From: Oscillospiraceae bacterium
GTDB taxonomy: Bacteria > Bacillota > Clostridia > Oscillospirales > Oscillospiraceae
NCBI GenBank assembly: GCA_017622995.1
Contig: JAGAQA010000005.1
Coordinates: 1-64,000, forward strand
DNA: 64,000 bases
Direction of reading: 5' to 3'
Made by a program: the position numbers and the translations under genes. Below are positions 1 to 64,000 of the stretch, in pieces. The notes under the pieces were generated by a model that was given only the letters and a program-made list of their open reading frames with translations, did no database searches and was not told the origin of the DNA. Numbering within the stretch: position 1 is the first letter of the stretch; the number at the start of each line of letters is the position of its first letter.

Positions 1-119
1 CCTTCGATGACTTCGCCAAACAGCTTGCTGTCAGGCAGAGACGCTATAACGCTTTCCCCATGAGACCCCTCAACTGGATGGCTCCCAAAGATGTTCTTTA
101 TTCTTTTCCTAATGTGTAA
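1..119 (+). mobile_element. C-terminal end of a DDE integrase-core transposase (partial)
   Basis: An open frame runs in from the window edge (first whole codon at 3) to TAA at 117-119. The visible residues include RRYNAFPMRPLNWMAPKDVL. A YN-x-PMRPLNW-x-x-P motif followed by a short tail is typical of the end of integrase-core (IS481/IS3-like) transposases. Only about 38 residues are visible, so the IS family and its intactness cannot be judged. It lies directly upstream of two tRNA genes. Confidence 0.5.
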
Positions 120-202
120 CACATCATTGACAAACCTACAGATTTCCTTGTTTATCCGGCATGGCAGTATGACAATTTCTTCCGGGAAGCGCAAAAAAAG
201 TA

Positions 203-231
203 TTGACTTTTTTTGAATGCCATGGTATTAT
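203..231 (+). promoter_or_regulatory. Sigma-A promoter for the tRNA-Leu pair
   Basis: TTGACT (203-208) and TATTAT (226-231) are separated by exactly 17 bases. Transcription would begin near 238, about 40 bases before the first tRNA. No other promoter is needed for the two tRNAs. Confidence 0.75.
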
Positions 232-276
232 GTCCAAGCACCGAAGGATGAGACCTCGGTGCTTGAGTCAAGAGAT

Positions 277-364
277 GGGCGAGTGGTGGAATTGGTAGAC
301 TCGCTAGATTCAGGTTCTAGTGTTCATTGCGGACGTGCGGGTTCAAGTCCCGCCTCGCCCACCA
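277..364 (+). tRNA. tRNA-Leu (anticodon CAG)
   Basis: The acceptor arms GGGCGAG (277-283) and CTCGCCC (354-360) pair fully, followed by discriminator A and an encoded CCA. The anticodon arm has stem CTAGA/TCTAG around loop TTCAGGT, giving anticodon CAG. The T arm is GCGGG-TTCAAGT-CCCGC. A long variable arm marks a class II tRNA, as expected for leucine. The gene is 88 bases long and decodes CUG. Confidence 0.96.
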
Positions 365-387
365 GCTTTTTTCTCACAAGATCATAT

Positions 388-475
388 GGGCGAGTGGTGG
401 AATTGGTAGACTCGCTAGATTCAGGTTCTAGTGTTCACTGCGGACGTGCGGGTTCAAGTCCCGCCTCGCCCACCA
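388..475 (+). tRNA. tRNA-Leu (anticodon CAG), second copy
   Basis: This copy starts 23 bases after the first and differs from it at one base in the variable arm (GTTCACTGC instead of GTTCATTGC). All stems, the CAG anticodon and the encoded CCA are intact. The first copy is not followed by a terminator, so both are probably cut from one transcript. The tandem copy suggests a recent duplication. Confidence 0.96.
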
Positions 476-503
476 AAAGCACGCTTCTCGGCGTGCTTTT
501 TTC
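476..503 (+). terminator. Terminator of the tRNA-Leu operon
   Basis: AAAGCACGC (476-484) pairs with GCGTGCTTT (491-499) around a TTCTCG loop, followed by a T-run. It begins at the CCA end of the second tRNA. Confidence 0.85.
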
Positions 504-596
504 TTTTGATTGGAAGTGTTTTCCTCTTTGCGCAGTTGACTGAGGGGGAAAGATGCGTTTCCACCGAAAAAACCTGAAAAATCTTGTAAAAACCAC

Positions 597-625
597 TTGC
601 ATTTTTCCAGAGGCTGTGGTAAACT
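597..625 (+). promoter_or_regulatory. rplS promoter
   Basis: TTGCAT (597-602) and TAAACT (620-625) are spaced by 17 bases. The transcript would carry a leader of about 70 bases, with a small GC-rich hairpin near 655-675, before the rplS start. Several Firmicutes have an L19 autoregulatory leader here, but the sequence does not prove one. Confidence 0.6.
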
Positions 626-704
626 AAATCGGTCTGAAATCAAGGTGAGTCCTCTGCCGCGAAGCGCCGGCATGAACGCCTAATATTTAAGGAGGACATT
701 TATA

Positions 705-1046
705 ATGGATTTGGTGAAAGCTCTGAACAGCCAGTACATGAAGGAAGAGCTGCCCGAGATTCGGGTCGGCGATACCGTTCGTGTGCACGTTCGCATCAAG
801 GAAGGCGCTCGTGAGCGTATCCAGGTGTTCGAAGGCGTTATCATTGCCCGCAAGCATGGCGGCATCGGTGAGACCATCACGGTTCGCCGGGTCTCCTACG
901 GCGTAGGCTGCGAGAAGGTCTTCCCCCTGCATTCTCCCAATGTGGCTATGATCGAGACCGTCCGCAAGGGCCAGGTTCGTCGTGCCAAGCTGTACTACCT
1001 GCGTGACCGCGTGGGCAAGGCCGCTAAGATCAAGGAGAAGGTCTGA
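705..1046 (+). CDS. rplS: Large ribosomal subunit protein bL19
   Basis: The 113-residue product matches bL19 over its full length, with the conserved core [16 protein letters not shown] followed by [13 protein letters not shown] and a basic C-terminus. bL19 binds 23S rRNA at the interface between the subunits. A strong AAGGAGG site lies about 9 bases before ATG. The gene has its own promoter and terminator. It stands ahead of lepB and rbgA as in many Firmicutes, but rimM and trmD are not upstream; a tRNA pair and a transposase tail occupy that place. Confidence 0.97.
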
Positions 1047-1060
1047 GAGACGATTCATAA

Positions 1061-1087
1061 AAAGAGAGGGCGTTGCCCTCTTTTTTT
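1061..1087 (+). terminator. rplS terminator
   Basis: GAGGGC (1066-1071) pairs with GCCCTC (1075-1080) around a short loop. A-rich sequence precedes it and seven T follow, extending the stem. It lies 15 bases after the rplS stop. Confidence 0.85.
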
Positions 1088-1190
1088 ATGCCCAAAATTC
1101 CGTTTCAGCGGAAATTCAAAGTTTGTCTATGGAAAAATATTGAAAACCATGTTATAATAATTTGAAGTGCGTGAAATGGAGGATGACGCG

Positions 1191-1793
1191 ATGGCCTCGT
1201 TTGAGAAAAAACAAAACGGTGAAGAAAAGCCCGGGTTTTCCAAGAGCCTTGTAATGTATCTGCATGACCTGTGCTGGATGCTGGCTGTGGTAATGATTCT
1301 GTTTTTGATATTCTTCCGGATTATTGTGGTTTCCGGCCCTTCCATGAAAATGACGCTGCTGGACGGGGACTATCTGCTTCTCATCAGCAATCTGTTTTAT
1401 CGGGAACCGGAGAAGGGCGACGTGGTGGTTGTCAGCAAGCAAGATTACGACAACGGAAAACCCATTGTCAAGCGGGTAATTGCCACGGAGGGTCAGATCG
1501 TAGACATGGATTTTGCCAACGGAATCGTCTATGTAGATGGTTTGCCTTTGGAAGAGGATTATATCAACACCCCCACGAACCTGGATGAAGGTTCCGTATT
1601 TCCGCAAATTGTTGAAGAAGATCACGTTTTTGTTATGGGGGACAACCGGAATAATTCCAAAGACAGCCGGAGCCTGGAAATCGGCCAGGTTGACAAAAGA
1701 GAAGTATTGGGTAAGGTTGCACTGCTGATGGTTCCCGGAACGGACCATGGGGCGGAAGCCAGAGATGTACACAGAATCGGAACGGTGAAATAA
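1191..1793 (+). CDS. lepB: Signal peptidase I
   Basis: This is a membrane-bound serine protease that removes signal peptides from Sec- and Tat-exported proteins. One N-terminal membrane helix covers about residues 28-47. The S26A signatures follow: SGPSM with catalytic Ser51, KRVIATEG with the general-base Lys94, and GDNRNNSKDSR. The 200-residue length is normal. I chose ATG 1191 because GGAGG (1178-1182) is 8 bases upstream; the earlier in-frame GTG (1167) and ATG (1176) lie at or just after the expected transcription start set by TATAAT at 1153-1158. rbgA begins directly at the stop. Confidence 0.93.
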   Translation: MASFEKKQNGEEKPGFSKSLVMYLHDLCWMLAVVMILFLIFFRIIVVSGPSMKMTLLDGDYLLLISNLFYREPEKGDVVVVSKQDYDNGKPIVKRVIATEGQIVDMDFANGIVYVDGLPLEEDYINTPTNLDEGSVFPQIVEEDHVFVMGDNRNNSKDSRSLEIGQVDKREVLGKVALLMVPGTDHGAEARDVHRIGTVK

Positions 1794-2663
1794 ATGGAAA
1801 ACAGCATGAATATTCAGTGGTATCCCGGCCATATGACCAAAACCCGCCGTCAGATCGAGGCGGATCTCAAGCAGGTGGACGCGGTTTGTGAAATTGTGGA
1901 TGCCCGAATCCCGGTTTCCAGCCGAAACCCGGATATAGACGCCATCTGCGGCAGTAAGCCCAGAATGATCGTACTGAACCGGATGGATCTTGCGGACCCT
2001 GCCGCCACCCAGAGGTGGCAGACTTACTTTAAGAAAAAAGGCATGGCGGTATTGGCGACTGACTGCAAGACCAAGCGGGGAATCAATGGTTTTACCCCTG
2101 CTGCCCGTATGGCCTGTGCGGAAAAGCTGGCCAGAGACGCGGCAAAGGGCATGAACCGCCCTCTGCGGGTGATGGTCGTTGGCATTCCCAATGTGGGGAA
2201 ATCCACGCTCATCAACCAGATTTCCGGCAGAAAGGGCGCAAAGGCCGAAAACCGTCCCGGTGTGACCCGTGGCAAGCAGTGGGTGACCGTAGATGCCGGC
2301 TTGCAGCTGCTGGATACCCCGGGCATCCTCTGGCCCAAGTTTGAGGACCCGGAGGTCGGTATGATGCTGGCGTTTACCGGAGCGGTCAAAGACGGCGTCA
2401 TTGATATGGAAGAGCTGGCCTGCCGGCTAATGGAGCTGCTGCTCCAATACTATCCCTCTACGCTGGAGGAACGCTACAGGGTGACGGCGCCTGCCGGAAC
2501 ACCGGGCTATGAACTGCTGGAAATGGCCGGCAGGAACCGGGGCTTCTTGCTGGCCAGAGGGGAGATTCATACAGAACGGATGGCAAAAGTGCTGCTGGAT
2601 GAATTCCGCAGCGGAAAACTGGGAAAATTTACCCTGGAACAGCCCAAGGAGGAGACAATATGA
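1794..2663 (+). CDS. rbgA: Ribosome biogenesis GTPase RbgA (YlqF)
   Basis: This GTPase drives a late step in 50S subunit assembly. It opens with the family hallmark NIQWYPGHM. The G motifs are circularly permuted: the G4-type motif NRMD comes first, then the P-loop GIPNVGKST, then DTPG. The 289-residue length is typical. ATG 1794 follows the lepB stop directly; ATG 1806, which would give MNIQWYPGHM, is an equally plausible start because neither has a strong ribosome binding site. It overlaps rnhB by 4 bases. Confidence 0.95.
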   Translation: MENSMNIQWYPGHMTKTRRQIEADLKQVDAVCEIVDARIPVSSRNPDIDAICGSKPRMIVLNRMDLADPAATQRWQTYFKKKGMAVLATDCKTKRGINGFTPAARMACAEKLARDAAKGMNRPLRVMVVGIPNVGKSTLINQISGRKGAKAENRPGVTRGKQWVTVDAGLQLLDTPGILWPKFEDPEVGMMLAFTGAVKDGVIDMEELACRLMELLLQYYPSTLEERYRVTAPAGTPGYELLEMAGRNRGFLLARGEIHTERMAKVLLDEFRSGKLGKFTLEQPKEETI

Positions 2664-3274
2664 GTACAGCAAATCTTTGGGAGATTGAGGACTGCTGCAA
2701 GGCAGAGGGCTATACCTGCATTTGCGGCGTGGATGAAGCGGGACGGGGCCCTTTGGCCGGGCCTGTGTGTGCTGCCGCTGTAATCCTGCCGGAGCATCAG
2801 GAGATCCCGGGGCTCAACGACAGCAAAAAGCTGACGGATAAGCGCCGCCGGGAGCTGTTCCCGATCATTCAGGAGCAGGCAATTGCCTATGGAATCGGCT
2901 TTGCCTCCCAGGAAGAAATTGACAGCATCAATATTTTGCAGGCTACGTTTCTGGCAATGGGCAGAGCGCTGGAGCAGCTGAAGGTGAAACCCGATCTGGC
3001 TCTGATTGACGGAAATCGTCAGACGGATTTTGGCGTTCCCTGCAAGACTGTGGTAAAAGGAGACAGTCTGAGTGCCAATATTGCCGCGGCTTCCGTTCTG
3101 GCCAAGGTAAGCCGGGATGATTGGATGCTTCGTGCGGCAGAGGAATACCCGGGCTACGGATTTGAAATTCACAAGGGCTACGGCACCAAGGCACACTATG
3201 CGGCGCTGGAGGAGCTGGGTCCCTGCGCCATCCATAGAAAGACGTTTCTGAGAAAATTCTATGAGCACAAGTAA
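2660..3274 (+). CDS. rnhB: Ribonuclease HII
   Basis: RNase HII cleaves the RNA strand of RNA-DNA hybrids and removes misincorporated ribonucleotides. The diagnostic DEAGRGPLAGPV motif starts at residue 25 and provides two of the metal-binding acidic residues; a further acidic site follows in the ALIDG segment. The 204-residue length is normal. Its ATG overlaps the rbgA stop (ATGA), and its 3' end overlaps yraN by 14 bases, so the genes are translationally coupled. Confidence 0.95.
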   Translation: MSTANLWEIEDCCKAEGYTCICGVDEAGRGPLAGPVCAAAVILPEHQEIPGLNDSKKLTDKRRRELFPIIQEQAIAYGIGFASQEEIDSINILQATFLAMGRALEQLKVKPDLALIDGNRQTDFGVPCKTVVKGDSLSANIAAASVLAKVSRDDWMLRAAEEYPGYGFEIHKGYGTKAHYAALEELGPCAIHRKTFLRKFYEHK

Positions 3275-3626
3275 CCTTCTGGGCCCCTGGGGAGAGGCAC
3301 TGGCAGCAGAGTATCTTCGAAAGAAGCGCTATACCATCGTAGCCTCCCAATTCCGATGCCGGTTTGGAGAAATCGATCTGATCGCGAAAAACAGGCAGTA
3401 TTTGGTATTTGTGGAAGTAAAGCTGCGCAAAAACAGCAGCTTTGCCCAGGCAAGAGAGTTTGTAGACCTGAAGAAACAGGCAAGGCTTCGAAAAACGGCC
3501 ATGCTCTATCTGAGCTGTCATCCAACGGACCTGCAGCCACGTTTTGATGTGATAGAAATCTATGCTCCCCAGGGTATGGAAACCCGGAAACCGGAGCTGA
3601 ATCATTTGGAGGATGCGTTTACATGA
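3261..3626 (+). CDS. yraN: UPF0102 (YraN-family) nuclease-fold protein
   Basis: The 121-residue protein has the YraN signature: an N-terminal GEALAAEYL helix, then CRFGEIDLIA and FVEVKLR. These match the E-x-D-x(n)-E-x-K pattern of the PD-(D/E)xK nuclease fold. Its biological substrate is not established. Location next to rnhB is common across bacteria. It overlaps rnhB by 14 bases and the dipeptidase by 4 (ATGA), so it is part of the same operon. Confidence 0.9.
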   Translation: MSTSNLLGPWGEALAAEYLRKKRYTIVASQFRCRFGEIDLIAKNRQYLVFVEVKLRKNSSFAQAREFVDLKKQARLRKTAMLYLSCHPTDLQPRFDVIEIYAPQGMETRKPELNHLEDAFT

Positions 3627-4591
3627 AATTTCCGGTATTTGACCTGCATTGCGATACCGCCCTGGCGCTTTTGGGCGAGGATGTGAACCAGGCGGGCAGT
3701 CTGGCATCCAACAAGGGCCATATTGATCTGAACCGGGCAGAGAAGCTGGCCGGTTACTGCCAGTGCTTTGCCTGCTTTACAACGCCCTATATGGAACAGT
3801 GGCATCACATAACGCCTACTCTGGTTTTTGAGCGGGAGATTGCCACCATTCAACGTGAGATCGACAAGAACAAAAAACGGTTTTCCATAGCCTATACCCC
3901 GGAGGATGTGATTGCCAACCAGGAAAAGGGGAAGATGTCTGCCATTTTGACCATTGAAGGCCCGGCAGGCTTCGGATTTGACCCGGAACTGCTGGAAAGT
4001 ATGTTCCTGGCAGGTTTCCGCATTTCCACGCTGGGCTGGAACGAAAGCAATCCGTTGACCGGCTCCAATCAGACGGGAGGCGGCTTGACCGAACTGGGCA
4101 AAGCGTATGTACGTCAGGCCCAGAGTCTGGGAATCCTGGTGGACGTGAGTCATATCAGCGACGAGGGCTTCTGGGATATTATGAAAATCACCCAGGCTCC
4201 GGTTATCGCGTCTCACTCCAACAGCCGTGCTCTGTGCAATCATAGCAGAAACCTGACGGACGATATGTTCCGCGCGATCCGGGACAGCGGCGGTGTTGCG
4301 GGAATCAATCAGTTTGCGGATTTCCTTGGCCAGAAGCCCACACTGGATACGGTTTGCGACCATATCTTCCACTTTATGGAGCTGGATCCGGAGGGAAAAC
4401 ATATTGCCCTGGGTGGGGATCTGGATGGCTGTGAAGCATTGGCAGAAGGATTTGAAGGCGTACAGAGCTACGATGCGTTGGCGGATCGGCTGATCGCCCG
4501 GGGCCTGGATGCGGCAACTGTACAAAACATCTACTGGAACAACGCTCTGGGGGTGATGGCAACTGCGTTACGCAACAACAAGGCAATCTGA
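3623..4591 (+). CDS. Membrane dipeptidase (peptidase M19)
   Basis: The product is a zinc-dependent dipeptidase of the renal dipeptidase family, which cleaves many dipeptides including those with D-residues. The HxD zinc ligands appear as LHCDT at residues 9-11. Further family motifs are LTIEGPAGFG, LVDVSHISDEGFWDI, ASHSNSR and LGGDLDG. The 322-residue length fits the family. No signal peptide is present, so it is probably cytoplasmic despite the family name. The start overlaps yraN by 4 bases. Confidence 0.92.
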   Translation: MKFPVFDLHCDTALALLGEDVNQAGSLASNKGHIDLNRAEKLAGYCQCFACFTTPYMEQWHHITPTLVFEREIATIQREIDKNKKRFSIAYTPEDVIANQEKGKMSAILTIEGPAGFGFDPELLESMFLAGFRISTLGWNESNPLTGSNQTGGGLTELGKAYVRQAQSLGILVDVSHISDEGFWDIMKITQAPVIASHSNSRALCNHSRNLTDDMFRAIRDSGGVAGINQFADFLGQKPTLDTVCDHIFHFMELDPEGKHIALGGDLDGCEALAEGFEGVQSYDALADRLIARGLDAATVQNIYWNNALGVMATALRNNKAI

Positions 4592-5585
4592 GCCTTTGTA
4601 TGAAAGCGCCGGGGCTTTTTCTGAGAACCGAAGCGCGGACGGCGGACTGTATGTGCCGGAAGGGATTCCGGCTTACAGCCGGGCGGATCTGGATCGACTG
4701 GGCAGCGGAAGTGTAAACGCCGCCATTTCGGAAATCTGGAATGCGTTCTTTGACGGGGAACTCACGCCCTGGGATCTGGATTTTTCTGTGGGCAGAAGCT
4801 GGGTGCGACTGCGCCCCATTGAGCGAAAGATGATCCTTGCGGAACCCTGGCATAATCCGGAAGGGGAAATGGCATATTTCCTCCGGTTTTTGTCGGAGAG
4901 AAGGAATGCGCCCTGGGCCTTTTGGGCGAAAACCGCCGCAAAAATCAGCGTTCTGGGTTCCTGTCTTGCTTTGGCCGGGAGGAATGGCGCCATCGGAAAG
5001 CAGGAAAAGGCGGATATTGCGTGCATTTCCGGGGATTTATCCGGCGTGCTGGCAGGCATCTATCTGAAAAGAATGGGCTTCCCGGTTGGGACGGTGGTAT
5101 GCTGCTGCAATGAAAATAACAGCGTGTGGGAACTCATTCACCTGGGGACCCTGCGCACAGATGGGGTTTGCATTCCCACACGGACAAGGCTTGCGGATAC
5201 GGTGCTCCCGGAAGGGCTGGAGCATTTTCTCTGGCTTCTGGGTGGAGAACGTTCCGCTGTGGACTATGCCAAGGCGGCTTATATGGGGCTGAGCTATACC
5301 CCGTCCGAAGAGCTGCTGAAGGTATTACAGCGGGAAGTTTATGTCAGCGTGGTCAGTGACAACCGGATGGCCTTTGCCGCAGCGGGGGTGCTTCAGACAA
5401 CGGGATGTCTGGTTTCTCCCTATGATGCGCTTTGTTATGCGGGGGTGCAGGATTACCGGGCAAAGAGCGGGCAGAACCGGATGTGCCTGGTGCTCTCCCA
5501 GAGGGATCCCGCGCTGGATGCAACGGTTCTGGCGGACGCTCTGGGGATCCCCGGAAAACAGATAGAAGCCTATTTGAGGAGGTGA
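4563..5585 (+). CDS. Degenerate threonine-synthase-like protein
   Basis: The fold looks like threonine synthase: DGGLYVPE near the N-terminus, then ISGDLSGVLAGIYLKRMG and CCNENNSVWELI, matching the family's GNxGD...AGYYAK and NENN segments. The segment that normally holds the PLP lysine (HGPTxxFKD) reads EPWHNPEGEMAYF, with no lysine, so classical catalysis is unlikely. The usual starts give TTG 4596 without a ribosome binding site. Reading from CTG 4563 adds LRYATTRQSEP, which resembles the family N-terminus, and GGGGGTGAT (4549-4557) lies just upstream. A CUG start overlapping the dipeptidase gene is therefore likely. The true role is unknown. Confidence 0.7.
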   Translation: MRYATTRQSEPLYESAGAFSENRSADGGLYVPEGIPAYSRADLDRLGSGSVNAAISEIWNAFFDGELTPWDLDFSVGRSWVRLRPIERKMILAEPWHNPEGEMAYFLRFLSERRNAPWAFWAKTAAKISVLGSCLALAGRNGAIGKQEKADIACISGDLSGVLAGIYLKRMGFPVGTVVCCCNENNSVWELIHLGTLRTDGVCIPTRTRLADTVLPEGLEHFLWLLGGERSAVDYAKAAYMGLSYTPSEELLKVLQREVYVSVVSDNRMAFAAAGVLQTTGCLVSPYDALCYAGVQDYRAKSGQNRMCLVLSQRDPALDATVLADALGIPGKQIEAYLRR

Positions 5586-5589
5586 CCGG

Positions 5590-6279
5590 ATGGCACTCTA
5601 CGCAATGGGAGACCTGCACCTGTGCCTGGGCGCGCCAAAGCCCATGGATGTTTTTGGCGGTGCCTGGGTTGGCTATATGGAAAAACTGAAACGGGGGCTG
5701 TCCGTGATCACCGGGGATGACACGCTGATCCTTATGGGAGATCTGAGCTGGGCCCTGGACCTTAACAGTGCCGTGGCAGACTTCGCCTGGATCAATGAGA
5801 TCCCGGGAAGAAAGATTATTCTGAAGGGCAATCACGATTATTGGTGGAGCACCCAGGCAAAATTTACGAAGTTTTGTGTGGAAAATGGGTTTTCAGACCT
5901 GAATCTTCTGAATAATAACTGCTATTTTTATGATGACTGGGCCATTTGCGGCACCAGGGGCTGGTTTTTTGAGGAGGAACGGTCGGGAGACCATGACGAA
6001 AAGGTGTTTCGCCGGGAACTGATTCGTCTGGAAGCCTCCCTGAAGGCAGCGGGGGACCGGGAAAAAATGGTGTTTCTGCACTATCCGCCCCGATATAAGG
6101 GTTATACCTGCCGGGAGATTCTGGATCTGCTGAAAAGCTACGGGGTGCGGCGGTGCTTTTACGGGCACCTTCATGGTGCCAGCCATAAGCTGGCCATGGA
6201 AGGAACCTGGGACGGCATCGAATACCGACTTCTGTCGGCGGACTACCTGGATTTTCAGCCTTACATTGTAAAAAAATGA
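5590..6279 (+). CDS. Calcineurin-like metallophosphoesterase
   Basis: All metallophosphatase motifs are present: GDLH (residues 7-10), LMGDLSW, KGNHDYWW and YGHLHGASH, which together bind two metal ions. The 229-residue cytoplasmic protein has no signal peptide and no extra domain. The substrate cannot be read from sequence. GAGGAGGTGA precedes ATG closely and overlaps the end of the upstream gene, so it closes the operon that begins at lepB. Confidence 0.88.
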   Translation: MALYAMGDLHLCLGAPKPMDVFGGAWVGYMEKLKRGLSVITGDDTLILMGDLSWALDLNSAVADFAWINEIPGRKIILKGNHDYWWSTQAKFTKFCVENGFSDLNLLNNNCYFYDDWAICGTRGWFFEEERSGDHDEKVFRRELIRLEASLKAAGDREKMVFLHYPPRYKGYTCREILDLLKSYGVRRCFYGHLHGASHKLAMEGTWDGIEYRLLSADYLDFQPYIVKK

Positions 6280-6300
6280 AAAGTTTTTTCAAGAAAAGAG

Positions 6301-6329
6301 TGGACAAGTCCGTATATTTTTGATAGAAT
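6301..6329 (+). promoter_or_regulatory. tig promoter
   Basis: TGGACA (6301-6306) and TAGAAT (6324-6329) are separated by 17 bases. This leaves an untranslated leader of about 210 bases before tig. I found no known regulatory RNA in the leader. Confidence 0.65.
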
Positions 6330-6549
6330 ATATCGGCTATGTATCGGCATTCCCAAAAAACTGCGGCTTTCATCTGCGAAAGTGGCTGTTTGTTTCGGTG
6401 AAAGCTTTGGAAAGTTCGGAATATACTCTTGTAGCTTTCCAGGTTGATCACCGGGACCCAGTATCCACAGCGGGTGGGGCAGGCTGCGGGGTGCCCAGAC
6501 AATATAAAGAAAGGGTGCGTCCAGCGTACCTATCAGGAGGAATACACAA

Positions 6550-7851
6550 ATGCAAGTAAAGAACATTGAGAAGAAGGGCAACCAGGCCACTGTTGTTGTT
6601 GAGGTCGACCACGAGCTGATGGAGTCCGGTGTGAACAAGGCTTACATGAAGGCCCGTAAGAACATCATGGTCCCCGGTTTCCGTAAGGGCAAGGCTCCCC
6701 GGAAGATGATCGAGGCTCTCTATGGCGCCCATGTTTTCTATGAAGACGGTCTGGAAGAGATCTTTGGCGAGGTCTATGATTTCGCTATTGCCAAGCAGGA
6801 TTTCAAGGCCATTGGCCGTCCCAGCCTCACCGATATGCAGATTGCTGACGACAACACCGTCACCCTGACGCTGACCACCGATGTATACCCCGAGGTCACC
6901 CTGGGCCAGTACAAGGGCGTTGAGGTGGAGAAGGGTGAGGCCACTGTGACCGACGCTCAGATCCAGGCCGAGCTGGACAGCATGGCCCAGAACGTTGCTT
7001 CCACCGAGAATGTTGATCGTGCCGCCGAGATGGGCGATACTGCCAACATTGATTTTGAGGGCTTCGACAACGGTGTTCCCTTTGAAGGCGGCAAGGGCGA
7101 GAACTTCGACCTGAAGCTGGGCAGCGGTTCCTTCGTTCCCGGCTTTGAGGAGCAGATCGTTGGCATGAACGCCGGCGAGGAGAAGGACATCGACATCACC
7201 TTCCCCGAGGATTATCACAAGGACCTGGCAGGCAAGGCTGTTGTGTTCCATGTGAAGCTCAACAAGCTGACTGTGACCATCGTTCCCCAGCAGGACGATG
7301 AGTTTGCCAAGGATGTTTCCGAGTTCGATACCCTTGACGCTCTGAAGGCTGACATTCGGGCAAAGGCTCTGGAGAAGGCACAGAAGCAGATCGATTCCGC
7401 TTTTGAGAACGCCGCTGTTGAGAAGGCCGCTGAGAATACCACTGTGGATATGCCCAACGCTCTGATCGAGAAGGAACTGGACGTTCAGATGGAGCGCTTC
7501 GGTTACCAGCTGCAGATGAGTGGCTACTCCATGGAGCAGTACGCCAAGATGATGGGCGGCGACCTGAAGACCATGCGTGATGCGTTCCGGCCCACCGCTG
7601 AGAAGCAGGCCAAGATCTCCGTCACCCTGGAGAAGATCGCTGAGGTTGAGAACCTGACCGTGTCTGAGGAGGAGCTGGAGGAAGAGTTCCAGAGCATGGC
7701 AAAGCAGTACGAGATGGAGGCTGCCAAGATCAAGGAAATGGTTCCCGTGGAAGAGCTGACCGAGAGCCTGAAGACCCGCAAGGCAGTTAAGATCATCGTG
7801 GACAACGCCATTGCCGTTGCCCCCAAGGCAGAGGAGAAGACCGAGGAATAA
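6550..7851 (+). CDS. tig: Trigger factor, ribosome-associated chaperone
   Basis: Trigger factor binds nascent chains at the ribosomal exit tunnel and has peptidyl-prolyl isomerase activity. The ribosome-binding signature VPGFRKGKAPRKMIE lies near residue 40. The FKBP-like domain (about 155-240) contains DTANIDFEGF and FVPGFEEQIVGMNAGE, and a helical chaperone domain follows. The 433-residue length is normal. AGGAGG lies 9 bases before ATG. Strong codon bias (AAG, GAG, CTG) marks a highly expressed gene. It precedes clpP-clpX as in many bacteria. Confidence 0.97.
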   Translation: MQVKNIEKKGNQATVVVEVDHELMESGVNKAYMKARKNIMVPGFRKGKAPRKMIEALYGAHVFYEDGLEEIFGEVYDFAIAKQDFKAIGRPSLTDMQIADDNTVTLTLTTDVYPEVTLGQYKGVEVEKGEATVTDAQIQAELDSMAQNVASTENVDRAAEMGDTANIDFEGFDNGVPFEGGKGENFDLKLGSGSFVPGFEEQIVGMNAGEEKDIDITFPEDYHKDLAGKAVVFHVKLNKLTVTIVPQQDDEFAKDVSEFDTLDALKADIRAKALEKAQKQIDSAFENAAVEKAAENTTVDMPNALIEKELDVQMERFGYQLQMSGYSMEQYAKMMGGDLKTMRDAFRPTAEKQAKISVTLEKIAEVENLTVSEEELEEEFQSMAKQYEMEAAKIKEMVPVEELTESLKTRKAVKIIVDNAIAVAPKAEEKTEE

Positions 7852-7910
7852 CCCCTTTCCCAAATGGTTAGAATGTTTCACGGCACAGCCAATTGAAAGG
7901 AGACATCACC

Positions 7911-8492
7911 ATGAGTTTAGTACCCTATGTTGTTGAGCAGACCAGCCGCGGTGAGCGCAGCTATGATATTTTCTCCCGACTGCTGAACGACCGCATCATT
8001 TTCCTGTCTGAAGAGGTCAACGATACCTCTGCCAGCCTTGTGGTTGCGCAGCTGCTGTATCTGGAGGCCCAGGACCCGGATAAGGATATTCAGTTTTATA
8101 TCAATTCCCCCGGCGGCAGCGTTACCGCGGGTATGGCAATCTACGACACCATGCAGTACATCAAGTGTGATGTTGCCACGATTTGTGTGGGCATGGCTGC
8201 CTCTATGGGTGCGTTCCTGCTCAGCGCCGGCACCAAGGGCAAGCGGATGGCGCTGCCCAACTCCGAGATCATGATCCACCAGCCCTCTGCCGGTACACAA
8301 GGTCAGATCACGGATATGGCAATCCATCTGAAGCGGTTGGAGATCATCAAGGCTCGGATGAACCGGATTCTGGCCGAAAACACGGGCAAGAGCGTTGAGG
8401 AAGTCACCGCTGCCTGTGAGCGCGATAACTTTATGAGTGCGGAAGAGGCAAAAGCCTTCGGCCTCATTGACCGCGTGCTGGATCATCATTGA
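7911..8492 (+). CDS. clpP: ATP-dependent Clp protease proteolytic subunit
   Basis: ClpP forms the tetradecameric serine protease chamber fed by ClpX. The catalytic Ser98 lies in [11 protein letters not shown] and His123 in [15 protein letters not shown] and the handle region are intact. The start is ATG 7911 with AAAGGAG upstream; an in-frame TTG at 7893 lies inside that ribosome binding site and is not used. The 193-residue length is standard. clpX follows after 27 bases. Confidence 0.97.
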
Positions 8493-8519
8493 TTTTATAG
8501 AAACGAGGTACCTGGTTAC

Positions 8520-9776
8520 ATGGCAAGAACAAGTGAACCACCGGTTCGGTGCAGTTTCTGCGGCAAGCGGGAATCCCAGGCGGGCCGGTTGATTGCCGGT
8601 CCAGGCGTGTATATCTGCAGCGACTGTGTTCAGGCCTGCAGCGACCTGCTGAAGGGTGAAGTGGATTTGGAAGAGGGCGGCGTTCCCAAGATGGAAAGCC
8701 TGCCCACTCCCATGGAGATGAAAGCCTTCATGGACCACTACATCATCGGTCAGGAAGAAGCCAAGATTGCACTTTCCGTTGCGGTATACAACCATTATAA
8801 GCGGATCATTTTTTCGGAAAAATCCGATGTGGATCTGCAAAAAAGCAACATTCTGCTGATCGGACCCACCGGCTGCGGCAAGACGCTCTTTGCCCAGACC
8901 CTTGCAAAGATCCTGAATGTGCCCTTTGCCATTGCGGACGCGACCACGCTGACAGAGGCCGGATATGTGGGTGACGATGTGGAAAACATTCTGCTTCGTC
9001 TGCTGCAGGCCGCTGATTTCGATGTGGAGCTGGCCCAGCGCGGCATTATCTACATCGATGAGATGGATAAGATTGCCCGCAAGAGTGAAAATACATCCAT
9101 CACCCGGGATGTTTCCGGAGAGGGTGTGCAGCAGGCCCTTCTAAAAATTCTGGAGGGTACGGTTGCCAATGTTCCGCCTCAGGGCGGCAGAAAGCATCCC
9201 CAGCAGGAAATGATTCAGGTGGATACCACCAACATCCTCTTTATCTGTGGTGGCGCCTTTGATGGGCTGGATAAGATCATCGAAGCCCGGACCGACCGCA
9301 GCAGCATCGGCTTTGACGCGCCTGTCGAGAGCCGGAAAAACCGGGATGTAGGCAAGCTCCTGGCTCAGGTAGAGCCCCACGATCTGATGAAATTTGGCAT
9401 CATTCCCGAACTCATTGGCCGTATGCCCATGATTTCCTGTCTGGAGAGCCTGACGAAGGAAGATCTTGTGCGGATTATGGTGGAGCCCAAGAATGCCATC
9501 GCCCGGCAGTACCAGAAGCTGCTGGAAATGGACGGTGTGGCACTGGAAATCACGGAGGAGGCTCTGAACGCCATTGCGCAGAAGGCCATTGACCGTCAGA
9601 TTGGCGCCCGCGGCCTCCGTGCGATTATGGAAAAGGTAATGACCGGAATTATGTTCCGCATTCCCTCTGACCTGACCATCCAAAAGGTGATTCTGACACC
9701 GGAGTGCATTGAGGGTGGGGAACCCACCATTCTTCGAGATCCTGCACACCCCAGGGAACCCCTGAACGGGAAATAA
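8520..9776 (+). CDS. clpX: ATP-dependent Clp protease ATP-binding subunit
   Basis: ClpX unfolds substrates and passes them to ClpP. An N-terminal zinc-binding domain has Cys11, Cys14, Cys33 and Cys36 (CSFC...CSDC). The AAA+ module has Walker A GPTGCGKT, Walker [12 protein letters not shown] and sensor-2 region [14 protein letters not shown]. The IGF-type loop for docking on ClpP reads SIGFD here. The 418-residue length is normal. A clear terminator follows, closing tig-clpP-clpX. Confidence 0.97.
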
Positions 9777-9784
9777 CAACATTT

Positions 9785-9820
9785 CAAAGGGGGTAGATTT
9801 TTCTGCCCCCCTTTGTCTTT
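9785..9820 (+). terminator. Terminator of tig-clpP-clpX
   Basis: CAAAGGGGG (9785-9793) pairs with CCCCCTTTG in 9806-9815 around a T-rich loop, followed by TCTTT. It lies 9 bases after the clpX stop and before lon. Confidence 0.8.
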
Positions 9821-9871
9821 ATAGAATGGACCAGATTTTTGGCCCTTTCAACACTCCAATGAGGAGGTTTT

Positions 9872-12277
9872 ATGATGAACGAAACCATTTACGCCGGAAA
9901 AATGCCGGTGCTGGCCCTGCGGGGGCTCACCGTTTTTCCGGATCAGACGGTTCATTTTGATGTTGGACGGATGAAATCCGTCCTGGCTTTGGAAGCGGCC
10001 ATGAAGGATAATCAGATTCTGTTTTTGGTGCCGCAGAAGGACATCCTGGTGGATGACCCCGGCCTGAAGGACCTGTATCCCTGCGGTACCATTGTGCAGG
10101 TAAAACAGGTGCTGAAAGCCCAGGATGAAAATCTTCGGGTACTGGTCACCGGTCTGCACCGTGCCCGGATTACTGAGCTGACCCAGTCTGCCCCTTACCT
10201 TGCGGGTTATGTAGAGTCCATTCAATGCCCGAAGAGTGCCGATTCACCCAGAAGTCAGGCCCTCCGGCGGGAGGCCAACGCACTGTATGCCGCATACACG
10301 GAGCTGACGGAGCATCCTGCCCAGATGGTGCAGCTGAAAATGCTGTCCAGTGAGGATAATGGCTATCTGGCAGATGCCATTGGTCAATATTCGGCTCTGG
10401 ATTACCAGGATAAGGCAGCACTTCTTTGCCAGTTCAATCCCATGAAACGGTTGGAAATGGCGGTTTCCATGCTTCGCCAGGAAATTGAGGTGCTGAAGCT
10501 GGAAGGGGAGATTCAGGACAAGACCCGGGCCAACATGGACCAGAACCAGCGGGATTACTATCTGCGTGAGCAGATAAAGGCCATCCGGGAAGAGCTGGGC
10601 GAAGAGGACGAGGATGCGGAGCTGGAGGAAGACATTGCCCGGATTACGGCGCTCCATCTCGGGGAAGAGCAGGAAAAAAAGCTGCTGAAAGACGCTAATA
10701 AGCTGAAAAAGCAGCCCTTTGGCTCCTCGGAAGCTTCCGTTTTGCGGAATTATCTGGATACCGTGCTGGACCTGCCCTGGAACGAAAAGACCAAGGAGCG
10801 GGTGGATGTGGCCAGCGCCAGAAAAATCCTGGATCATGACCACTATGGAATGGAAAAGGTGAAGGAACGGATTCTGGAAGCCATGGCAGTGCGCCAGATG
10901 GCGCCGGACAGCCAGCACCAGATTCTGTGCCTGGTGGGCCCTCCCGGTGTGGGCAAGACATCCATCGCTTATTCCATCGCCCGGAGTCTCAACCGGAAGA
11001 TGGTTCGTATTTCCCTGGGCGGTGTTCATGATGAGGCTGATATCCGCGGCCATCGGAAGACATATGTGGGGGCCATGCCCGGACGAATCATGACCGCAAT
11101 GGCGCAGGCAGGAACCTCCAACCCGGTGATTCTGCTGGATGAAATTGATAAAATGGGTTCTGATTATCGGGGCGACCCCAGCGCGGCCCTGCTGGAAGTG
11201 CTGGACGGGGAGCAGAACAGTACCTATCGGGACCACTATATTGAGATCCCCTTTGACCTGTCCGATGTGCTGTTTATCACCACCGCCAATACTCTGGATA
11301 CGGTTCCCCGGCCCTTGATAGACCGTATGGAGATCATTGAGCTGGGCTCTTATTCCGATGAAGAGAAGCTGATGATTGCAAAGAATCACCTGATTCCCAA
11401 GCAGCTGAAAAAGCACGGGCTAAAAAAGAGCCAGCTAAAGATCACCGATGATGCCATTCGGGAAACCATCTGCTGCTATACCCGGGAGTCCGGCGTTCGG
11501 AATCTGGAGCGCTGTCTGGCAGAACTGTGCCGCAAAGCGGATATGCAGCTTCTCACCCGAGAGGACGTAAAAAAAATCACCGTAACCGGCGGTAATCTGG
11601 AATCCTTCCTGGGTGTTCGCAAGTACCTGCCGGACCGTCTGCCCGGCAGCGATCAGGTGGGATTGGTTACCGGCCTTGCCTGGACCTCCGTTGGCGGCGA
11701 AACGCTGGAAGTGGAGGTCAATGTGATGGATGGCTCCGGCAAGCTGGAGCTTACCGGCAACCTGGGTGATGTGATGAAGGAATCCGCCCATGCGGCACTG
11801 AGCTACATTCGCGCCAATACGCAAAAGCTGGGCGTGGCACCGGATTTCTATAAAACCAAGGACATCCATGTGCATTTCCCGGAGGGCGCAGTTCCAAAGG
11901 ACGGTCCTTCCGCAGGTGTGACGGTTTGCACGGCGATTGTATCTGCCCTGACCGGGATTTCTGTTCGCAGGGACGTGGCCATGACCGGTGAAATTTCCCT
12001 GCGCGGCAGGGTGATGCGCATTGGCGGCCTGAAGGAGAAAACGATGGCGGCCCTTCGCCATGGTATCCGCACGGTAATCATCCCCCAGGATAATGAACGT
12101 GATCTGGAAGAGATTGATCAGACTGTTCGCAAGCAGCTGAATTTTGTCAGCGCTTCTTCTGTGGATACGGTTCTGTCTGTGGCTCTGAACCGGAATACGG
12201 AGCCCGTACCCACCATCCTGGGTACAATTCCTGAGGATATGTCCGGAAAGGCCCGCCGCCAGGAGATTCGGCAGTAA
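9872..12277 (+). CDS. lon: ATP-dependent protease Lon
   Basis: Lon degrades damaged and regulatory proteins in the cytoplasm. The N-terminal substrate domain starts with MPVLALRGLTVFP. A coiled region follows (about 190-260), then AAA+ with GPPGVGKTS and ILLDEIDKMG, then the C-terminal protease domain with the catalytic-Ser motif KDGPSAGVTV and a Lys further on. The 801-residue length is normal. GAGGAGG (9861-9867) lies ahead of adjacent ATG codons at 9872 and 9875, and either could be used. engB follows after 10 bases, a common arrangement. Confidence 0.97.
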   Translation: MMNETIYAGKMPVLALRGLTVFPDQTVHFDVGRMKSVLALEAAMKDNQILFLVPQKDILVDDPGLKDLYPCGTIVQVKQVLKAQDENLRVLVTGLHRARITELTQSAPYLAGYVESIQCPKSADSPRSQALRREANALYAAYTELTEHPAQMVQLKMLSSEDNGYLADAIGQYSALDYQDKAALLCQFNPMKRLEMAVSMLRQEIEVLKLEGEIQDKTRANMDQNQRDYYLREQIKAIREELGEEDEDAELEEDIARITALHLGEEQEKKLLKDANKLKKQPFGSSEASVLRNYLDTVLDLPWNEKTKERVDVASARKILDHDHYGMEKVKERILEAMAVRQMAPDSQHQILCLVGPPGVGKTSIAYSIARSLNRKMVRISLGGVHDEADIRGHRKTYVGAMPGRIMTAMAQAGTSNPVILLDEIDKMGSDYRGDPSAALLEVLDGEQNSTYRDHYIEIPFDLSDVLFITTANTLDTVPRPLIDRMEIIELGSYSDEEKLMIAKNHLIPKQLKKHGLKKSQLKITDDAIRETICCYTRESGVRNLERCLAELCRKADMQLLTREDVKKITVTGGNLESFLGVRKYLPDRLPGSDQVGLVTGLAWTSVGGETLEVEVNVMDGSGKLELTGNLGDVMKESAHAALSYIRANTQKLGVAPDFYKTKDIHVHFPEGAVPKDGPSAGVTVCTAIVSALTGISVRRDVAMTGEISLRGRVMRIGGLKEKTMAALRHGIRTVIIPQDNERDLEEIDQTVRKQLNFVSASSVDTVLSVALNRNTEPVPTILGTIPEDMSGKARRQEIRQ

Positions 12278-12287
12278 GGAGAGAAGG

Positions 12288-12872
12288 ATGAACTTTCAGA
12301 ATGTAGAATTTCTTATTTCTGCCGCTGCTCCAAAGGATTTTCCCGGAAATCGGCTGCCGGAAATTGCTTTCGCGGGGAAATCCAATGTGGGAAAATCCTC
12401 TGTGATCAACCGGATTCTTCAGCGAAAGAATATGGCTAAAGTGGGGGACAGGCCCGGCAAAACCATCCATGTAAACTATTTTTTGCTGGACAAAACCTGC
12501 TATCTTGTGGATTTGCCCGGTTACGGCTTTGCCAAGGTTTCTCAGAGCGAGAAAGACCGCTGGGGAAAGCTGATGGAAGATTATTTCGCAGCCAACCGGA
12601 TTCATCTTGGTGTGCTGATTGTTGACTACCGGCATCCGCCCACGAACAACGATATTACCATGGCAAAGTGGTTCCTGGATTCCGGCTGCCCCTTTGTTGT
12701 GGTAGCCAATAAAAAGGACAAGCTGAAAAAAAGTGAACTGGAGCCCAATTTGGAAGTGATCCGCCGGGATCTGGAGCTTCCCGATGACTGTCCGGTAATC
12801 CCCTTTTCCGCAGAAAAAGGCGACGGACGGGATGAGCTGGTGAAACGGATCCTACAGGCAGTGAACGAATAG
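12288..12872 (+). CDS. engB: GTP-binding protein EngB (YsxC), ribosome assembly
   Basis: EngB is a small essential GTPase needed for 50S assembly. The G motifs are all visible: G1 GKSNVGKSSVIN, G3 DLPGYGFAK and G4 NKKDK, with G5 around PFSAEKGDG. The 194-residue length is typical. GGAGAAGG lies just upstream of ATG and the gene is 10 bases after lon, so the two are co-transcribed. A 13-bp hairpin follows. Confidence 0.96.
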   Translation: MNFQNVEFLISAAAPKDFPGNRLPEIAFAGKSNVGKSSVINRILQRKNMAKVGDRPGKTIHVNYFLLDKTCYLVDLPGYGFAKVSQSEKDRWGKLMEDYFAANRIHLGVLIVDYRHPPTNNDITMAKWFLDSGCPFVVVANKKDKLKKSELEPNLEVIRRDLELPDDCPVIPFSAEKGDGRDELVKRILQAVNE

Positions 12873-12877
12873 AAAAT

Positions 12878-12907
12878 CCCCCCATCGATTTAAGAATCGA
12901 TGGGGGG
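12878..12907. terminator. Shared hairpin between convergent genes
   Basis: A perfect 13-bp inverted repeat, CCCCCCATCGATT / AATCGATGGGGGG, with loop TAAG. On the - strand it is followed by ATTTTC, on the + strand by TAACTGTTT. It probably terminates both engB and the convergent radical SAM gene. Confidence 0.75.
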
Positions 12908-12917
12908 TAACTGTTTC

Positions 12918-13754
12918 TTACACAAAGCGGCTTGCATAGCCGCAGCGGCGACACAGGGGCTCGGAAGCGGTTCCGTTGGTGAAGCCATTGTACAGAGCCT
13001 TTGCTCTGGGGGATTCCAGAATGGTATTCAGGTCCTCCTGAAACAGATTTCCAAGCGGAATATCACCATTGTGGTCCAGGCAGCAGGGAACCACCGTTCC
13101 GTCTGCCAGAATGCCAAGCTGGTCCCGCAGACCGTAACAGAAGAAACGTCCGGTTCGCTCCGGAGCTTCCAGGTCCGGCCAGTCAAACTGGTCTCCCGGT
13201 TCCAGAAACACCCGGTTCCCGATGGCCGTACCCTGTTTCCCGGGAACCCAGGGACCGGGAAATGCGGCATGAAGATACCCCATGATTTCCTGATTTTTCC
13301 GGTCAGCGCCGCCGTTGTTCCATAGCCTGTAGACCACAATTTTCTTCCCTTCGGCTGCCTGCCCAAAGGACAGACAGTCGTTCAGGTATTCCTCGAAGGG
13401 AACGGTCAAATCATTGGCTTCAAAGGCATGCAGTGAGATTTGGATTTTATGCAGGGCGGGTGAGGAAAGAAGCAGCTCCTGATTTCGGCGAATGAGGGTA
13501 CCGTTGGTGGTGAGAATCACCCGAAAACCAAATGTCTGGGCCATTTTCAGAAAACTACCCAGCTTGGGATGGCACAAGGGTTCCCCCATCAAATGGAAGT
13601 AGAGATAATCCGTGTAGGGCTGCAGCTTGGGGAGCAATTGACAGAATGCAGCCTCGTCCATTGCTCTTGGCTCCCGGCGTGTGCCGGGGCAGAACCTGCA
13701 GGACAGATTACATTTATTGGAAATCTCTACGTAGATCTTACGAAACCGCTTCAT
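12918..13754 (-). CDS. Radical SAM protein with SPASM-like C-terminus
   Basis: The CxxxCxxC cluster site is Cys15, Cys19, Cys22 (KCNLSCRFC), which would bind the 4Fe-4S cluster used to cleave S-adenosylmethionine. HLMGEPLCHP and LTTNGTLI match the family core. Near the C-terminus, VPCCLDHNGDIPLGNLF and CRRCGYASRF resemble the auxiliary-cluster (SPASM/twitch) region. The 278-residue length fits. The start overlaps the asnA stop by one base (TAATG), so the two are coupled. The substrate is unknown and no precursor peptide is adjacent. Confidence 0.85.
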   Translation of the reverse strand: MKRFRKIYVEISNKCNLSCRFCPGTRREPRAMDEAAFCQLLPKLQPYTDYLYFHLMGEPLCHPKLGSFLKMAQTFGFRVILTTNGTLIRRNQELLLSSPALHKIQISLHAFEANDLTVPFEEYLNDCLSFGQAAEGKKIVVYRLWNNGGADRKNQEIMGYLHAAFPGPWVPGKQGTAIGNRVFLEPGDQFDWPDLEAPERTGRFFCYGLRDQLGILADGTVVPCCLDHNGDIPLGNLFQEDLNTILESPRAKALYNGFTNGTASEPLCRRCGYASRFV

Positions 13755-14761
13755 TACAGCAGGGGAATACCGGCTTTCTCGCAGGCAGAAATGGTCTCAT
13801 TGTCCCAAATGCTGGACTGGACCTCGCCAATGTGGGCGCAGCCCATCAGGAGCATGGCAAGTCTGGACTGGCCGATACCGCCGCCGATGGTCAGGGGCAG
13901 CTGGTCGTTCAGCAGCATCTGGTGGAAGGGGAGGGATCTGCGGTCATCACAGCCGGCAAGGCGCAGCTGACGATCCAGAGCTTCGGCATCCACACGAATG
14001 CCCATGGAGGAAATCTCCAGAGCACGGTTCAGCGCCGGATCCCAGAAGAAAATATCACAGTTCAGGTTCCAGTCATCATAGTCAGGGGCACGGCCGTCAT
14101 GGGGTTTGCCGGAACGGAGCTTGCCGCCAATCTGCATAATGCAGGCGGTGGGGTGCTCCTTCACATAGGCATTTTCACGCTGAGAAGGTGTCAGATCCGG
14201 GTAAAGATCCTCCAGTTCCTGTGTTGTGATAAAGCTCACTTCCCGGCTCAGCGACAGGGTCAGCTGGGGGAAACGAACATGGAGCCGGTCGTTGGTGTCA
14301 CAGATCGCCCGGACAATTGCCTGAACAATGAGCTTCAGGTAGTCCAGATTCCGGTTTTCCCGGGTAATGATTTTCTCCCAGTCCCACTGGTCAACATAGA
14401 TGGAGTGAACATTGTCCAGCTCTTCATCTCTGCGGATGGCGTTCATGTCGGTGTACAGACCGTTGCCGATGGTGAAACCGTAGCGTTTCAGGGCCAGACG
14501 CTTCCATTTTGCCAGGGAATGCACAACCTGGGCATCCGCGCCGACAGCGGGAATATCAAAACTCACAGGGCGCTCATAGCCGTTCAGATTGTCGTTCAAA
14601 CCGGAATTTTCCGTTACGAACAGAGGCGCGGAAACACGCTTCAGGTTCAGTGCATTGGAAAACTCCTGCTGAAAGGTCTGCTTGATGTAAGCAATGGCAC
14701 GCTGGGTATCATAAGCGTCCAGCTTGGGGGAATAGTTTTCGGGAATGTAGATGGTGCGCAT
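13754..14761 (-). CDS. asnA: Aspartate-ammonia ligase (asparagine synthetase A)
   Basis: AsnA makes asparagine from aspartate, ammonia and ATP. The 335-residue protein matches the family throughout, with LNGYERPVSFDIPAVG, VHSLAKWKRLALKRYGF, YVDQWDWEKII and the C-terminal GGGIGQSRLAMLLM nucleotide-binding segment shared with class II aminoacyl-tRNA synthetases. Upstream, a 7-bp hairpin at 14795-14820 separates it from the glycosyltransferase, but there is no room for a T-box leader and no clear promoter. It may be read through from the glycosyltransferase gene. Confidence 0.96.
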   Translation of the reverse strand: MRTIYIPENYSPKLDAYDTQRAIAYIKQTFQQEFSNALNLKRVSAPLFVTENSGLNDNLNGYERPVSFDIPAVGADAQVVHSLAKWKRLALKRYGFTIGNGLYTDMNAIRRDEELDNVHSIYVDQWDWEKIITRENRNLDYLKLIVQAIVRAICDTNDRLHVRFPQLTLSLSREVSFITTQELEDLYPDLTPSQRENAYVKEHPTACIMQIGGKLRSGKPHDGRAPDYDDWNLNCDIFFWDPALNRALEISSMGIRVDAEALDRQLRLAGCDDRRSLPFHQMLLNDQLPLTIGGGIGQSRLAMLLMGCAHIGEVQSSIWDNETISACEKAGIPLL

Positions 14762-14837
14762 GGGTTTCGCCGCCTTTTCTAAAATTTCAGGAATCCATCC
14801 TTCACGTCCGCGGAGGATGGGACTGATTGAATATGGG

Positions 14838-16154
14838 TTAGAGGATGTCTTTTAGGTGTTCTTTGTATTCCGCCAGCAGATCGGCAATCCGGGAGCGCAG
14901 AGCAGCGCGCTGATCTTCCAGCCGGGCAAGTCCCTCCATCAGCTCACCGTTTGCCTTGAATACAGGCTCCATGCGTCTGCGGTAGGGGGCATAGGCACCG
15001 CTGTGGTAACGGTCAATGACCACTTGGTAGCGCTCCCGGGCTGCCTTAACCGCATCCTCCCAGGAAAGGTACAGTTCCTTCTGGGCGTAACTGCCAATAA
15101 GGGCCATGGCCTCTTTGGAGAGTCCACGAAGACATTGGGCAAGAGACTGGGCGTTTTCTTCGATCAGCAGGCCGTTGCGCTCGTTGGTGACGCCTTCGGC
15201 AGCACAGCTTCCGGCAATCAGCACGGAACCCAGGGCGCAGGCTGCGGCTTCCCGAACCACCAGACCATTGGTATCAAAGGTGGAGGGGAACAGGAAGAGA
15301 TCTGCCCGGCAGTACCAGGCGCGAAGGAGCTCCCGCTGGTGAACGGGACCGGCAAAGAATACCTTTTGGGCCAGACCAAGCGTTTCGGAATAGGCCTTTA
15401 CTTCTTCAAAGTCACCGCCGCCGCCTACAAAGACCATACGGAAATCCCGGTTTTCCTGATCCAGAGCCGCCAGAGCGTCCAGAATGATTCTAAGGCCCTT
15501 ATACCACATGATCCGACCCACAAAGAGGTAAACAGGAACATGGGCGGGAAGATCAAAGCCTTCCGTTACGGCATCAATCTGTGTTTGGCTTACCCGACCC
15601 CGGGGCAGATCCACGCCGTTGTGCATGATCACGCATTCCCCTTCATAGCCCAGGGAGCGGAGATTTTCTGCGGCACCCCGGCTGACGGCCCAGACTTCAT
15701 CGCAGGCGTTGATGTTTTCCAGAAGGGCGCGCTTGCTGACTTCCTGCAGGGCGCGGGAGTGCATGACGTTGGCAATGTCAATGTCAAACTTGGTGTGATA
15801 GGTCAGAATCAGCGGAACATCCAGCACCTGGCGCAGTTCACGGGCCAGCATGGTGGATACGATGGGGCAATGGCTGTGCAGGAGCTGTACATGATAAGGC
15901 TCCAAAGAACGCAGAATGTCCGGCGCAAAGGGGATACCAGCGGTATATCCGGTGCTTTTTCGAAGATCCAGGCTGGGGTAGCGCAGGACGGGATAGGGAA
16001 ACCGGCTGTCGTCAGAACCGGGATAATCCGGAGTGATGACAACGCTGCTTTCTTCATCGGAAGAAAGGTTTTTGGCGTAGTTCATGACAGCGTTGGCAAC
16101 GCCGTCAATTACCGGGGGAAAGGAATCGTTCAGTAAACAAATGGCATTTTCCAT
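14838..16154 (-). CDS. GT4-family glycosyltransferase, probably glycolipid-forming
   Basis: The 438-residue protein has the GT-B fold features of family 4 retaining glycosyltransferases. The N-terminal SFPPVIDGVANAVMNYA and HSHCPIVSTMLA form the acceptor side. FVGRIMWYKGLRIILDAL, FFAGPV and FPSTFDTNGLVVREAAACALG form the nucleotide-sugar side. The overall pattern resembles diacylglycerol glucosyltransferases of Firmicutes, which is inference. The last 70 residues are rich in charged helices. It has its own promoter at 16205-16234, separating it from the aro operon. Confidence 0.82.
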   Translation of the reverse strand: MENAICLLNDSFPPVIDGVANAVMNYAKNLSSDEESSVVITPDYPGSDDSRFPYPVLRYPSLDLRKSTGYTAGIPFAPDILRSLEPYHVQLLHSHCPIVSTMLARELRQVLDVPLILTYHTKFDIDIANVMHSRALQEVSKRALLENINACDEVWAVSRGAAENLRSLGYEGECVIMHNGVDLPRGRVSQTQIDAVTEGFDLPAHVPVYLFVGRIMWYKGLRIILDALAALDQENRDFRMVFVGGGGDFEEVKAYSETLGLAQKVFFAGPVHQRELLRAWYCRADLFLFPSTFDTNGLVVREAAACALGSVLIAGSCAAEGVTNERNGLLIEENAQSLAQCLRGLSKEAMALIGSYAQKELYLSWEDAVKAARERYQVVIDRYHSGAYAPYRRRMEPVFKANGELMEGLARLEDQRAALRSRIADLLAEYKEHLKDIL

Positions 16155-16204
16155 GAATACACCTGTTCCTTATACACAAAAGGGATCCTTCAGCGAACAA
16201 GGAT

Positions 16205-16234
16205 AGAATAGCATATTGGAAACGGAAATGTCAA
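16205..16234 (-). promoter_or_regulatory. Promoter of the glycosyltransferase gene
   Basis: Reading the - strand, TTGACA (16234-16229) and TATTCT (16210-16205) are 18 bases apart. The -35 box overlaps the last codon and stop of aroQ. Confidence 0.65.
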
Positions 16235-16665
16235 TGCCCGTAAGCCGATACCAGGTACTCCATGGCTTCCCGATAACCGGCAAATCCATGGCCCTTAATG
16301 GTCTTTTCGCAGGCAAGGCCCGCATAGGAGATTTGCCGGAATGCCTCCCGGGAATCCACGTCGGAGATATGGACCTCCACAGCAGGGATCGACACGGCTT
16401 TCAGCGCATCCAGAATGGCCACGCTGGTATGGGTATAAGCTGCCGGATTGATGACAATGCCATCTATTCTACCATAGGCCCACTGGATCTTGTCCACCAG
16501 ATCCCCTTCGTGGTTGGACTGGTAGCATTCCGCGTGGACGCCAAGCCGGTCGGCGGTTTCTTCAATGAGGGCAAGAAGATCCGCATAGGTGCTGCTGCCG
16601 TAAATCCCGGGTTCCCGGATGCCGAGCATATTGAGATTCGGTCCGTTCAGTACCAGAATGTTCAT
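16231..16665 (-). CDS. aroQ: Type II 3-dehydroquinate dehydratase
   Basis: This enzyme performs the third step of the shikimate pathway, dehydroquinate to dehydroshikimate. The 144-residue protein has LNGPNLNMLGIREP, the flexible-lid region and catalytic Tyr near residues 20-25, QSNHEGDLVDKI, NPAAYTHTSVA and VHISD. It forms dodecamers in other bacteria. It overlaps aroEK by 4 bases and is the last gene of the aromatic operon. Confidence 0.96.
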   Translation of the reverse strand: MNILVLNGPNLNMLGIREPGIYGSSTYADLLALIEETADRLGVHAECYQSNHEGDLVDKIQWAYGRIDGIVINPAAYTHTSVAILDALKAVSIPAVEVHISDVDSREAFRQISYAGLACEKTIKGHGFAGYREAMEYLVSAYGH

Positions 16666-17882
16666 TTGTATTCCTCCAAAATGATTTCGGCGGTCTGCTC
16701 GGGAGCGCCGTGATTGTCAATGATGCGGTCTGCAAAGCGTTCATACAGGGGACTGCGGACAGCCAGCATTTCTTCCAGCTTTCCGGGTTTGGAAAGGGGA
16801 CGTCCGGCAGTGGGAAGAAGGGTTGTATCCCGCCTGAGCCAGAAGATTTTCCCGTTTCTGTGAAGACACTGATAGTTTTCGGGACGGGTCACGCACCCGC
16901 CTCCGGTGGCGATGACGAGACCAGACTGCTTGCCCAAATCGTGGAGCACCTGACTTTCCATATCCCGGAAGGCCTTCTCACCGTCTTCCGGAATGATAGA
17001 GGTGATGGGACGACCGTAGGTTTCTTCCAGAACGCTGTCCGCATCCATAAAGGGGCGGTTCAGGCTTTTGGCGAGAAGCGCGCCTATGGTGGATTTCCCG
17101 CAGCCGGGCATGCCGATGAGAACGATATTCTCCATCTGGCTGCGAAGCTCCCGATAGATGGCATCAATTACGCTGTCGTCCAGTTTTTCTCCCGTGAACC
17201 ATTCGGCACTTTCTTTGGCCTGGGCAACCAGCATTTTGAGACCATTTACGGCAGGCAGACCCAACTCTTCCGCTTTCAGGAGTATGGCGGTCCTGGCAGG
17301 ATTGTAGGTCAGATCCAGGACTGCTTCCAGATTTGGAAATTGGGTCAGATCGTCGATGACCGAATCGTCCACGTTGGGATACATTCCCACCGGAGTGGCG
17401 TTGACGATCAGGGCGGCATCCGCGTGCCGGGAAAGATTGCGGTAGTTGTTTTCGCCGGAACGGGAGAGAACAACCACCTCTGAACCGGCTTCTTTCAAAA
17501 CGGCACAGGCGGTATTGGAGGCGCCTCCGCTGCCGCAGACCAGCGCTTTCTTTCCGGATACAGAAACGCCGCTGGAAGCAAGCATGGTTTCAAAACCGAA
17601 GAAATCCGTATTATGTCCTACCAGGGTCCCATCCGGTTTTCTTACGATGGTATTGACGGCCCCCAGCGCCTGGGCACGGGGAGACAGGCTGTCCAGAAAG
17701 GGGATCACCGCTTTTTTGTAGGGAATGGTTACATTCAGGCCGGTGAAGCTGCCGGAATGCAGGAAGGCTTCCAGCTCCTCCGGTTCCTTTTCAAAAAGAA
17801 GATAGTCATAGCTTCCCAGCCGGGCATGGATTTGGGGGGAGTAGCTGTGGCCCAGCTTTCTGCCGAGTAGTCCGCATTGCAT
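16662..17882 (-). CDS. aroEK: Fused shikimate dehydrogenase / shikimate kinase
   Basis: Two pathway enzymes are joined in one 406-residue chain. Residues 1 to about 245 are AroE: LGRKLGHSYSPQIH, LNVTIPYKK, NTDFFGF, CGSGGASNTA (a GxGGxx nucleotide site) and a C-terminal NGLKMLVAQA. From about 250 on is shikimate kinase: P-loop IGMPGCGKSTIGALLA, the DxD-type MDADSVLE, FRDMESQVL and ATGGGCVTR. All catalytic motifs look intact. The genes are usually separate; fusion would keep shikimate in one polypeptide. It is coupled to pheA at 17882 and aroQ at 16662. Confidence 0.94.
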   Translation of the reverse strand: MQCGLLGRKLGHSYSPQIHARLGSYDYLLFEKEPEELEAFLHSGSFTGLNVTIPYKKAVIPFLDSLSPRAQALGAVNTIVRKPDGTLVGHNTDFFGFETMLASSGVSVSGKKALVCGSGGASNTACAVLKEAGSEVVVLSRSGENNYRNLSRHADAALIVNATPVGMYPNVDDSVIDDLTQFPNLEAVLDLTYNPARTAILLKAEELGLPAVNGLKMLVAQAKESAEWFTGEKLDDSVIDAIYRELRSQMENIVLIGMPGCGKSTIGALLAKSLNRPFMDADSVLEETYGRPITSIIPEDGEKAFRDMESQVLHDLGKQSGLVIATGGGCVTRPENYQCLHRNGKIFWLRRDTTLLPTAGRPLSKPGKLEEMLAVRSPLYERFADRIIDNHGAPEQTAEIILEEYK

Positions 17883-19024
17883 CAGACCACCTCCGTATAG
17901 CTGCCCAGGTACTTAAATTCCTCGCACAGGTCCTCCAGCTCGCACATAAGCTGCACAAACTGTTCGGAATAGATGGAGGTTTCCAGATCGAAATAGAACA
18001 TAAACTCAAATTCCCTGTCCGGGATGGGACGGGATTCCAGCTTTGTCACGTTGATGCCCAGCGTGTAAATCCGGGCAAGGACCTTATAAAGGGCGCCGGG
18101 CCGATGGTTCAGCACCATCATAATGCTGGTTTTATCGGAACCGGGGTAAATCTCCATATTCTTGCTGATGCAGATGAACCGGGTCCGGTTGTTGCCCTTA
18201 TCCTGGACGGAAGCTGCCAGACAGGAAAGATTGTAGAGCTCCGCGCAGGAACGGCTGCTGAGAGCTGCCACATCCTTCCGGCCGGAGGAGGCCACCATTT
18301 CAGAGGCCACGGCAGTATTGGCGACAGGCACCACGCTGACGCCCTTCAGACTGTGCAGGAAGCCGCTGCACTGGTTGATGGCCTGCTCGTGGGAATAGAT
18401 TTCCTTGATGTCCTCCAGCTTCGTGCCGGGATTTGCCAGAAGATTGTGGTCGATCTTCAGCCGGAAGGTGCGCACAATGTAGAAATTGTGCTGGATCATC
18501 AGGTCATAAACCTTGGTAACAGAGCCGGCGGTGGAGTTTTCAATGGGCAAAATGCCATACTGGCAGAGCCCCTGGTCAATGGCCTGGAACACGCCGTCAA
18601 AGGTCTTGAAGTACAGGATCATGGGATTGGGAAAGATTTTTTCACAGGCCAGCTGAGAATAAGCACCCTCCACGCCCTGACAGGCCACCATGGCGGTTTG
18701 AGGGAAGAGGTTTGGGGTATCCTGAATGGACTGGGTAATTCTCTCATAGAGCTGCCGGGAGCCGCCGCTGAGCTTGCTCTGGTAGCTGCGACTCAGTTCA
18801 AAGAGCATGGCATACAGGGTTCGGGTGTAGTTTGCCATGTCAGGCCCGGCCTTTTCTGCTACATCCTTCAGTTTTTCCCGCTCCCGGGCGGGCATCAGAA
18901 TGGGCAGGCCATTTGCTTTCTTATACTCTGCCACCTGGTCGCAGAGTTCCATCCGGCGGCAGAACAGCTGCACCAGCTGATCATCGATTCCGTCAATCTG
19001 GTTTCTGAGTTCCGTAAGATCCAT
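17882..19024 (-). CDS. pheA: Bifunctional chorismate mutase / prephenate dehydratase
   Basis: This P-protein converts chorismate to prephenate and then phenylpyruvate, the route to phenylalanine. Residues 1-85 form an AroQ-type chorismate mutase (LRNQIDGIDDQLVQLFCRRM). About 110-285 form the dehydratase, with GVEGAYSQLA, LPIENSTAGSV and the TRF motif in NNRTRFICIS. About 300-375 form an ACT domain (LNHRPGALYKVLARI, then LESRPIPDREFEFMFYFD), so feedback inhibition by phenylalanine is expected. The 380-residue length is standard. Confidence 0.96.
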   Translation of the reverse strand: MDLTELRNQIDGIDDQLVQLFCRRMELCDQVAEYKKANGLPILMPAREREKLKDVAEKAGPDMANYTRTLYAMLFELSRSYQSKLSGGSRQLYERITQSIQDTPNLFPQTAMVACQGVEGAYSQLACEKIFPNPMILYFKTFDGVFQAIDQGLCQYGILPIENSTAGSVTKVYDLMIQHNFYIVRTFRLKIDHNLLANPGTKLEDIKEIYSHEQAINQCSGFLHSLKGVSVVPVANTAVASEMVASSGRKDVAALSSRSCAELYNLSCLAASVQDKGNNRTRFICISKNMEIYPGSDKTSIMMVLNHRPGALYKVLARIYTLGINVTKLESRPIPDREFEFMFYFDLETSIYSEQFVQLMCELEDLCEEFKYLGSYTEVV

Positions 19025-19027
19025 GGG

Positions 19028-20119
19028 TCATTTCTCCTGTCTGTGAAGTAAACCTTCTCCGATCAGCAGATCGCAAAGGGCAATGGATGCGGCGGCTTCT
19101 ACCACCGGAACGGCTCTGGGGACAATGCAGGGATCATGGCGGCCCTTGACTTCCAGCGTGCAGTTTTCCATTCTGGAAAGGCTGACGCTTTCCTGCGGAC
19201 GGGAGATGGAAGGGGTAGGCTTGATGGCTGCCCGGAACAGCAAAGGCATACCGTTTGTGATGCCGCCCAGGATGCCGCCGCAGCGATTGGTTTCCGTAAC
19301 AACGCTACCGTCTTTTACACGGAATGCGTCGTTGCTTTCGCTGCCGCGGAGTCCGGCCAGGGCAAAGCCCGCACCGAATTCCACACCCTTTACAGCGGGA
19401 ATGCCGTAAAGAATCTGGGCAAGTTTTCCTTCCACACCGCCAAACATGGGCGCACCCAGTCCGGCAGGCAGGCCGGTGACCGCACACTCAATGATGCCGC
19501 CTACGCTGTCGCCGCTGAGACGGGCATCCTCAATGGCCTGCTTCATGGCAATGCCTTTCTGGACGTCCAGGACGGGGAAGAGGGCATCTACCTGACCGGT
19601 TTCCGGTACGATGGGATCAAAAGGAGTGTCTGCAATTCCGGCAATGGCTGCAATGTGGGCAGAGACAGAAATGCCCATGCGCTCCAGCCACTGTTTGCAG
19701 AGCCCGCCCGCAATGCACAGAGGGGCCGTCAGCCGCCCGGAGAAATGACCGCCGCCGGCTGTGTCCTGATAGCCGCCATGCTTGATCTGTGCGGTATAGT
19801 CCGCGTGACCGGGTCTGGGGCAATCAATCAGGTTGCTGTAATCACCGGAACGGGTATTGGTATTCCGGATAGCGGCGGCAATGGGAGCGCCGCAGGTGAA
19901 CCCATCCAGAATGCCGGAAAGGAATTCCGGGGCATCCGCCTCCTTCCTGGGTGTGGAGTGGGTATTCTGACCCGGAGCACGCCGCTTCAGAAACGCGGAA
20001 AGGGCTGCTTCATCTACGGGAAGACCCGCAGGAATTCCATCCAGGGTCATGCCGATGGCAGCGCCGTGGGATTGACCGAAAATGGAGAGCTTTAGATTGT
20101 CACCGTAGGTACTGCTCAT
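19028..20119 (-). CDS. aroC: Chorismate synthase
   Basis: AroC makes chorismate from EPSP with reduced FMN. The 363-residue protein starts SSTYGDNLKLSIFGQSHGAAIG and contains RRAPGQN, RPGHADYT, the GGGHFSGRLTAPL region and RHDPCIVPRAVPV. I place the start at 20119, where GGGAGG lies five bases upstream; a longer in-frame opening to 20146 would lie deeper inside aroA. It overlaps the end of aroA by 20 bases. It sits three bases before pheA. Confidence 0.96.
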   Translation of the reverse strand: MSSTYGDNLKLSIFGQSHGAAIGMTLDGIPAGLPVDEAALSAFLKRRAPGQNTHSTPRKEADAPEFLSGILDGFTCGAPIAAAIRNTNTRSGDYSNLIDCPRPGHADYTAQIKHGGYQDTAGGGHFSGRLTAPLCIAGGLCKQWLERMGISVSAHIAAIAGIADTPFDPIVPETGQVDALFPVLDVQKGIAMKQAIEDARLSGDSVGGIIECAVTGLPAGLGAPMFGGVEGKLAQILYGIPAVKGVEFGAGFALAGLRGSESNDAFRVKDGSVVTETNRCGGILGGITNGMPLLFRAAIKPTPSISRPQESVSLSRMENCTLEVKGRHDPCIVPRAVPVVEAAASIALCDLLIGEGLLHRQEK

Positions 20120-21296
20120 ATTGACCTCCCAGAGATGTGTAGTCATGAAAGAATTTTGGGTAGGATTTCTCCACGCATTGCGCGCCCAAAAGGATTACAG
20201 GGGAATCACACACGGTTGCGGCAATGGCAGCGGACATGGCGATGCGGTGATCATTGCGGCAGTCAACGATGCCGCCATGAAGACCGGTCCCATAGACCAT
20301 CAGTGTTGTATCATTGGCCTCCGCTCTTCCGCCCAGAGCCTGGAGCATCTCTATTACGGATGCAACCCGATCGGACTCTTTCAGACGTAGGCGGCCAATA
20401 TCCGAAAAGACAGCACCCTGATTTGCCGCGGCGGTAACCGCCAGAATGGGAACCAGATCGGGAATATCCGCGGCGCTGATGGTTATTCTATTTTTCAGCA
20501 TGGGAAGCAGCTGGGCACAGGCCCGGTCCCCTTGGGGAGAATCCGGATTCAGATTTCCAACCTGAATGGTGCTGCCAAGCGCACGAGCGGCCAGAAAGAA
20601 GGCGGCGTTGCTCCAATCGCCCTCTACGGTCACGGTTCCCGGACTGTGAAACCTGCCGTTTCCGGGGAAACAGTAGTCTTTGCAGGAAATTCCGAAATGC
20701 TCCATTGCAGCAAGGGTCATGGATACATAGGGAGCGGATTCCAGTTTCCCGAGAACCTGCAGATGGCTCTGGCCGGGAAGAAGGGAGAGGGCGAACAGAA
20801 GCCCTGTAATAAACTGACTGGAAACATTTCCGTCAATGGCGTAATCTCCGCTTTGAAGCTGGCCGGTGCACCGAATGGTATCCGCTGTGGGCCGGGTAAG
20901 GGCGCAACCCATTCGTTCCATTTCCTCCCAAAGGGGACTGAGCGGCCGCTGGGGCAGCCTTCCCGTCATCTGAAAGACGGTATCCACACCCAGGGCACCG
21001 GCAATGGGCAGCAGGAAACGAAGGGTGGAACCGCTGTCCTGACAGGAAAGGGCGGCACGGAAGGGGACTTCTCCTATGGGATTCACGCGATACCCATTGG
21101 AAAGACGGGTGATGCCGGCTCCAAGGGCAACAAGGCAATTGGCGGTGGCTTCAATATCCCGGTTGGTTTCCGGGCAGATCAGCGTTGTTGGCTGATCCGC
21201 AAAAGCGGCGCAAATGAGCATCCTGTGTGCCTGGGATTTGGAGGGGATGGCGTTGATATACCCATGCAGTTTCTTAGGGCTGATACAAATATCCAT
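20100..21296 (-). CDS. aroA: 3-phosphoshikimate 1-carboxyvinyltransferase (EPSP synthase)
   Basis: This enzyme joins shikimate-3-phosphate and PEP. The 398-residue protein shows SKSQAHRMLICAA, CQDSGSTLRFLLPIAGA, DGNVSSQFITGLLFAL, DWSNAAFFLAA, GDRACAQLLP, RLRLKESDR and the C-terminal DHRIAMSAA. The GSTLRFLLP segment replaces the class I LPGSKS/LGNAGT pattern, so it looks closer to a divergent or class II-type enzyme; this affects predicted glyphosate response but cannot be settled by eye. It lies 3 bases from aroB. Confidence 0.94.
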   Translation of the reverse strand: MDICISPKKLHGYINAIPSKSQAHRMLICAAFADQPTTLICPETNRDIEATANCLVALGAGITRLSNGYRVNPIGEVPFRAALSCQDSGSTLRFLLPIAGALGVDTVFQMTGRLPQRPLSPLWEEMERMGCALTRPTADTIRCTGQLQSGDYAIDGNVSSQFITGLLFALSLLPGQSHLQVLGKLESAPYVSMTLAAMEHFGISCKDYCFPGNGRFHSPGTVTVEGDWSNAAFFLAARALGSTIQVGNLNPDSPQGDRACAQLLPMLKNRITISAADIPDLVPILAVTAAANQGAVFSDIGRLRLKESDRVASVIEMLQALGGRAEANDTTLMVYGTGLHGGIVDCRNDHRIAMSAAIAATVCDSPVILLGAQCVEKSYPKFFHDYTSLGGQYEQYLR

Positions 21297-21299
21297 GGC

Positions 21300-22352
21300 T
21301 TACAGTCCTGCCTGAATGAAGTTTTCCAGTTCTTCTACCGGGGTTGTGAGAATTTCGCATCGGCCAATGGCTCTCGGGACCACAAGACTGACGGTATCGC
21401 CGGTGCGCTTTTTGTCGGACAGCGCGAAAGAAGCAAGCTCCTTGGCACTGTCCTGGGTTCTGACAGGCAGGCAAAATTCCCTTAAAAGATTCTCAATTTT
21501 TATTGCACATTCTTGCGATAGCAACTGATAGTTGACAGCGCTTCGCGCAATAATTGCAGTACCAATGGCAACAGATTTCCCGTGAGACAGGGTAAAATTG
21601 CTTTTTGCTTCCACACCATGACCAACTGTATGGCCCAGATTAAGGAGCCTGCGTTCGCCGGTGTCAAATTCATCCCGGGCGACCACATCCCGTTTCATGG
21701 TCACACAGCGCTCGATCACATAGGCTTTGTCAAAGCCGGGACCGGTGGATGCCAGGTAATGGAAGAAATCACCGTCATAGAGGATGGCGTATTTGATCAC
21801 CTCTGCACAGCCGTCCAGAAAAATTTCCCGGGGAAGGGTATCCAGGGTATCCGTATCGCAGAGTACCAGACTGGGCTGCCAGAAAGCGCCGACCAGGTTT
21901 TTGCCCACCTCCAGATCAATGGCGGTTTTTCCACCCACAGAGGAATCAACGGCAGCCAGAAGGGTGGTGGGCACCTGGACAAACCGGATTCCCCGCAGGT
22001 AGGTAGCGGCGGCAAAGCCGGTGAGATCACCTACGACACCGCCGCCCAGAGCAACCAGCGCATCGGTTCGGGTCAGACGGTTTTTCGCCAGAAAGTTCAC
22101 TAGTTCCAAATATACATGGGCGTTTTTGCTGGATTCGCCGGCGGGGAATACAAAACTGACAACATTCAGGCCTGCCCGACGCAGGGAGTCTTCAACCTGT
22201 TTTCCGTAAAGCGGATAAACGTTTGTTTCACTGACCAGGGCCACGGTCTGGATGTTTCCCAGAGCGGCCACCTGAGCTCCCAACTGGGGCAGCAATCCGG
22301 AATCGATGAGAATATTGTAATTCCTGGATGCGGTTACGGATACGGTTTTCAT
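21300..22352 (-). CDS. aroB: 3-dehydroquinate synthase
   Basis: AroB converts DAHP to 3-dehydroquinate using bound NAD and zinc. The 350-residue protein shows GGGVVGDLTGFAAATYLRG, the PTTLLAAVDSSVGGKTAID signature, GCAEVIKYAIL, and zinc ligands in NLGHTVGHGVE and LSHGKSVAIG. The start overlaps the end of tyrA by 4 bases. Second step of the pathway in a full-pathway operon. Confidence 0.96.
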   Translation of the reverse strand: MKTVSVTASRNYNILIDSGLLPQLGAQVAALGNIQTVALVSETNVYPLYGKQVEDSLRRAGLNVVSFVFPAGESSKNAHVYLELVNFLAKNRLTRTDALVALGGGVVGDLTGFAAATYLRGIRFVQVPTTLLAAVDSSVGGKTAIDLEVGKNLVGAFWQPSLVLCDTDTLDTLPREIFLDGCAEVIKYAILYDGDFFHYLASTGPGFDKAYVIERCVTMKRDVVARDEFDTGERRLLNLGHTVGHGVEAKSNFTLSHGKSVAIGTAIIARSAVNYQLLSQECAIKIENLLREFCLPVRTQDSAKELASFALSDKKRTGDTVSLVVPRAIGRCEILTTPVEELENFIQAGL

Positions 22353-23179
22353 CCGTCTACCTCCTCTTTCCGCTTTTTACCCTCTTCCAGCAGAGCGGTT
22401 AGGGTTTCTGCGTCCCGGTTTTGGAGCGCGTCGCGGTACTGTGTCAGGCTGTCGATGTAAGTATTCAGCTCATACAACAGATTATCCCGGTTTTCCAGAA
22501 ACAGCTCACTCCACATGGGCGCGTTCAGCCAGGCTACCCGGGTCAGATCCTTGTAGCTGCCGGCGGAAAAACCTTTGTGATCCCGGGCGGTGGGGGACTT
22601 GATAAAGGCATTGCTCAGCACATGGGGCATCTGAGAGGTGAACGCGATCATTTTATCGTGATCTTCCGCACTGGTCACGGAGAACATTCCGAACCCGCAG
22701 GGAGCCAGAGCATCCTTCACCCGCTGCAGCAGGTCAATATCATCGTATCGGGGCGGCACCAGCACCATGGGTGCACCCTTATAAAGGTCCGCCCGGCTGT
22801 ATTTGAAGCCAGAGAACTGGGAACCGGCCATGGGATGACCGCCTACGAAGGTAAAGCCATATTGCTCCGCCACCGGGAAGCAGCGGGCGCAGACCTCTCG
22901 CTTGATGCCGCAGCAGTCCAGCACAAGCGCATCCTTTCGGACCAGACGGCCATTTTCCTCCAGCCATTGGGCACAGCCGCCGGGGTAGATGGCCAGCAGA
23001 ATCAGGTCGCACTGGGGGATGGTTTCCGCATCCAGCTTGCCGTGAACGGCACCGGAGAGCATGGCAAAGGACAGAATGCTGTCACTTCGGTTTTTTGCGT
23101 AGACGGTATGTCCATGGAGCGCATAGGCCCGGGCCAGGGAACCGCCGATCAGGCCCAGACCGAGAATACCAACTTTCAT
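22349..23179 (-). CDS. tyrA: Prephenate dehydrogenase
   Basis: TyrA oxidises prephenate to hydroxyphenylpyruvate on the tyrosine branch. An N-terminal Rossmann site GLGLIGGSLARAY is followed by GGHPMAGSQFSGF and an HDKMIAFTSQMPHVL segment carrying the family's substrate-binding residues. At 276 residues it lacks a C-terminal ACT domain, so it may not be feedback-inhibited by tyrosine through that route. The start is ATG 23179, sharing one base with the aroF stop; GGGAGG lies upstream. Confidence 0.94.
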   Translation of the reverse strand: MKVGILGLGLIGGSLARAYALHGHTVYAKNRSDSILSFAMLSGAVHGKLDAETIPQCDLILLAIYPGGCAQWLEENGRLVRKDALVLDCCGIKREVCARCFPVAEQYGFTFVGGHPMAGSQFSGFKYSRADLYKGAPMVLVPPRYDDIDLLQRVKDALAPCGFGMFSVTSAEDHDKMIAFTSQMPHVLSNAFIKSPTARDHKGFSAGSYKDLTRVAWLNAPMWSELFLENRDNLLYELNTYIDSLTQYRDALQNRDAETLTALLEEGKKRKEEVDG

Positions 23180-24177
23180 CACAGAGCCTCCCGAATGGCC
23201 CGGACCCGGCGGCTCACATCGTCGAACTGGGCAGGGGTGAGGGACTGGGCACCGTCGCACAAAGCGTGTTCGGGATCATTATGGACTTCAATCATCAGAC
23301 CATCGGCACCGGCGGCGACTGCGGCGCAGGCCATAGAGCTGACCAGTCGGGACTTGCCGGTAGCATGGCTGGGATCGGCAACTACGGGCAGATGGCTCAG
23401 CTCATGCAGTACAGGAATGGCGGAAAGATCCATGGTGTTGCGGGTGTAGGTCTCAAAGGTGCGGATACCCCGTTCACAGAGGATAATGTTCTCATTACCC
23501 TCACTCATAATGTACTCTGCGCTCATCAGAAGCTCTTGCAGGGTGTTGGCCAGGCCCCGTTTCAGAAGGATGGCTTTTTTGGTCTTACCCAGCTCTTTGA
23601 GCAGGTCGAAATTCTGCATATTCCGGGCGCCAACCTGAATAACATCCACGTTGTCAAACAGCTCCAGCGTGTTGATATTCATGATTTCCGTTACAATGGG
23701 CAGGCCGGTTTCCTGCTTAGCAAGCTCCAGCAGACGCAGACCCTCCGGGCCCATGCCCTGGAAGGCATAGGGAGAGGTTCGGGGCTTAAAAGCACCGCCG
23801 CGGAGCATGGTGGCACCGCTTTCCTTTACGGCCTTGGCAACGGCGACGATCTGCTCTTCCGATTCCACAGAGCAGGGTCCGGCAATCATGGCAAAATAGC
23901 CGCCGCCGATTCGGGCGGAGCCCGCCTCAACAATGGTATCCTTGGGGTGGAACTTCCGGTTTGCCTGTTTAAAGGGCTCGGATACCCGTTTTACGGATTC
24001 CACAATTTCCAGGCTGCACAGAAGTTCCATATCCACCCGGCTGGTGTCGCCAACCAGGCCCAGGATGGTAACCTGCTTGCCCTCCGAGACGTGGACATCC
24101 AGATTCTGCTTTTTCAGCCACTGGATCAGGTGATTCTTCTGTTCGGGGGTAGTGCCGTTTTTCAGTATAGCAATCAT
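23179..24177 (-). CDS. aroF: DAHP synthase (type I-beta), first enzyme of the aromatic pathway
   Basis: It condenses PEP and erythrose-4-phosphate. An N-terminal ferredoxin-like domain (about 1-65, IAILKNGTTPEQKNHLIQWL) precedes the barrel, with MIAGPCSVES, LRGGAFKPRTSPYAFQG, VGARNMQNFDLL, LLKRGL and DPSHATGKS. The FL domain is typical of the I-beta group and carries tyrosine or phenylalanine feedback in some members. ATG 24177 follows GAGGAGCGGAG; an extension to 24291 would translate the attenuator hairpin and is rejected. First structural gene after an aromatic leader peptide. Confidence 0.95.
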   Translation of the reverse strand: MIAILKNGTTPEQKNHLIQWLKKQNLDVHVSEGKQVTILGLVGDTSRVDMELLCSLEIVESVKRVSEPFKQANRKFHPKDTIVEAGSARIGGGYFAMIAGPCSVESEEQIVAVAKAVKESGATMLRGGAFKPRTSPYAFQGMGPEGLRLLELAKQETGLPIVTEIMNINTLELFDNVDVIQVGARNMQNFDLLKELGKTKKAILLKRGLANTLQELLMSAEYIMSEGNENIILCERGIRTFETYTRNTMDLSAIPVLHELSHLPVVADPSHATGKSRLVSSMACAAVAAGADGLMIEVHNDPEHALCDGAQSLTPAQFDDVSRRVRAIREAL

Positions 24178-24196
24178 TTTTCTCCGCTCCTCTAAT

Positions 24197-24229
24197 AAAA
24201 AAGCACCGCACGGAAATTCGTGCGGTGCC
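24197..24229 (-). terminator. Attenuator terminator in the aro operon leader
   Basis: On the - strand a perfect 10-bp stem, GCACCGCACG / CGTGCGGTGC (24228-24219 and 24212-24203), is followed by TTTTTT at 24202-24197. It lies between the aromatic leader peptide and aroF, 20 bases before the aroF start. An intrinsic terminator in this place serves to stop transcription before the operon unless an alternative RNA fold forms. Confidence 0.88.
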
Positions 24230-24274
24230 TGACTGACTTTTGGGACCCTGAAAGGATGACAGCACAAATTCCTA

Positions 24275-24334
24275 TTACCTTTTTTCCTCAAAAAAGTAAT
24301 AGTAATAAAAGCTGTTGGCGAAACCGAACTGCAT
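24275..24334 (-). CDS. Phe/Tyr-rich leader peptide of the aro operon
   Basis: A 19-codon frame reads MQFGFANSFYYYYFFEEKR and stops at TAA. Nine of 19 residues are Phe or Tyr, including the run FYYYYFF. GGAGGA (24347-24342) lies 7 bases before ATG, and the promoter at 24392-24364 starts transcription about 20 bases further upstream. An intrinsic terminator follows 45 bases later. This is the standard layout of ribosome-mediated attenuation: shortage of charged tRNA-Phe or tRNA-Tyr would stall the ribosome and favour antitermination. The competing antiterminator fold was not resolved by eye. Confidence 0.85.
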   Translation of the reverse strand: MQFGFANSFYYYYFFEEKR

Positions 24335-24363
24335 GGCCGTTTCCTCCGGGTGTGTTTTCCTGA

Positions 24364-24392
24364 ATTATACCACCGCTGAATGCGGTTTGCAA
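24364..24392 (-). promoter_or_regulatory. Promoter of the aromatic amino acid operon
   Basis: On the - strand TTGCAA (24392-24387) and TATAAT (24369-24364) are 17 bases apart. The start point would be near 24357, just ahead of the leader peptide's ribosome binding site. Confidence 0.85.
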
Positions 24393-24450
24393 GAGGTTTT
24401 GAAAATTTTTGTACTCATGTGATGAAATTGTGTATTTTCAAAAAAGACAG

Positions 24451-24479
24451 TGGACATTTACAAACATATGGTTTATAAT
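24451..24479 (+). promoter_or_regulatory. Promoter of the UvrD/PcrA helicase gene
   Basis: TGGACA (24451-24456) and TATAAT (24474-24479) are 17 bases apart. It points away from the aro promoter, with about 60 bases between the two -35 boxes. Confidence 0.8.
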
Positions 24480-24505
24480 AAAAAACCGTGGAAGGAGAGG
24501 GAAAT

Positions 24506-26653
24506 ATGGAATATCTGCAGCAACTGAACCCGCAGCAGCGGGAAGCAGCCACCACCACCGAGGGCTGTATTCGGGTGGTTGCCGGCGCGGGCTCCGGAAA
24601 GACCAAGACCCTGACGGCCAGATACCTGTATCTTGTGGACGCGCTGGGCATTTCCACGGCCAATATTCTCTGCGTCACCTTTACCAACAAGGCTGCGGCG
24701 GAGATGAAAAAGCGGATTCGTACTCAGTTGCCTGACCGGGATCTGGCCAGAATTACCACATTCCATGGTTTCTGCGTAAGCCTTTTGAAAGAAGACTGCC
24801 ATGTGGTAGGCTATCCAAAGACCTTTTTAGTGATGGATGAGGAGGACAAAAAGGCAATCCTTTCCACGGTATTTGAGGATTTGGGCATTACCGGACGGGA
24901 CATCACCATTCAGGAGGCGGTGGATCATATCGGCTGGCGCAAGGGCGGCAGAGGGTATGTAAAAACCCTGATTGATGCCGACATGGACGGCCTGCTGGAC
25001 CTGGTGCGCAGCGCCGCCACTCTGAAAGACAAGATCCTTTACCAGTATTTCTATGAGCAGCGCAAGTGCTTTGCCCTGGACTTTGATGACCTGGTCTATT
25101 TTGCGCTGTATATCCTGGAGCACAGTAAAGAAGTCCGGGAAAAGTGGCAGCAGCGACTTGAATACATTATGGTAGACGAATTCCAGGACATCGACAAGGA
25201 TCAGTATGCCCTGGCAGACCTTTTAAGCGGCTATCACCATAACCTGTTTGTGGTGGGCGATCCGGACCAGACCATTTACACCTGGCGTGGAGCGGATGTA
25301 AAGTTCATTCTGGAATTTCCGACCAGGCATCCCGGGGCAAAAACCATCTACTTAAATCAGAATTACCGGTCGGCTCCCCAGATTTTGGCGGCTTCCAACG
25401 CACTGATTGATAAAAACCGGGACCGTCTGAAAAAGGAATTGACCCCCGTTCGGGGGGATAACCGGAAACCCCTGTATTTCCACGCCAAGACCAGCCAGCT
25501 GGAAGCGGACTGGATCACTGCAAATATGCGAGCGCTGCACGAAGGGGAAGATGGAATATCCTATTCGCAGATGGGGGTTCTCTATCGGGCGCATTATGTG
25601 TCCCGGGCGCTGGAAGAATCTCTGATCCGCAATAAAATCCCCTATGTTCTGTATTCCGGCGTGGAATTCTACAAGCGCAAGGAGATCAAGGATGTTCTGT
25701 GCTATCTGCGGATGATCTACAACCCGGATGACATCAGTTTCCTGCGCACCGTCAATGAGCCCCGCCGGGGCGTGGGCCGGACCCGGATTGCCGCTCTGAA
25801 AGCATATGCCGCCGCCAAAGGCTGCGGCCTTTACCAGGCGCTTCTTGACAACCTGGAAACGGATTCCTTCCGCAGGTGTAAAGCAAAGGACTATGTGCGG
25901 CTGATTGAAAAGTATCGGGCGATTTTTGAGAATATGGACCTGACGGATCTGTTGGCCGGGGTGCTCCACGAAAGTGGTTACGAAAACATGCTGCGTACTT
26001 CCGGCGAGGAGGAGCGTTTGGATAACCTGGCAGAGCTGAAGCAGGCCATCTTTGATTTTACCCGGAAGGCAGGGGAGACCGTGACCCTGGGGAACTATCT
26101 GGATCACGCGGCGCTCTTTACCAATATGGATACCCAGGAAAAAGCCCAGGCGGTGAAGCTGATGACCATTCATTCCGCCAAAGGCCTGGAATTTCCCATT
26201 GTGTTCCTCTGCGGCCTGTCCGAGGGGATATTCCCCGGGAAACGGGCCAACACCCGGGAAAAACTGGAGGAGGAGCGGCGGCTGTGCTATGTGGCCTTCA
26301 CCCGGGCAAAGGACCGGCTGTTCCTGTCCGACGCGGCAGGGCAGAGCTATGACGGCTCCTTCCGCTATCCCAGCAGATTCCTGTTCAATGCGGAAAAGGA
26401 AAACGTGGACTATGTGGTCCCCCTGGATCCGGAACTGGAGGAAAAGACCATGGCATCCATCCGGGATTCGGAGGACCTGGCCCCCAACACACCGGTAAAA
26501 AGCGATCTGGTTGGCAAGCGGGTAAATCATGTAATCTTTGGGGAAGGATCCGTCATCGGTCTTCCCAGGGACAATCAAGGTGTGATTGTCCAGTTTGACG
26601 GCATGGTGACACCCAGAACCTTTTCAGACGCAGGAAAGCTGGAGTTTCTATAA
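24506..26653 (+). CDS. pcrA: UvrD/PcrA-type superfamily 1A DNA helicase
   Basis: A 3'-5' DNA helicase of repair and replication. Q-motif NPQQREAA and Walker A AGAGSGKT lie within residues 8-33. Then TFTNKAAAEMKKRI, TFHGFC, the Walker B segment VDEFQDID, GDPDQTIYTWRGA, NYRSAPQIL, MTIHSAKGLEFPIVF and RRLCYVAFTRAKDRLFL. The C-terminal GKRVNHVIFGEGSVIGL looks like the Tudor-like end of PcrA. Start is ATG 24506 after AAGGAGAGG; GTG 24488 overlaps that site. At 715 residues it is slightly short for PcrA, so a paralogue is possible. Confidence 0.9.
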   Translation: MEYLQQLNPQQREAATTTEGCIRVVAGAGSGKTKTLTARYLYLVDALGISTANILCVTFTNKAAAEMKKRIRTQLPDRDLARITTFHGFCVSLLKEDCHVVGYPKTFLVMDEEDKKAILSTVFEDLGITGRDITIQEAVDHIGWRKGGRGYVKTLIDADMDGLLDLVRSAATLKDKILYQYFYEQRKCFALDFDDLVYFALYILEHSKEVREKWQQRLEYIMVDEFQDIDKDQYALADLLSGYHHNLFVVGDPDQTIYTWRGADVKFILEFPTRHPGAKTIYLNQNYRSAPQILAASNALIDKNRDRLKKELTPVRGDNRKPLYFHAKTSQLEADWITANMRALHEGEDGISYSQMGVLYRAHYVSRALEESLIRNKIPYVLYSGVEFYKRKEIKDVLCYLRMIYNPDDISFLRTVNEPRRGVGRTRIAALKAYAAAKGCGLYQALLDNLETDSFRRCKAKDYVRLIEKYRAIFENMDLTDLLAGVLHESGYENMLRTSGEEERLDNLAELKQAIFDFTRKAGETVTLGNYLDHAALFTNMDTQEKAQAVKLMTIHSAKGLEFPIVFLCGLSEGIFPGKRANTREKLEEERRLCYVAFTRAKDRLFLSDAAGQSYDGSFRYPSRFLFNAEKENVDYVVPLDPELEEKTMASIRDSEDLAPNTPVKSDLVGKRVNHVIFGEGSVIGLPRDNQGVIVQFDGMVTPRTFSDAGKLEFL

Positions 26654-26660
26654 CAGAACA

Positions 26661-26689
26661 GAGCCGCTGGATGATGCTTCCAGCGGCTC
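26661..26689. terminator. Hairpin between convergent pcrA and folC
   Basis: GAGCCGCTGG (26661-26670) pairs with CCAGCGGCTC (26680-26689). The 10-bp stem lies between the two convergent stops. No long T-run follows on either side, so it may act as a bidirectional, weaker terminator. Confidence 0.55.
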
Positions 26690-26699
26690 AAAGCTTTCC

Positions 26700-27971
26700 T
26701 TACACTCTGTTTTTGACGGTTTCCCGAATGGCACCGGTCATGTAGAGACTGCCGAAAGCCAGTACAACACCGTCTTTTCCGGCAAGCTCCATGGCATCCA
26801 GCACGCCCTGCTCCACGGTGGGAGCGGCCTGAGCAGGTTTTCCAAACTGTTTCAGGAATTTGGCAAGCTCGGATGCCTGCATGGCTCTGGGATTGTCCGG
26901 CGTGACGGTGACAAAACGGGCAATAAGGGGCGCCATTTCGGCGTACATATCCGTATAGTCCTTATCTGCCATGACACCGGTGAGGGCGACGATTTCCCGG
27001 TCGGCCAGGTATTCCCGCACATTTTCCGCCAGGGCTTCCAGGCACTGGGGATTGTGGCCGCCGTCTACAATGAAGATGGGATCCCGGCGCAGCAGCTCAA
27101 ACCGGCCGGGCCAGATTGTATCCCGGATGCCCTCATAAAGGTTTTCGTCGGAGATAACCCAGCCCTGCTGACGAAGGGCCTGGATGGTTTCCAACACCAC
27201 AGCGCAGTTGCGCAGCTGGTGCCCGCCCAGCAGGGGAAGGTGAATATTCCGATAGGAACCATAGTCGAAGACCTGACCGGAAAAGTCCCGGCTGACGGAA
27301 TAGATTTTACCAAAGTCCGCTATACGAAGGCCGACTCCCTTTTCCCGGCAGACGCGGCTTACCACGTCCTCCACATCTGGTCGGGAAGGGTAGAGCACCG
27401 CCTGACAGCCGGGCTTCACAATGCCGGATTTGGTTTCGGCAATCTGGGCAAAGGTGCTGCCCAGATACTCCGTGTGGTCCAGACCGATATTGGTGATCAC
27501 GGCTGCCTCCGGTGCGGGAATCACGTTGGTGGAGTCCATAGCACCGCCCATACCGACCTCCAGCACCACAATATCACATTTATGCCGGGCGAAATAAGCA
27601 AACCCAATGGCCGTTACCAGCTCAAACTCCGTGGGATGCTCCCTCATGGATTCTGCCAGGGGCTTGATTTCGGCGGTGATTTCTGCCAGTTCCTCATCGG
27701 AAATGTCACAGCCATTCACATTCATCCGCTCGTTGAAACGCCACAGAAAGGGGGAGGTGTAGAGACCTGTTTGATATCCTGCTTTGCGGAGAATGGATGC
27801 GGTCATGGCGGCAGTGGACCCCTTGCCGTTGGTGCCGGTGATGTGCACATATTTCATGTTTTTCTCGGGATTGCCCATCTTGGCGAGCAGCTCCTGGGTT
27901 CGGCTCAGGCCGGGGATGCTGCCCTTCCAGCAGACACTGTGAATATAGGTCAGGGCTTCTTCATAGGTCAT
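26700..27971 (-). CDS. folC: Folylpolyglutamate synthase / dihydrofolate synthase
   Basis: FolC adds glutamates to folates, trapping them in the cell. The 423-residue Mur-ligase-like protein shows ITGTNGKGSTAAM (P-loop), GLYTSPFLWRFNERM, the ALEVGMGG-like segment VLEVGMGGAMDSTNVI, ITNIGLDHTEYLG, and IVDGGHNPQ. It follows folT by 7 bases, so import and trapping of folate are linked in one riboswitch-controlled operon. Confidence 0.94.
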   Translation of the reverse strand: MTYEEALTYIHSVCWKGSIPGLSRTQELLAKMGNPEKNMKYVHITGTNGKGSTAAMTASILRKAGYQTGLYTSPFLWRFNERMNVNGCDISDEELAEITAEIKPLAESMREHPTEFELVTAIGFAYFARHKCDIVVLEVGMGGAMDSTNVIPAPEAAVITNIGLDHTEYLGSTFAQIAETKSGIVKPGCQAVLYPSRPDVEDVVSRVCREKGVGLRIADFGKIYSVSRDFSGQVFDYGSYRNIHLPLLGGHQLRNCAVVLETIQALRQQGWVISDENLYEGIRDTIWPGRFELLRRDPIFIVDGGHNPQCLEALAENVREYLADREIVALTGVMADKDYTDMYAEMAPLIARFVTVTPDNPRAMQASELAKFLKQFGKPAQAAPTVEQGVLDAMELAGKDGVVLAFGSLYMTGAIRETVKNRV

Positions 27972-27978
27972 GATAAAA

Positions 27979-28767
27979 TCAATCCTTTTTTTCTTGTTTT
28001 GCGCCGAGGAATGCCAAAATGGCGGCCAGAATAATGGGCAGCAGGGTCATCAGGCTTAGACCCAGTCTTGCGGGAAGTGCCAGCGCGCTGTTGGTCAGGG
28101 GCAGCTTGCCGGATACATCCAGAACCGCCAGCAGCGCGATCTGTCCGATCACCAGCAGGCCGGCAATCAGATTCATGGGCTTTACAGAAATATCTTCCTT
28201 TTTTGCAGGGGGGAACAGGTGCATCCGCTGGAAAACGCCGGTTTTCAGCAGCAGCATTACCACCAGGGTGTCCAGGACAAACTCCAGAAGGGCTTCTACA
28301 GCCCGGACGGACATCAGTGCGCCCAATCCCTTCTTGGTGAAGCCAAGCCAAACCAGGCACTGGCTGGTCCAGTAAACGCTGCCCAGAAGCTTTCCGGGCA
28401 AAATGGTCAATGCCACACGCCAGATGTCCAGAGGCTTATTCACCTTATAGACCAGGGGACGCAGGATTCCGGCGAAGGCACCCATCATCATGGGGCTGAT
28501 GGAAATAATGGGATTCCAGCCATAGCCGCTGAAAAGGCAGCCGACGGTGTCACCCACGAAGCCAACCAGCATACCGGCAATGGGGCCGAAAAAGTATCCG
28601 GTCAGAATCAGGGGAACAGCCTCGATGGAGAATCGGGCTACAGCCGAAGGCATAACAGTCATAAATCGGGCCAGGATTACGTTCAGGGCGCACATCAGCG
28701 CGCAGGTGCTAAGGGTCCGGGTTTCCATCCGGGGCTTTTGCGTAAGCGTTGCTGCGTTTTTGGACAT
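27979..28767 (-). CDS. folT: Folate ECF transporter S component FolT
   Basis: FolT is the folate-binding membrane subunit that works with a shared ECF energising module (not in this window). The first 175 residues have the S-component layout of six helices, with LSTCALMCALNVILARF, FSIEAVPLILTGYFFGPIAGMLVGFVGD and GYGWNPIISISPMMMG. About 85 extra residues add two more predicted helices at the C-terminus, which is longer than usual. The THF riboswitch upstream supports the folate assignment. GGAGG is held in a hairpin (28774-28799). Confidence 0.9.
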   Translation of the reverse strand: MSKNAATLTQKPRMETRTLSTCALMCALNVILARFMTVMPSAVARFSIEAVPLILTGYFFGPIAGMLVGFVGDTVGCLFSGYGWNPIISISPMMMGAFAGILRPLVYKVNKPLDIWRVALTILPGKLLGSVYWTSQCLVWLGFTKKGLGALMSVRAVEALLEFVLDTLVVMLLLKTGVFQRMHLFPPAKKEDISVKPMNLIAGLLVIGQIALLAVLDVSGKLPLTNSALALPARLGLSLMTLLPIILAAILAFLGAKQEKKD

Positions 28768-28773
28768 AAAAAA

Positions 28774-28799
28774 GTCCTCCTTAAAAATAATGGAGGAGG
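28774..28799 (-). promoter_or_regulatory. folT ribosome-binding-site hairpin (riboswitch expression platform)
   Basis: The - strand reads CCTCCTCC, an A/T-rich loop, then AAGGAGGA, just ahead of the folT ATG. The upstream pyrimidine run can pair with the Shine-Dalgarno sequence and hide it. No T-run follows, so control is more likely at translation than termination. Confidence 0.65.
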
Positions 28800-28894
28800 T
28801 TAAAGGGGATATGCAGTTGCGGATCCGGCGTCATGTCTTCCGTGCGAATACGCATGAGTAAAAGACATCTGGCTCAGGCGGTTGCGGCTGTCGT

Positions 28895-28975
28895 ATCGCG
28901 GGATCACCCTTCGCCCGGCGGCAACCTCCCATCCAACCGGTACTTAACGCACGACATCCTACTCCCTGTGGCGCA
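28895..28975 (-). ncRNA. Tetrahydrofolate (folT-type) riboswitch
   Basis: The - strand contains the conserved THF-riboswitch blocks in order: GGGAGTAGGATG, then GCGTTAAGTACCGG, then GGGAGGTTGCCGCCGGGCGAA, closing with GGGTGATCCC. These match the folT motif, in which the last two blocks form the ligand pocket and pseudoknot. It starts about 10 bases after the predicted transcription start and lies upstream of folT-folC. Binding THF should reduce folate uptake. Confidence 0.9.
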
Positions 28976-28987
28976 AAACCTTCTGTT

Positions 28988-29016
28988 ATTATATCAGGCA
29001 TTTCCAGAAATTGCAA
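28988..29016 (-). promoter_or_regulatory. folT-folC promoter
   Basis: On the - strand TTGCAA (29016-29011) and TATAAT (28993-28988) are 17 bases apart, with the start point just ahead of the riboswitch. Confidence 0.82.
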
Positions 29017-29032
29017 CTTTTTTCTGCAAGCA

Positions 29033-29067
29033 AAAATCGCCCTGACAGTCCGTGCTGCCAGGGCGGA
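29033..29067 (-). terminator. Terminator of the HD-domain gene
   Basis: On the - strand CGCCCTG-GCAG pairs with CTGTCAGGGCG, followed by ATTTTTG. It lies directly after the stop at 29073 and ahead of the folT promoter. Confidence 0.8.
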
Positions 29068-29072
29068 TCCTA

Positions 29073-29657
29073 TTATTTGCAAAGACTTTCCCATTCCGCG
29101 TTCACGGATGCCTCACAGCTGCGCATGGCGAGAATGGTCTTCTCCATGAGTTCTTCCAGAGACCAGCCCAGTCGCTCGGCACCTTGGGAGATGACATCCC
29201 GGGAGCAGCCGGCGGCAAACTTCTTGTCCTTAAATTTCTTCTTCAGGCTGGAAGCCTCCATATCGCATACACTTTTGGATGGCCTCATCCGGGCGGCAGC
29301 GCCGATCAGACCGGTGAGCTCGTCGGCGGCAAAGAGTACCTTTTCCAGGGGAAGAACCGGTTCCACATCGCAGCAGATTCCGTAACCGTGGGAGCAGATG
29401 GCGTGAACCAGGCTGTCCTCCGCGTTCACTTCAGCCAGCAGCCTGGGCGCTTCCAGACAGTGCCTGTCCGGATACTGCTCAAAATCCACATCGTGAAGCA
29501 GGCCGACAAGGCCCCAGAAATCCTCATTTTCGCCCATTTCCCTGGCATACCAGCGCATAACGCCCTCCACAGTAAGGCCATGAAGAATATGGAAGGGCTC
29601 CTGGTTGTATTTCTGCAGCAGAGCAAGGGCCTGCTGGCGGGTAATCGCAGTTTGCAT
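29073..29657 (-). CDS. HD-domain hydrolase-like protein
   Basis: The 194-residue protein has the HD-superfamily pattern: a first His in FHILHGLTVEGVM, the LLHDVDFEQYP metal-binding pair, and a later AICSHGYG. This small single-domain form is common in Clostridia and is usually annotated as a phosphohydrolase of unknown substrate. It has AGGAGG upstream and its own terminator, so it is a single-gene unit. Confidence 0.75.
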   Translation of the reverse strand: MQTAITRQQALALLQKYNQEPFHILHGLTVEGVMRWYAREMGENEDFWGLVGLLHDVDFEQYPDRHCLEAPRLLAEVNAEDSLVHAICSHGYGICCDVEPVLPLEKVLFAADELTGLIGAAARMRPSKSVCDMEASSLKKKFKDKKFAAGCSRDVISQGAERLGWSLEELMEKTILAMRSCEASVNAEWESLCK

Positions 29658-29735
29658 GGTGTCAGTCCTCCTTAGATTTCCCTTATTCTACTTTTTGTCA
29701 CGGAATTTGTCAAGGGAAGGGTACCCTCAAAAATC

Positions 29736-29764
29736 TTGAAAAGTTCATATTCTCCGGATAGAAT
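29736..29764 (+). promoter_or_regulatory. Promoter of the DUF2974-like gene
   Basis: TTGAAA (29736-29741) and TAGAAT (29759-29764) are 17 bases apart. The transcript would start only about 10 bases before the ribosome binding site. Confidence 0.7.
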
Positions 29765-29782
29765 ACAAGCGAGGTGATACCG

Positions 29783-30868
29783 ATGGCAAGCATGCTGGAT
29801 TATATTGCATGGCGGGGCGATCTGAGCTTTTCCTTGGCGGGCCCCAATGAAGTGGATGCTCTGATTTTTTCGACTCTGAGCTACATTCCTTTCCAGGGAA
29901 GTGCGGAAAGAAACCCGGAAAAGCCCATCCTTTTGCGGCAGGCTGCCCGGGAGTTCTTCGATCATCCGGATCCCGAGGGCTATGTCCGGTCCCAGAATGA
30001 CCTGGAACTTTTGAAGGCAGCGGGGGAGTCGGAACGTTTTGGAAGAATCTACATTACGGAATACCGGCAGATTTTCATCAAAGAGCGGGATACTCAGTTT
30101 GCCGCGGTGACGTTTTTATTGGACGACGGTAGTATTTTTGTTTCCTTCCGGGGTACAGACAATACTTTGGTCGGCTGGAAAGAGGATTTCAGTATGTGCT
30201 TCCGGCGGGAAATCCCATCCCAAAAGCTGGCAAAACAGTATTTACAGGATGTTCTCATGGACCACAGCGGTCCTGTTCGGGTCAGCGGACATTCCAAAGG
30301 CGGAAATGTGGCCGTGTATGCGGTTTCACAGAGTGTGCCGGTGATCAGAGAGCGGATTCTTGAGGTTTACAATCAGGATGGACCCGGTTTTTCCGAGGCG
30401 TTTCTGGATGATCCGGGATACCGGCAGATTCTGCCGATTCTGCACACCCAGGTGCCCCAGAGTTCGGTTATCGGCATGATTCTCAACCGGGCAGAACCCA
30501 TTGCCATTGTAAAAAGCAATCAGTCCGGCATTATGCAGCATGACCCCTTCAGTTGGGAGGTTCAGGGAAAGAGCCTTGTCTCTGTGGAGTCGCTGTCAGG
30601 GAACTCCATCTTCCTCCAGTTGACCATCAAAAACTGGCTGCTGGGGATGGATATGGAAACAAGAGTTCGGATGGTGAATATGCTGTTTGACCTGCTGACC
30701 TCCGGAGATGTGGAGGTTACAGGAGATCTCTTCCAGCCGAAAAATCTGGTGGCGTGTGTATCCCGTCTGCGCAGTTCGGAAACGATCCGCAAATATCTGA
30801 CGGAGGATCTGACAGGGCTGTTTCACGCCGCCAAAAAGGCAAGACTTCAGATGGGAAACAGGGAATAA
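29783..30868 (+). CDS. Alpha/beta-hydrolase-like protein (DUF2974 / Mbeg1-like)
   Basis: The N-terminus MLDYIAWRGDLSFS and the central VSGHSKGGNVAVYA define the family. GHSKGG is a nucleophile elbow with Ser as likely catalytic residue, as in lipases. FRGTDNTLVGWKEDF before it is also lipase-like. The 361-residue protein has no signal peptide. Start is ATG 29783 with GAGGTGAT upstream; GTG 29774 overlaps that site. The substrate is unknown. It is a monocistronic gene with promoter and terminator. Confidence 0.78.
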   Translation: MASMLDYIAWRGDLSFSLAGPNEVDALIFSTLSYIPFQGSAERNPEKPILLRQAAREFFDHPDPEGYVRSQNDLELLKAAGESERFGRIYITEYRQIFIKERDTQFAAVTFLLDDGSIFVSFRGTDNTLVGWKEDFSMCFRREIPSQKLAKQYLQDVLMDHSGPVRVSGHSKGGNVAVYAVSQSVPVIRERILEVYNQDGPGFSEAFLDDPGYRQILPILHTQVPQSSVIGMILNRAEPIAIVKSNQSGIMQHDPFSWEVQGKSLVSVESLSGNSIFLQLTIKNWLLGMDMETRVRMVNMLFDLLTSGDVEVTGDLFQPKNLVACVSRLRSSETIRKYLTEDLTGLFHAAKKARLQMGNRE

Positions 30869-30870
30869 GG

Positions 30871-30908
30871 AACGACGCACCCGGCAAACCGGGTGCGTTT
30901 CCGTTTTT
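30871..30908 (+). terminator. Terminator of the DUF2974-like gene
   Basis: ACGCACCCGG (30875-30884) pairs with CCGGGTGCGT (30889-30898) around a CAAA loop, followed by TTCCGTTTTT. Confidence 0.85.
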
Positions 30909-30965
30909 CAGCCATATATACAAAAGCATTCCAAAGAATTGTTGTAATTTCCACAGATTTCGCCC

Positions 30966-30994
30966 TTGCTTTTTGGGCTGGGCTGGCTTACAAT
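30966..30994 (+). promoter_or_regulatory. glnN promoter
   Basis: TTGCTT (30966-30971) and TACAAT (30989-30994) are 17 bases apart, about 55 bases ahead of the glnN start. Confidence 0.65.
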
Positions 30995-31052
30995 CAAGCT
31001 ATTGTGGATGATATTTCCCCCGAAAATGATTTGAAAGGAATGTATCTGAAAT

Positions 31053-33137
31053 ATGTCCCAGATTCTGAATGTCCCGGAGCTTTTCGGCAGTGATGTGTTC
31101 AACGAGGCGGTAATGAAGCAGCGCCTGCCCGCCCATGTCTACAAGGCTTGGGAGAGCTGCATCCAAACCGGATCGACACTTCCGCTGGACGTGGCCAATG
31201 AAATCGCGGAAGCCATGAAAATCTGGGCTCTTGAGAAGGGTGCGACCCACTATACCCACTGGTTCCAGCCCATGACGGGCATTACTGCGGAAAAACACGA
31301 TTCCTTCATTTCTCCCACCGGTGACGGCCGGGTGATTATGGAGTTTTCCGGAAAAGAGCTGGTCCGGGGTGAACCGGATGCCAGTTCTTTCCCCTCCGGT
31401 GGACTGCGGGCAACCTTTGAAGCCCGTGGCTACACCGCCTGGGATCCCACAGCCTGCGCATTTGTCAAAGACGGAAGTCTGTACATCCCGACCATGTTCT
31501 TCTCCTACACCGGAGACTCTCTCGATAAGAAAACGCCTCTGCTGCGTTCTCTGGAGGAGGTATCCCGGGAGGCAATCCGCATCCTGCGGCTGTTTGGCGA
31601 CAACAAAACCCAACGAATTATCACCTGCGTTGGGGCTGAGCAGGAGTATTTCCTGCTTCCCAAGGATCTGTACGCCCAGCGGGAGGATCTGCGCCTGACC
31701 GGCCGGACTCTGTTTGGCGCGCCGGCTCCCAAGGGTCAGGAGTTGGATGACCACTATTTTGCGGCCATCCGTACCCGGGTTTCTGAGTTCATGCAGGATC
31801 TGGATGAGCAGCTCTGGCGGCTGGGCATCCTCTCGAAAACCAAGCACAACGAGGGGGCGCCCTGTCAGCATGAGCTGGCCCCCATCTATACCGATGCAAA
31901 CAAGGCCTGCGACGACAATCAGCTGATCATGCGCACCATGAAAAAATGCGCTGCCAAGCACAATCTGGTGTGCCTGCTCCACGAAAAGCCCTTTGCAGGT
32001 GTCAACGGCAGCGGTAAGCACAACAACTGGTCGCTGTCCACCGATACCGGAAAGAATCTGTTCAGTCCCGGAAAAACCCCTCGGCAGAACGCCCAGTTTT
32101 TGGTCTTTCTGGCAGCCTTTATCCAGGGCGTTGATGAATACCAGGAATTCCTGCGCTGTACGGTGGCATCCGCCAGCAACGATACCCGCCTGGGTGCGAA
32201 TGAAGCACCTCCTGCCATTGTTTCCATCTTCCTGGGAGATGAGCTGAACGGTGTGGTACAGTCCATTATCGACGGCACCAACTATACGGAACCGGAAAAG
32301 AGCCTGCTGCGCATTGGCGTGGATGTGATGCCCGCCATTCCCAAAGATACCACCGACCGGAACCGTACCAGCCCCCTGGCCTTCACCGGCAACAAGTTCG
32401 AGCTGAGAATGCTGGGCTCTTCCCAGTCCATTGCAGGCCCCAACATTGCGCTCAATACCATCATGGCGGAAGAGCTGGGCCGCTTCGCCGATGAGCTGGA
32501 AAAGGCTCCGGATTTTGACAAAGCTCTGCAAAAGCTGGTCTACAAGGCATTTACCGACCATAAGCGCATTATCTTCGACGGAAATGGCTATTCCGATGAG
32601 TGGAGACAGGAGGCAGCCCGCCGGGGTCTGAGCAATCTGGCTTCCACTGCGGAAGCCATGCGCACATACCTGAGCCAGAAGAACATTGACCTGGTTACCA
32701 GCCGCGGGGTCTTTACGGAAACGGAGTTCCGGGCTCGTCACTCCATCTATCTGGATGACTACCGGAAGAAAGTCAACATTGAGGCCCGCACCATGGTGGA
32801 TATGGCTGTCCAGCAGATTTTGCCTGCGGCCATGCGCTACACCGATTCCCTCTGCGCCGGTGTTGCCTCCAAGAAGAGTCTGGGTGTCTGCTGCAGGGGA
32901 GAAATGGCACTGATCCAAAAACTGTCCGCAGCCTGTGATGCAGCCTATGACTGTATGGAACGTCTGAAGGATGCGCTGAATCGGATTCCCGAGGATGAGG
33001 AGGCTGCCGCGGATCACTGCCACAGTGTGATTGTTCCGCTGATGGCGGAGCTTCGGACCCAGGCGGATATTCTGGAACAGAATACGGCAAAGAGTTTCTG
33101 GCCCTATCCTACCTATTCCGACCTGCTCTTTTACTAA
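31053..33137 (+). CDS. glnN: Glutamine synthetase type III
   Basis: GSIII makes glutamine from glutamate and ammonia and is common in gut anaerobes. The 694-residue protein has the GSIII core THYTHWFQPMTGITAEKHDSF, FPSGGLRATFEARGYTAWDP, CVGAEQEYFL (metal-binding Glu), HNEGAPCQHELAPIY, VNGSGKHNNWSLSTDTG, and the C-terminal family-specific region. The length is typical of GSIII and well above the roughly 470 residues of GSI. It is a single-gene unit with its own promoter and terminator. Confidence 0.95.
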   Translation: MSQILNVPELFGSDVFNEAVMKQRLPAHVYKAWESCIQTGSTLPLDVANEIAEAMKIWALEKGATHYTHWFQPMTGITAEKHDSFISPTGDGRVIMEFSGKELVRGEPDASSFPSGGLRATFEARGYTAWDPTACAFVKDGSLYIPTMFFSYTGDSLDKKTPLLRSLEEVSREAIRILRLFGDNKTQRIITCVGAEQEYFLLPKDLYAQREDLRLTGRTLFGAPAPKGQELDDHYFAAIRTRVSEFMQDLDEQLWRLGILSKTKHNEGAPCQHELAPIYTDANKACDDNQLIMRTMKKCAAKHNLVCLLHEKPFAGVNGSGKHNNWSLSTDTGKNLFSPGKTPRQNAQFLVFLAAFIQGVDEYQEFLRCTVASASNDTRLGANEAPPAIVSIFLGDELNGVVQSIIDGTNYTEPEKSLLRIGVDVMPAIPKDTTDRNRTSPLAFTGNKFELRMLGSSQSIAGPNIALNTIMAEELGRFADELEKAPDFDKALQKLVYKAFTDHKRIIFDGNGYSDEWRQEAARRGLSNLASTAEAMRTYLSQKNIDLVTSRGVFTETEFRARHSIYLDDYRKKVNIEARTMVDMAVQQILPAAMRYTDSLCAGVASKKSLGVCCRGEMALIQKLSAACDAAYDCMERLKDALNRIPEDEEAAADHCHSVIVPLMAELRTQADILEQNTAKSFWPYPTYSDLLFY

Positions 33138-33144
33138 AAAACAT

Positions 33145-33183
33145 AACCGTATTCCCGGGAAATTTGGGAATACGGTTTTTCTT
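33145..33183 (+). terminator. glnN terminator
   Basis: AACCGTATTCCC (33145-33156) pairs with GGGAATACGGTT (33166-33177), followed by TTTTCTT. Confidence 0.88.
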
Positions 33184-33210
33184 GCATTTGATCGAATCCT
33201 CTGCTATGAT
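33182..33210 (+). promoter_or_regulatory. Promoter of the GNAT gene
   Basis: TTGCAT (33182-33187) and TATGAT (33205-33210) are 17 bases apart, beginning within the tail of the glnN terminator. Confidence 0.65.
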
Positions 33211-33241
33211 GCAGAGAAAAAGGAAAGGGGAATCCATCATC

Positions 33242-33736
33242 ATGAAACAGGGAAAGTACGAGATCCGTCCCATTCGGAAAACGGATGACAGTCAGATTGC
33301 GGCAATTGTCAGGCGAAATCTGGAAAACTATGGCCTGAATATTCCCGGAACGGCATACTTTGACAAGGAATTGGATCATCTGAGCCGGTATTATGCCGAA
33401 AAAGCGGAGGAACGAGCCTATTTTGTATTGACGGACAGTGCAGGGAAGGCAGTCGGCGGTGTAGGGTTCGCTGAATTTTCGGCTATCCCGGGATGCGCGG
33501 AGCTCCAAAAGCTGTATCTCGATGACAGCGTCAAGGGACTTGGCTTTGGAAAGGGACTTCTGGAAACGGCAGAAAGCTTTGCCGCCTGTATGGGATATAC
33601 AAAGCTGTATCTGGAAACCCATTCGGTTCTGAAAGAAGCACGTCATTTGTATGAAAAAATGGGGTATCAGCAGATTCCCAGGCCGGACGGGGTCCTGCAT
33701 TCCACAATGGATTGCTTCTATTTAAAGAATATTTGA
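33242..33736 (+). CDS. GNAT-family N-acetyltransferase
   Basis: The 164-residue protein begins YEIRPIRKTDDSQIAAIV and has the acetyl-CoA-binding block LQKLYLDDSVKGLGFGKGLLETAESFA, matching the family pattern V-x-x-x-x-R/Q-x-x-G-x-G/A loosely (KGLGFGK). The C-terminal half KLYLETHSVLKEARHLYEKMGY is typical of GNAT motif B. I chose ATG 33242 because the promoter places the transcript start near 33217, after the longer frame's earlier codons. The acceptor substrate is unknown. Confidence 0.85.
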   Translation: MKQGKYEIRPIRKTDDSQIAAIVRRNLENYGLNIPGTAYFDKELDHLSRYYAEKAEERAYFVLTDSAGKAVGGVGFAEFSAIPGCAELQKLYLDDSVKGLGFGKGLLETAESFAACMGYTKLYLETHSVLKEARHLYEKMGYQQIPRPDGVLHSTMDCFYLKNI

Positions 33737-33740
33737 GATA

Positions 33741-33768
33741 TCCCCCATGGATAACCATGGGGGATTTT
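33741..33768 (+). terminator. Terminator of the GNAT gene
   Basis: CCCCCATGG pairs with CCATGGGGG around ATAA, followed by ATTTTCC. Confidence 0.75.
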
Positions 33769-33827
33769 CCTCGATAATATGGCAAATTAATTATAAAAAG
33801 TCATATAAGCAACTGGCGGTTGCTAAA

Positions 33828-34073
33828 TTATATGTCGATTGACGGGTTCATATAGTAGACATTTCGCTGGTCCAGTTTCTCACGAAGGTTTTGAATCGCT
33901 TCACCGAAGCGCTGGAAATGGACTATTTCCCGTTCCCGGAGGAAGCGAATGACATCGTTGACATCCGGATCGTCACTGAGCCGAAGAATATTATCGTAGG
34001 TGACCCGTGCTTTCTGCTCTGGTTCATTACATAAAAAGCGGGTATTTACCCAATAAAAACCGAGAACAAGCAA
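33828..34073 (-). pseudogene. C-terminal remnant of a manganese catalase (CotJC-like)
   Basis: About 65 residues match the C-terminal third of CotJC-type manganese catalases: NEPEQKARVTYDNILRL, SDDPDVNDVIRF, LREREIVHFQRFGEA, then LDQRNVYYMNPS at the end. The rest of the roughly 190-200-residue family protein is missing upstream, where only A/T-rich sequence lies. There is no ribosome binding site of note. It is therefore a truncated relic. In B. subtilis CotJC is a spore-coat component. Confidence 0.75.
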
Positions 34074-34276
34074 CTATTTACGACAAGTTGCGATTCGATA
34101 CATATATGAAGTTCTTCTCGAATTTTATGACCTAAGACTGATATCTGGGCATAAGAATAGGAGAAGGATAGAGGCATAAAGGTATAGGAAAAGGATAGAG
34201 ACACAACTATATCATGATGTCGAAAATTTGCAATATGAGATATTGTAGACGCAATTTTCAACCATGAGTGATATAG

Positions 34277-34561
34277 ATGATGTCAGCCGAAAGTTGCACC
34301 ACGGTTATTCCGGGTGCTACTTTTTTATATGGTTTGGTTCGGAATGAAAGGATATTTGATGAGTCAGACGCATGGCTGGATCTTTGGTGCCACACGGTAT
34401 ACAAAGATTACGGCAATTCGTTTTCTTTTTTGGCTCCTGTGATCCAGTACGGCAAGTATGGCTGTGCTTTAACGTTGGAACAGCTGGGTCGCCGCTGGGG
34501 ATGGGCAAGACAAGACGGACTACCGCTATATAATATGGAAATAGCAGTCGTGGCAAAATGA
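34277..34561 (+). pseudogene. Probable fragment of a winged-helix-type mobile-element protein
   Basis: The 94-codon frame includes FLYGLVRNERIFDESDAWLD followed by a LWCHTVYKDYGNSFSFLAPV block and LTLEQLGRRWGW. From memory, this layout resembles the start of a Clostridial protein in which RWGWEKTK and a helix-turn-helix segment follow; here the frame leaves that pattern after WGW, suggesting a frameshift or truncation. I cannot assign a function. It lies in a decayed, A/T-richer stretch between a catalase relic and a 5'-nucleotidase gene. Confidence 0.35.
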
Positions 34562-34640
34562 GCAAGGTTGTGCTATACTCACTAATAGGTAGTGTGTTTT
34601 CAAGGACTGAGTGAGCCGAAATATAATAGGGGGATAATTT

Positions 34641-34979
34641 ATGTCGCAGCATCGGCAGATCCATACCATTATTGATGAAACACGGAGGTCGATCATTGAT
34701 GCCATCCTTGCGTTGGGTTGCATGAAAGGCGACAAGCAATATCATGAATTTGCAAAGCCTGTGTGTACTACATTGAGCTTACGATATTGTTTTTTGACTA
34801 AATTACATACTATGACAGAAGGGTCCTTGTCGAATAGTGTTTTCAAATTGTTTGGACTGGTGAAAACAGGAAACTGTAGAAGATACTGCGGCATTGCAAA
34901 ACACAAAAATCCCCACAGTCGATCCTCCGGTGAGGAGAGGAAAGACTGTGGGGATTTTCAATGCCGTATTGTAAAATGA
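34641..34979 (+). other. Small unassigned ORF, C-terminus probably spurious
   Basis: A frame of 112 codons starts at ATG 34641 with GGGGGA upstream. The first 60 residues (HRQIHTIIDETRRSIIDAI and a following QYHEFAKPV segment) look like a real helical protein. The last 30 codons run through a strong hairpin at 34906-34958 and are rich in Cys, Arg and Lys, so the ancestral gene probably ended earlier or was truncated. No function can be proposed. Confidence 0.35.
34906..34958. terminator. Long inverted repeat, probable bidirectional terminator
   Basis: AAAATCCCCACAGTC (34906-34920) and GACTGTGGGGATTTT (34944-34958) are perfect 15-base inverted copies around a 23-base centre. A-rich and T-rich ends on both sides allow termination in either direction. 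It could also be an end of a lost mobile element. Confidence 0.6.
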
Positions 34980-35066
34980 GCCCATTTTTTCAAGTTACAT
35001 ATCTAAAAGGGCAAGTGTTTTGAAGTGTGACCTTTATTTTGCGGATTTACCAGAAAGAGGTCAACC

Positions 35067-36938
35067 TCAGCGGGCAGCTGCCTCCATGACGATACGGCCG
35101 GAGCCATTCACAGTGGAGTAGTCCAGCTGCATGCCGGGGAACTTGTCAGCCAGAGGAGAATTGGTGGCATCAATCATGCCGTTTTCGAAAGCAGCGATGT
35201 AGGTGGCCAGAACCATGTAGTCCTCCATGACATAGTCCAGCACGTTCACAGCACCGTCGAACATATTGAAGCCGTCGCCAAGATCCCGCAGGGTGTAGTT
35301 GTAGCCAGCCAGATTATAGGTAGCTGTCAGGTCCAGAGGCTCATAAGCGCCTGTCTCCTTATTGTAGACCTGCACATCGTGGACCCGGTAGCCGCCGGTG
35401 GGACCGCCGATCCACACGCCCTTGTCGTCCATCTGGACAGAAGCGGGCCACTCGCTGTCGATTTTATAGGTGATACCGGAAACCTGCAGGAAGCCGCCGC
35501 ATTCCTCACCGGTACCGGCGCTGCGGGCACCCCATTCCAATGCATCCAGCAGCTGCTGACCGGTGATGGTCTGCAGGCAGGCGACATTGCCAAAGGTGTG
35601 GATAGACTTGGCAGTCAGGTAGCTCAGCTCACCGGTAACGGCCTTGTTGCGGACACCGCCGCCGTTCATGATGGCAGCATCAACGTCCAGACCCATGTTG
35701 TCGAACAGGTAGTACAGGGCATCAGCGCAGAAGTCACCGGTGTTGGTCTCCTGAGAGCGAACCAGACGGCTGCCGTCAGCGTCGTAGTTGTCGAAGACAA
35801 CAGCGGCAGAGCCGATACTCTGGCCCAGCTGGGTGCTGATCTCCTCAATCCAGGCGGTCTGAATCGCGGCAACCTCTGCATCAGAGCACCAGGTGGTACC
35901 CAGTTCGAAATTGGAGGCGAACGTATAGCCAACGACTTCCGTCTCTTCCTCGCCGTCCTCATTCAGGACAACTTCGCCATTTTCGTCCTTTACGGTTTCC
36001 AGAATTTCTTCGTAGCCAATCAGGTCGGTGGTGATTTCGCCAGTCTCGCCGTCGATGCGCATCATGCCGATGGCGTTGAAATATTCACCGGTCTGGGTCA
36101 GCAGGGTGCCGTTCACATCCTTGCCGACAACGGTGGAGTGGGAGTGCCCATCGATGAACGCGGTCACCCCGGAGACATTGGCGATCACTTCCTCAGAGGT
36201 CCAGGGCTGGGAGGCAGGATCGTCGCCTAGATGACCCAGTGCGATGACCATATTGGCACCCTCCGCATGGGCAGCGTCCACGGCGGCCTGTACATCCGCA
36301 TACAGGGCAGCACCGTCTTCGCCGCCGGAGATGCCATAAATATAATTGCCGGCTTCGTCCTGGAAGTAAGCGGGGGTAGACTTAGTGAAGGATTCGGGAG
36401 TGGTGATACCCACGAAAGCGATCTTCCGGCCGCCGATGTCAAACATCTGGTATGCAGGCAGGACGCTTTCACCCTTGACACCGTTCTCTTCATGGTAGAA
36501 GTTGCAGGAGACATAGGGGAATTCGGCCCATTCGATGGCGTTCATGCAGCCTTCCATGCCGTAGTCAAACTCGTGGTTACCCAGCGTGGCCAGGTCATAG
36601 CCTGCAGCGTTCATCAGCTTAACGATGGTCTCGCCCTTGTCCATGGAACCGTAAGCGGTGCCCTGGATTGCGTCGCCTGCGTCCACCAGCAGCACATTGC
36701 CGTACTGTTCTTCCAGCTCAGCCTTCAGACCGGCGATAACATCATAGCTCAGCGCTCCGTCGATGTAAGTATGGACATCGTTGGTGTAGAGGATGACAAC
36801 ATCCTCCGTTGCTGCAGCAGCTTCTGTTGCAGTCGTGGTTTCGGCAGGGACGGTGGTTTCTGCCTGCTGCGCCGCACCGCAGCCCATCAGGGAAACGCAC
36901 ATTGCCAGTGCCAGGATCAAAGATAGTAGTTTGCGCAT
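35067..36938 (-). CDS. 5'-nucleotidase / bifunctional metallophosphatase lipoprotein (UshA-like)
   Basis: The 623-residue exported protein starts with a lipoprotein signal ending LMGC (lipid-attached Cys20), then a Thr/Ala-rich linker. The metallophosphatase domain shows VVILYTNDVHTYID, LLVDAGDAIQG, LATLGNHEFDYG and a later IDGHSHSTV. The C-terminal 5'-nucleotidase domain (about 360-600) shows GDFCADALYY and MNGGGVRNKAVTGELSY. It probably dephosphorylates extracellular nucleotides so nucleosides can be taken up. It stands alone on the - strand; a TATAAT-like box lies at 36973-36968. Confidence 0.93.
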   Translation of the reverse strand: MRKLLSLILALAMCVSLMGCGAAQQAETTVPAETTTATEAAAATEDVVILYTNDVHTYIDGALSYDVIAGLKAELEEQYGNVLLVDAGDAIQGTAYGSMDKGETIVKLMNAAGYDLATLGNHEFDYGMEGCMNAIEWAEFPYVSCNFYHEENGVKGESVLPAYQMFDIGGRKIAFVGITTPESFTKSTPAYFQDEAGNYIYGISGGEDGAALYADVQAAVDAAHAEGANMVIALGHLGDDPASQPWTSEEVIANVSGVTAFIDGHSHSTVVGKDVNGTLLTQTGEYFNAIGMMRIDGETGEITTDLIGYEEILETVKDENGEVVLNEDGEEETEVVGYTFASNFELGTTWCSDAEVAAIQTAWIEEISTQLGQSIGSAAVVFDNYDADGSRLVRSQETNTGDFCADALYYLFDNMGLDVDAAIMNGGGVRNKAVTGELSYLTAKSIHTFGNVACLQTITGQQLLDALEWGARSAGTGEECGGFLQVSGITYKIDSEWPASVQMDDKGVWIGGPTGGYRVHDVQVYNKETGAYEPLDLTATYNLAGYNYTLRDLGDGFNMFDGAVNVLDYVMEDYMVLATYIAAFENGMIDATNSPLADKFPGMQLDYSTVNGSGRIVMEAAAR

Positions 36939-37123
36939 AATTTTTTCTCCTTTTCTGTGATATCCACATTATACCATGTTATGGGAAAAAGAAAAGACAA
37001 AACTTACCCGCAGGCAAAAGTAAACACCATCAGAGAACAAGGGAATACCTTAACCAAGGCAGATCCTCCGCGGGGGGACGGGAAGCGCGGCTTGCAGTGC
37101 AGCTGCAAAGAGGATCCTCGCAG

Positions 37124-40033
37124 TTAGTTTTCATCTGCGGGAAGACCGAGCAGCTCATTCAGCGCCCGTTCAAATTCACACAGCATACTTCTTGCACTTT
37201 CCTCGCGGTAGCGGCTGCCTTGATAGGTTGCAATCAACGTCAGCGGCATGTCCGGCGTGCTTTCAAAGATAATGATCTGGAACAAGCCAAGCATTCCGGT
37301 AAAGTGGTCCGTGTCGGCTTCAATTTGAAACCACTCCGGGATGCTTTCAGGCACATGGATGCCGTGTTCATAGACGATTTTCAGACACTCGTTTTTTGCG
37401 GGAGACATATCCCGCAGCGCATAAGAATGTTCCGCATATCGCAGGCCCCACGCATTCTGCCGCCGTGCCTCATCCAGAATGGCATCCGTTTCAGCAAATA
37501 TACCGAAGTCCATGGTGGCGGGAATGCCGCAGATGGTAATGCCGATCAGATGATTCTTCCACTGCTCATTCCTGCCGTTATAAATCCATTCGACAGCCAC
37601 TTTTTTCTGCTGGTTAAAACGGCTCAAAGCCAGCTGACCGGCCGTTACCAAGGCAGTACCCAGAGAAATTCTCCTGCCGGAAGCCGCTGTCTGGTAGGCT
37701 TCCGAGGTGTGACTGCTCATGATGACGATGCGTCTGTTGCTGTTTTCGCGTACATCAAAATCCGGCTGAGGGAATTTGGACCAGTCTCCATCATACAGCT
37801 TTCGCACAGATTCCAGTTCAGCAAGACCCTCCGGCGTTTCCATAAACCGGGCATACCGCTGCAGGAACAGGTAGTAGTGATCCTTCTGAAGTTCTCTGCC
37901 ATTGAGCGTCTCGAAAATCTGCTGGAAAGTGCGCATGGCCATGGTGCCGTCGGAAATGGCATGGTTGAAGTCCAGCATCAGATATACGTTCACTTCCGTT
38001 ACCACGATCTGTCCGCGCCATAGGATACTGTTCAGCATCCGGAATGGTTTGAAAAACGCATTTTTCACATCGGCATGGAACGCCTCCTCACTGGACGCAA
38101 CGATCTCGATTTCCGGGATCCGTTCCGGGCAATAGCGCTGAACCAGCTCGCTGGCCTCATTAAAGAGGAACACAGTACCGAATATGGCAAAGTGATGCGT
38201 TACTTTGTCCACCGCCTGTTTTAGCTTCTGGGCATCCAACTTTTCCCGTGGTGCACAGCACACAAAGGGCAGGTTGGTGACAACAAGCCGGGGTGAGTAG
38301 AGCTGATAATCCAGATAATAGGTCTGATACGGAATCAACGGCTGATCCATGGAAAGAGCCAACCGATTCAGCTCGTCCTCATCCTCGATCTCCTGAACGG
38401 CCATACCGGCTGCAATGGCGGCAGGCGTTCTGCCGGTGTAGATCAGCTTGGTTCCGATTCGCGGATCATCCATTTCCGCGATTACAGACATACATCCAAT
38501 GGAATCTCCGCCGATCTGGAAAAAATCATCATGGATGCCCACCCGTTCGATGCCAAGCACATGGGCCATGACGCTGCACAGGCGCGCTTCCATATCATTG
38601 GTGGGGGCAGCATAATCCGATGCAAATTCCGCAGCATCCGGCGCAGCCAATGCCAGCCGATTCAGCTTGCCGTTGGCATTCAGGGGCATGGCATCCAGCT
38701 TGATGAAATAGGCAGGCATCATGTAGTGCGGAAGCCGCTTCGAAATTGCCAGCCGGATTTCACTCTCCTGGATATCTCCTTTTGTTACGTAATAAGCACA
38801 GAGGTAACTGTGATTGTTTGCGTTGGTAAAGCCCTTGACGGCAGCATTTGCAATTTGTGGGATCTCTCGGATGACCGCCTCAATTTCACCGGGTTCCACG
38901 CGCTGACCGTTGATTTTTATCATCCAGTCCTTGCGGTTGACGTAGATGATATTTCCGTTTTCATCCCGCCGCCCCAGGTCGCCGGTCCGGATCATGGTTT
39001 CATGCCCGTCCTTTGCAAAATAGGGATTCGTTACCTTGACCTCTGCGGTCTTTTCCGGCATTCCGATGTATCCGGTCATGAGGTGTCCTGCGACACAAAT
39101 TTCGCCCTCGTCAGCCTCCTGGCCGTTTTCATCCAGCAGATAGACGGCGCACCCTTCCATCGCCCGTCCGATGGGCGTATTATGATAGGGTTTCTCAATG
39201 GGAAAAGCCGTAACAGCTGCGCAGGTTTCGGACATGCCGTAGAGATTATAAATTGAATAATCACACGAAGTCACATCGGATACCCGTTCAGAACCTGTCG
39301 TTACCAAGCGCAGGGAATTGCCAGCGGGTTTGAACAGCTTCAAAACGCTGGGAGGCATAAACAGCTGGGTGATGTGCATTTTGTCGATGAACGCCGCCAG
39401 GGCCAAAGGATTTCCAATCACTTCCCGGGGGATGACCGTCATGCTGGCACCTGCGCACAGGGGGTTTAGGAACACAATGCACCCTACGATGAACGTAAAG
39501 GGCGAAAGAATGCCCTCGGTATCCTCCGGAGCAGTTTTCAGCAGTGCCTGATAGCGCAAGATGGCACTGCCCAGGCTGGCCTGGTCGTGGGCAATGCCCT
39601 TGGGATTCCCAGTAGAACCGGAAGTGTAGATGACCACGGCAGGAAAATCTTCCGGAACCTGCTGATACTGCGCCCGGTGCGGATATGTAAGCATCTGCGC
39701 CATGAGGGAATCGTCTATGATCAGTTTCGCACCTGCGTTTCCGGCTGCATAGGCGATCCGTTCTTGCGGATAGGCGGCATCCATCAGTACCGCTCCATAG
39801 CCAAAGAGCAGGCAGGCTGTTTCTGCCACGATGTAGAGACTTGACCTGCTCAAAGCAATCGCGACGTAGTCTCCGGGCCGGATACCTTTGGCGTGAAGAT
39901 ATCCTGCCACTGCGGAAGCCTGATCGTATAAAGCAGAATATGTTATGATGCTCCCGTCATTGGGATCGATAATTGCCTTTCGGTTGGCGTGGGTTTGAAA
40001 GGCGCTGTAAAGCAAGCTCTGCACAGTTTTCAC
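37124..40033 (-). CDS. Nonribosomal peptide synthetase, A-T-C architecture
   Basis: The 969-residue protein starts with an adenylation domain (about 1-455): VIYTSGSTGNPKGIA, YNLYGMSETCAA, RTGDLGRRDENGNI and PLNANGKLNR. A carrier domain (about 475-545) has DDFFQIGGDSIGCMSV, whose Ser takes phosphopantetheine. A condensation-type domain follows (about 565-965) with DFNHAISDGTMAM in place of HHxxxDG; the first His is Asn but the catalytic His and the DG are kept. No thioesterase or reductase is present. It probably activates one residue and condenses or transfers it. The partner is likely the NRPS at 60034. Confidence 0.92.
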   Translation of the reverse strand: MKTVQSLLYSAFQTHANRKAIIDPNDGSIITYSALYDQASAVAGYLHAKGIRPGDYVAIALSRSSLYIVAETACLLFGYGAVLMDAAYPQERIAYAAGNAGAKLIIDDSLMAQMLTYPHRAQYQQVPEDFPAVVIYTSGSTGNPKGIAHDQASLGSAILRYQALLKTAPEDTEGILSPFTFIVGCIVFLNPLCAGASMTVIPREVIGNPLALAAFIDKMHITQLFMPPSVLKLFKPAGNSLRLVTTGSERVSDVTSCDYSIYNLYGMSETCAAVTAFPIEKPYHNTPIGRAMEGCAVYLLDENGQEADEGEICVAGHLMTGYIGMPEKTAEVKVTNPYFAKDGHETMIRTGDLGRRDENGNIIYVNRKDWMIKINGQRVEPGEIEAVIREIPQIANAAVKGFTNANNHSYLCAYYVTKGDIQESEIRLAISKRLPHYMMPAYFIKLDAMPLNANGKLNRLALAAPDAAEFASDYAAPTNDMEARLCSVMAHVLGIERVGIHDDFFQIGGDSIGCMSVIAEMDDPRIGTKLIYTGRTPAAIAAGMAVQEIEDEDELNRLALSMDQPLIPYQTYYLDYQLYSPRLVVTNLPFVCCAPREKLDAQKLKQAVDKVTHHFAIFGTVFLFNEASELVQRYCPERIPEIEIVASSEEAFHADVKNAFFKPFRMLNSILWRGQIVVTEVNVYLMLDFNHAISDGTMAMRTFQQIFETLNGRELQKDHYYLFLQRYARFMETPEGLAELESVRKLYDGDWSKFPQPDFDVRENSNRRIVIMSSHTSEAYQTAASGRRISLGTALVTAGQLALSRFNQQKKVAVEWIYNGRNEQWKNHLIGITICGIPATMDFGIFAETDAILDEARRQNAWGLRYAEHSYALRDMSPAKNECLKIVYEHGIHVPESIPEWFQIEADTDHFTGMLGLFQIIIFESTPDMPLTLIATYQGSRYREESARSMLCEFERALNELLGLPADEN

Positions 40034-40098
40034 AAATAATCATCCCCTTCTGCGAATCCTATCCCAGGCTGGTCTCCAAGTTATGCTGTCAGCCTTGG

Positions 40099-41001
40099 TC
40101 AGACCATGACCGCATTGCCATTGAGCACCAGCTCGATCTGAGAACATTGTATTTGTAAGGTACTTCTTTTTTTCAAAACCGAGATGCAGTACGACAGCGT
40201 TTCTTTGACGACCCGGACGCAGTCTATAACACCCTGGGCAATTTCATCGCTCTCGGTATCTGCATAAACTCGGATTGCCTGCTCTGCAAAAACGATGGGA
40301 CGGATCGCATCATGTCTTGAAAACTCGAACACGTCCTTCTCTGACAGTCCCTCCATGCTTTCCGTCTGATACAGAAGGTCAGGGTTTCGGTCATAGGCGA
40401 TATCAAGCTCGTCCGCGAGACGAATCACCGCTGCAAGGGCAGCAAGGTTGGCTTTGCTGCCATCCCCAAGATCATAGTCTGTCGGATAAAGCGTTTCATC
40501 CAGAAGATCCGTCTTTCTGTGTCCGCGTCCAACCTCCGCAATCGCGTTCGCATAGCGTTCGTTTGGGATCTCAAGAAGCTGCCAGTATTTCCTGACAAAT
40601 GCAGCGGAAAAATCATGGTGGAATTTTCGGATCAGCGTAGGCACGGACATTTCCGGGTGCGCACGCACATAGGTTCGTAGCCCCGCAGCGTCGATGAATG
40701 CTTCCATATCCCAGGCCGATACACCCATGCCGACATCATGGAGCGCAGCCGCCATCAGGTAAATGTATATCTCACTGGCACTCAGTTTGTTGATATCCTC
40801 ACGAAGCAGCTGGTTTGTCAGGTTCGTCACACTCAGCGTGTGCAGAAGGGTATGATCGGTAAACGTCGGAAAGGTGGTAAGAAACTGATTCAGGGTCAGC
40901 TCAAAAAGGGACATACAGCAGGTATACCGGTATGCGAGATTACTGTTCAATTCTTTCAGTCTTCGCTCAAGCATAAAATTAAAATCCGGCATAGAATCCA
41001 T
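40099..41001 (-). CDS. HD-domain phosphohydrolase-like protein
   Basis: The 300-residue protein has HD-superfamily motifs: a first His in FTDHTLLHTLSVTNLTNQLL, the AAALHDVGMG metal pair, then a third His in EVGRGHRKTD and IRLADELDIAYDR. It resembles HD proteins linked to nucleotide or second-messenger turnover, but no second domain is present. Start is ATG 41001 after GGGGGGTG. It runs ahead of the A-T-C NRPS (65-base gap), under a near-perfect promoter divergent from the tetR gene. Confidence 0.78.
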   Translation of the reverse strand: MDSMPDFNFMLERRLKELNSNLAYRYTCCMSLFELTLNQFLTTFPTFTDHTLLHTLSVTNLTNQLLREDINKLSASEIYIYLMAAALHDVGMGVSAWDMEAFIDAAGLRTYVRAHPEMSVPTLIRKFHHDFSAAFVRKYWQLLEIPNERYANAIAEVGRGHRKTDLLDETLYPTDYDLGDGSKANLAALAAVIRLADELDIAYDRNPDLLYQTESMEGLSEKDVFEFSRHDAIRPIVFAEQAIRVYADTESDEIAQGVIDCVRVVKETLSYCISVLKKRSTLQIQCSQIELVLNGNAVMV

Positions 41002-41063
41002 AACACCCCCCATAAAATCAAAACACAAAAGCTACGTCTGCACTTCAAACTGGTTACAAATCT

Positions 41064-41092
41064 ATTATATTCCTGGGTGTGAACAATGTCAA
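41064..41092 (-). promoter_or_regulatory. Consensus promoter for the HD gene and A-T-C NRPS
   Basis: On the - strand TTGACA (41092-41087) and TATAAT (41069-41064), both exact consensus, are 17 bases apart. Such a strong promoter next to a repressor gene suggests repressible expression. Confidence 0.85.
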
Positions 41093-41168
41093 TGTGCTTG
41101 CCATGGCGCAGGGGCGGCTGTCATGGGCTTGATGATGGATTCGGAGCCTTCTGTATGAAAGCTTTATA

Positions 41169-41197
41169 TTGACATAAAATAGGACGTGCGCTAAAAT
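41169..41197 (+). promoter_or_regulatory. Promoter of the tetR-led operon, with direct repeats
   Basis: TTGACA (41169-41174) and TAAAAT (41192-41197) are 17 bases apart. The 9-mer AAAATAGGA occurs twice, at 41177-41185 and 41193-41201, overlapping the spacer and the -10 box. The repeats could be a regulator site. Confidence 0.8.
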
Positions 41198-41228
41198 AGG
41201 ATACGACAAAAGAAGAAGGAGGGACCCC

Positions 41229-41924
41229 ATGGCACGAAGACGCGTGAACACAACGAAGCTTGAGATCATACAGACAGCCACCAGAATGTTTTTGGAAAAC
41301 GGCTATTCGGCCACCTCGATAAAGGCCATTGCCAATGCGCTGGATATGAGCACAGGCCATCTGACGTTTTATTTCCCCGCAAAGGAGCATCTGCTTGCGG
41401 AGCTGGTGGATATGCTCTGCAGCTTCCAGTGGGCGCTGATGAAGCAGTACGTGCAGGAAGGAGAAAGCCTGCTGATGGCGATTTGTCTGGAACTCACTTC
41501 CATGGCAGCGATCTGCGAGGAAAATGAGATCGCAAAGGATTTTTTTATTTCTGCCTACACCCATTCCCTCACACTGGAGATCATCCGAAAGAACGATGCC
41601 CAGCGGGCAAAACTTGTCTTTGCGGAATACTGTCCGGACTGGAGTGACAGACAGTTTGCAGAAGTGGAGACCCTGGTTTCCGGTGTTGAGTATGCCACGC
41701 TGATGACCACGGGGGATTCTGCTCCCATCGATATGCGGATCTCCGGGGCACTGAATAATATCATGATGCTCTATCAGGTGCCAGAGGAAATGCGCAGACA
41801 GAAAATACAAAGAGCGCTTTCGATGGACTACAGAGCAATTGGCCGTACCGTTTTACAGGAATTCATGGCCTATATTGAGGAAACCAATGAGCAGGCTTTT
41901 GAAGAGCTGCTCAGAAGAAAATAG
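41229..41924 (+). CDS. TetR-family transcriptional regulator
   Basis: The 231-residue protein has an N-terminal TetR helix-turn-helix (about 10-56): IIQTATRMFLENGYSATSIKAIA and MSTGHLTFYFPAKEHLLAEL. The rest would be an all-helical ligand and dimer domain of no recognised subtype. It is the first gene of the rightward array and divergent from the HD-NRPS unit, so it probably controls one or both promoters. GAAGAAGGAGG lies upstream of ATG. The next gene begins 24 bases after its stop. Confidence 0.9.
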   Translation: MARRRVNTTKLEIIQTATRMFLENGYSATSIKAIANALDMSTGHLTFYFPAKEHLLAELVDMLCSFQWALMKQYVQEGESLLMAICLELTSMAAICEENEIAKDFFISAYTHSLTLEIIRKNDAQRAKLVFAEYCPDWSDRQFAEVETLVSGVEYATLMTTGDSAPIDMRISGALNNIMMLYQVPEEMRRQKIQRALSMDYRAIGRTVLQEFMAYIEETNEQAFEELLRRK

Positions 41925-41948
41925 TAAGAACAAGGGGAGATCGGTGTG

Positions 41949-44015
41949 ATGAGAAAAAAGATAATTGCCTGGATTCTGGCCGTGCTGATGACCGTTTCCA
42001 TGACTGCCTGCGGACAGAGGACTTCCGCACCCATCGGTGAAACGGAAGATGCAGTAGATCTGACCACAGAACTGGAACTGAATGCAGAAGAGAAGGACGC
42101 TACGGAATATACTGTTCAGGTCAACTCCGCTGTCTATTCCCTTCTGGATTTTGCCGATACCAGCGAATATGAAAATGCGACCCGGGGTCTGATCGATGCT
42201 CCGGAGGTGCTGGAACTGACTGACGCGGAGGGCAATGTGGTCTGGAGCCAGGAAGCCTACAGTTTTCTGGAGGACTATGAAAAAGCACCGGATACCGTAA
42301 ATCCCAGTCTGTGGGAAAACACCAGAAACAATCATGCCTACGGCCTGTTTGAGGTCTGCGAGGGCATCTATCAGGTTCGTGGCTACGATATGTCCAACCT
42401 GACCGTGGTAAAGGGCGATACCGGCTGGATTTTGTTTGATCCCCTGATGAGTGTGGAATGTTCTCAGGCAGCGATGCAGCTGATCGAAAAGAATCTGGGA
42501 AGCTATCCTGTTAAGGCGGTTATCATTTCCCATCCCCATGCGGACCACTTTGGCGGCATTCTGGGGGTGATGACAGCGGAGGATGCAGCTGACAGCAGCC
42601 TTTCCATTCAGGAGCAGCTTGCAAGCGGTAAGATCCCTGTCATTGTTCCGGAGGGCTTTGCTGAGCACGCCATTGCGGAGAACGTATACGCCGGTAAGGC
42701 TATGACCCGCCGCGCTAACTATCAGTACGGCGTTCTGCTGGAGCCGGGTGTGACAGGTACACTGGCCCAGGGCATCGGCATGGGACAGTCCACCGGTACG
42801 GTTTCCTTTCTGATGCCTACCTATGAGATCACTGCCACCGGCGAAAGACTGACCATCGACGGTGTGGAGATGGAATTCCAGATGACGCCCGGTACCGAAG
42901 CACCTGCGGAAATGAACACCTGGTTCCCCCAGTTTTCTGCCCTTTGGCTGGCAGAAAACTGCACCGGCACGCTGCACAACCTCTACACCCTCCGCGGCGC
43001 ACAGGTCCGGGATGGTGCGGCATGGGCAGGTTACATCACCGAGGCAATTACCCGCTACGGTGAGGAAGCGGAAGTGGTATTCCAGTCCCACAACTGGCCC
43101 CACTGGGGCAACGGGACCGTCACTGAGTATATGACCAACACGGCAGCGATCTATAAGTTTATCAATGACCAGACCCTGACCTACATCAATCAGGGTTATA
43201 CCTCCAACGAGATATCCAACATGATTGAGTTGCCGGAGCCGTTGGAAAAGGTATGGTACACCCGCCAGTATTACGGAACCCTGTCCCACAATTCCAAGGC
43301 GGTGTATCAGAAGTACATGGGCTGGTATGATGCCAATCCCGTAAACCTCAATCCGCTTACCCCCAGTGAAAGCGCAAAGAAGTGGGTGGAATACCTTGGT
43401 GATGTGGACGAGGTGCTGCGTATGGCGAAGGCAGACTTTGATGCAGGGGAATACCAGTGGGTGGCGGAAGTGACCAACACCATTGTCTATGCGGATCCCA
43501 CCAATGAGGCCGCCCGTCTGCTGTGCGCCGACGCATTGGAACAGCTGGGATACCAGTCAGAATCCGGCCCCTGGCGCAACGCCTATCTGACGGCTGCGCT
43601 GGAACTGCGCCACGGCAATCAGGCGATGAATGCGACGCAGACCAAGGGTGGTATCAGCGTTCTCATGCAGATGACTCCCACGATGTTCTTTGACTACATG
43701 GCAATTATGATGGATAAGTATGCTCTGGAAGAGTATGACTTTATGATCAATGTGACCTTGCCGGATGTGGGCCAGCAGCATGTGCTGCATATCAAAAACG
43801 GTGTTTTGCTGGTATATGAGAATACCCGCCGGGAGGATGCGGATGTGTCCCTGACCTGCCCGAAGAACGCCCTGTTCTACATTCTGCAGAACAATACCGA
43901 GGGCCTGTCGGCACTGCCCATGGAGGGAAATGCGGATCTGATTTTCCTGCTGGCAGAAAATATGAACCAGTTTGCGCTGGCAGGCATCAATCCCTTCAAT
44001 ATTGTGGAACCGTAA
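41949..44015 (+). CDS. Metallo-beta-lactamase-fold alkyl-sulfatase-like lipoprotein
   Basis: The N-terminus RKKIIAWILAVLMTVSMTAC is a lipoprotein signal. The zinc motif IISHPHADHFGGILG lies near residue 195, and PHWGNGTV and the Cys-free C-terminal region (about 575-688, with GVLLVYENTRREDADVSLTC) resemble the dimer and SCP2-like domains of SdsA1/BDS1 alkyl sulfatases. The full-length layout matches that family. The substrate here, a sulfate ester or another hydrophobic molecule, is not known. GTG 41946 also precedes; ATG 41949 after AGGGGAG is preferred. Confidence 0.83.
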   Translation: MRKKIIAWILAVLMTVSMTACGQRTSAPIGETEDAVDLTTELELNAEEKDATEYTVQVNSAVYSLLDFADTSEYENATRGLIDAPEVLELTDAEGNVVWSQEAYSFLEDYEKAPDTVNPSLWENTRNNHAYGLFEVCEGIYQVRGYDMSNLTVVKGDTGWILFDPLMSVECSQAAMQLIEKNLGSYPVKAVIISHPHADHFGGILGVMTAEDAADSSLSIQEQLASGKIPVIVPEGFAEHAIAENVYAGKAMTRRANYQYGVLLEPGVTGTLAQGIGMGQSTGTVSFLMPTYEITATGERLTIDGVEMEFQMTPGTEAPAEMNTWFPQFSALWLAENCTGTLHNLYTLRGAQVRDGAAWAGYITEAITRYGEEAEVVFQSHNWPHWGNGTVTEYMTNTAAIYKFINDQTLTYINQGYTSNEISNMIELPEPLEKVWYTRQYYGTLSHNSKAVYQKYMGWYDANPVNLNPLTPSESAKKWVEYLGDVDEVLRMAKADFDAGEYQWVAEVTNTIVYADPTNEAARLLCADALEQLGYQSESGPWRNAYLTAALELRHGNQAMNATQTKGGISVLMQMTPTMFFDYMAIMMDKYALEEYDFMINVTLPDVGQQHVLHIKNGVLLVYENTRREDADVSLTCPKNALFYILQNNTEGLSALPMEGNADLIFLLAENMNQFALAGINPFNIVEP

Positions 44016-44043
44016 CGATTTGAATTGAAAAGGAGTAAGGATT

Positions 44044-44340
44044 ATGACGATCGAAAAAATGCTTGAAGAAAAGAAACTGACCATCGCGCTGGCTGGCCGC
44101 CTGGATACTACCACCGCTCCCAAGCTGGAGACGGAGCTGAAGCAGAACATTTCTGGAGTAGAGGAACTGGCGCTGGATCTGGCCGCACTGGAATATCTGT
44201 CCTCCGCAGGCCTGCGTGTGCTGCTGTCTGCACAGAAAGTGATGAACCGCCAGGGGCACATGGTGGTCAGAAATGTAAACGAAACCGTTATGGAGATTTT
44301 TGAAGTTACAGGATTCGTAGATGTACTGACCATCGAATAA
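44044..44340 (+). CDS. STAS-domain anti-sigma factor antagonist
   Basis: The 98-residue protein is a single STAS domain like SpoIIAA and RsbV. LAGRLDTTTAPKLETEL and ALDLAALEYLSSAGLRVLL match the family, including the Ser before AGLR that the partner kinase phosphorylates. AAGGAG lies before ATG. With the phosphatase and HATPase genes that follow, it forms a full partner-switching set. No SigB/SigF-type sigma is next to it. Confidence 0.93.
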   Translation: MTIEKMLEEKKLTIALAGRLDTTTAPKLETELKQNISGVEELALDLAALEYLSSAGLRVLLSAQKVMNRQGHMVVRNVNETVMEIFEVTGFVDVLTIE

Positions 44341-44362
44341 CATTTGGGAAAGGGGTGTTCTT

Positions 44363-46195
44363 ATGAACACGGAAAAAAAGAAAATATCCCGTTCCTTCCA
44401 AAACTGGCTGCTGCTGCTGGTGGCTGCGGCATTTTTGACTACGACATCATTTTTGTGGGTATTCCAGACAAAGCTGGCCCAGGAAAATACCGTCCGCCTG
44501 CTGGAACTGAATATCGCCGATGTACGTCAGGATATTCAGGACGCTTCTGATGAAAATCTGCTGGCGCTGACAGCGGAGATCGCCGGAAAGCTGAACAATG
44601 CGCAGGCAATTACTGCCGATTTCCTTTTTGAATTATGTGATCAGTATGATGTCACGGAGATCAACTGCATTAACCCGGATGGATTGATTTATGTCAGTAC
44701 ATACCCCGATTTCCTGAACTATGATATGCGCAGCGGCGAACAGTCTGCGGAATTTATGGTATTGCTGGATGGGGAAACAGAATATGTTCAGCGCTATCAG
44801 CCGGTTTCCTATGATGCGTCCATCTCCCGGAAATATGCCGGTGTGGTGCTGGAAAACGGCGGTTTTGTTCAAGTGGGCTATGGCTTTGAACGCTTCCAGC
44901 GGGACATCAGGGAGTTTGTCATTGGTGTGACCCGAAACCGCCATGTGGGGGAAGGTGGCTGCATCCTTATTGCAGACGAAAGCTGGAATATTGTCAGTGA
45001 CCGAAATGGCAATGAAGGCAGGAATCTGGATGTGACCGGCATCTGGATCGATACCCAGACCATGTCTCAGGGAGAGGTGTTCTCTTCGGAGGTTTATGGG
45101 GAGAGCTGCTACTGTATGTATAAGCAGCAGGAGGGCTATACCATTGTAGCAGTAATGCCCCAAAGCGAAGCCGCCCTGTCCCGGAATGTTGCGGTGGGTG
45201 TGACCACAGCTATGCAGATTGTGATTTTTTCCGCCCTGTTTATCATGATTTTTGTACTGGTGAAGAAGCTGGTGGTGGACAACATTCTCAAAATTAACGG
45301 TTCTCTGGCTGCCATTACCGAGGGCCACCTGGATACGGTGGTGGATGTCCGTTCCCACGCAGAGTTTGCAGCGCTGTCTGACGACATCAATTCCACCGTG
45401 GATACGCTGAAACGATACATATCTGATGCGGAAGCCAGGATCGATGCGGAACTGGCCTTCGCCAAAGCGATTCAGCATTCTGCAATTCCCACTGTGTTTC
45501 CACCTTATCCCAACCGGAAAGAGTTTGAGATCTGGGCCTGCATGTATACAGCAAAAGAAGTGGGCGGCGATTTCTACGATTTCTATTTCGTGGATGAAGA
45601 TACGCTGGCGTTCTTGATTGCGGATGTGTCCGGCAAGGGTATTCCTGCTGCCATGTTTATGATGCAGGCCAAAACCCTGCTGAAAAGCTATGCTGAATCC
45701 GGCATGGCCGTGGCAGAAGTTCTGACCCAGGCCAACAACAAGCTCTGTGAGGGCAATGAGGCCGGAATGTTTGTTACGGTCTGGATGGGCTACCTGAATA
45801 CCCGAACAGGCGAAGTGACGTATGCTAACGCAGGCCACAATCCACCCATCATTCGCCATGCTGACGGCAGTGTGGAAATAGTCAAATCCCGTCCCGGTCT
45901 TGTGCTGGCGGGGATGGAGGGCATCCGCTACCGGCCCAATACGGTGCAGCTGAAACCGGGCGACCTGCTGTATCTCTATACCGATGGTGTGACCGAGGCT
46001 ACGGATGTGGCCAATAACCTCTATGGAGAAGCCCGTCTGCAGACCGTTCTGCAGCAGAAAAATGTTGGAGATGTTGAAACCGTTTGCCGGAAGGTGAAGG
46101 AAAATGTAGATAACTTTGTGGGAGATGCGCCCCAGTTTGATGACATCACCATGCTGGCACTGAAGTATACGCCTTCAGAGGAGGAAACGGTATGA
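44363..46195 (+). CDS. Membrane sensor PP2C phosphatase (SpoIIE/RsbU type)
   Basis: The 610-residue protein has an N-terminal helix (about 13-35), an extracytoplasmic sensor region to about 275 resembling a Cache/PAS-like fold, a second helix (TAMQIVIFSALFIMIFVLV), a HAMP-like linker (about 300-355), and a SpoIIE phosphatase domain from about 375. The metal-binding Asp residues are seen in EVGGDFYDFY, LIADVSGKGIPAAMFM and QFDDITMLAL. It should dephosphorylate the STAS protein in response to an outside signal. It overlaps the HATPase gene by 4 bases. Confidence 0.93.
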   Translation: MNTEKKKISRSFQNWLLLLVAAAFLTTTSFLWVFQTKLAQENTVRLLELNIADVRQDIQDASDENLLALTAEIAGKLNNAQAITADFLFELCDQYDVTEINCINPDGLIYVSTYPDFLNYDMRSGEQSAEFMVLLDGETEYVQRYQPVSYDASISRKYAGVVLENGGFVQVGYGFERFQRDIREFVIGVTRNRHVGEGGCILIADESWNIVSDRNGNEGRNLDVTGIWIDTQTMSQGEVFSSEVYGESCYCMYKQQEGYTIVAVMPQSEAALSRNVAVGVTTAMQIVIFSALFIMIFVLVKKLVVDNILKINGSLAAITEGHLDTVVDVRSHAEFAALSDDINSTVDTLKRYISDAEARIDAELAFAKAIQHSAIPTVFPPYPNRKEFEIWACMYTAKEVGGDFYDFYFVDEDTLAFLIADVSGKGIPAAMFMMQAKTLLKSYAESGMAVAEVLTQANNKLCEGNEAGMFVTVWMGYLNTRTGEVTYANAGHNPPIIRHADGSVEIVKSRPGLVLAGMEGIRYRPNTVQLKPGDLLYLYTDGVTEATDVANNLYGEARLQTVLQQKNVGDVETVCRKVKENVDNFVGDAPQFDDITMLALKYTPSEEETV

Positions 46196-46599
46196 AAGAA
46201 CTGACCATTGCGGCAACGGTGGAAAATATCGGAACTGTGACGGAGTTTGTGAATGAACAGCTGGAAGCACTGGACTGTCCCATGAGGGCACAAATGCAGA
46301 TTGATATTGCCATCGACGAGTTGTTTGGAAATATTGCCCATTACGCCTATAATCCCGATGTTGGAAATGCTACAGTTCGGGTAGAGGTAACGGAGGAACC
46401 GCTGGCAGTGATCATTACCTTTATTGACGGCGGCGTGCCCTACGACCCGCTGAAGGCTGCGGATCCGGATATTACCCTATCTGCAGAGGAACGGCAGATA
46501 GGCGGACTGGGGATCTACATGGTGAAAAAGTCCATGGACGAAATTACTTACGAATATAAGGATGGAAAAAACATCCTGTCCATTAAGAAAAAATTGTAA
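46192..46599 (+). CDS. RsbW/SpoIIAB-type HATPase, anti-sigma kinase
   Basis: The 135-residue protein is a GHKL ATPase domain. The N-box is IDIAIDELFGNIAHYAY, the G1 box is FIDGGVPYDP, and the G2-like motif is IGGLGIYMVKK. Such proteins phosphorylate the STAS partner and bind a target sigma or other regulator. ATG overlaps the phosphatase stop (ATGA). The controlled target is not obvious: the ECF sigma at 55142 is not the usual partner of this family. Confidence 0.92.
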   Translation: MKELTIAATVENIGTVTEFVNEQLEALDCPMRAQMQIDIAIDELFGNIAHYAYNPDVGNATVRVEVTEEPLAVIITFIDGGVPYDPLKAADPDITLSAEERQIGGLGIYMVKKSMDEITYEYKDGKNILSIKKKL

Positions 46600-46627
46600 G
46601 GCAGTCAGCTTCGGGGGAGTGTATGAA

Positions 46628-47101
46628 ATGAACGAACAATTATTCCGCAAAAAGAGCATTGAACGGGTATCTTCCCCGGAACAGCTGGATGCTTATATCC
46701 GGGTGGCAAACCCCGGAGTTTGGCTGGTACTGATTGCCATTATAGTGCTGCTGGTGGGAGTCTGCGTCTGGGGAATCCTGGGGCATTTGGATACCACGAT
46801 AAGCGCTGTTGCGGTCTGTGAAAATGGTACCATGACACTGTATGTAAAAGATGAGGACGGAAAAAGTGCCCGGACAGGAATGGAAGTGCGGATTGGCGAG
46901 GATACCGCTTCTGTTACAGCCATTTCCCTGATGCCAATAAAAGCAGAGACAGAGTTAAGTGATTATATCCGTCATGTGGGCGGCTTCGGGGCAGAGGACT
47001 GGGTCTATGCTCTTCAGACTGACGCACAGCTGCCGGATGGTGTTTACAGCGCGAAAATCATTGTGGAAAGCGTGTCGCCCATGTCTTTTGTGGTGAATTG
47101 A
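46628..47101 (+). CDS. NHLP-type secretion protein (short membrane-fusion adaptor)
   Basis: The 157-residue protein begins NEQLFRKKSIERVSSPEQLD, then one membrane helix (about 27-52), then GHLDTTISAVAVCENG. The LFRKxxxERxSSPEQL start and the position next to NHLP-type ABC genes match the NHLM bacteriocin secretion (HlyD-like) protein. It is much shorter than normal HlyD adaptors and lacks the long coiled-coil hairpin, fitting a single-membrane cell. Start is ATG 46628 with GGGGGAG upstream. Confidence 0.8.
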   Translation: MNEQLFRKKSIERVSSPEQLDAYIRVANPGVWLVLIAIIVLLVGVCVWGILGHLDTTISAVAVCENGTMTLYVKDEDGKSARTGMEVRIGEDTASVTAISLMPIKAETELSDYIRHVGGFGAEDWVYALQTDAQLPDGVYSAKIIVESVSPMSFVVN

Positions 47102-47111
47102 GGTAGTGGTT

Positions 47112-49295
47112 ATGGGTAAGACAAAACCGATTTCCCAGCCGTTGACCAAAGGCGTTGCCAAGGTTCCGGTGGTCATGCAGATGGAAGCCCTGGAATGCGG
47201 TGCGGCCTCCCTGACCATGGTCCTGGCCTATTACGGAAAATGGCTTCCGTTGGAGCAGGTCCGCGCAGACTGCGGTGTGTCCCGGGATGGCTCCAACGCA
47301 AAAAATGTGCTGCGGGCAGCAAGAAGCTACGGTCTCAGTGCCAAGGGCTACCGCTTTGAGCCGGAGGATCTGAAAACCTACGGCAAATTTCCCTGTATCA
47401 TCCACTGGAATTTCAACCATTTTGTGGTGCTGAACGGTTTCAAAGGAGATAAGGCGGTACTGAACGACCCGGCCAAGGGCTGCTACAGTGTCCCAATGGA
47501 AACTTTTGACAAATCCTTTACAGGCATTTGTCTGATGTTTGAACCCACGGAAGACTTTGTGCCCGGCGGAACGCCCAGAAGTGTATGGGATTTTGCCATG
47601 GAGAAAGTGAAAGGTGCGGGAACCGCGGTTGCATTTACTGTGATTACCACGGTCATCGCCTCTTTGCTGGGGATCATCCAGCCGGCCTTCTCCCGAATTT
47701 TTCTGGACCGGCTGCTGACAGGAGTGAATCCCGGCTGGACAAATCCCTTCCTGTGGGCGCTGTCTGGTTTGGCGGTGGTCCAGATCATCCTTGCGTTTAT
47801 CCGGGCTGTATTTTCTGCCCGGCTCCATGCCAAGATCGCGGCGGTGGGCAGCACCGCTTATTTGTGGAAGGTACTACATCTTCCTATGGAATTTTTCTCC
47901 CAGCGGATGGCTGGTGATATTCAGCAGCGAATGGGGTCCAATGCCTCCATTGCGGAAAAATTGGTGAATACCCTGTCTCCCTTGGTAATCCAGGCGGCCA
48001 TGATGGTGTTCTATCTGGTGGTCATGGTGCGCTACAGTTTGCTGTTGACGCTGATCGGCGTGTTCTCCATCGTGATCAATCTGTTTGTGTCCCGGTATAT
48101 CTCCCGGAAGCGGGTGAATCTGACCCGGGTGCAGATGCGCGACAGCGGTAAGCTTTCCGGCACCACGGTAGCGGGCATCGAAATGATCGAGACCATCAAA
48201 GCCAGCGGTGCGGAGAATGGTTTCTTTGAAAAGTGGTCCGGTTATCAGGCCAGCGTCAATGCTCAGAAGGTGGCCTTCTCCCGTTTAAATCAGTATGTGG
48301 GCCTGATCCCCCAGATCGTGTCCACCCTGACGGATACGGCGGTGCTGATCCTTGGGGTCTGGCTGGTGATGGAGGGGCAGTTTACCATTGGTATGGTCAT
48401 GGCCTTTCAGGGCTTTTTGAGCAGCTTTACTGCCCCTGCTTCCCAGTTGATCGGGGCGGGGCAGACCATCCAGGAGCTGCGTACCGATATGGAGCGCATC
48501 GAGGACGTGATGCGCTATCCGGAGGATGCGGCCTGTGTGGATACACCGCTGGACGAAGATGCGGAATATGATAAGCTCTCCGGTGCGGTGGAACTGAAAA
48601 ACGTCACCTTCGGATATTCCCGGCTGGCGGAGCCTCTGATCCGGGATTTCAGCATGACGCTGAAGCAGGGCAGCCGGGTGGCTTTCGTGGGTGCTTCCGG
48701 CTGCGGAAAATCCACTTTGGCCAAGCTGATCTCGGGACTCTATCAGCCCTGGAGCGGTGAGATCCTCTTTGACGGAAAGCCACAGACTGCCATTGACCGC
48801 AGTGTGTTCACCGGTTCTCTGGCGGTGGTGGATCAGGATATTATCCTGTTTGAAGATACCATTGCCAACAATATCAAAATGTGGGATTCCTCCATCGAGG
48901 ATTTTGAAATGATCCTTGCGGCCCGGGATGCCCAGATCCACAGTGATATCATGCAGCGCGAAGGTGGCTACAACTATAAGCTCACCGAAGGCGGCAAGGA
49001 CTTATCCGGCGGACAGCGGCAGCGGCTGGAAATTGCCCGGGTGCTGGCCCAAGATCCCACCATTATCATTCTGGACGAAGCCACCTCTGCTTTGGATGCA
49101 AAGACGGAATATGATGTGGTGAAATCCATCCAGGACCGGGGCATCACCTGCATCGTGGTGGCCCACCGGCTGTCCACGATCCGGGACTGCGACGAGATCA
49201 TTGTGCTGGACCGGGGCAGGGTGGTGGAACGGGGTACCCACGAGGAACTGTATGCTCTGGGCGGTGCCTATACCAAACTGGTTACCAGTGATTGA
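47112..49295 (+). CDS. C39 peptidase-ABC exporter (NHLP-type, PCAT)
   Basis: This 727-residue transporter should cut precursor leaders after a double-glycine-type site and export the core. The N-terminal C39 peptidase has Cys29 in QMEALECGAAS, His103 in NFNHFVVL and Asp119 in LNDP. Six membrane helices follow (about 160-440), then the ATPase with GASGCGKST, LSGGQRQRLEIARVL and IILDEATSALD. All catalytic residues are present. The peptide genes downstream supply its likely substrates. ATG 47112 follows GAGGTA. Confidence 0.95.
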   Translation: MGKTKPISQPLTKGVAKVPVVMQMEALECGAASLTMVLAYYGKWLPLEQVRADCGVSRDGSNAKNVLRAARSYGLSAKGYRFEPEDLKTYGKFPCIIHWNFNHFVVLNGFKGDKAVLNDPAKGCYSVPMETFDKSFTGICLMFEPTEDFVPGGTPRSVWDFAMEKVKGAGTAVAFTVITTVIASLLGIIQPAFSRIFLDRLLTGVNPGWTNPFLWALSGLAVVQIILAFIRAVFSARLHAKIAAVGSTAYLWKVLHLPMEFFSQRMAGDIQQRMGSNASIAEKLVNTLSPLVIQAAMMVFYLVVMVRYSLLLTLIGVFSIVINLFVSRYISRKRVNLTRVQMRDSGKLSGTTVAGIEMIETIKASGAENGFFEKWSGYQASVNAQKVAFSRLNQYVGLIPQIVSTLTDTAVLILGVWLVMEGQFTIGMVMAFQGFLSSFTAPASQLIGAGQTIQELRTDMERIEDVMRYPEDAACVDTPLDEDAEYDKLSGAVELKNVTFGYSRLAEPLIRDFSMTLKQGSRVAFVGASGCGKSTLAKLISGLYQPWSGEILFDGKPQTAIDRSVFTGSLAVVDQDIILFEDTIANNIKMWDSSIEDFEMILAARDAQIHSDIMQREGGYNYKLTEGGKDLSGGQRQRLEIARVLAQDPTIIILDEATSALDAKTEYDVVKSIQDRGITCIVVAHRLSTIRDCDEIIVLDRGRVVERGTHEELYALGGAYTKLVTSD

Positions 49296-49307
49296 GGAGG
49301 TGATGTC

Positions 49308-51491
49308 GTGGGCTGGTTTGATGAACAGATCAAGGAAAGAAAACGAAAGGATGATGAGATTTTCTCCGAGGCCTTTGTGGGCATCGCCGATGCGGTGCTG
49401 GGTTCCCGGCTGGCATCTGTTTATTCCACAGAGGAAGAAAAGGCAGAGGACGCCATCGGAGAGATTCTGAAATACTACCATGTAAAGCCCCGGGAGGTTC
49501 CCTCTTCCATAAAGGGACTGAACGACCGGCTGGAATTTCTGCTGCGGCCCTACGGCATCATGCACCGCAGAGTGAAGCTGGAAACAGGCTGGCACCGGGA
49601 TGCCATTGGTGCCATGCTGGCAACCCGGAAGGACGACGGCACGGTGACAGCCCTGATCCCCAAAGGGCTTAGCGGCTATGTGTACTTTGACAATAAAAAC
49701 GGAAAATGGGCGAAGATCAGTCAAAAGAATGAAACGCTGTTTGAGGAAGAAGGCATCTGCTTCTATAAGCCTTTCCCTTTGAAAAAGCTGACCATCCCAT
49801 CCCTGATGCGCTATGTTTTGGATTGCCTGTCCCCGGCAGACCTGTCTCTGGTGGCCCTGGCCACCTTGGCAGTCTCCCTGGTGGGACTGCTGTCGCCGAA
49901 GCTGAACAGCCTGCTGTTCGGTACTGTAGTGGAAAGCGGTCAGCTGCGGCTGCTTGTTGGCATTGCGGTATTTCTGGTCAGTGCTGGAATCAGCCGCCTG
50001 CTGGTTAACGCGGTAAAGGCGTTGGTGGTGGAGCGGGCGAACACCAAAATCGACCTGTCCGTGCAGGCGGCCACCATGATGCGGATCCTGTCTCTGCCTG
50101 CGGACTTTTTCAAGAAATACAGCTCCGGCGATTTGGCATCCCGGACCGGGTATCTGCAGTCTCTGTGTAATATGCTGGTATCCGCGGTGCTGAATACGGG
50201 CCTGACTTCGGTGTTTTCTCTGCTGTACATTTCTCAAATCTTTGTGTATGCGCCGATGCTGGTGGTACCGGCTTTGAGCGTTACTCTGGTGACGCTGGTA
50301 TTTACGCTGGTCACCACCTTCTGCCAGATGAAGTTGACCCGGCAGCAGATGGAGCTTGCCTCCAAAGAAAGCGGTATGAGCTATGCTCTCATCACCGGCA
50401 TCCAGAAGATCAAACTTTCCGGTGCGGAGAAGCGGGCCTTTGCACGGTGGGCGGAAGTTTTCTCCCGGCGGCTGGCACTGACCGCCAATCCTCCCATGTT
50501 CCTGCGGGCCAATGCCGCCATTTCTGCGGCGATCTCTCTGACAGGAACAATTGTCATGTACTATTTCGCCTTGAAAAGCGGCATTTCCGTGGCGGAATAC
50601 TACGCCTTTAACACGGCCTACGGCATGATGTCCGGTGCATTTCTATCTCTGGCAGGCATTGCCTCAACGATTGCCCGGCTAAAGCCGGTGCTGGATATGG
50701 CAAAGCCCCTGATGGATACGGTTCCCGAGGTTTCCGAAGGCAAGGTGGTCATCGACCGGCTGTCCGGCGGCATCGAGCTGAACAATGTTTCCTTCCGATA
50801 TAACGAGTCCATGCCCATGGTCATTGACGATCTTTCTTTGAAGATCCGTCCGGGACAGTATGTGGCCATCGTGGGCAGCACCGGCTGCGGCAAGTCCACC
50901 CTGATGCGGCTGCTTCTGGGCTTTGAGAAACCCCAGAAGGGCGCTGTCTACTATGACGGCAAGGATCTGAATGCCATCGATCTGAAATCCCTACGGCAGA
51001 AAATCGGCGTGGTGATGCAGGACGGCAAGCTGTTCCAGGGAGATATCTTCTCCAATATCACCATTTCCGCACCTCAGCTGACTTTGAAAGAGGCCTGGGA
51101 GGCGGCGGAGATGGCAGGTGTTGCTGAGGATATCCGGGCCATGCCCATGGGGATGCACACCGTCATTTCCGAGGGCAGCGGCGGCATCTCCGGCGGCCAG
51201 CGGCAGCGGCTGATGATTGCCCGGGCCATTGCTCCCAAACCCAAGATACTGATGTTTGACGAGGCCACCTCGGCCCTGGACAATCTGACCCAGAAAACCG
51301 TGTCGGATTCTCTGGACAAGCTGAAATGCACGAGAATCGTCATCGCCCATCGTCTTTCCACCATCCGCCACTGTGACCGGATCCTCTATCTGGAAAAGGG
51401 GAAAATCCTGGAGGACGGCACCTATGAGGAGCTGATCGCCAGGGGCGGGAAGTTTGCTGATTTGGTGGAACGGCAGAGGTTGGACACATAA
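49308..51491 (+). CDS. Second NHLP-type ABC exporter (permease-ATPase)
   Basis: The 727-residue protein pairs with the PCAT, as in NHLP systems, which usually carry two ABC genes. Residues 1-150 form an N-terminal domain without C39 catalytic residues. Membrane helices follow (about 170-440), then the ATPase with VGSTGCGKSTLMRLLLG, GGISGGQRQRLMIARAI and LMFDEATSALD. The GTG start at 49308 lies just after GAGGAGGTGATG. It is 12 bases from the PCAT gene. Confidence 0.93.
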   Translation: MGWFDEQIKERKRKDDEIFSEAFVGIADAVLGSRLASVYSTEEEKAEDAIGEILKYYHVKPREVPSSIKGLNDRLEFLLRPYGIMHRRVKLETGWHRDAIGAMLATRKDDGTVTALIPKGLSGYVYFDNKNGKWAKISQKNETLFEEEGICFYKPFPLKKLTIPSLMRYVLDCLSPADLSLVALATLAVSLVGLLSPKLNSLLFGTVVESGQLRLLVGIAVFLVSAGISRLLVNAVKALVVERANTKIDLSVQAATMMRILSLPADFFKKYSSGDLASRTGYLQSLCNMLVSAVLNTGLTSVFSLLYISQIFVYAPMLVVPALSVTLVTLVFTLVTTFCQMKLTRQQMELASKESGMSYALITGIQKIKLSGAEKRAFARWAEVFSRRLALTANPPMFLRANAAISAAISLTGTIVMYYFALKSGISVAEYYAFNTAYGMMSGAFLSLAGIASTIARLKPVLDMAKPLMDTVPEVSEGKVVIDRLSGGIELNNVSFRYNESMPMVIDDLSLKIRPGQYVAIVGSTGCGKSTLMRLLLGFEKPQKGAVYYDGKDLNAIDLKSLRQKIGVVMQDGKLFQGDIFSNITISAPQLTLKEAWEAAEMAGVAEDIRAMPMGMHTVISEGSGGISGGQRQRLMIARAIAPKPKILMFDEATSALDNLTQKTVSDSLDKLKCTRIVIAHRLSTIRHCDRILYLEKGKILEDGTYEELIARGGKFADLVERQRLDT

Positions 51492-51511
51492 AAAATATTT
51501 TTGGGAAAGTA

Positions 51512-51540
51512 TATACCTTTTTGGTACTTGCTTCGTATAA
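51512..51540 (+). promoter_or_regulatory. ECF-sigma-like promoter P1 (peptide array)
   Basis: TATACC (51512-51517), 16 bases, then CGTATAA (51534-51540). The same layout recurs at 52254 and 54207 and resembles the B. subtilis SigW consensus TGAAAC-N16-CGTA. It sits between the second ABC gene and the first peptide gene. Confidence 0.75.
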
Positions 51541-51575
51541 AGAGGCAAAGAAACAAAAACGAGGAGGATAACAAT

Positions 51576-51770
51576 ATGGAAAACAAGGAACTGAAGAAGC
51601 CCATCCCGGTGGAGCTGGATGATAATGCACTGGATACTGTCAGCGGCGGTACGGAACCTTCTCAGGACGAGGAATTCATAGGAGGGATGCCGATAGACCC
51701 GAGTAATCAGTATATTGAGTTTCAATTTTACTCTGAATATATAGAAGAAGCTGAGAAGCGTTCTAATTAA
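51576..51770 (+). CDS. Double-glycine leader peptide A (acidic core, no Cys)
   Basis: The 64-residue precursor has the leader MENKELKKPIPVELDD and then NALDTVSGG, cut expected after Gly25. The core of 39 residues is acidic, with no Cys and with an EYIEEAEKR end. GAGGAGG lies before ATG. It is the first gene after P1 and the only larger member without cysteines, so it may differ in function from the zinc-ribbon members. Not recognised as any known bacteriocin. Confidence 0.85.
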   Translation: MENKELKKPIPVELDDNALDTVSGGTEPSQDEEFIGGMPIDPSNQYIEFQFYSEYIEEAEKRSN

Positions 51771-51809
51771 AAGTCCTATTGGTCATTGGCAAAACGGAGG
51801 AATCACAAT

Positions 51810-52082
51810 ATGGAAAACAAGAAACTGAAAAATCCTATGCTGAACGAGCTGGATGAGGATATGCTGGGCAATGTGTCCGGCGGTACGGAGGATGATGGCT
51901 GGTATTGGGGATTTGGATTTCCTCCGCATTATCTCAATGCCTGCCCCAAGTGTGGGGGTGGCGTATATTCCTGGCCCCTACCGGAATCCATGGGAGGTGG
52001 GATCGTCTTTGCTTGCGGTCCCTGCGACTGGGAAGGGCGTTCTGCCAGTGAATTGGCTCCCGGTTACATCTATAACGGGTGA
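51810..52082 (+). CDS. Double-glycine leader peptide B (two CxxC pairs)
   Basis: The 90-residue precursor has the leader KNPMLNELDEDMLGNVSGG with cut after Gly25. The core has WYWGFGFPP and two Cys pairs, Cys45/48 (CPKC) and Cys69/72 (CGPC), 20 residues apart, as in a zinc ribbon. It is a close paralogue of peptide F at 54554. GGAGG lies before ATG. A broken sigma-factor gene follows directly. Confidence 0.88.
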   Translation: MENKKLKNPMLNELDEDMLGNVSGGTEDDGWYWGFGFPPHYLNACPKCGGGVYSWPLPESMGGGIVFACGPCDWEGRSASELAPGYIYNG

Positions 52083-52229
52083 GCAAGACCGGCAAATCCT
52101 GTGCTGCTGCATTATGATAAGGGCATGCCCCTGAAAGCTGTGGCGGATGAATTGGAAATGTCCTACATAAACGCGAAGGTGACCCACAAAAAAGCCCTGT
52201 CCGGCCTGCGGCTTGCCATGGGCGCATAA
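52083..52229 (+). pseudogene. Remnant of an ECF sigma factor (region 4 end)
   Basis: From about 52107 the frame reads LLHYDKGMPLKAVADEL then EMSYINAKVTHKKALSGL to a TAA at 52227-52229. This matches the C-terminal region 4 of the intact sigma at 55142 (LLHYYKGLTLKEVADKM and MSYINAKVIHKKALSGL). Just upstream, EQDRQIL matches the next residues in another frame, so two bases were gained or one lost. The rest of the gene is gone and no start remains. Confidence 0.88.
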
Positions 52230-52253
52230 AAATCAAAAATTTACCGGAAGGAA

Positions 52254-52282
52254 TATACCATCCGGGTATTTCCATCGTATCA
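52254..52282 (+). promoter_or_regulatory. ECF-sigma-like promoter P2 (peptide array)
   Basis: TATACC (52254-52259), 16 bases, then CGTATCAAT (52276 on). GGAA precedes the -35 box as at P1. The spacing equals that of P1 and P3. It serves peptides C and D and probably the lipoprotein. Confidence 0.75.
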
Positions 52283-52312
52283 ATAGACAAAGAAATCAAG
52301 GAGGAAAACACC

Positions 52313-52597
52313 ATGGAAAACAAGAAACTGAATAACCCCATGCTGGATGAGCTGGATGATGATGCGCTGAGTAATGTGTCCGGTGGTGCAGATCCCAACT
52401 ATTATAGAAGCTGTACCGATTTTCTCTGCTTCTATTGCGGTTATCAAAGAACAGATTCGGGAGAAATGTCCCATGTGTGTCTAGGCAGGGGCTACCAAAC
52501 GGCGCACCGCTGTGATAATTGTAAGCATCTTCTGCGCTGCGACCATGGGCTGGCGTTTAAGGAAAAGGATGATGCAATAATGGGTATTGGGGGATAA
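52313..52597 (+). CDS. Double-glycine leader peptide C (seven Cys)
   Basis: The 94-residue precursor has the leader NNPMLDELDDDALSNVSGG, cut after Gly25. The core has Cys34, 39, 42, 56, 67, 70 and 76, including CFYCGY and CDNC, and His residues that could complete zinc sites. AAGGAGG lies before ATG. It ends with a GIGG sequence. First gene after P2; peptide D follows after 3 bases. Confidence 0.85.
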   Translation: MENKKLNNPMLDELDDDALSNVSGGADPNYYRSCTDFLCFYCGYQRTDSGEMSHVCLGRGYQTAHRCDNCKHLLRCDHGLAFKEKDDAIMGIGG

Positions 52598-52600
52598 CAT

Positions 52601-52861
52601 ATGGAAAACAAAAATCAATTTGAACTGAACGATGATGTGCTGAATGCAGTTTCCGGCGGTGCCTTTGGCGATTGGGAAACCTGCCCCGTGTGTGGCAAGC
52701 CCAAGCGCGAGGGATATATCTGCATCCATTGTGATATGGCAGATGGCGTAGTAACCTGCTTCCGCTGCCGCAGCCCGCTGACACGGGAAGCCGGATGTGC
52801 CCACTGCGGCACGACCTGGGATGAATATCTTCAGATTACAGCGCCATTGCGCAGTGAATGA
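52601..52861 (+). CDS. Double-glycine leader peptide D (four CxxC pairs)
   Basis: The 86-residue precursor has the short leader NQFELNDDVLNAVSGG, cut after Gly20. The core carries four evenly spaced pairs: Cys28/31 (CPVC), Cys41/44 (CIHC), Cys53/56 (CFRC) and Cys66/69 (CAHC). This is the layout of two zinc ribbons in series and is hard to explain as a lanthipeptide. Its stop overlaps the longer ATG of the next frame. Confidence 0.87.
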   Translation: MENKNQFELNDDVLNAVSGGAFGDWETCPVCGKPKREGYICIHCDMADGVVTCFRCRSPLTREAGCAHCGTTWDEYLQITAPLRSE

Positions 52862-52878
52862 GAAAAGAGGAAATGAAC

Positions 52879-54195
52879 ATGAACATGAAGAAGAGCTTGA
52901 TTTGCATCCTGGCTGTATTTGCTCTGCTGCTTGCCGCCTGCGGACAGCAGGAAGCACCTGCAATGGAAACCGAACCGGATCGGGAGATCGATATCTGCCT
53001 GTCGGATTATTATGGCATGGTCGGCGTAATGAGAGCAGATATGGACGGCAATATGGAGTACTGCGAATTCAATGCCATCAGCGTCCTGGGCGCCCCCGGT
53101 GAGATCATTCTGGATCGTTTTACCAGCAATGGCTTTTCCGAAATTGTCCCCGTCCTGGAGGGCGACAGCCTTGAGGGCTGGATGGAGTGCCGCTATGATG
53201 ACGAGCTGGGCCATTATGTCATCGTATCCGAGACCCTTTATACTACCGAGGAACTGATGGCAATGCCTGTTCCCGGAGAGTCTGTGGAATATGTGGCCAA
53301 GTGGGCAGGAATACCCGTGGAAGAATACTTCATAAGCGATCCTTTTGAAGGTGCCTCTTCCAGCGGCGTCTTCAACCTCAGCGCCAACGGGGGCAGCATG
53401 GGGTTCCGCACCTCTGACGGCAGTGAATATACCTCCGGCATCTACGGATACACTCTGGAAGAGGGTGAGTCCCTCAACGATGTGATGGGAACCGAGTTTA
53501 ATGACACACTCGTTGATATCAGCAAGGAGGGTGCTGCATTTACCGGCTGGTCTGTGTACATGGCAGAGGATCTCTTCCTGAGCCATGAGATCGTGGAAGA
53601 AGAGGACATGCTGTGTCTGGTTTTCGATGAAAACGGCTATGAGGGTGTTGTGTATGCGCTTTTGAGAAATGCCGCCTTGGTAGATGAGAATATGTCCACC
53701 GAGGACCTGTGCGGCATCACCTGTAATGGTGAGAACTACCTGGCTATGGCAAACTGGGAAAGCAGCGCAGGGAATGCAGCCCATACTATTCCCTCTGTCT
53801 TCGCATTCAGTGCCAACGGCGGCAGCATTCACTTCCACAATTATGCTGACGAAGAATATAAGACCGTTGCTTATGCCTACGGTCTGGAGTATGGCCAGGC
53901 TCTCAATGATGTGATGGGTACGGAATACGGCGATGCCCTCATTGGAATGAGCAAGGACAGCGCGGAGTTTTTGGGCTGGACCCTTTATGTGGCAGACGAG
54001 ATCACCTGGAGCAGGGACGAGGTATACGATACTGAGATCCTGTGCCTGCCCTATAATGACGCAGGCTCCCAGGGCATGAACTATGCACTTTTGAAGAACG
54101 GCTCCCTGGTGGGAGAATATATGCCCACGGAACAGCTGTGCGGCATGACCACCTACGGCGAGAACTACCTGGCCATCGCGATCTGGTCCGAATAA
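52879..54195 (+). CDS. Repeat lipoprotein embedded in the peptide array
   Basis: The 438-residue protein has a lipoprotein signal, KKSLICILAVFALLLAAC. The exported part contains two tandem repeats of about 130 residues. Each begins with SANGGS and contains LNDVMGTE, GW-S/T-V/L-Y, a Cys-Leu strand, YALL and ENYLA; the first part of the protein seems to hold a weaker third copy. No known domain was recognised. Start at ATG 52879 is eight bases after GAGG, although ATG 52858 is in frame. It could anchor or bind the exported peptides, an inference from position only. Confidence 0.8.
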   Translation: MNMKKSLICILAVFALLLAACGQQEAPAMETEPDREIDICLSDYYGMVGVMRADMDGNMEYCEFNAISVLGAPGEIILDRFTSNGFSEIVPVLEGDSLEGWMECRYDDELGHYVIVSETLYTTEELMAMPVPGESVEYVAKWAGIPVEEYFISDPFEGASSSGVFNLSANGGSMGFRTSDGSEYTSGIYGYTLEEGESLNDVMGTEFNDTLVDISKEGAAFTGWSVYMAEDLFLSHEIVEEEDMLCLVFDENGYEGVVYALLRNAALVDENMSTEDLCGITCNGENYLAMANWESSAGNAAHTIPSVFAFSANGGSIHFHNYADEEYKTVAYAYGLEYGQALNDVMGTEYGDALIGMSKDSAEFLGWTLYVADEITWSRDEVYDTEILCLPYNDAGSQGMNYALLKNGSLVGEYMPTEQLCGMTTYGENYLAIAIWSE

Positions 54196-54206
54196 AGAAA
54201 AAAGAA

Positions 54207-54236
54207 GATACCGTTTGCTTATCTTCATCGTATAAA
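54207..54236 (+). promoter_or_regulatory. ECF-sigma-like promoter P3 (peptides, sigma gene)
   Basis: GATACC (54207-54212), 16 bases, then CGTATAAA (54229-54236). It lies 12 bases after the lipoprotein stop and before peptide E. The ECF sigma gene is downstream without another visible promoter, so sigma would activate its own gene. Confidence 0.75.
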
Positions 54237-54266
54237 GGATTGAAGAGATAACAGGAGGAAAACAAT

Positions 54267-54503
54267 ATGAAAAACAAGAAACTGAAAAATCCTATTCTGA
54301 ATGAGCTGGAGGAGGATGTGCTGAGCAATGTCTCCGGCGGTAACAGTGAGGATATTTATGCCACATGCCCGTATTGTTGCTGCTATATCTTTCTGACTAT
54401 CAATAATGTGCCCGTTCCCAAAGAGGAAATAAAGTGTTCCTACTGCGGTTATAAGGACGGCGATCCCAGTACCATTCCAAACATGGAAGACATAATCGGT
54501 TGA
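54267..54503 (+). CDS. Double-glycine leader peptide E (Cys-rich)
   Basis: The 78-residue precursor has the leader KNPILNELEEDVLSNVSGG, cut after Gly25. The core has CPYCCC (Cys34, 37, 38, 39) and CSYC (Cys57/60), again a zinc-ribbon-like pair of knuckles. CAGGAGG lies before ATG. First gene after P3. Confidence 0.85.
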   Translation: MKNKKLKNPILNELEEDVLSNVSGGNSEDIYATCPYCCCYIFLTINNVPVPKEEIKCSYCGYKDGDPSTIPNMEDIIG

Positions 54504-54553
54504 TCGAGATATGATAGAGGAATGATTCTGATAAGGTAAGGAGAGAAATCAAT

Positions 54554-54826
54554 ATGCAGAATAAGGAACTGAAAAATCCCATGCTCAATGAGCTGGATGA
54601 GGATATGCTGGGCAATGTGTCTGCTGGTACGGACGATGATGGCTGGTATTGGGGATATGGATATCCTCCAAACTATCTCAACGCCTGTCCGAAATGCGGC
54701 GGTGGTGTGTATTCCATGCCCGTACCGGAATCCCTGGGAGGCGGGGCCAGCTATACCTGCGGTCCCTGCGGCTGGAAAGGCCGTTCTACAGCGGAATTTG
54801 CTCCCGGATACACTTATAATGGCTAA
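54554..54826 (+). CDS. Leader peptide F with SAG cleavage site (paralogue of B)
   Basis: The 90-residue precursor matches peptide B along its whole length and has the same Cys pairs (45/48 and 69/72), WYWGYGYPP and the APGYTYNG end. Its leader ends NVSAG rather than NVSGG, so the usual double glycine is Ala-Gly, which most C39 peptidases also accept. AAGGAGAG lies before ATG. The pair B/F, each followed by sigma sequences, points to a segmental duplication. Confidence 0.87.
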   Translation: MQNKELKNPMLNELDEDMLGNVSAGTDDDGWYWGYGYPPNYLNACPKCGGGVYSMPVPESLGGGASYTCGPCGWKGRSTAEFAPGYTYNG

Positions 54827-54929
54827 TTAGGTAAGCGGTGGAGCAAGCGATGCGGAAACAGCTCTGGAAAACGAATACATCAAGGATGAAATGATGATTA
54901 TCATCCCCATTATTTGAGAGAGGGCAACT

Positions 54930-55145
54930 ATGGAACAGAAACTGAAAAAATTGTTTGATTATCAGAAATTCCAGCGCAATTCCCGGCTGGACGCCATGCT
55001 GGCAGAAGCGGAAGGCCGCTGTGCAGAAGTGGACGAGGATGCCTTGGAGCTGGTCAACGCCGCAGGAGATGACTCTCTGATGGAACATGGAATTGTCGAA
55101 GGAGTAGATCCTGTGGGGGCTTTTATGGTGGAGGACCTGCTATGA
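54930..55145 (+). CDS. Small protein coupled to the ECF sigma gene
   Basis: The 71-residue protein has a basic helical start (EQKLKKLFDYQKFQRNSRLD) and an acidic second half with DEDALELVNAAGDD. Its stop overlaps the sigma start (ATGA), so it is made together with sigma. It has no membrane helix. It could be a cytoplasmic anti-sigma or co-factor, or, as LELVNAAG resembles a double-glycine-like site, a further exported precursor. Sequence alone does not decide. No known family was recognised. Confidence 0.75.
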   Translation: MEQKLKKLFDYQKFQRNSRLDAMLAEAEGRCAEVDEDALELVNAAGDDSLMEHGIVEGVDPVGAFMVEDLL

Positions 55146-55612
55146 CTGCCGCAGCAGAGGTTATTTACCTTTCCTATCACGATAAAGTGTCCGCATACAT
55201 CAAGGGAAAGGTAGAGAATCACTACGATGCGGAGGACTTGGTTTCCCAGGTCTTTGAGAAGGTTTATGGCAAGCTCCACACCTTCGACGAAACCAAAGCA
55301 TCTCTGTCCACCTGGATCTATACCATCACCCGCAACACGGTGACGGACTACTACCGTACTCGCCGTATTCATGCGATCTACGATGAAGCTTGTGAACGGC
55401 CTGACCCGGAACAGGACCAGGATGTGCTGGATGCCCTGGCCGATGCTCTGATGACCCTGAAAGTGCAGGAACGGGACCTGATATTGCTGCACTACTACAA
55501 GGGCTTGACCCTGAAGGAAGTGGCGGACAAAATGGGAATGTCCTACATAAACGCGAAAGTGATCCACAAAAAGGCCCTCAGCGGACTGAAAACCTATTTT
55601 CAGGAGGATTAA
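55142..55612 (+). CDS. ECF-type sigma-70 factor
   Basis: The 156-residue protein has only regions 2 and 4. Region 2 (about 10-75) shows YDAEDLVSQVFEKVYGKL and STWIYTITRNTVTDYYR. Region 4 (about 98-152) shows the helix-turn-helix LTLKEVADKMGMSYINAKV. ATG overlaps the 71-residue gene by 4 bases; peptide G begins after 3 bases. The three TATACC-N16-CGTAT promoters nearby are the likely targets. No membrane anti-sigma gene is adjacent. Confidence 0.93.
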   Translation: MTAAAEVIYLSYHDKVSAYIKGKVENHYDAEDLVSQVFEKVYGKLHTFDETKASLSTWIYTITRNTVTDYYRTRRIHAIYDEACERPDPEQDQDVLDALADALMTLKVQERDLILLHYYKGLTLKEVADKMGMSYINAKVIHKKALSGLKTYFQED

Positions 55613-55615
55613 TAT

Positions 55616-55798
55616 ATGGAAAATAAGAAATTTGAACTGAATGATGAGGCATTGGATGCGGTTTCCGGTGGTTATTGGGGGGATGAATACGCACCTAATT
55701 GCCCCAATTGCAATATTAAAATGAGGACTATCTACATCAATACGTTCCCGGTTTATAACTGTGGTTCCTGCGGTCATATAATCGAGATACAGCCGTAA
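55616..55798 (+). CDS. Double-glycine leader peptide G (minimal zinc ribbon)
   Basis: The 60-residue precursor has the short leader KKFELNDEALDAVSGG, cut after Gly19. The 41-residue core has Cys29/32 (CPNC) and Cys49/52 (CGSC) separated by 16 residues of beta-type sequence, the simplest ribbon in the set. GGAGG overlaps the end of sigma, and the gene starts 3 bases after it. Confidence 0.87.
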   Translation: MENKKFELNDEALDAVSGGYWGDEYAPNCPNCNIKMRTIYINTFPVYNCGSCGHIIEIQP

Positions 55799-55852
55799 CT
55801 GCAGACATCCAAACTCCCGGATTTTACTCAAAACAGAATAGGAGCGCGACTT

Positions 55853-56140
55853 ATGGAGAACAAGAAATTTGAACTGAATGATGCGCAGCTTGACAATGTT
55901 TCCGGCGGCCTGTTGGATGGTCTTTTTGGTTATACGGAAGAACCTACCCCCGCAGCAGCAAAGCGTGGGCTGACAGCCGGCTTGGTCTTTGATACCCAGC
56001 GCAGCTGCATCAGCTGCGGTGAAACCCACTACCGCGTCAAGGATTTTCATAAAGACGACAGAAAACTTCGTGTAGTATGCAGTGGCTGCGGAAGCCCCGG
56101 CTACTGGGACTACGAAATTTATGACACCTGGAAGGTATAG
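55853..56140 (+). CDS. Double-glycine leader peptide H (two CxxC pairs)
   Basis: The 95-residue precursor has the leader KKFELNDAQLDNVSGG, cut after Gly19. A Pro/Ala-rich stretch follows, then Cys52/55 (CISC) and Cys76/79 (CSGC) 20 residues apart, with a Trp/Tyr-rich end. TAGGAGCG lies before ATG. Confidence 0.86.
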   Translation: MENKKFELNDAQLDNVSGGLLDGLFGYTEEPTPAAAKRGLTAGLVFDTQRSCISCGETHYRVKDFHKDDRKLRVVCSGCGSPGYWDYEIYDTWKV

Positions 56141-56156
56141 ATCGAAAGAGGTCAAT

Positions 56157-56258
56157 ATGGCAGGAATCAAAAAATGGATTCTGGAACTGGATGGCGGCAT
56201 GCTGGACGCGGTTTCCGGTGGCGGCGGTAGTGTGGTGCAGTGGATAAACAATAGGTAA
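56157..56258 (+). CDS. Mini double-glycine peptide I (33 residues)
   Basis: A small gene reads a leader KKWILELDGGMLDAVSGG followed by only 11 residues, GGSVVQWINNR. GAAAGAGGT lies before ATG 56157. It ends TAATG, sharing a base with the permease start, so translation is coupled. The core has no Cys and looks like a signalling peptide rather than a ribbon. It is too short for usual gene finders. Confidence 0.75.
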   Translation: MAGIKKWILELDGGMLDAVSGGGGSVVQWINNR

Positions 56259-57979
56259 TGGAGAAAAATGCAATGGCTGAAACAAATCCTAAAAAACTGA
56301 ATACAAAGAAAACGGTGCTCTATTCTTCCGGACAGGTTCCTCCTGCCGGGCCGTTGTTCTTTTCATCCCTGCAGCATATGCTGCTGATCTTATCTCTGGG
56401 CATGGCTATGCCTGTGTCCATTGCCCGGACGGCGGGACTGGATATGCAGCTGTCCGGCTCTCTGCTGGCGGCATCGCTGTTCTGCATGGGCTTTTCCTGT
56501 ATTTTGCAGACACTGAAAAACCGGTTCATCGGCTCCGGTTTCCAGTCCATGTCTGTGGCAGACTCTGCCGCCCTTTCCGCCTGCATTCTGGCAGCAGAAC
56601 TGGGCGGTGTACCTCTGGTACTGGGTATGACGATCTTCTCCGGTCTTCTGCGGTTTGTACTGGGTTCCTTCACCTTTAAGCTGCGCCGCTTTTTCCCTGC
56701 GGAAGTGACCGGAACCATGATCTTTATTCTGGGCATCAACATGGTCCCTACTGCCCTGAAAAACTTCCTTGGCAGCCCGGTGAATGGCGTTTATGATCCC
56801 ATGCATCTGGTGGTGGCAGTTTCCACGCTGCTGTTTATGCTCAGCTGTACATTGTTCCTAAAGCCGCTGAAACCCTATACCGCATTGCTTGGTATCGTAT
56901 TCGGCTTTGTGCTTTCGGCGGTTACCGGAGTGTTCGATGTTTCTTCCCTTAGCAAAATTTCCGGACAGGCTGCCGTGGCTCTGCCGATTTACAGGGATCT
57001 TGCTTATGATTTTGATTTTGCGGTTCTGATCCCCTTTGTGGTGGTGACCATTGCCGGCGTGGTTGACAATATCGGTGACTTCTCTGCCTGCCAAAGTGCA
57101 GACGACCCCAATTTCAAAAAGCCCGACTGGCGTTCCATCGAAAGCGGTATCCGGGGCAATGCGCTGGGTACAGCCCTGTCCGGTCTGCTGGGCGGCCCCA
57201 TCCAGTCCACTGCCACTACCAACATTGGTATCGCGAGTGCCAGCGGCATCACCAGCAGAGTGGTGGCCTATCTGGCCGGTATCATGCTGATGGCGGCTTC
57301 TTTCTTCCCGGGACTTACCAATCTGCTTTCCATGATCCCGACGCCCGTGTTGGGTGCGGTGCTGCTGTACAGCGGATGCTACATCATGTCCGGCGGATTC
57401 TCCGCACTTTCGGAGTGTGTTCTGGATGACCGTCGTATTTTCACAATCTTCCTGAGTGTCTTTTTTGCCATTAGCACCCTGATTCCCGGGCTGTATTCCT
57501 TCCTGCCGGAAAATGTATCCGTAGTTCTGGTATCTCCCATGGTTATGGGTGTATGCGTACTGCTGATCACAACACTGCTCAGCCGCATCGGCACTAAAAA
57601 GGTATTCTCTTTTGTCAGTGGAACAGGTCCGTTGGATATTATTGCACTGAATGAGACAATCGAAGATGTATGCCGCCAGCGTGGTGCAGAGCGGGCACTG
57701 ATGCGGAAAATCCAGATATGCGTTGACAGCCTTTGTGAAGGCGTTTTTGAAGTTGTACCCCAAGCGCAGCTGCAGTTCACCATCGTTTACGATCCTCAGC
57801 AGGTGAAGCTGCATATCGAGACGGTTGAGGCTTCTTTCCCGGATAGACGAGCGGGTTTTGAAGACTCTGCAGCAGAGACACTTGAGGTAACCCGCATGAT
57901 TCTGAATAATATGTTTGATTCTGTTTCTATAAAAACTGCCGACGGAAAACTGGTGGTAGATCTGGAAGCGGATCTGTAA
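56258..57979 (+). CDS. NCS2 permease with degenerate RsbW-like C-terminal domain
   Basis: Residues about 30-440 form a nucleobase:cation symporter-2 transporter, with many membrane helices, VADSAALSACILAAELGG and the VDNIGDFSACQSADDP and GLLGGPIQSTATTNIGI motifs on its substrate-binding helices. The last 130 residues, from about 445, form a soluble domain that follows the RsbW pattern: MRKIQICVDSLCEGVFEVV where the N-box helix lies and TADGKLVVDLEADL where the last strand lies. The N-box Asn and glycine boxes are not kept, so ATP use is doubtful. Its cargo (a nucleobase or other) is unclear. Confidence 0.85.
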   Translation: MEKNAMAETNPKKLNTKKTVLYSSGQVPPAGPLFFSSLQHMLLILSLGMAMPVSIARTAGLDMQLSGSLLAASLFCMGFSCILQTLKNRFIGSGFQSMSVADSAALSACILAAELGGVPLVLGMTIFSGLLRFVLGSFTFKLRRFFPAEVTGTMIFILGINMVPTALKNFLGSPVNGVYDPMHLVVAVSTLLFMLSCTLFLKPLKPYTALLGIVFGFVLSAVTGVFDVSSLSKISGQAAVALPIYRDLAYDFDFAVLIPFVVVTIAGVVDNIGDFSACQSADDPNFKKPDWRSIESGIRGNALGTALSGLLGGPIQSTATTNIGIASASGITSRVVAYLAGIMLMAASFFPGLTNLLSMIPTPVLGAVLLYSGCYIMSGGFSALSECVLDDRRIFTIFLSVFFAISTLIPGLYSFLPENVSVVLVSPMVMGVCVLLITTLLSRIGTKKVFSFVSGTGPLDIIALNETIEDVCRQRGAERALMRKIQICVDSLCEGVFEVVPQAQLQFTIVYDPQQVKLHIETVEASFPDRRAGFEDSAAETLEVTRMILNNMFDSVSIKTADGKLVVDLEADL

Positions 57980-57989
57980 GTGATAAATG

Positions 57990-58016
57990 GCCTTTGTATC
58001 ATACCAATACAGAGGC
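57990..58016 (+). repeat. Hairpin between permease and PPTase genes
   Basis: GCCTTTGTAT (57990-57999) and ATACAGAGGC (58007-58016) can form a 10-bp stem with one G-T pair. No T-run follows, so it may only weaken read-through between the two genes. Confidence 0.4.
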
Positions 58017-58064
58017 GCCTGCCCCCACTCCATAATCTAAACAAGGAATGGAGATTCAGATTGA

Positions 58065-58667
58065 ATGAAAATCTACGGGATTCAAATTCGGACGGTTGAA
58101 AAAATACCCTGCGGACATCTCATGAACCTGATGCCCAATCGATACACACGAGCGCTGAAATACTTGCGCAGGGAAGACCGCCTGCGCTGCCTGGGTGCAG
58201 GATTACTGATGCACCGCGTGCTGGGCATCGATGAGCGTGAGCTGAAATACGGTGCATATGGGAAACCCTATGCACCGGGTAAGGCCGAATTCAGTATTTC
58301 CCACGGCGGGAACTGGGCAATCCTTTCGGCGGATCGTCATCCGGTGGGCGTGGACATCGAACCCATGAACGATGCCAATCTTTCTGTTGCTCGAAGGGTG
58401 TTCACGGCGGAGGAATTGTTCTGGATGCAGCAGGATCCACTTCCTCGCTTTCATATCCTGTGGACGATCAAGGAAAGCATTATGAAGGCTACAGGCCTTG
58501 GCCTTCAGATGGATCCGGCGCGGTTTTCTGTTCTTCCTATAGATGGACCGAAATGTGTCCATGAACAAATATGGCATACAGCCTGGCTTCTGCACGAAGG
58601 CTGTGCGGTTGCCTGCGCGTCCGCAAACATCATCGATGGCCTGGAATTCGAAGAAATATTATATTGA
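58065..58667 (+). CDS. Sfp-type 4'-phosphopantetheinyl transferase
   Basis: This enzyme attaches phosphopantetheine from CoA to the carrier-domain Ser of the NRPSs. The 200-residue protein has the family motifs in order: GKPY, FSISHGGNWAILS, GVDIEPM with Mg-binding acidic residues, and WTIKESIMKATGLGL. The location just before the NRPS fits a dedicated activator for the two NRPS proteins. Confidence 0.94.
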   Translation: MKIYGIQIRTVEKIPCGHLMNLMPNRYTRALKYLRREDRLRCLGAGLLMHRVLGIDERELKYGAYGKPYAPGKAEFSISHGGNWAILSADRHPVGVDIEPMNDANLSVARRVFTAEELFWMQQDPLPRFHILWTIKESIMKATGLGLQMDPARFSVLPIDGPKCVHEQIWHTAWLLHEGCAVACASANIIDGLEFEEILY

Positions 58668-58678
58668 GGAAGTGTCAT

Positions 58679-60007
58679 ATGGACTATTTGTCTGATCCTG
58701 TCGGAAAACTGTATAAAAAGCTGGTACCCTCCGCAATCGGCTCCATGCTGACTGCAACGGTGGCTTCGCTGATCGATACCATCATCCTCAGCTATTATCT
58801 TGGTCCGGTGATGCTCTCCTCGGTGAGTATCTGTATGCCGATCTACATGATCCTGAATGCGCTGGCACTGCTGATCGCATCCGGCGGAGCTACGCTCTGC
58901 GCCACCTATGTGGGAAAAGGCGACATTAAAGAATCCAACCGCTTTTTCACGGCAGCCACGGCCTGTATTGTAGCCGTGGGCCTGTTATTAATGGTTATCG
59001 GTCTGCTGTTTACAAAGGAAATTGTAATGCTGCTGGGTGCAAACGATTCGATTTGGGCTTCCACCTTTGCTTATGCCAGGGTGCTGATGGCCTTTATCCT
59101 TCCGCTGATGCTCTATTGCCTGATGCTGTTTTTTGTGCGTTTTGATTCGGATCCCGGCCTTGCGCTGGCGGCAACGGGAACCTGTGCGGTCACGAATCTT
59201 GTGCTGGATATCCTGTTTGTGGGTCCGCTGAACATGGGTGCTTCCGGTGCGGCGCTGGCTACCTGTCTGGCGTACACCTTTGCCACACTTCTGGGCTTTA
59301 CCCATTTCCTGAAAAAGAAGAATACACTGCGTCTGGTTCGCGGAAGCCTGTCAGCAGGCAGAATCCTGCGCATCCTGCGTACCGGTGCACCGCTGTCCCT
59401 GTCCCAGTTTGGTATGGCGCTCACAACTTCGGTCTTCAATACGCAGATCATGCATATTGGCGGCGAGCTGCATGTAACGGCTTATGCCATCGTCACGCAG
59501 CTTTCCATGAGTGCTCTGGCGTTCTATGAGGGCGTAGCCCAGGCGGCACAGCCCATACTCGCGGCGAACTTTGGCGCAAAGAAGCCTGACCGCGTAAGAG
59601 AAACCATGCGCATCGGTTTATTGCTGGAGCTGATCTTTACCGGGGCGTGTCTGGCAGTTTTTGTGATTGGAGCAAAGACAGTAGCAGGCTTCTTTTCCAT
59701 TTATGAAGGGGAACTGCTGCACATCAGCGTGAGGGCCATACGGCTGTTTTCCCTGTCCATCCCATTTACCGGCCTGAATATGCTGGGTACATACTTTTTC
59801 CAGGCCAGGGAACGCACAGCCCCGGCCACAGCAATTTCGCTGCTCAGCGGTACTGTTCTATTGATTGCAGCGCTGCTGGCTCTCACAGCATGCTTTGGGT
59901 CGGATGGCATCTGGTGGTCCTGGCTGCTGGCGCAGGCGCTGTGTCTGATTTATACGGTATTTGCGGCCAGCAGGGATGTTTCCGGGAGTATGACAGGATC
60001 GAAATAG
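58679..60007 (+). CDS. MATE-family efflux transporter
   Basis: The 442-residue protein has about 12 membrane helices in two matching halves. LIDTIILSYYLGPVMLSSVSIC and ASGGATLCATYVGKGD are typical of the first half, and GVAQAAQPILAANFGAKK of the second. It is probably a proton- or sodium-driven exporter of the NRPS product, inferred from position. Start is ATG 58679 after GAGGAAG, 11 bases past the PPTase stop; a longer frame begins inside the PPTase gene and is rejected. Confidence 0.92.
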   Translation: MDYLSDPVGKLYKKLVPSAIGSMLTATVASLIDTIILSYYLGPVMLSSVSICMPIYMILNALALLIASGGATLCATYVGKGDIKESNRFFTAATACIVAVGLLLMVIGLLFTKEIVMLLGANDSIWASTFAYARVLMAFILPLMLYCLMLFFVRFDSDPGLALAATGTCAVTNLVLDILFVGPLNMGASGAALATCLAYTFATLLGFTHFLKKKNTLRLVRGSLSAGRILRILRTGAPLSLSQFGMALTTSVFNTQIMHIGGELHVTAYAIVTQLSMSALAFYEGVAQAAQPILAANFGAKKPDRVRETMRIGLLLELIFTGACLAVFVIGAKTVAGFFSIYEGELLHISVRAIRLFSLSIPFTGLNMLGTYFFQARERTAPATAISLLSGTVLLIAALLALTACFGSDGIWWSWLLAQALCLIYTVFAASRDVSGSMTGSK

Positions 60008-60033
60008 AGCAGTCAGCTTGAAGGAGGAATAGT

Positions 60034-63000
60034 ATGTACAATACAAATAAAGCACCCCTGAGTCAGACTCAGATGGGTATTTACGCAGAAAACATAGCTT
60101 TTCCGGAGTCCACCCAGTATAACATACCTCTTCTGGGAAAACTGGGGGAGGATATCTCCGTTGAAAGGCTGAAGTATGCCATCACAAAGGCGGGTCAGGC
60201 GCATCCCGGCCTGAATACCCGCATCTATATGGATGAAAACGGCGAGGTGCTGCAGCAGGTCTCCGATGATATCTGCATTGTGGATGTGATAGAAATGTCC
60301 GATGCGGAGTTTGCACAGCGCAGGGAAGAACTGGTGCGTCCCTTCAATCTGATGGGAGAGCGCCTGTATAGGTTCGAAATATATACCACGCCCTCGGGAA
60401 ATTATTGGTTCCAGGATATCCACCATATCATTTTTGATGGAGCCGGTTTGAGTATCCTGTCCCGGGATATCCGCAGAGCCTATGACGGGGAAGAAATCGA
60501 AACGGAAAGCCATACCGGTATCGATATTGCCCTGGAGGAAATGCAGGCGCGGCAAGGGGAAGAATATATCCGTGCACGGGAATACTACGGCTGCCTGTTG
60601 AATGAATGCGAAACGGACTCTTTGCCGGTTCGGGATGTATTTGATAAAACACCCCGGCAAGGCTGGCTGAGCCACAAGTTCCAGATGGACGAGGCGGCGT
60701 TCAAGGCTTTCCGCAGGGAAGCAGGAGTTTCTACCACTGCTTTCTTTACCGGCGTGATGGGATTCCTGACTGCGAAATACAATTACCGCGACGACAGTGT
60801 GATTGCCACCATCTACAACGGCCGGAAAACCGAAAAAACGAAAAACACACTGTCCATGCTGGTCAAGACCCTGCCCTTTGTCACCGACCTCAGCGGCAAT
60901 CCGGCCATTCGGGATGTGCTGAAGAAGGCGACGGAGCAACTGGCGGAAAGCCGGAAGAACGACTTGTATTCCTTTGCGGAAATCGCTGCGGAATACGGCG
61001 TGACTGCGGATATCAGCTTCGGCTACCAGGGCCGCATACTGAACTACCGGATGATGGATGGCGCGGGCATCCGGGCCGAGCGCATCTATGATAAACGGCA
61101 TATTGAAAATACCGCCATCCTGATGGAACTGTCCGAGCTGGGCGAAGGCTGGTATGAAATCCATATGGGCTACCGCGGGGATATGTTCAGCCGCGGCTTT
61201 GCCGAAAATATGGCCCGCACATACGCAAAGGTCGCACAGGAATTCCTCACGAAGGAATCTATAAATGATGTGGATCTGGCCGATGAGGCCGCTGCTGATC
61301 AGATTGAAGCCTTCAATCGGACGGAATTCCCCTTCGACCAGGAAAAGACTGTGATTGATCTCTTCCGCGATCAGGCGCATCTCCGCCCGGATCACACTGC
61401 GCTGGTGTATCTGGACAAAAAATATACATACAGAGAGCTGGATGAAATCACTGACAGGCTCGCCATGCACCTGCGCAGCATTGGCATTGAGAAGGAAAAA
61501 ATTGTGGGAGTATTGATTCCCCGGTGCGAATATATGGTGATCTGCTCCTTGGGCATTCTGAAGGCCGGCGGCGCATATCTGCCGCTGGATCCCACCTATC
61601 CGCCGGAGCGGCTGAACCTGCTGATGGAGGATACCAACGCCAAGGTTCTGATTACCACGCCTGAACTGAGCTCTATCATCGGCGAGGAACACGGCTGTGA
61701 GCGTATCATGGTCAGTGAAATCCCGGATATGCGCAATACCGGTGAGCCGTTACCGCCTCCTGTCAAGGAGGACCTGTTCGTCATGCTCTATACCTCCGGT
61801 TCCACCGGTCTTCCCAAGGGTGTGATGCTGGAGCACGGCAATGTTGCAGCGCTGTGCGACTGGACGCGGCGTTATTTCGGCGTGGATGAAAATACTGTCA
61901 GTGCGGAATACGCCAGCTATGGCTTTGACGCACACATGAACGATACCTATCCTGAACTGATCAGCGGCGGCACGGTGCACATTGTGGATGAAAGCATCCG
62001 TCTGGACTTGGTTCAGCTACAGAAATATTACAACGAACAGGGGATTACGCATACCACAATGACCACCCAGGTGGGCCGCCAGTTTGCACTGATGGATGGG
62101 ACTGCCAGCCTGAAGCATCTCACTGTCGGTGGCGAAAAGCTGGTACCCTTTGACCCTCCGGCCTATCATTTCTATAATGCATATGGACCCACAGAGGGCT
62201 GCATGTGTGCAACGGTTCAGAGACTTGACAAAAAATACGAAGATGTACCCATCGGTCCGGCGATGGACAATTTGAAGCTCTATGTGGTGGACAAGCAGGG
62301 TAAGCTGCTGCCAGCAGGCGCAGCGGGTGAGCTCTGGATTTCCGGACGCCAGGTGGCGCGGGGCTATCTGAACCGTCCGGAACAGAGTGAGGCGGCCTTT
62401 ACTGCCAACCCCTTCTGTGATCAGGAGGGCTACGAGCGCGTCTACCACACCGGTGATGTTGTGCGTTATATGGAGGATGGCCGACTGCAGTTCATCGGCA
62501 GACGGGACAGCCAGGTGAAGATCCGCGGCTTCCGCATCGAGCTGACCGAGGTGGAGGAGATTATTCGCCGCTTCCCGGGCATCAAGGATGCAACCGTTGC
62601 AGCCTTTGATGAGGCTTCCGGCGGTAAATATATCGCTGCCTATATTGTTTCAGATGAAACCATTTCCATCGATGCTCTGAATGATTTCATACTACAGGAA
62701 AAGCCGCCGTATATGGTTCCGGCAGTGACCATGCAGATCGAGGCCATTCCCATGACCCAAAATCAGAAGGTGAATAAGCGTGCACTGCCCAAGCCGGTGA
62801 AGCAGGCAGTGGAACTCGTTGCCCCTGAAACGCAGCTCCAGAAGCGAATCTTTGGCTGTCTGGCGGATGCGATCGGTCATCAGCAATTTGGCATTACCAC
62901 GGACATTTACAATGCAGGTCTTACCTCGATCGGCGCGATTCGCCTGAATGTGTTACTCTCCAAGGAATTTGATATTGCCGTTAAGACCTCCGATTTGAAG

Positions 63001-64000
63001 AATCATCCCACAATCCTGCTGCTGGAGCAGTTCGTATTGCAGGCCAGCGGTACAAAGGAATATGAAATTCGGGAATTCTATCCCCTTACCAATGCCCAGC
63101 TGGGTGTGTTTGCTGATTCTGCGGCCAATCCCGCCTCCACGGTGTACAATATTCCGTCTCTCTTTGAACTGGATGCAAATGTGGATATCCATCGCCTGCA
63201 GCAGGCGGTGGTGACTGCCGTACAGGCCCATCCGTATCTGAAGATGCAGCTGTGCACCGGCGAAAACGGCGAGATCTTCCAGAAGCGCAATGATGATTAT
63301 CCTGTGGATGTATCTGTTGTGGAAGGCATGGATCAGAGCGCGCTTGTGCGGCCGTTCAGCCTGTATAATGAACCGCTGTACCGCTTTGAGATTTACTGCA
63401 CGCCACAGGCCAACTATTTCTTCATGGATGTGCACCACATCGCAGCCGACGGAACCTCCCTGGCGATACTGCTGGAGGATATCAACCGCGCTTATGCCGG
63501 GCAGACCCTTGAAAAGGAGCACTATTCCGGCTTTGAGGCTGCCCTGGACTACGAAGAAACCGTTCGCTCCGATGCCTATGCCCGGGCCGCTGAATTCTAT
63601 GCAAAGGAATTCGGTGACTGTGAGGGCGATACCGGCTTCCATCCGGACAAGGCAGATGGGATTCCCGCTGTGAGCCGCCACCGCAGGGCAGATGAAAACA
63701 TCACGCCGGAGCTGGTGCGCGCATTCTGTGAAAAGCATGGGATTACGGAGAATGTGTTCTTCATGGGCGTTTTCGGAACTGTGCTGGCCAAGTACAATTA
63801 CACCGATGAGGCCGTGTTCACCACCATCTACCACGGCAGAAACGATTCCCGGCTGGAAAATACCGTGGCCATGTTGGTAAAAACCCTGCCTGTGCGCATG
63901 AAGCTGGAAGGCGATATAGCCGCTTACTTTACTTCCCTGCGCAATCTGCTGCTGGGCGCCATGGACAACGATTGCTATCCGTTTGCTGAAATCAGCCGAA
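60034..64000 (+). CDS. Nonribosomal peptide synthetase, C-A-T-C... (partial)
   Basis: The frame is open from ATG 60034 to the window edge (over 1,320 codons). AAGGAGGA lies 7 bases upstream. A condensation domain comes first (about 1-425) with IHHIIFDGAG, then adenylation (about 430-920) with LYTSGSTGLPKGVML, NAYGPTEGCM, YHTGDVVRYMEDGRLQFIGR and KVNKRALPKP, then a carrier (about 930-1005) with YNAGLTSIGAIRL, then a second condensation domain with MDVHHIAADGTSL. A leading C domain means it takes an acyl or aminoacyl group from another protein. Substrate was not predicted. Confidence 0.94.
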   Translation, partial: MYNTNKAPLSQTQMGIYAENIAFPESTQYNIPLLGKLGEDISVERLKYAITKAGQAHPGLNTRIYMDENGEVLQQVSDDICIVDVIEMSDAEFAQRREELVRPFNLMGERLYRFEIYTTPSGNYWFQDIHHIIFDGAGLSILSRDIRRAYDGEEIETESHTGIDIALEEMQARQGEEYIRAREYYGCLLNECETDSLPVRDVFDKTPRQGWLSHKFQMDEAAFKAFRREAGVSTTAFFTGVMGFLTAKYNYRDDSVIATIYNGRKTEKTKNTLSMLVKTLPFVTDLSGNPAIRDVLKKATEQLAESRKNDLYSFAEIAAEYGVTADISFGYQGRILNYRMMDGAGIRAERIYDKRHIENTAILMELSELGEGWYEIHMGYRGDMFSRGFAENMARTYAKVAQEFLTKESINDVDLADEAAADQIEAFNRTEFPFDQEKTVIDLFRDQAHLRPDHTALVYLDKKYTYRELDEITDRLAMHLRSIGIEKEKIVGVLIPRCEYMVICSLGILKAGGAYLPLDPTYPPERLNLLMEDTNAKVLITTPELSSIIGEEHGCERIMVSEIPDMRNTGEPLPPPVKEDLFVMLYTSGSTGLPKGVMLEHGNVAALCDWTRRYFGVDENTVSAEYASYGFDAHMNDTYPELISGGTVHIVDESIRLDLVQLQKYYNEQGITHTTMTTQVGRQFALMDGTASLKHLTVGGEKLVPFDPPAYHFYNAYGPTEGCMCATVQRLDKKYEDVPIGPAMDNLKLYVVDKQGKLLPAGAAGELWISGRQVARGYLNRPEQSEAAFTANPFCDQEGYERVYHTGDVVRYMEDGRLQFIGRRDSQVKIRGFRIELTEVEEIIRRFPGIKDATVAAFDEASGGKYIAAYIVSDETISIDALNDFILQEKPPYMVPAVTMQIEAIPMTQNQKVNKRALPKPVKQAVELVAPETQLQKRIFGCLADAIGHQQFGITTDIYNAGLTSIGAIRLNVLLSKEFDIAVKTSDLKNHPTILLLEQFVLQASGTKEYEIREFYPLTNAQLGVFADSAANPASTVYNIPSLFELDANVDIHRLQQAVVTAVQAHPYLKMQLCTGENGEIFQKRNDDYPVDVSVVEGMDQSALVRPFSLYNEPLYRFEIYCTPQANYFFMDVHHIAADGTSLAILLEDINRAYAGQTLEKEHYSGFEAALDYEETVRSDAYARAAEFYAKEFGDCEGDTGFHPDKADGIPAVSRHRRADENITPELVRAFCEKHGITENVFFMGVFGTVLAKYNYTDEAVFTTIYHGRNDSRLENTVAMLVKTLPVRMKLEGDIAAYFTSLRNLLLGAMDNDCYPFAEISR

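Follow-up and report, generated by a model that had tools for sequence, protein, structure and literature searches.

Organization of the locus

The window analysed here, a stretch of 64,000 nucleotides, comes from a gut-type Clostridia bacterium and carries nine small genes with export-type leaders downstream of a peptide exporter. Unless stated otherwise, all features described lie on the plus strand. The exporter genes begin with a short HlyD-like accessory protein (46628–47101), which has one hydrophobic stretch recognized by eye and scored 47.6 bits against TIGR03794, below the cut-off of 156.2, covering only positions 1–47 of the 421 in the model; such a protein was matched in 103 of 107 loci. 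Then come a C39 peptidase-permease-ATPase exporter, NHLM_micro_ABC1 (47106–49295; TIGR03796, 956.7 bits, cut-off 853.3), and a second ABC permease-ATPase, NHLM_micro_ABC2 (49308–51491; TIGR03797, 735.5 bits, cut-off 709.4). In an alignment of ABC1, residues Q25, C31, H105 and D121, which we take to be the C39 catalytic residues, are invariant across 12 relatives. The preliminary description of this DNA, which had recognized a C39 peptidase-ABC exporter with all catalytic residues beside a second NHLP-type ABC gene, was therefore right about both.

Straight after the ABC pair, all nine leader-peptide genes that had been reported are present at 51576–56258, each with a purine-rich stretch resembling a ribosome-binding site upstream. 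The leader ends in VSGG in eight peptides and in VSAG in peptide F, so that the leaders of the seven cysteine-containing peptides do end as had been described. Peptides A (51576–51770) and I (56157–56258, with a core of 11 residues) have no cysteine in their cores. Two CxxC pairs each are found in B (51810–52082), C (52313–52597), E (54267–54503), F (54554–54826), G (55616–55798) and H (55853–56140), and four pairs, as had been noted before, in D (52601–52861). B and F are paralogues with a core identity of 74%. Their dN of 0.126 and dS of 0.642, with 28 of the 50 differences falling at third positions, indicate that purifying selection acts on both.

Other genes are interspersed among the nine. 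A lipoprotein-like protein (52858–54195), in which visual inspection showed a lipobox and two repeats, belongs to no Pfam family and was matched in only one of the 107 loci, that of the syntenic relative L092. A 71-amino-acid leader-like protein (54930–55145) has VNAAG at the position where the peptides have VSGG, and is followed by an ECF-type sigma factor (55142–55612; TIGR02937, 96.4 bits, cut-off 42.9). These three genes had been absent from the preliminary description. A remnant of a sigma factor gene (52083–52229), corresponding to its C-terminal part, lies directly after B; judged by eye, its translation resembles the end of the complete sigma factor.

Regulatory genes and a promoter-like motif

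The head of the exporter operon is formed by a partner-switch module. It consists of a STAS-domain protein of the anti-sigma antagonist type (44044–44340; Pfam STAS 53.3 bits, STAS_2 52.9 bits), a SpoIIE-type protein phosphatase with a weak HAMP match (44363–46195; SpoIIE, 184.3 bits) and an RsbW/SpoIIAB-like kinase (46192–46599; HATPase_c_2, 70.2 bits). The STAS and SpoIIE genes are separated by 22 nucleotides, and the SpoIIE and kinase genes overlap by 4 nucleotides. At an E-value of 10-3, the STAS protein found matches in 50 of the 107 loci. The ECF-type sigma factor was matched in 27 loci and the 71-amino-acid protein in 17, all 17 of which also had a match to the sigma factor.

Three exact copies of the promoter-like motif TACC-N16-CGTATMA exist in the window, where none is expected, and they precede A (51514–51540, 35 nucleotides upstream), C (52256–52282, 30 nucleotides) and E (54209–54235, 31 nucleotides); the downstream half reads CGTATAA ahead of A and E, and CGTATCA ahead of C. 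A fourth site in the genome coincides partly with the 3′ end of an open frame, is followed immediately by a hairpin-like stretch and looks like a chance occurrence. Among the relative loci searched, the motif stands ahead of the expected genes in L092 alone; L103 has one site 356 nucleotides upstream of a GG peptide, and the sites in other relatives are scattered. It was thus ruled out as a general motif of the relatives. The ECF-type sigma factor of the array, the motif at A, C and E, and the partner-switch module in the exporter operon are new here.

Cysteine pairs and predicted zinc ribbons in the cores

The seven cysteine-containing cores are 41–76 residues long and together hold 16 CxxC pairs, in agreement with the earlier statement that seven of the nine precursors carry two to four pairs each. 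Shuffled cores of the same composition gave 2.8 ± 1.5 pairs, and none of 20,000 shuffles reached 16. The gaps between knuckles had been put at 10–23 residues; the pattern stands, and the measured range is 8–24.

Core G exceeded the Pfam gathering thresholds of two zinc families (PF12760, 28.3 bits, cut-off 25.4; PF13453, 26.6 bits, cut-off 22). A multi-finger protein, which was the best match of the G profile (2 × 10-11), was discarded because short repeated matches had been summed. The preliminary description had suggested structure prediction for the cores, and two were modelled. The AlphaFold model of G (pLDDT 84) has the ribbon fold, with CPxC-x16-CxxCG and three strands, and matched RNA polymerase zinc ribbons structurally; the model of C, built from 13 sequences, was poor (pLDDT 49). 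As predicted zinc-ribbon cargo, G is therefore well supported by the Pfam models, the AlphaFold model and the structural match.

For B, C, D, E, F and H, all matches to curated zinc-ribbon models in Pfam fell below the cut-offs; D, for example, scored 16.5 bits with DZR and 16.3 bits with DZR_2. None of the searches against solved structures, which covered the B/F pair, the C family and peptides D, E and H, returned a convincing match, and a three-sequence alignment of D misplaced its last two CxxC pairs. On the strength of sub-threshold matches to zinc families, B, D, E, F and H are plausible zinc-ribbon cargo. The earlier reading of the cores as zinc ribbons is thus well founded for G and plausible for these five.

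Recurrence of the cargo in related loci

A search for similar arrays beside C39-ABC genes, as had been proposed, showed that the cargo recurs. GG cores with at least two CxxC pairs numbered 42, spread over 21 of the 105 other exporter loci scanned (L056 and L060 being left out, and the duplicates L070/L105 and L075/L076 merged), against a mean of 4.7 and a maximum of 12 in 1,000 shuffles. The shuffles of the window's cores and of the relatives' cores together rule out a chance origin of the pairs. In this comparison the window was counted as having six CxxC peptides, the leader profile missing the AG-ending F. L092 has six CxxC peptides, including two four-pair cores comparable to D; a cysteine layout like that of C occurs in cores of L091, L098, L105, L112 and L120; and the complete genome of Anaerocolumna sedimenticola CBA3638 (L154) encodes two CxxC peptides. 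When 48 CxxC peptides were compared with Pfam, many zinc families were found, each in no more than four members; Nif11 was the commonest family (five), and a type-A lantibiotic model matched three. Cysteine conservation in nine G-type cores and in the 48-peptide set was not counted as evidence because it is partly circular, the sequences having been selected for two CxxC pairs.

Proline and glycine are enriched at the knuckle positions of the relatives' cores. This bears on the idea that the pairs become disulfides after export, which would make the products small, metal-free, disulfide-bonded bacteriocins. Disulfide bonds occur in many class II bacteriocins, and the even cysteine numbers of B, D, E, F, G and H (six in E) would suit such bonds. 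However, the enrichment at the knuckles, the seven cysteines of C, the matches of G to zinc families and the origin of the relatives, mainly gut or rumen samples that were probably anoxic, all speak against disulfides, and we consider disulfide-bonded products improbable.

Some related exporters also carry cores matching LysM, CW_7 or SH3 (Pfam), so that shipping small domains may be a general property of such exporters. From 106 peptides with cores of at least 25 residues, 45 non-zinc peptides were chosen by eye, of which six matched Nif11; L159 and L165, taken by eye for SH3, had no Pfam match, and L140 fell below the cut-off. The same LysM, CW_7 and SH3 cores count against a role of the products as exported metallophore proteins that scavenge zinc or iron. 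The numerous four-cysteine sites in series would fit scavenging, but two of the nine cores have no cysteine, and we could not find any metal-uptake gene or metal regulator among 20 proteins around the locus (Pfam). Scavenging is accordingly a very remote prospect.

Tailoring enzymes

The preliminary description had seen no tailoring enzyme in the locus. This holds for the neighbourhood of the window's array: Pfam revealed no lanthionine synthetase or YcaO protein among 20 proteins at 35–64 kb and ten at 9–34 kb, no radical SAM protein among the 20 at 35–64 kb, and a six-frame search found no radical SAM enzyme beside the precursors. It does not hold for the class. In six of the 21 loci with CxxC cargo (L081, L091, L099, L103, L106 and L154), an open frame for a radical SAM enzyme starts 1–123 nucleotides past a CxxC peptide, and therefore the class as a whole cannot be cleanly set apart from modified RiPPs. 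Radical SAM matches above 200 bits occurred in 10 of 21 loci with CxxC cargo and in 10 of 84 others (p = 7 × 10-4), or, among loci with any GG peptide, in 10 of 21 and 8 of 40 (p = 0.04). Radical_SAM was also matched by nine of the 70 neighbour proteins scanned with Pfam; the neighbour counts are lower bounds, as the flanks of many loci stop at contig ends.

These associations would be expected if the cysteine-pair cores were substrates of radical SAM/SPASM enzymes (thioether-type RiPPs), the window's own enzyme having been lost or being encoded elsewhere in the genome. The genome does give 17 radical SAM matches in the six-frame search. However, the only one on this contig is far away (13416–13730, about 38 kb from the precursors) and on the minus strand. 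A close homologue of the relatives' enzyme was not found in this genome, where the best match to the L106 enzyme was only 27% identical over residues 90–263 of 465 (E-value = 7.5 × 10-8). In addition, L092, with its six CxxC peptides, has no such enzyme in the 15 kb covered of its 21.7-kb contig, and CPxCG knuckles are a signature of metal sites. For the window, thioether-type products thus appear unlikely.

Proposed function

The reading that we think somewhat more likely than not is a system dedicated to exporting small pre-formed protein domains, with regulation, metal folding and antagonism as follows. The ECF-type sigma factor would read the promoters of A, C and E and thereby turn the cargo genes on, and the STAS/SpoIIE/RsbW partner switch would set when exporter and cargo are active, its input probably being a signal sensed by the SpoIIE-type phosphatase. 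The C39 domain of ABC1 presumably binds the leader and cleaves after GG (AG in F), and the core would be moved out by ABC1, ABC2 and the short HlyD-like protein. Once exported, the cores would fold around tetra-cysteine metal sites, most likely for zinc, with one site in B, E, F, G and H and two each in D and perhaps C, and no enzyme encoded nearby would tailor them. The likeliest use is a bacteriocin-like antagonism or an action on the cell envelope, because the leaders are conserved, the cores are divergent and relatives carry peptidoglycan-binding cores. The lipoprotein may shield the producer.

A broader reading, which is possible but doubtful, is that this is a widespread and undescribed mode of secretion in gut Clostridia. 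NHLM-type C39 exporters would ship ready-made domains (zinc ribbons, LysM, CW_7 and SH3) in place of modified peptides, the arrays would be under the control of a partner-switch phosphatase and a dedicated ECF-type sigma factor that turn them on, and the VNAAG protein would couple export capacity to the sigma factor. With these ribbons, exported miniproteins that are metal-folded and bacteriocin-like would be seen for the first time.

A precursor next to an NHLM exporter is usually assumed to be a heavily modified RiPP. In the present case the cargo resembles complete protein domains, zinc-ribbon-like in 21 of the 105 related loci and wall-binding in some others. If this is true, a class of secreted gut miniproteins has been missed by mining pipelines that require a tailoring enzyme. 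With its two such peptides, the named strain A. sedimenticola CBA3638 makes the idea testable.

Comparison with known systems

The locus shares with the NHLM/NHLP bacteriocin export systems (PMC2887384) an adjacent ABC pair above the cut-offs with GG-type precursors alongside. It differs from them in the short HlyD-like protein, matching 47 of 421 positions and missing the TIGR03794 cut-off, in that no LanM or cyclodehydratase was found nearby, and in cores that look like metal-site domains. The nine peptides gave no match to the NHLP/Nif11 models TIGR03793 and TIGR03798 at a maximum E-value of 10. In Synechococcus, GG-leader small proteins have a role other than that of a bacteriocin, in biofilm control (PMC4997328); that organism, however, belongs to another phylum, and the literature entry shows no zinc ribbon term. 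Among the literature matches listed, zinc-ribbon cargo of such exporters was not described.

Class II GG-leader bacteriocins resemble this system in the short VSGG leader, the C39 exporter and the lack of any tailoring gene seen in the locus. The best scores with class II models, both for C, were 14.6 bits with TIGR01847 (cut-off 15.7) and 15.0 bits with PF10439 (cut-off 27.1). The window's peptides differ from them in their cysteine cores with zinc-ribbon-like knuckles, and no immunity gene was recognized.

Zinc ribbons are normally intracellular portions of larger proteins. Core G has the CPxC-x16-CxxCG arrangement and three strands of the TFIIB, RPB9 and IS1595 ribbons but, in contrast to these, its ribbon sits behind an export leader.

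Peptide array and exporter operon

All nine of the double-glycine-type genes listed in the preliminary description are present between 51576 and 56258 (A, 51576-51770; B, 51810-52082; C, 52313-52597; D, 52601-52861; E, 54267-54503; F, 54554-54826; G, 55616-55798; H, 55853-56140; I, 56157-56258). The cores of B, C, E, F, G and H each contain two CxxC pairs and that of D four, as had been described, whereas those of A and I have none; shuffling the cores gives 2.8 ± 1.5 pairs in place of the 16 observed, a total reached in 0 of 20,000 shuffles. The seven Cys peptides share a mean identity of 0.69 in the leader, against 0.29 in the core. B and F are near-copies (50 of 270 bases differ, 28 at third positions; dN = 0.126, dS = 0.642). 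By eye, 52083-52229, after B, is a remnant of the C-terminal end of a sigma factor gene, suggesting duplication of a block comprising B/F and a sigma factor gene.

The C39 peptidase-ABC exporter (ABC1, 47106-49295) and the second NHLP-type ABC gene (ABC2, 49308-51491) were correctly named from the outset, exceeding the curated cut-offs of TIGR03796 and TIGR03797, respectively. In the C39 domain, residues Q25, C31, H105 and D121, which we take to be catalytic, are identical across 12 relatives. The genes preceding the exporter, separated by intergenic distances of -4 to 28 nt, encode a STAS protein, a SpoIIE phosphatase, a kinase resembling RsbW and a short protein similar to HlyD. Among 107 related loci (E 1e-3, match at any place in the available stretch), ABC2 was matched in 107, the short HlyD in 103, the STAS protein, phosphatase and kinase in 50, 45 and 42, respectively, and the sigma factor in 27.

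A lipoprotein-like gene (52858-54195) between D and E has no Pfam family and is matched, among the 107 loci, only in L092, a locus from a Clostridia MAG of roe deer caecum (ABC1 identity, 81%); the lipoprotein-like product is a candidate immunity or surface partner. The locus is flanked by a minus-strand NRPS (37124-40033; domain order A-PCP-C), a phosphopantetheinyl transferase (58065-58667) and a MATE exporter (58571-60007).

An ECF-type sigma factor (55142-55612) is encoded within the array. The exact motif TACC-N16-CGTATMA occurs at three sites in the window, 30-35 nt 5' of A, C and E, where shuffles predict zero. With a leading A, it has four matches in the whole genome, three being these sites (reversed control pattern, two); the fourth overlaps an unrelated open frame at that frame's end. 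In L092 the same motif stands upstream of the paired genes for the leader-like protein and the sigma factor, and also of an array of peptides with CxxC pairs. We infer that the cargo genes are driven by this sigma factor.

The 71-aa leader-like protein (54930-55145) has VNAAG where the peptides have VSGG, and its relative in L140 ends in AAGG. All 17 loci matching it also match the sigma factor, and the two genes adjoin in the six relatives with coordinates inspected. It is perhaps an uncleavable leader mimic regulating the sigma factor.

Cargo in related loci

An exporter-alignment scan of named genomes gave at least 579 relatives, the best 80 of which were kept. At the order level, TIGR03796 was matched at E 1e-200 or better in 29 of 394 genomes, and above its cut-off in 23. 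No close ABC1 was found in 36 other genomes of the genus (best identity, 31%), and the distribution of the locus is thus patchy. The leader profile recovered 210 GG peptides on the same strand, spread over 63 of the 108 loci when the window is counted; 49 of them, in 23 loci, carry at least two CxxC pairs, against none of the 9 opposite-strand peptides. With the window and duplicates removed, this search of other genomes, proposed in the preliminary description, placed such cargo beside exporters in 21 of 105 loci (42 of 200 peptides; shuffle mean, 4.7). A Pfam scan of 48 CxxC peptides (six from the window, F left out) gave many zinc families, each with at most four members; Nif11 was the most frequent, with five.

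Some related NHLM exporters have cargo in which the GG leader is followed by a peptidoglycan-binding domain. Pfam (E 0.001), run on 45 peptides that lack two CxxC pairs and were selected by eye out of 106, matched LysM in seven, CW_7 in four and SH3_3 in two. Ten were checked individually: LysM in L136, L146 and L156, CW_7 in L136, L145 and L153, and SH3_3 in L160 lay above curated cut-offs, L140 fell below, and L159 and L165 gave no hit. Such cores support a role of the exporter in shipping small domains and point to the cell envelope as the site of action.

Counting against unmodified cargo, the Cys of those CxxC peptides of relatives that adjoin radical SAM genes may be cross-linked. Radical SAM matches above 200 bits occur in 10 of 21 CxxC-cargo loci; the figure is 10 of 84 for the remaining loci (p = 7e-4), or 8 of 40 once the comparison is limited to loci that have a GG peptide (p = 0.04). 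In six CxxC-cargo loci the radical SAM open frame starts 1-123 nt 3' of the CxxC peptide. The best curated models for these enzymes are radical SAM/SPASM families, well under cut-off. The window has no radical SAM gene near the array, and its genome no close homologue of the relatives' enzyme; the earlier statement that no tailoring enzyme is seen in the locus holds for this neighbourhood but not for the class as a whole.

Other peptide families also lie near radical SAM open frames. L130 has twelve GG peptides with CACVMGGGGEY-like repeat units (5597-9478; radical SAM, 4151-5563), and L089 and L111 have similar repeats; GG cores in L151 (441-3612) and L166 (8546-9536) share a CK..(F/Y/T)..(D/E)NC(W/Y)..D.CD-like pattern.

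Comparison with known systems

The exporter was defined with NHLP/Nif11 precursors, many expected to be modified, in PMC2887384, and anaerobe NHLP/Nif11 clusters that include radical SAM genes are tabulated or named in PMC4289311. Neither zinc nor NHLP occurs in the main text of the Hungate1000 survey (PMC13289728), and zinc-ribbon cargo was not found described among the literature matches listed. The preliminary observation is real and its interpretation mostly right: on balance, the locus is probably a variant NHLM exporter system whose cargo consists of unmodified, zinc-ribbon-like miniproteins controlled by a sigma factor of its own, a reading slightly tempered by the genome-wide motif control and by the radical SAM comparison limited to GG-peptide loci. 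Antagonism or envelope action is tentatively the likeliest use of the cargo. At the relatives' 91 CxxC pairs, Pro follows the first Cys in 25 and Gly the second in 50, both strongly enriched relative to the remaining core, a trait shared with zinc knuckles.
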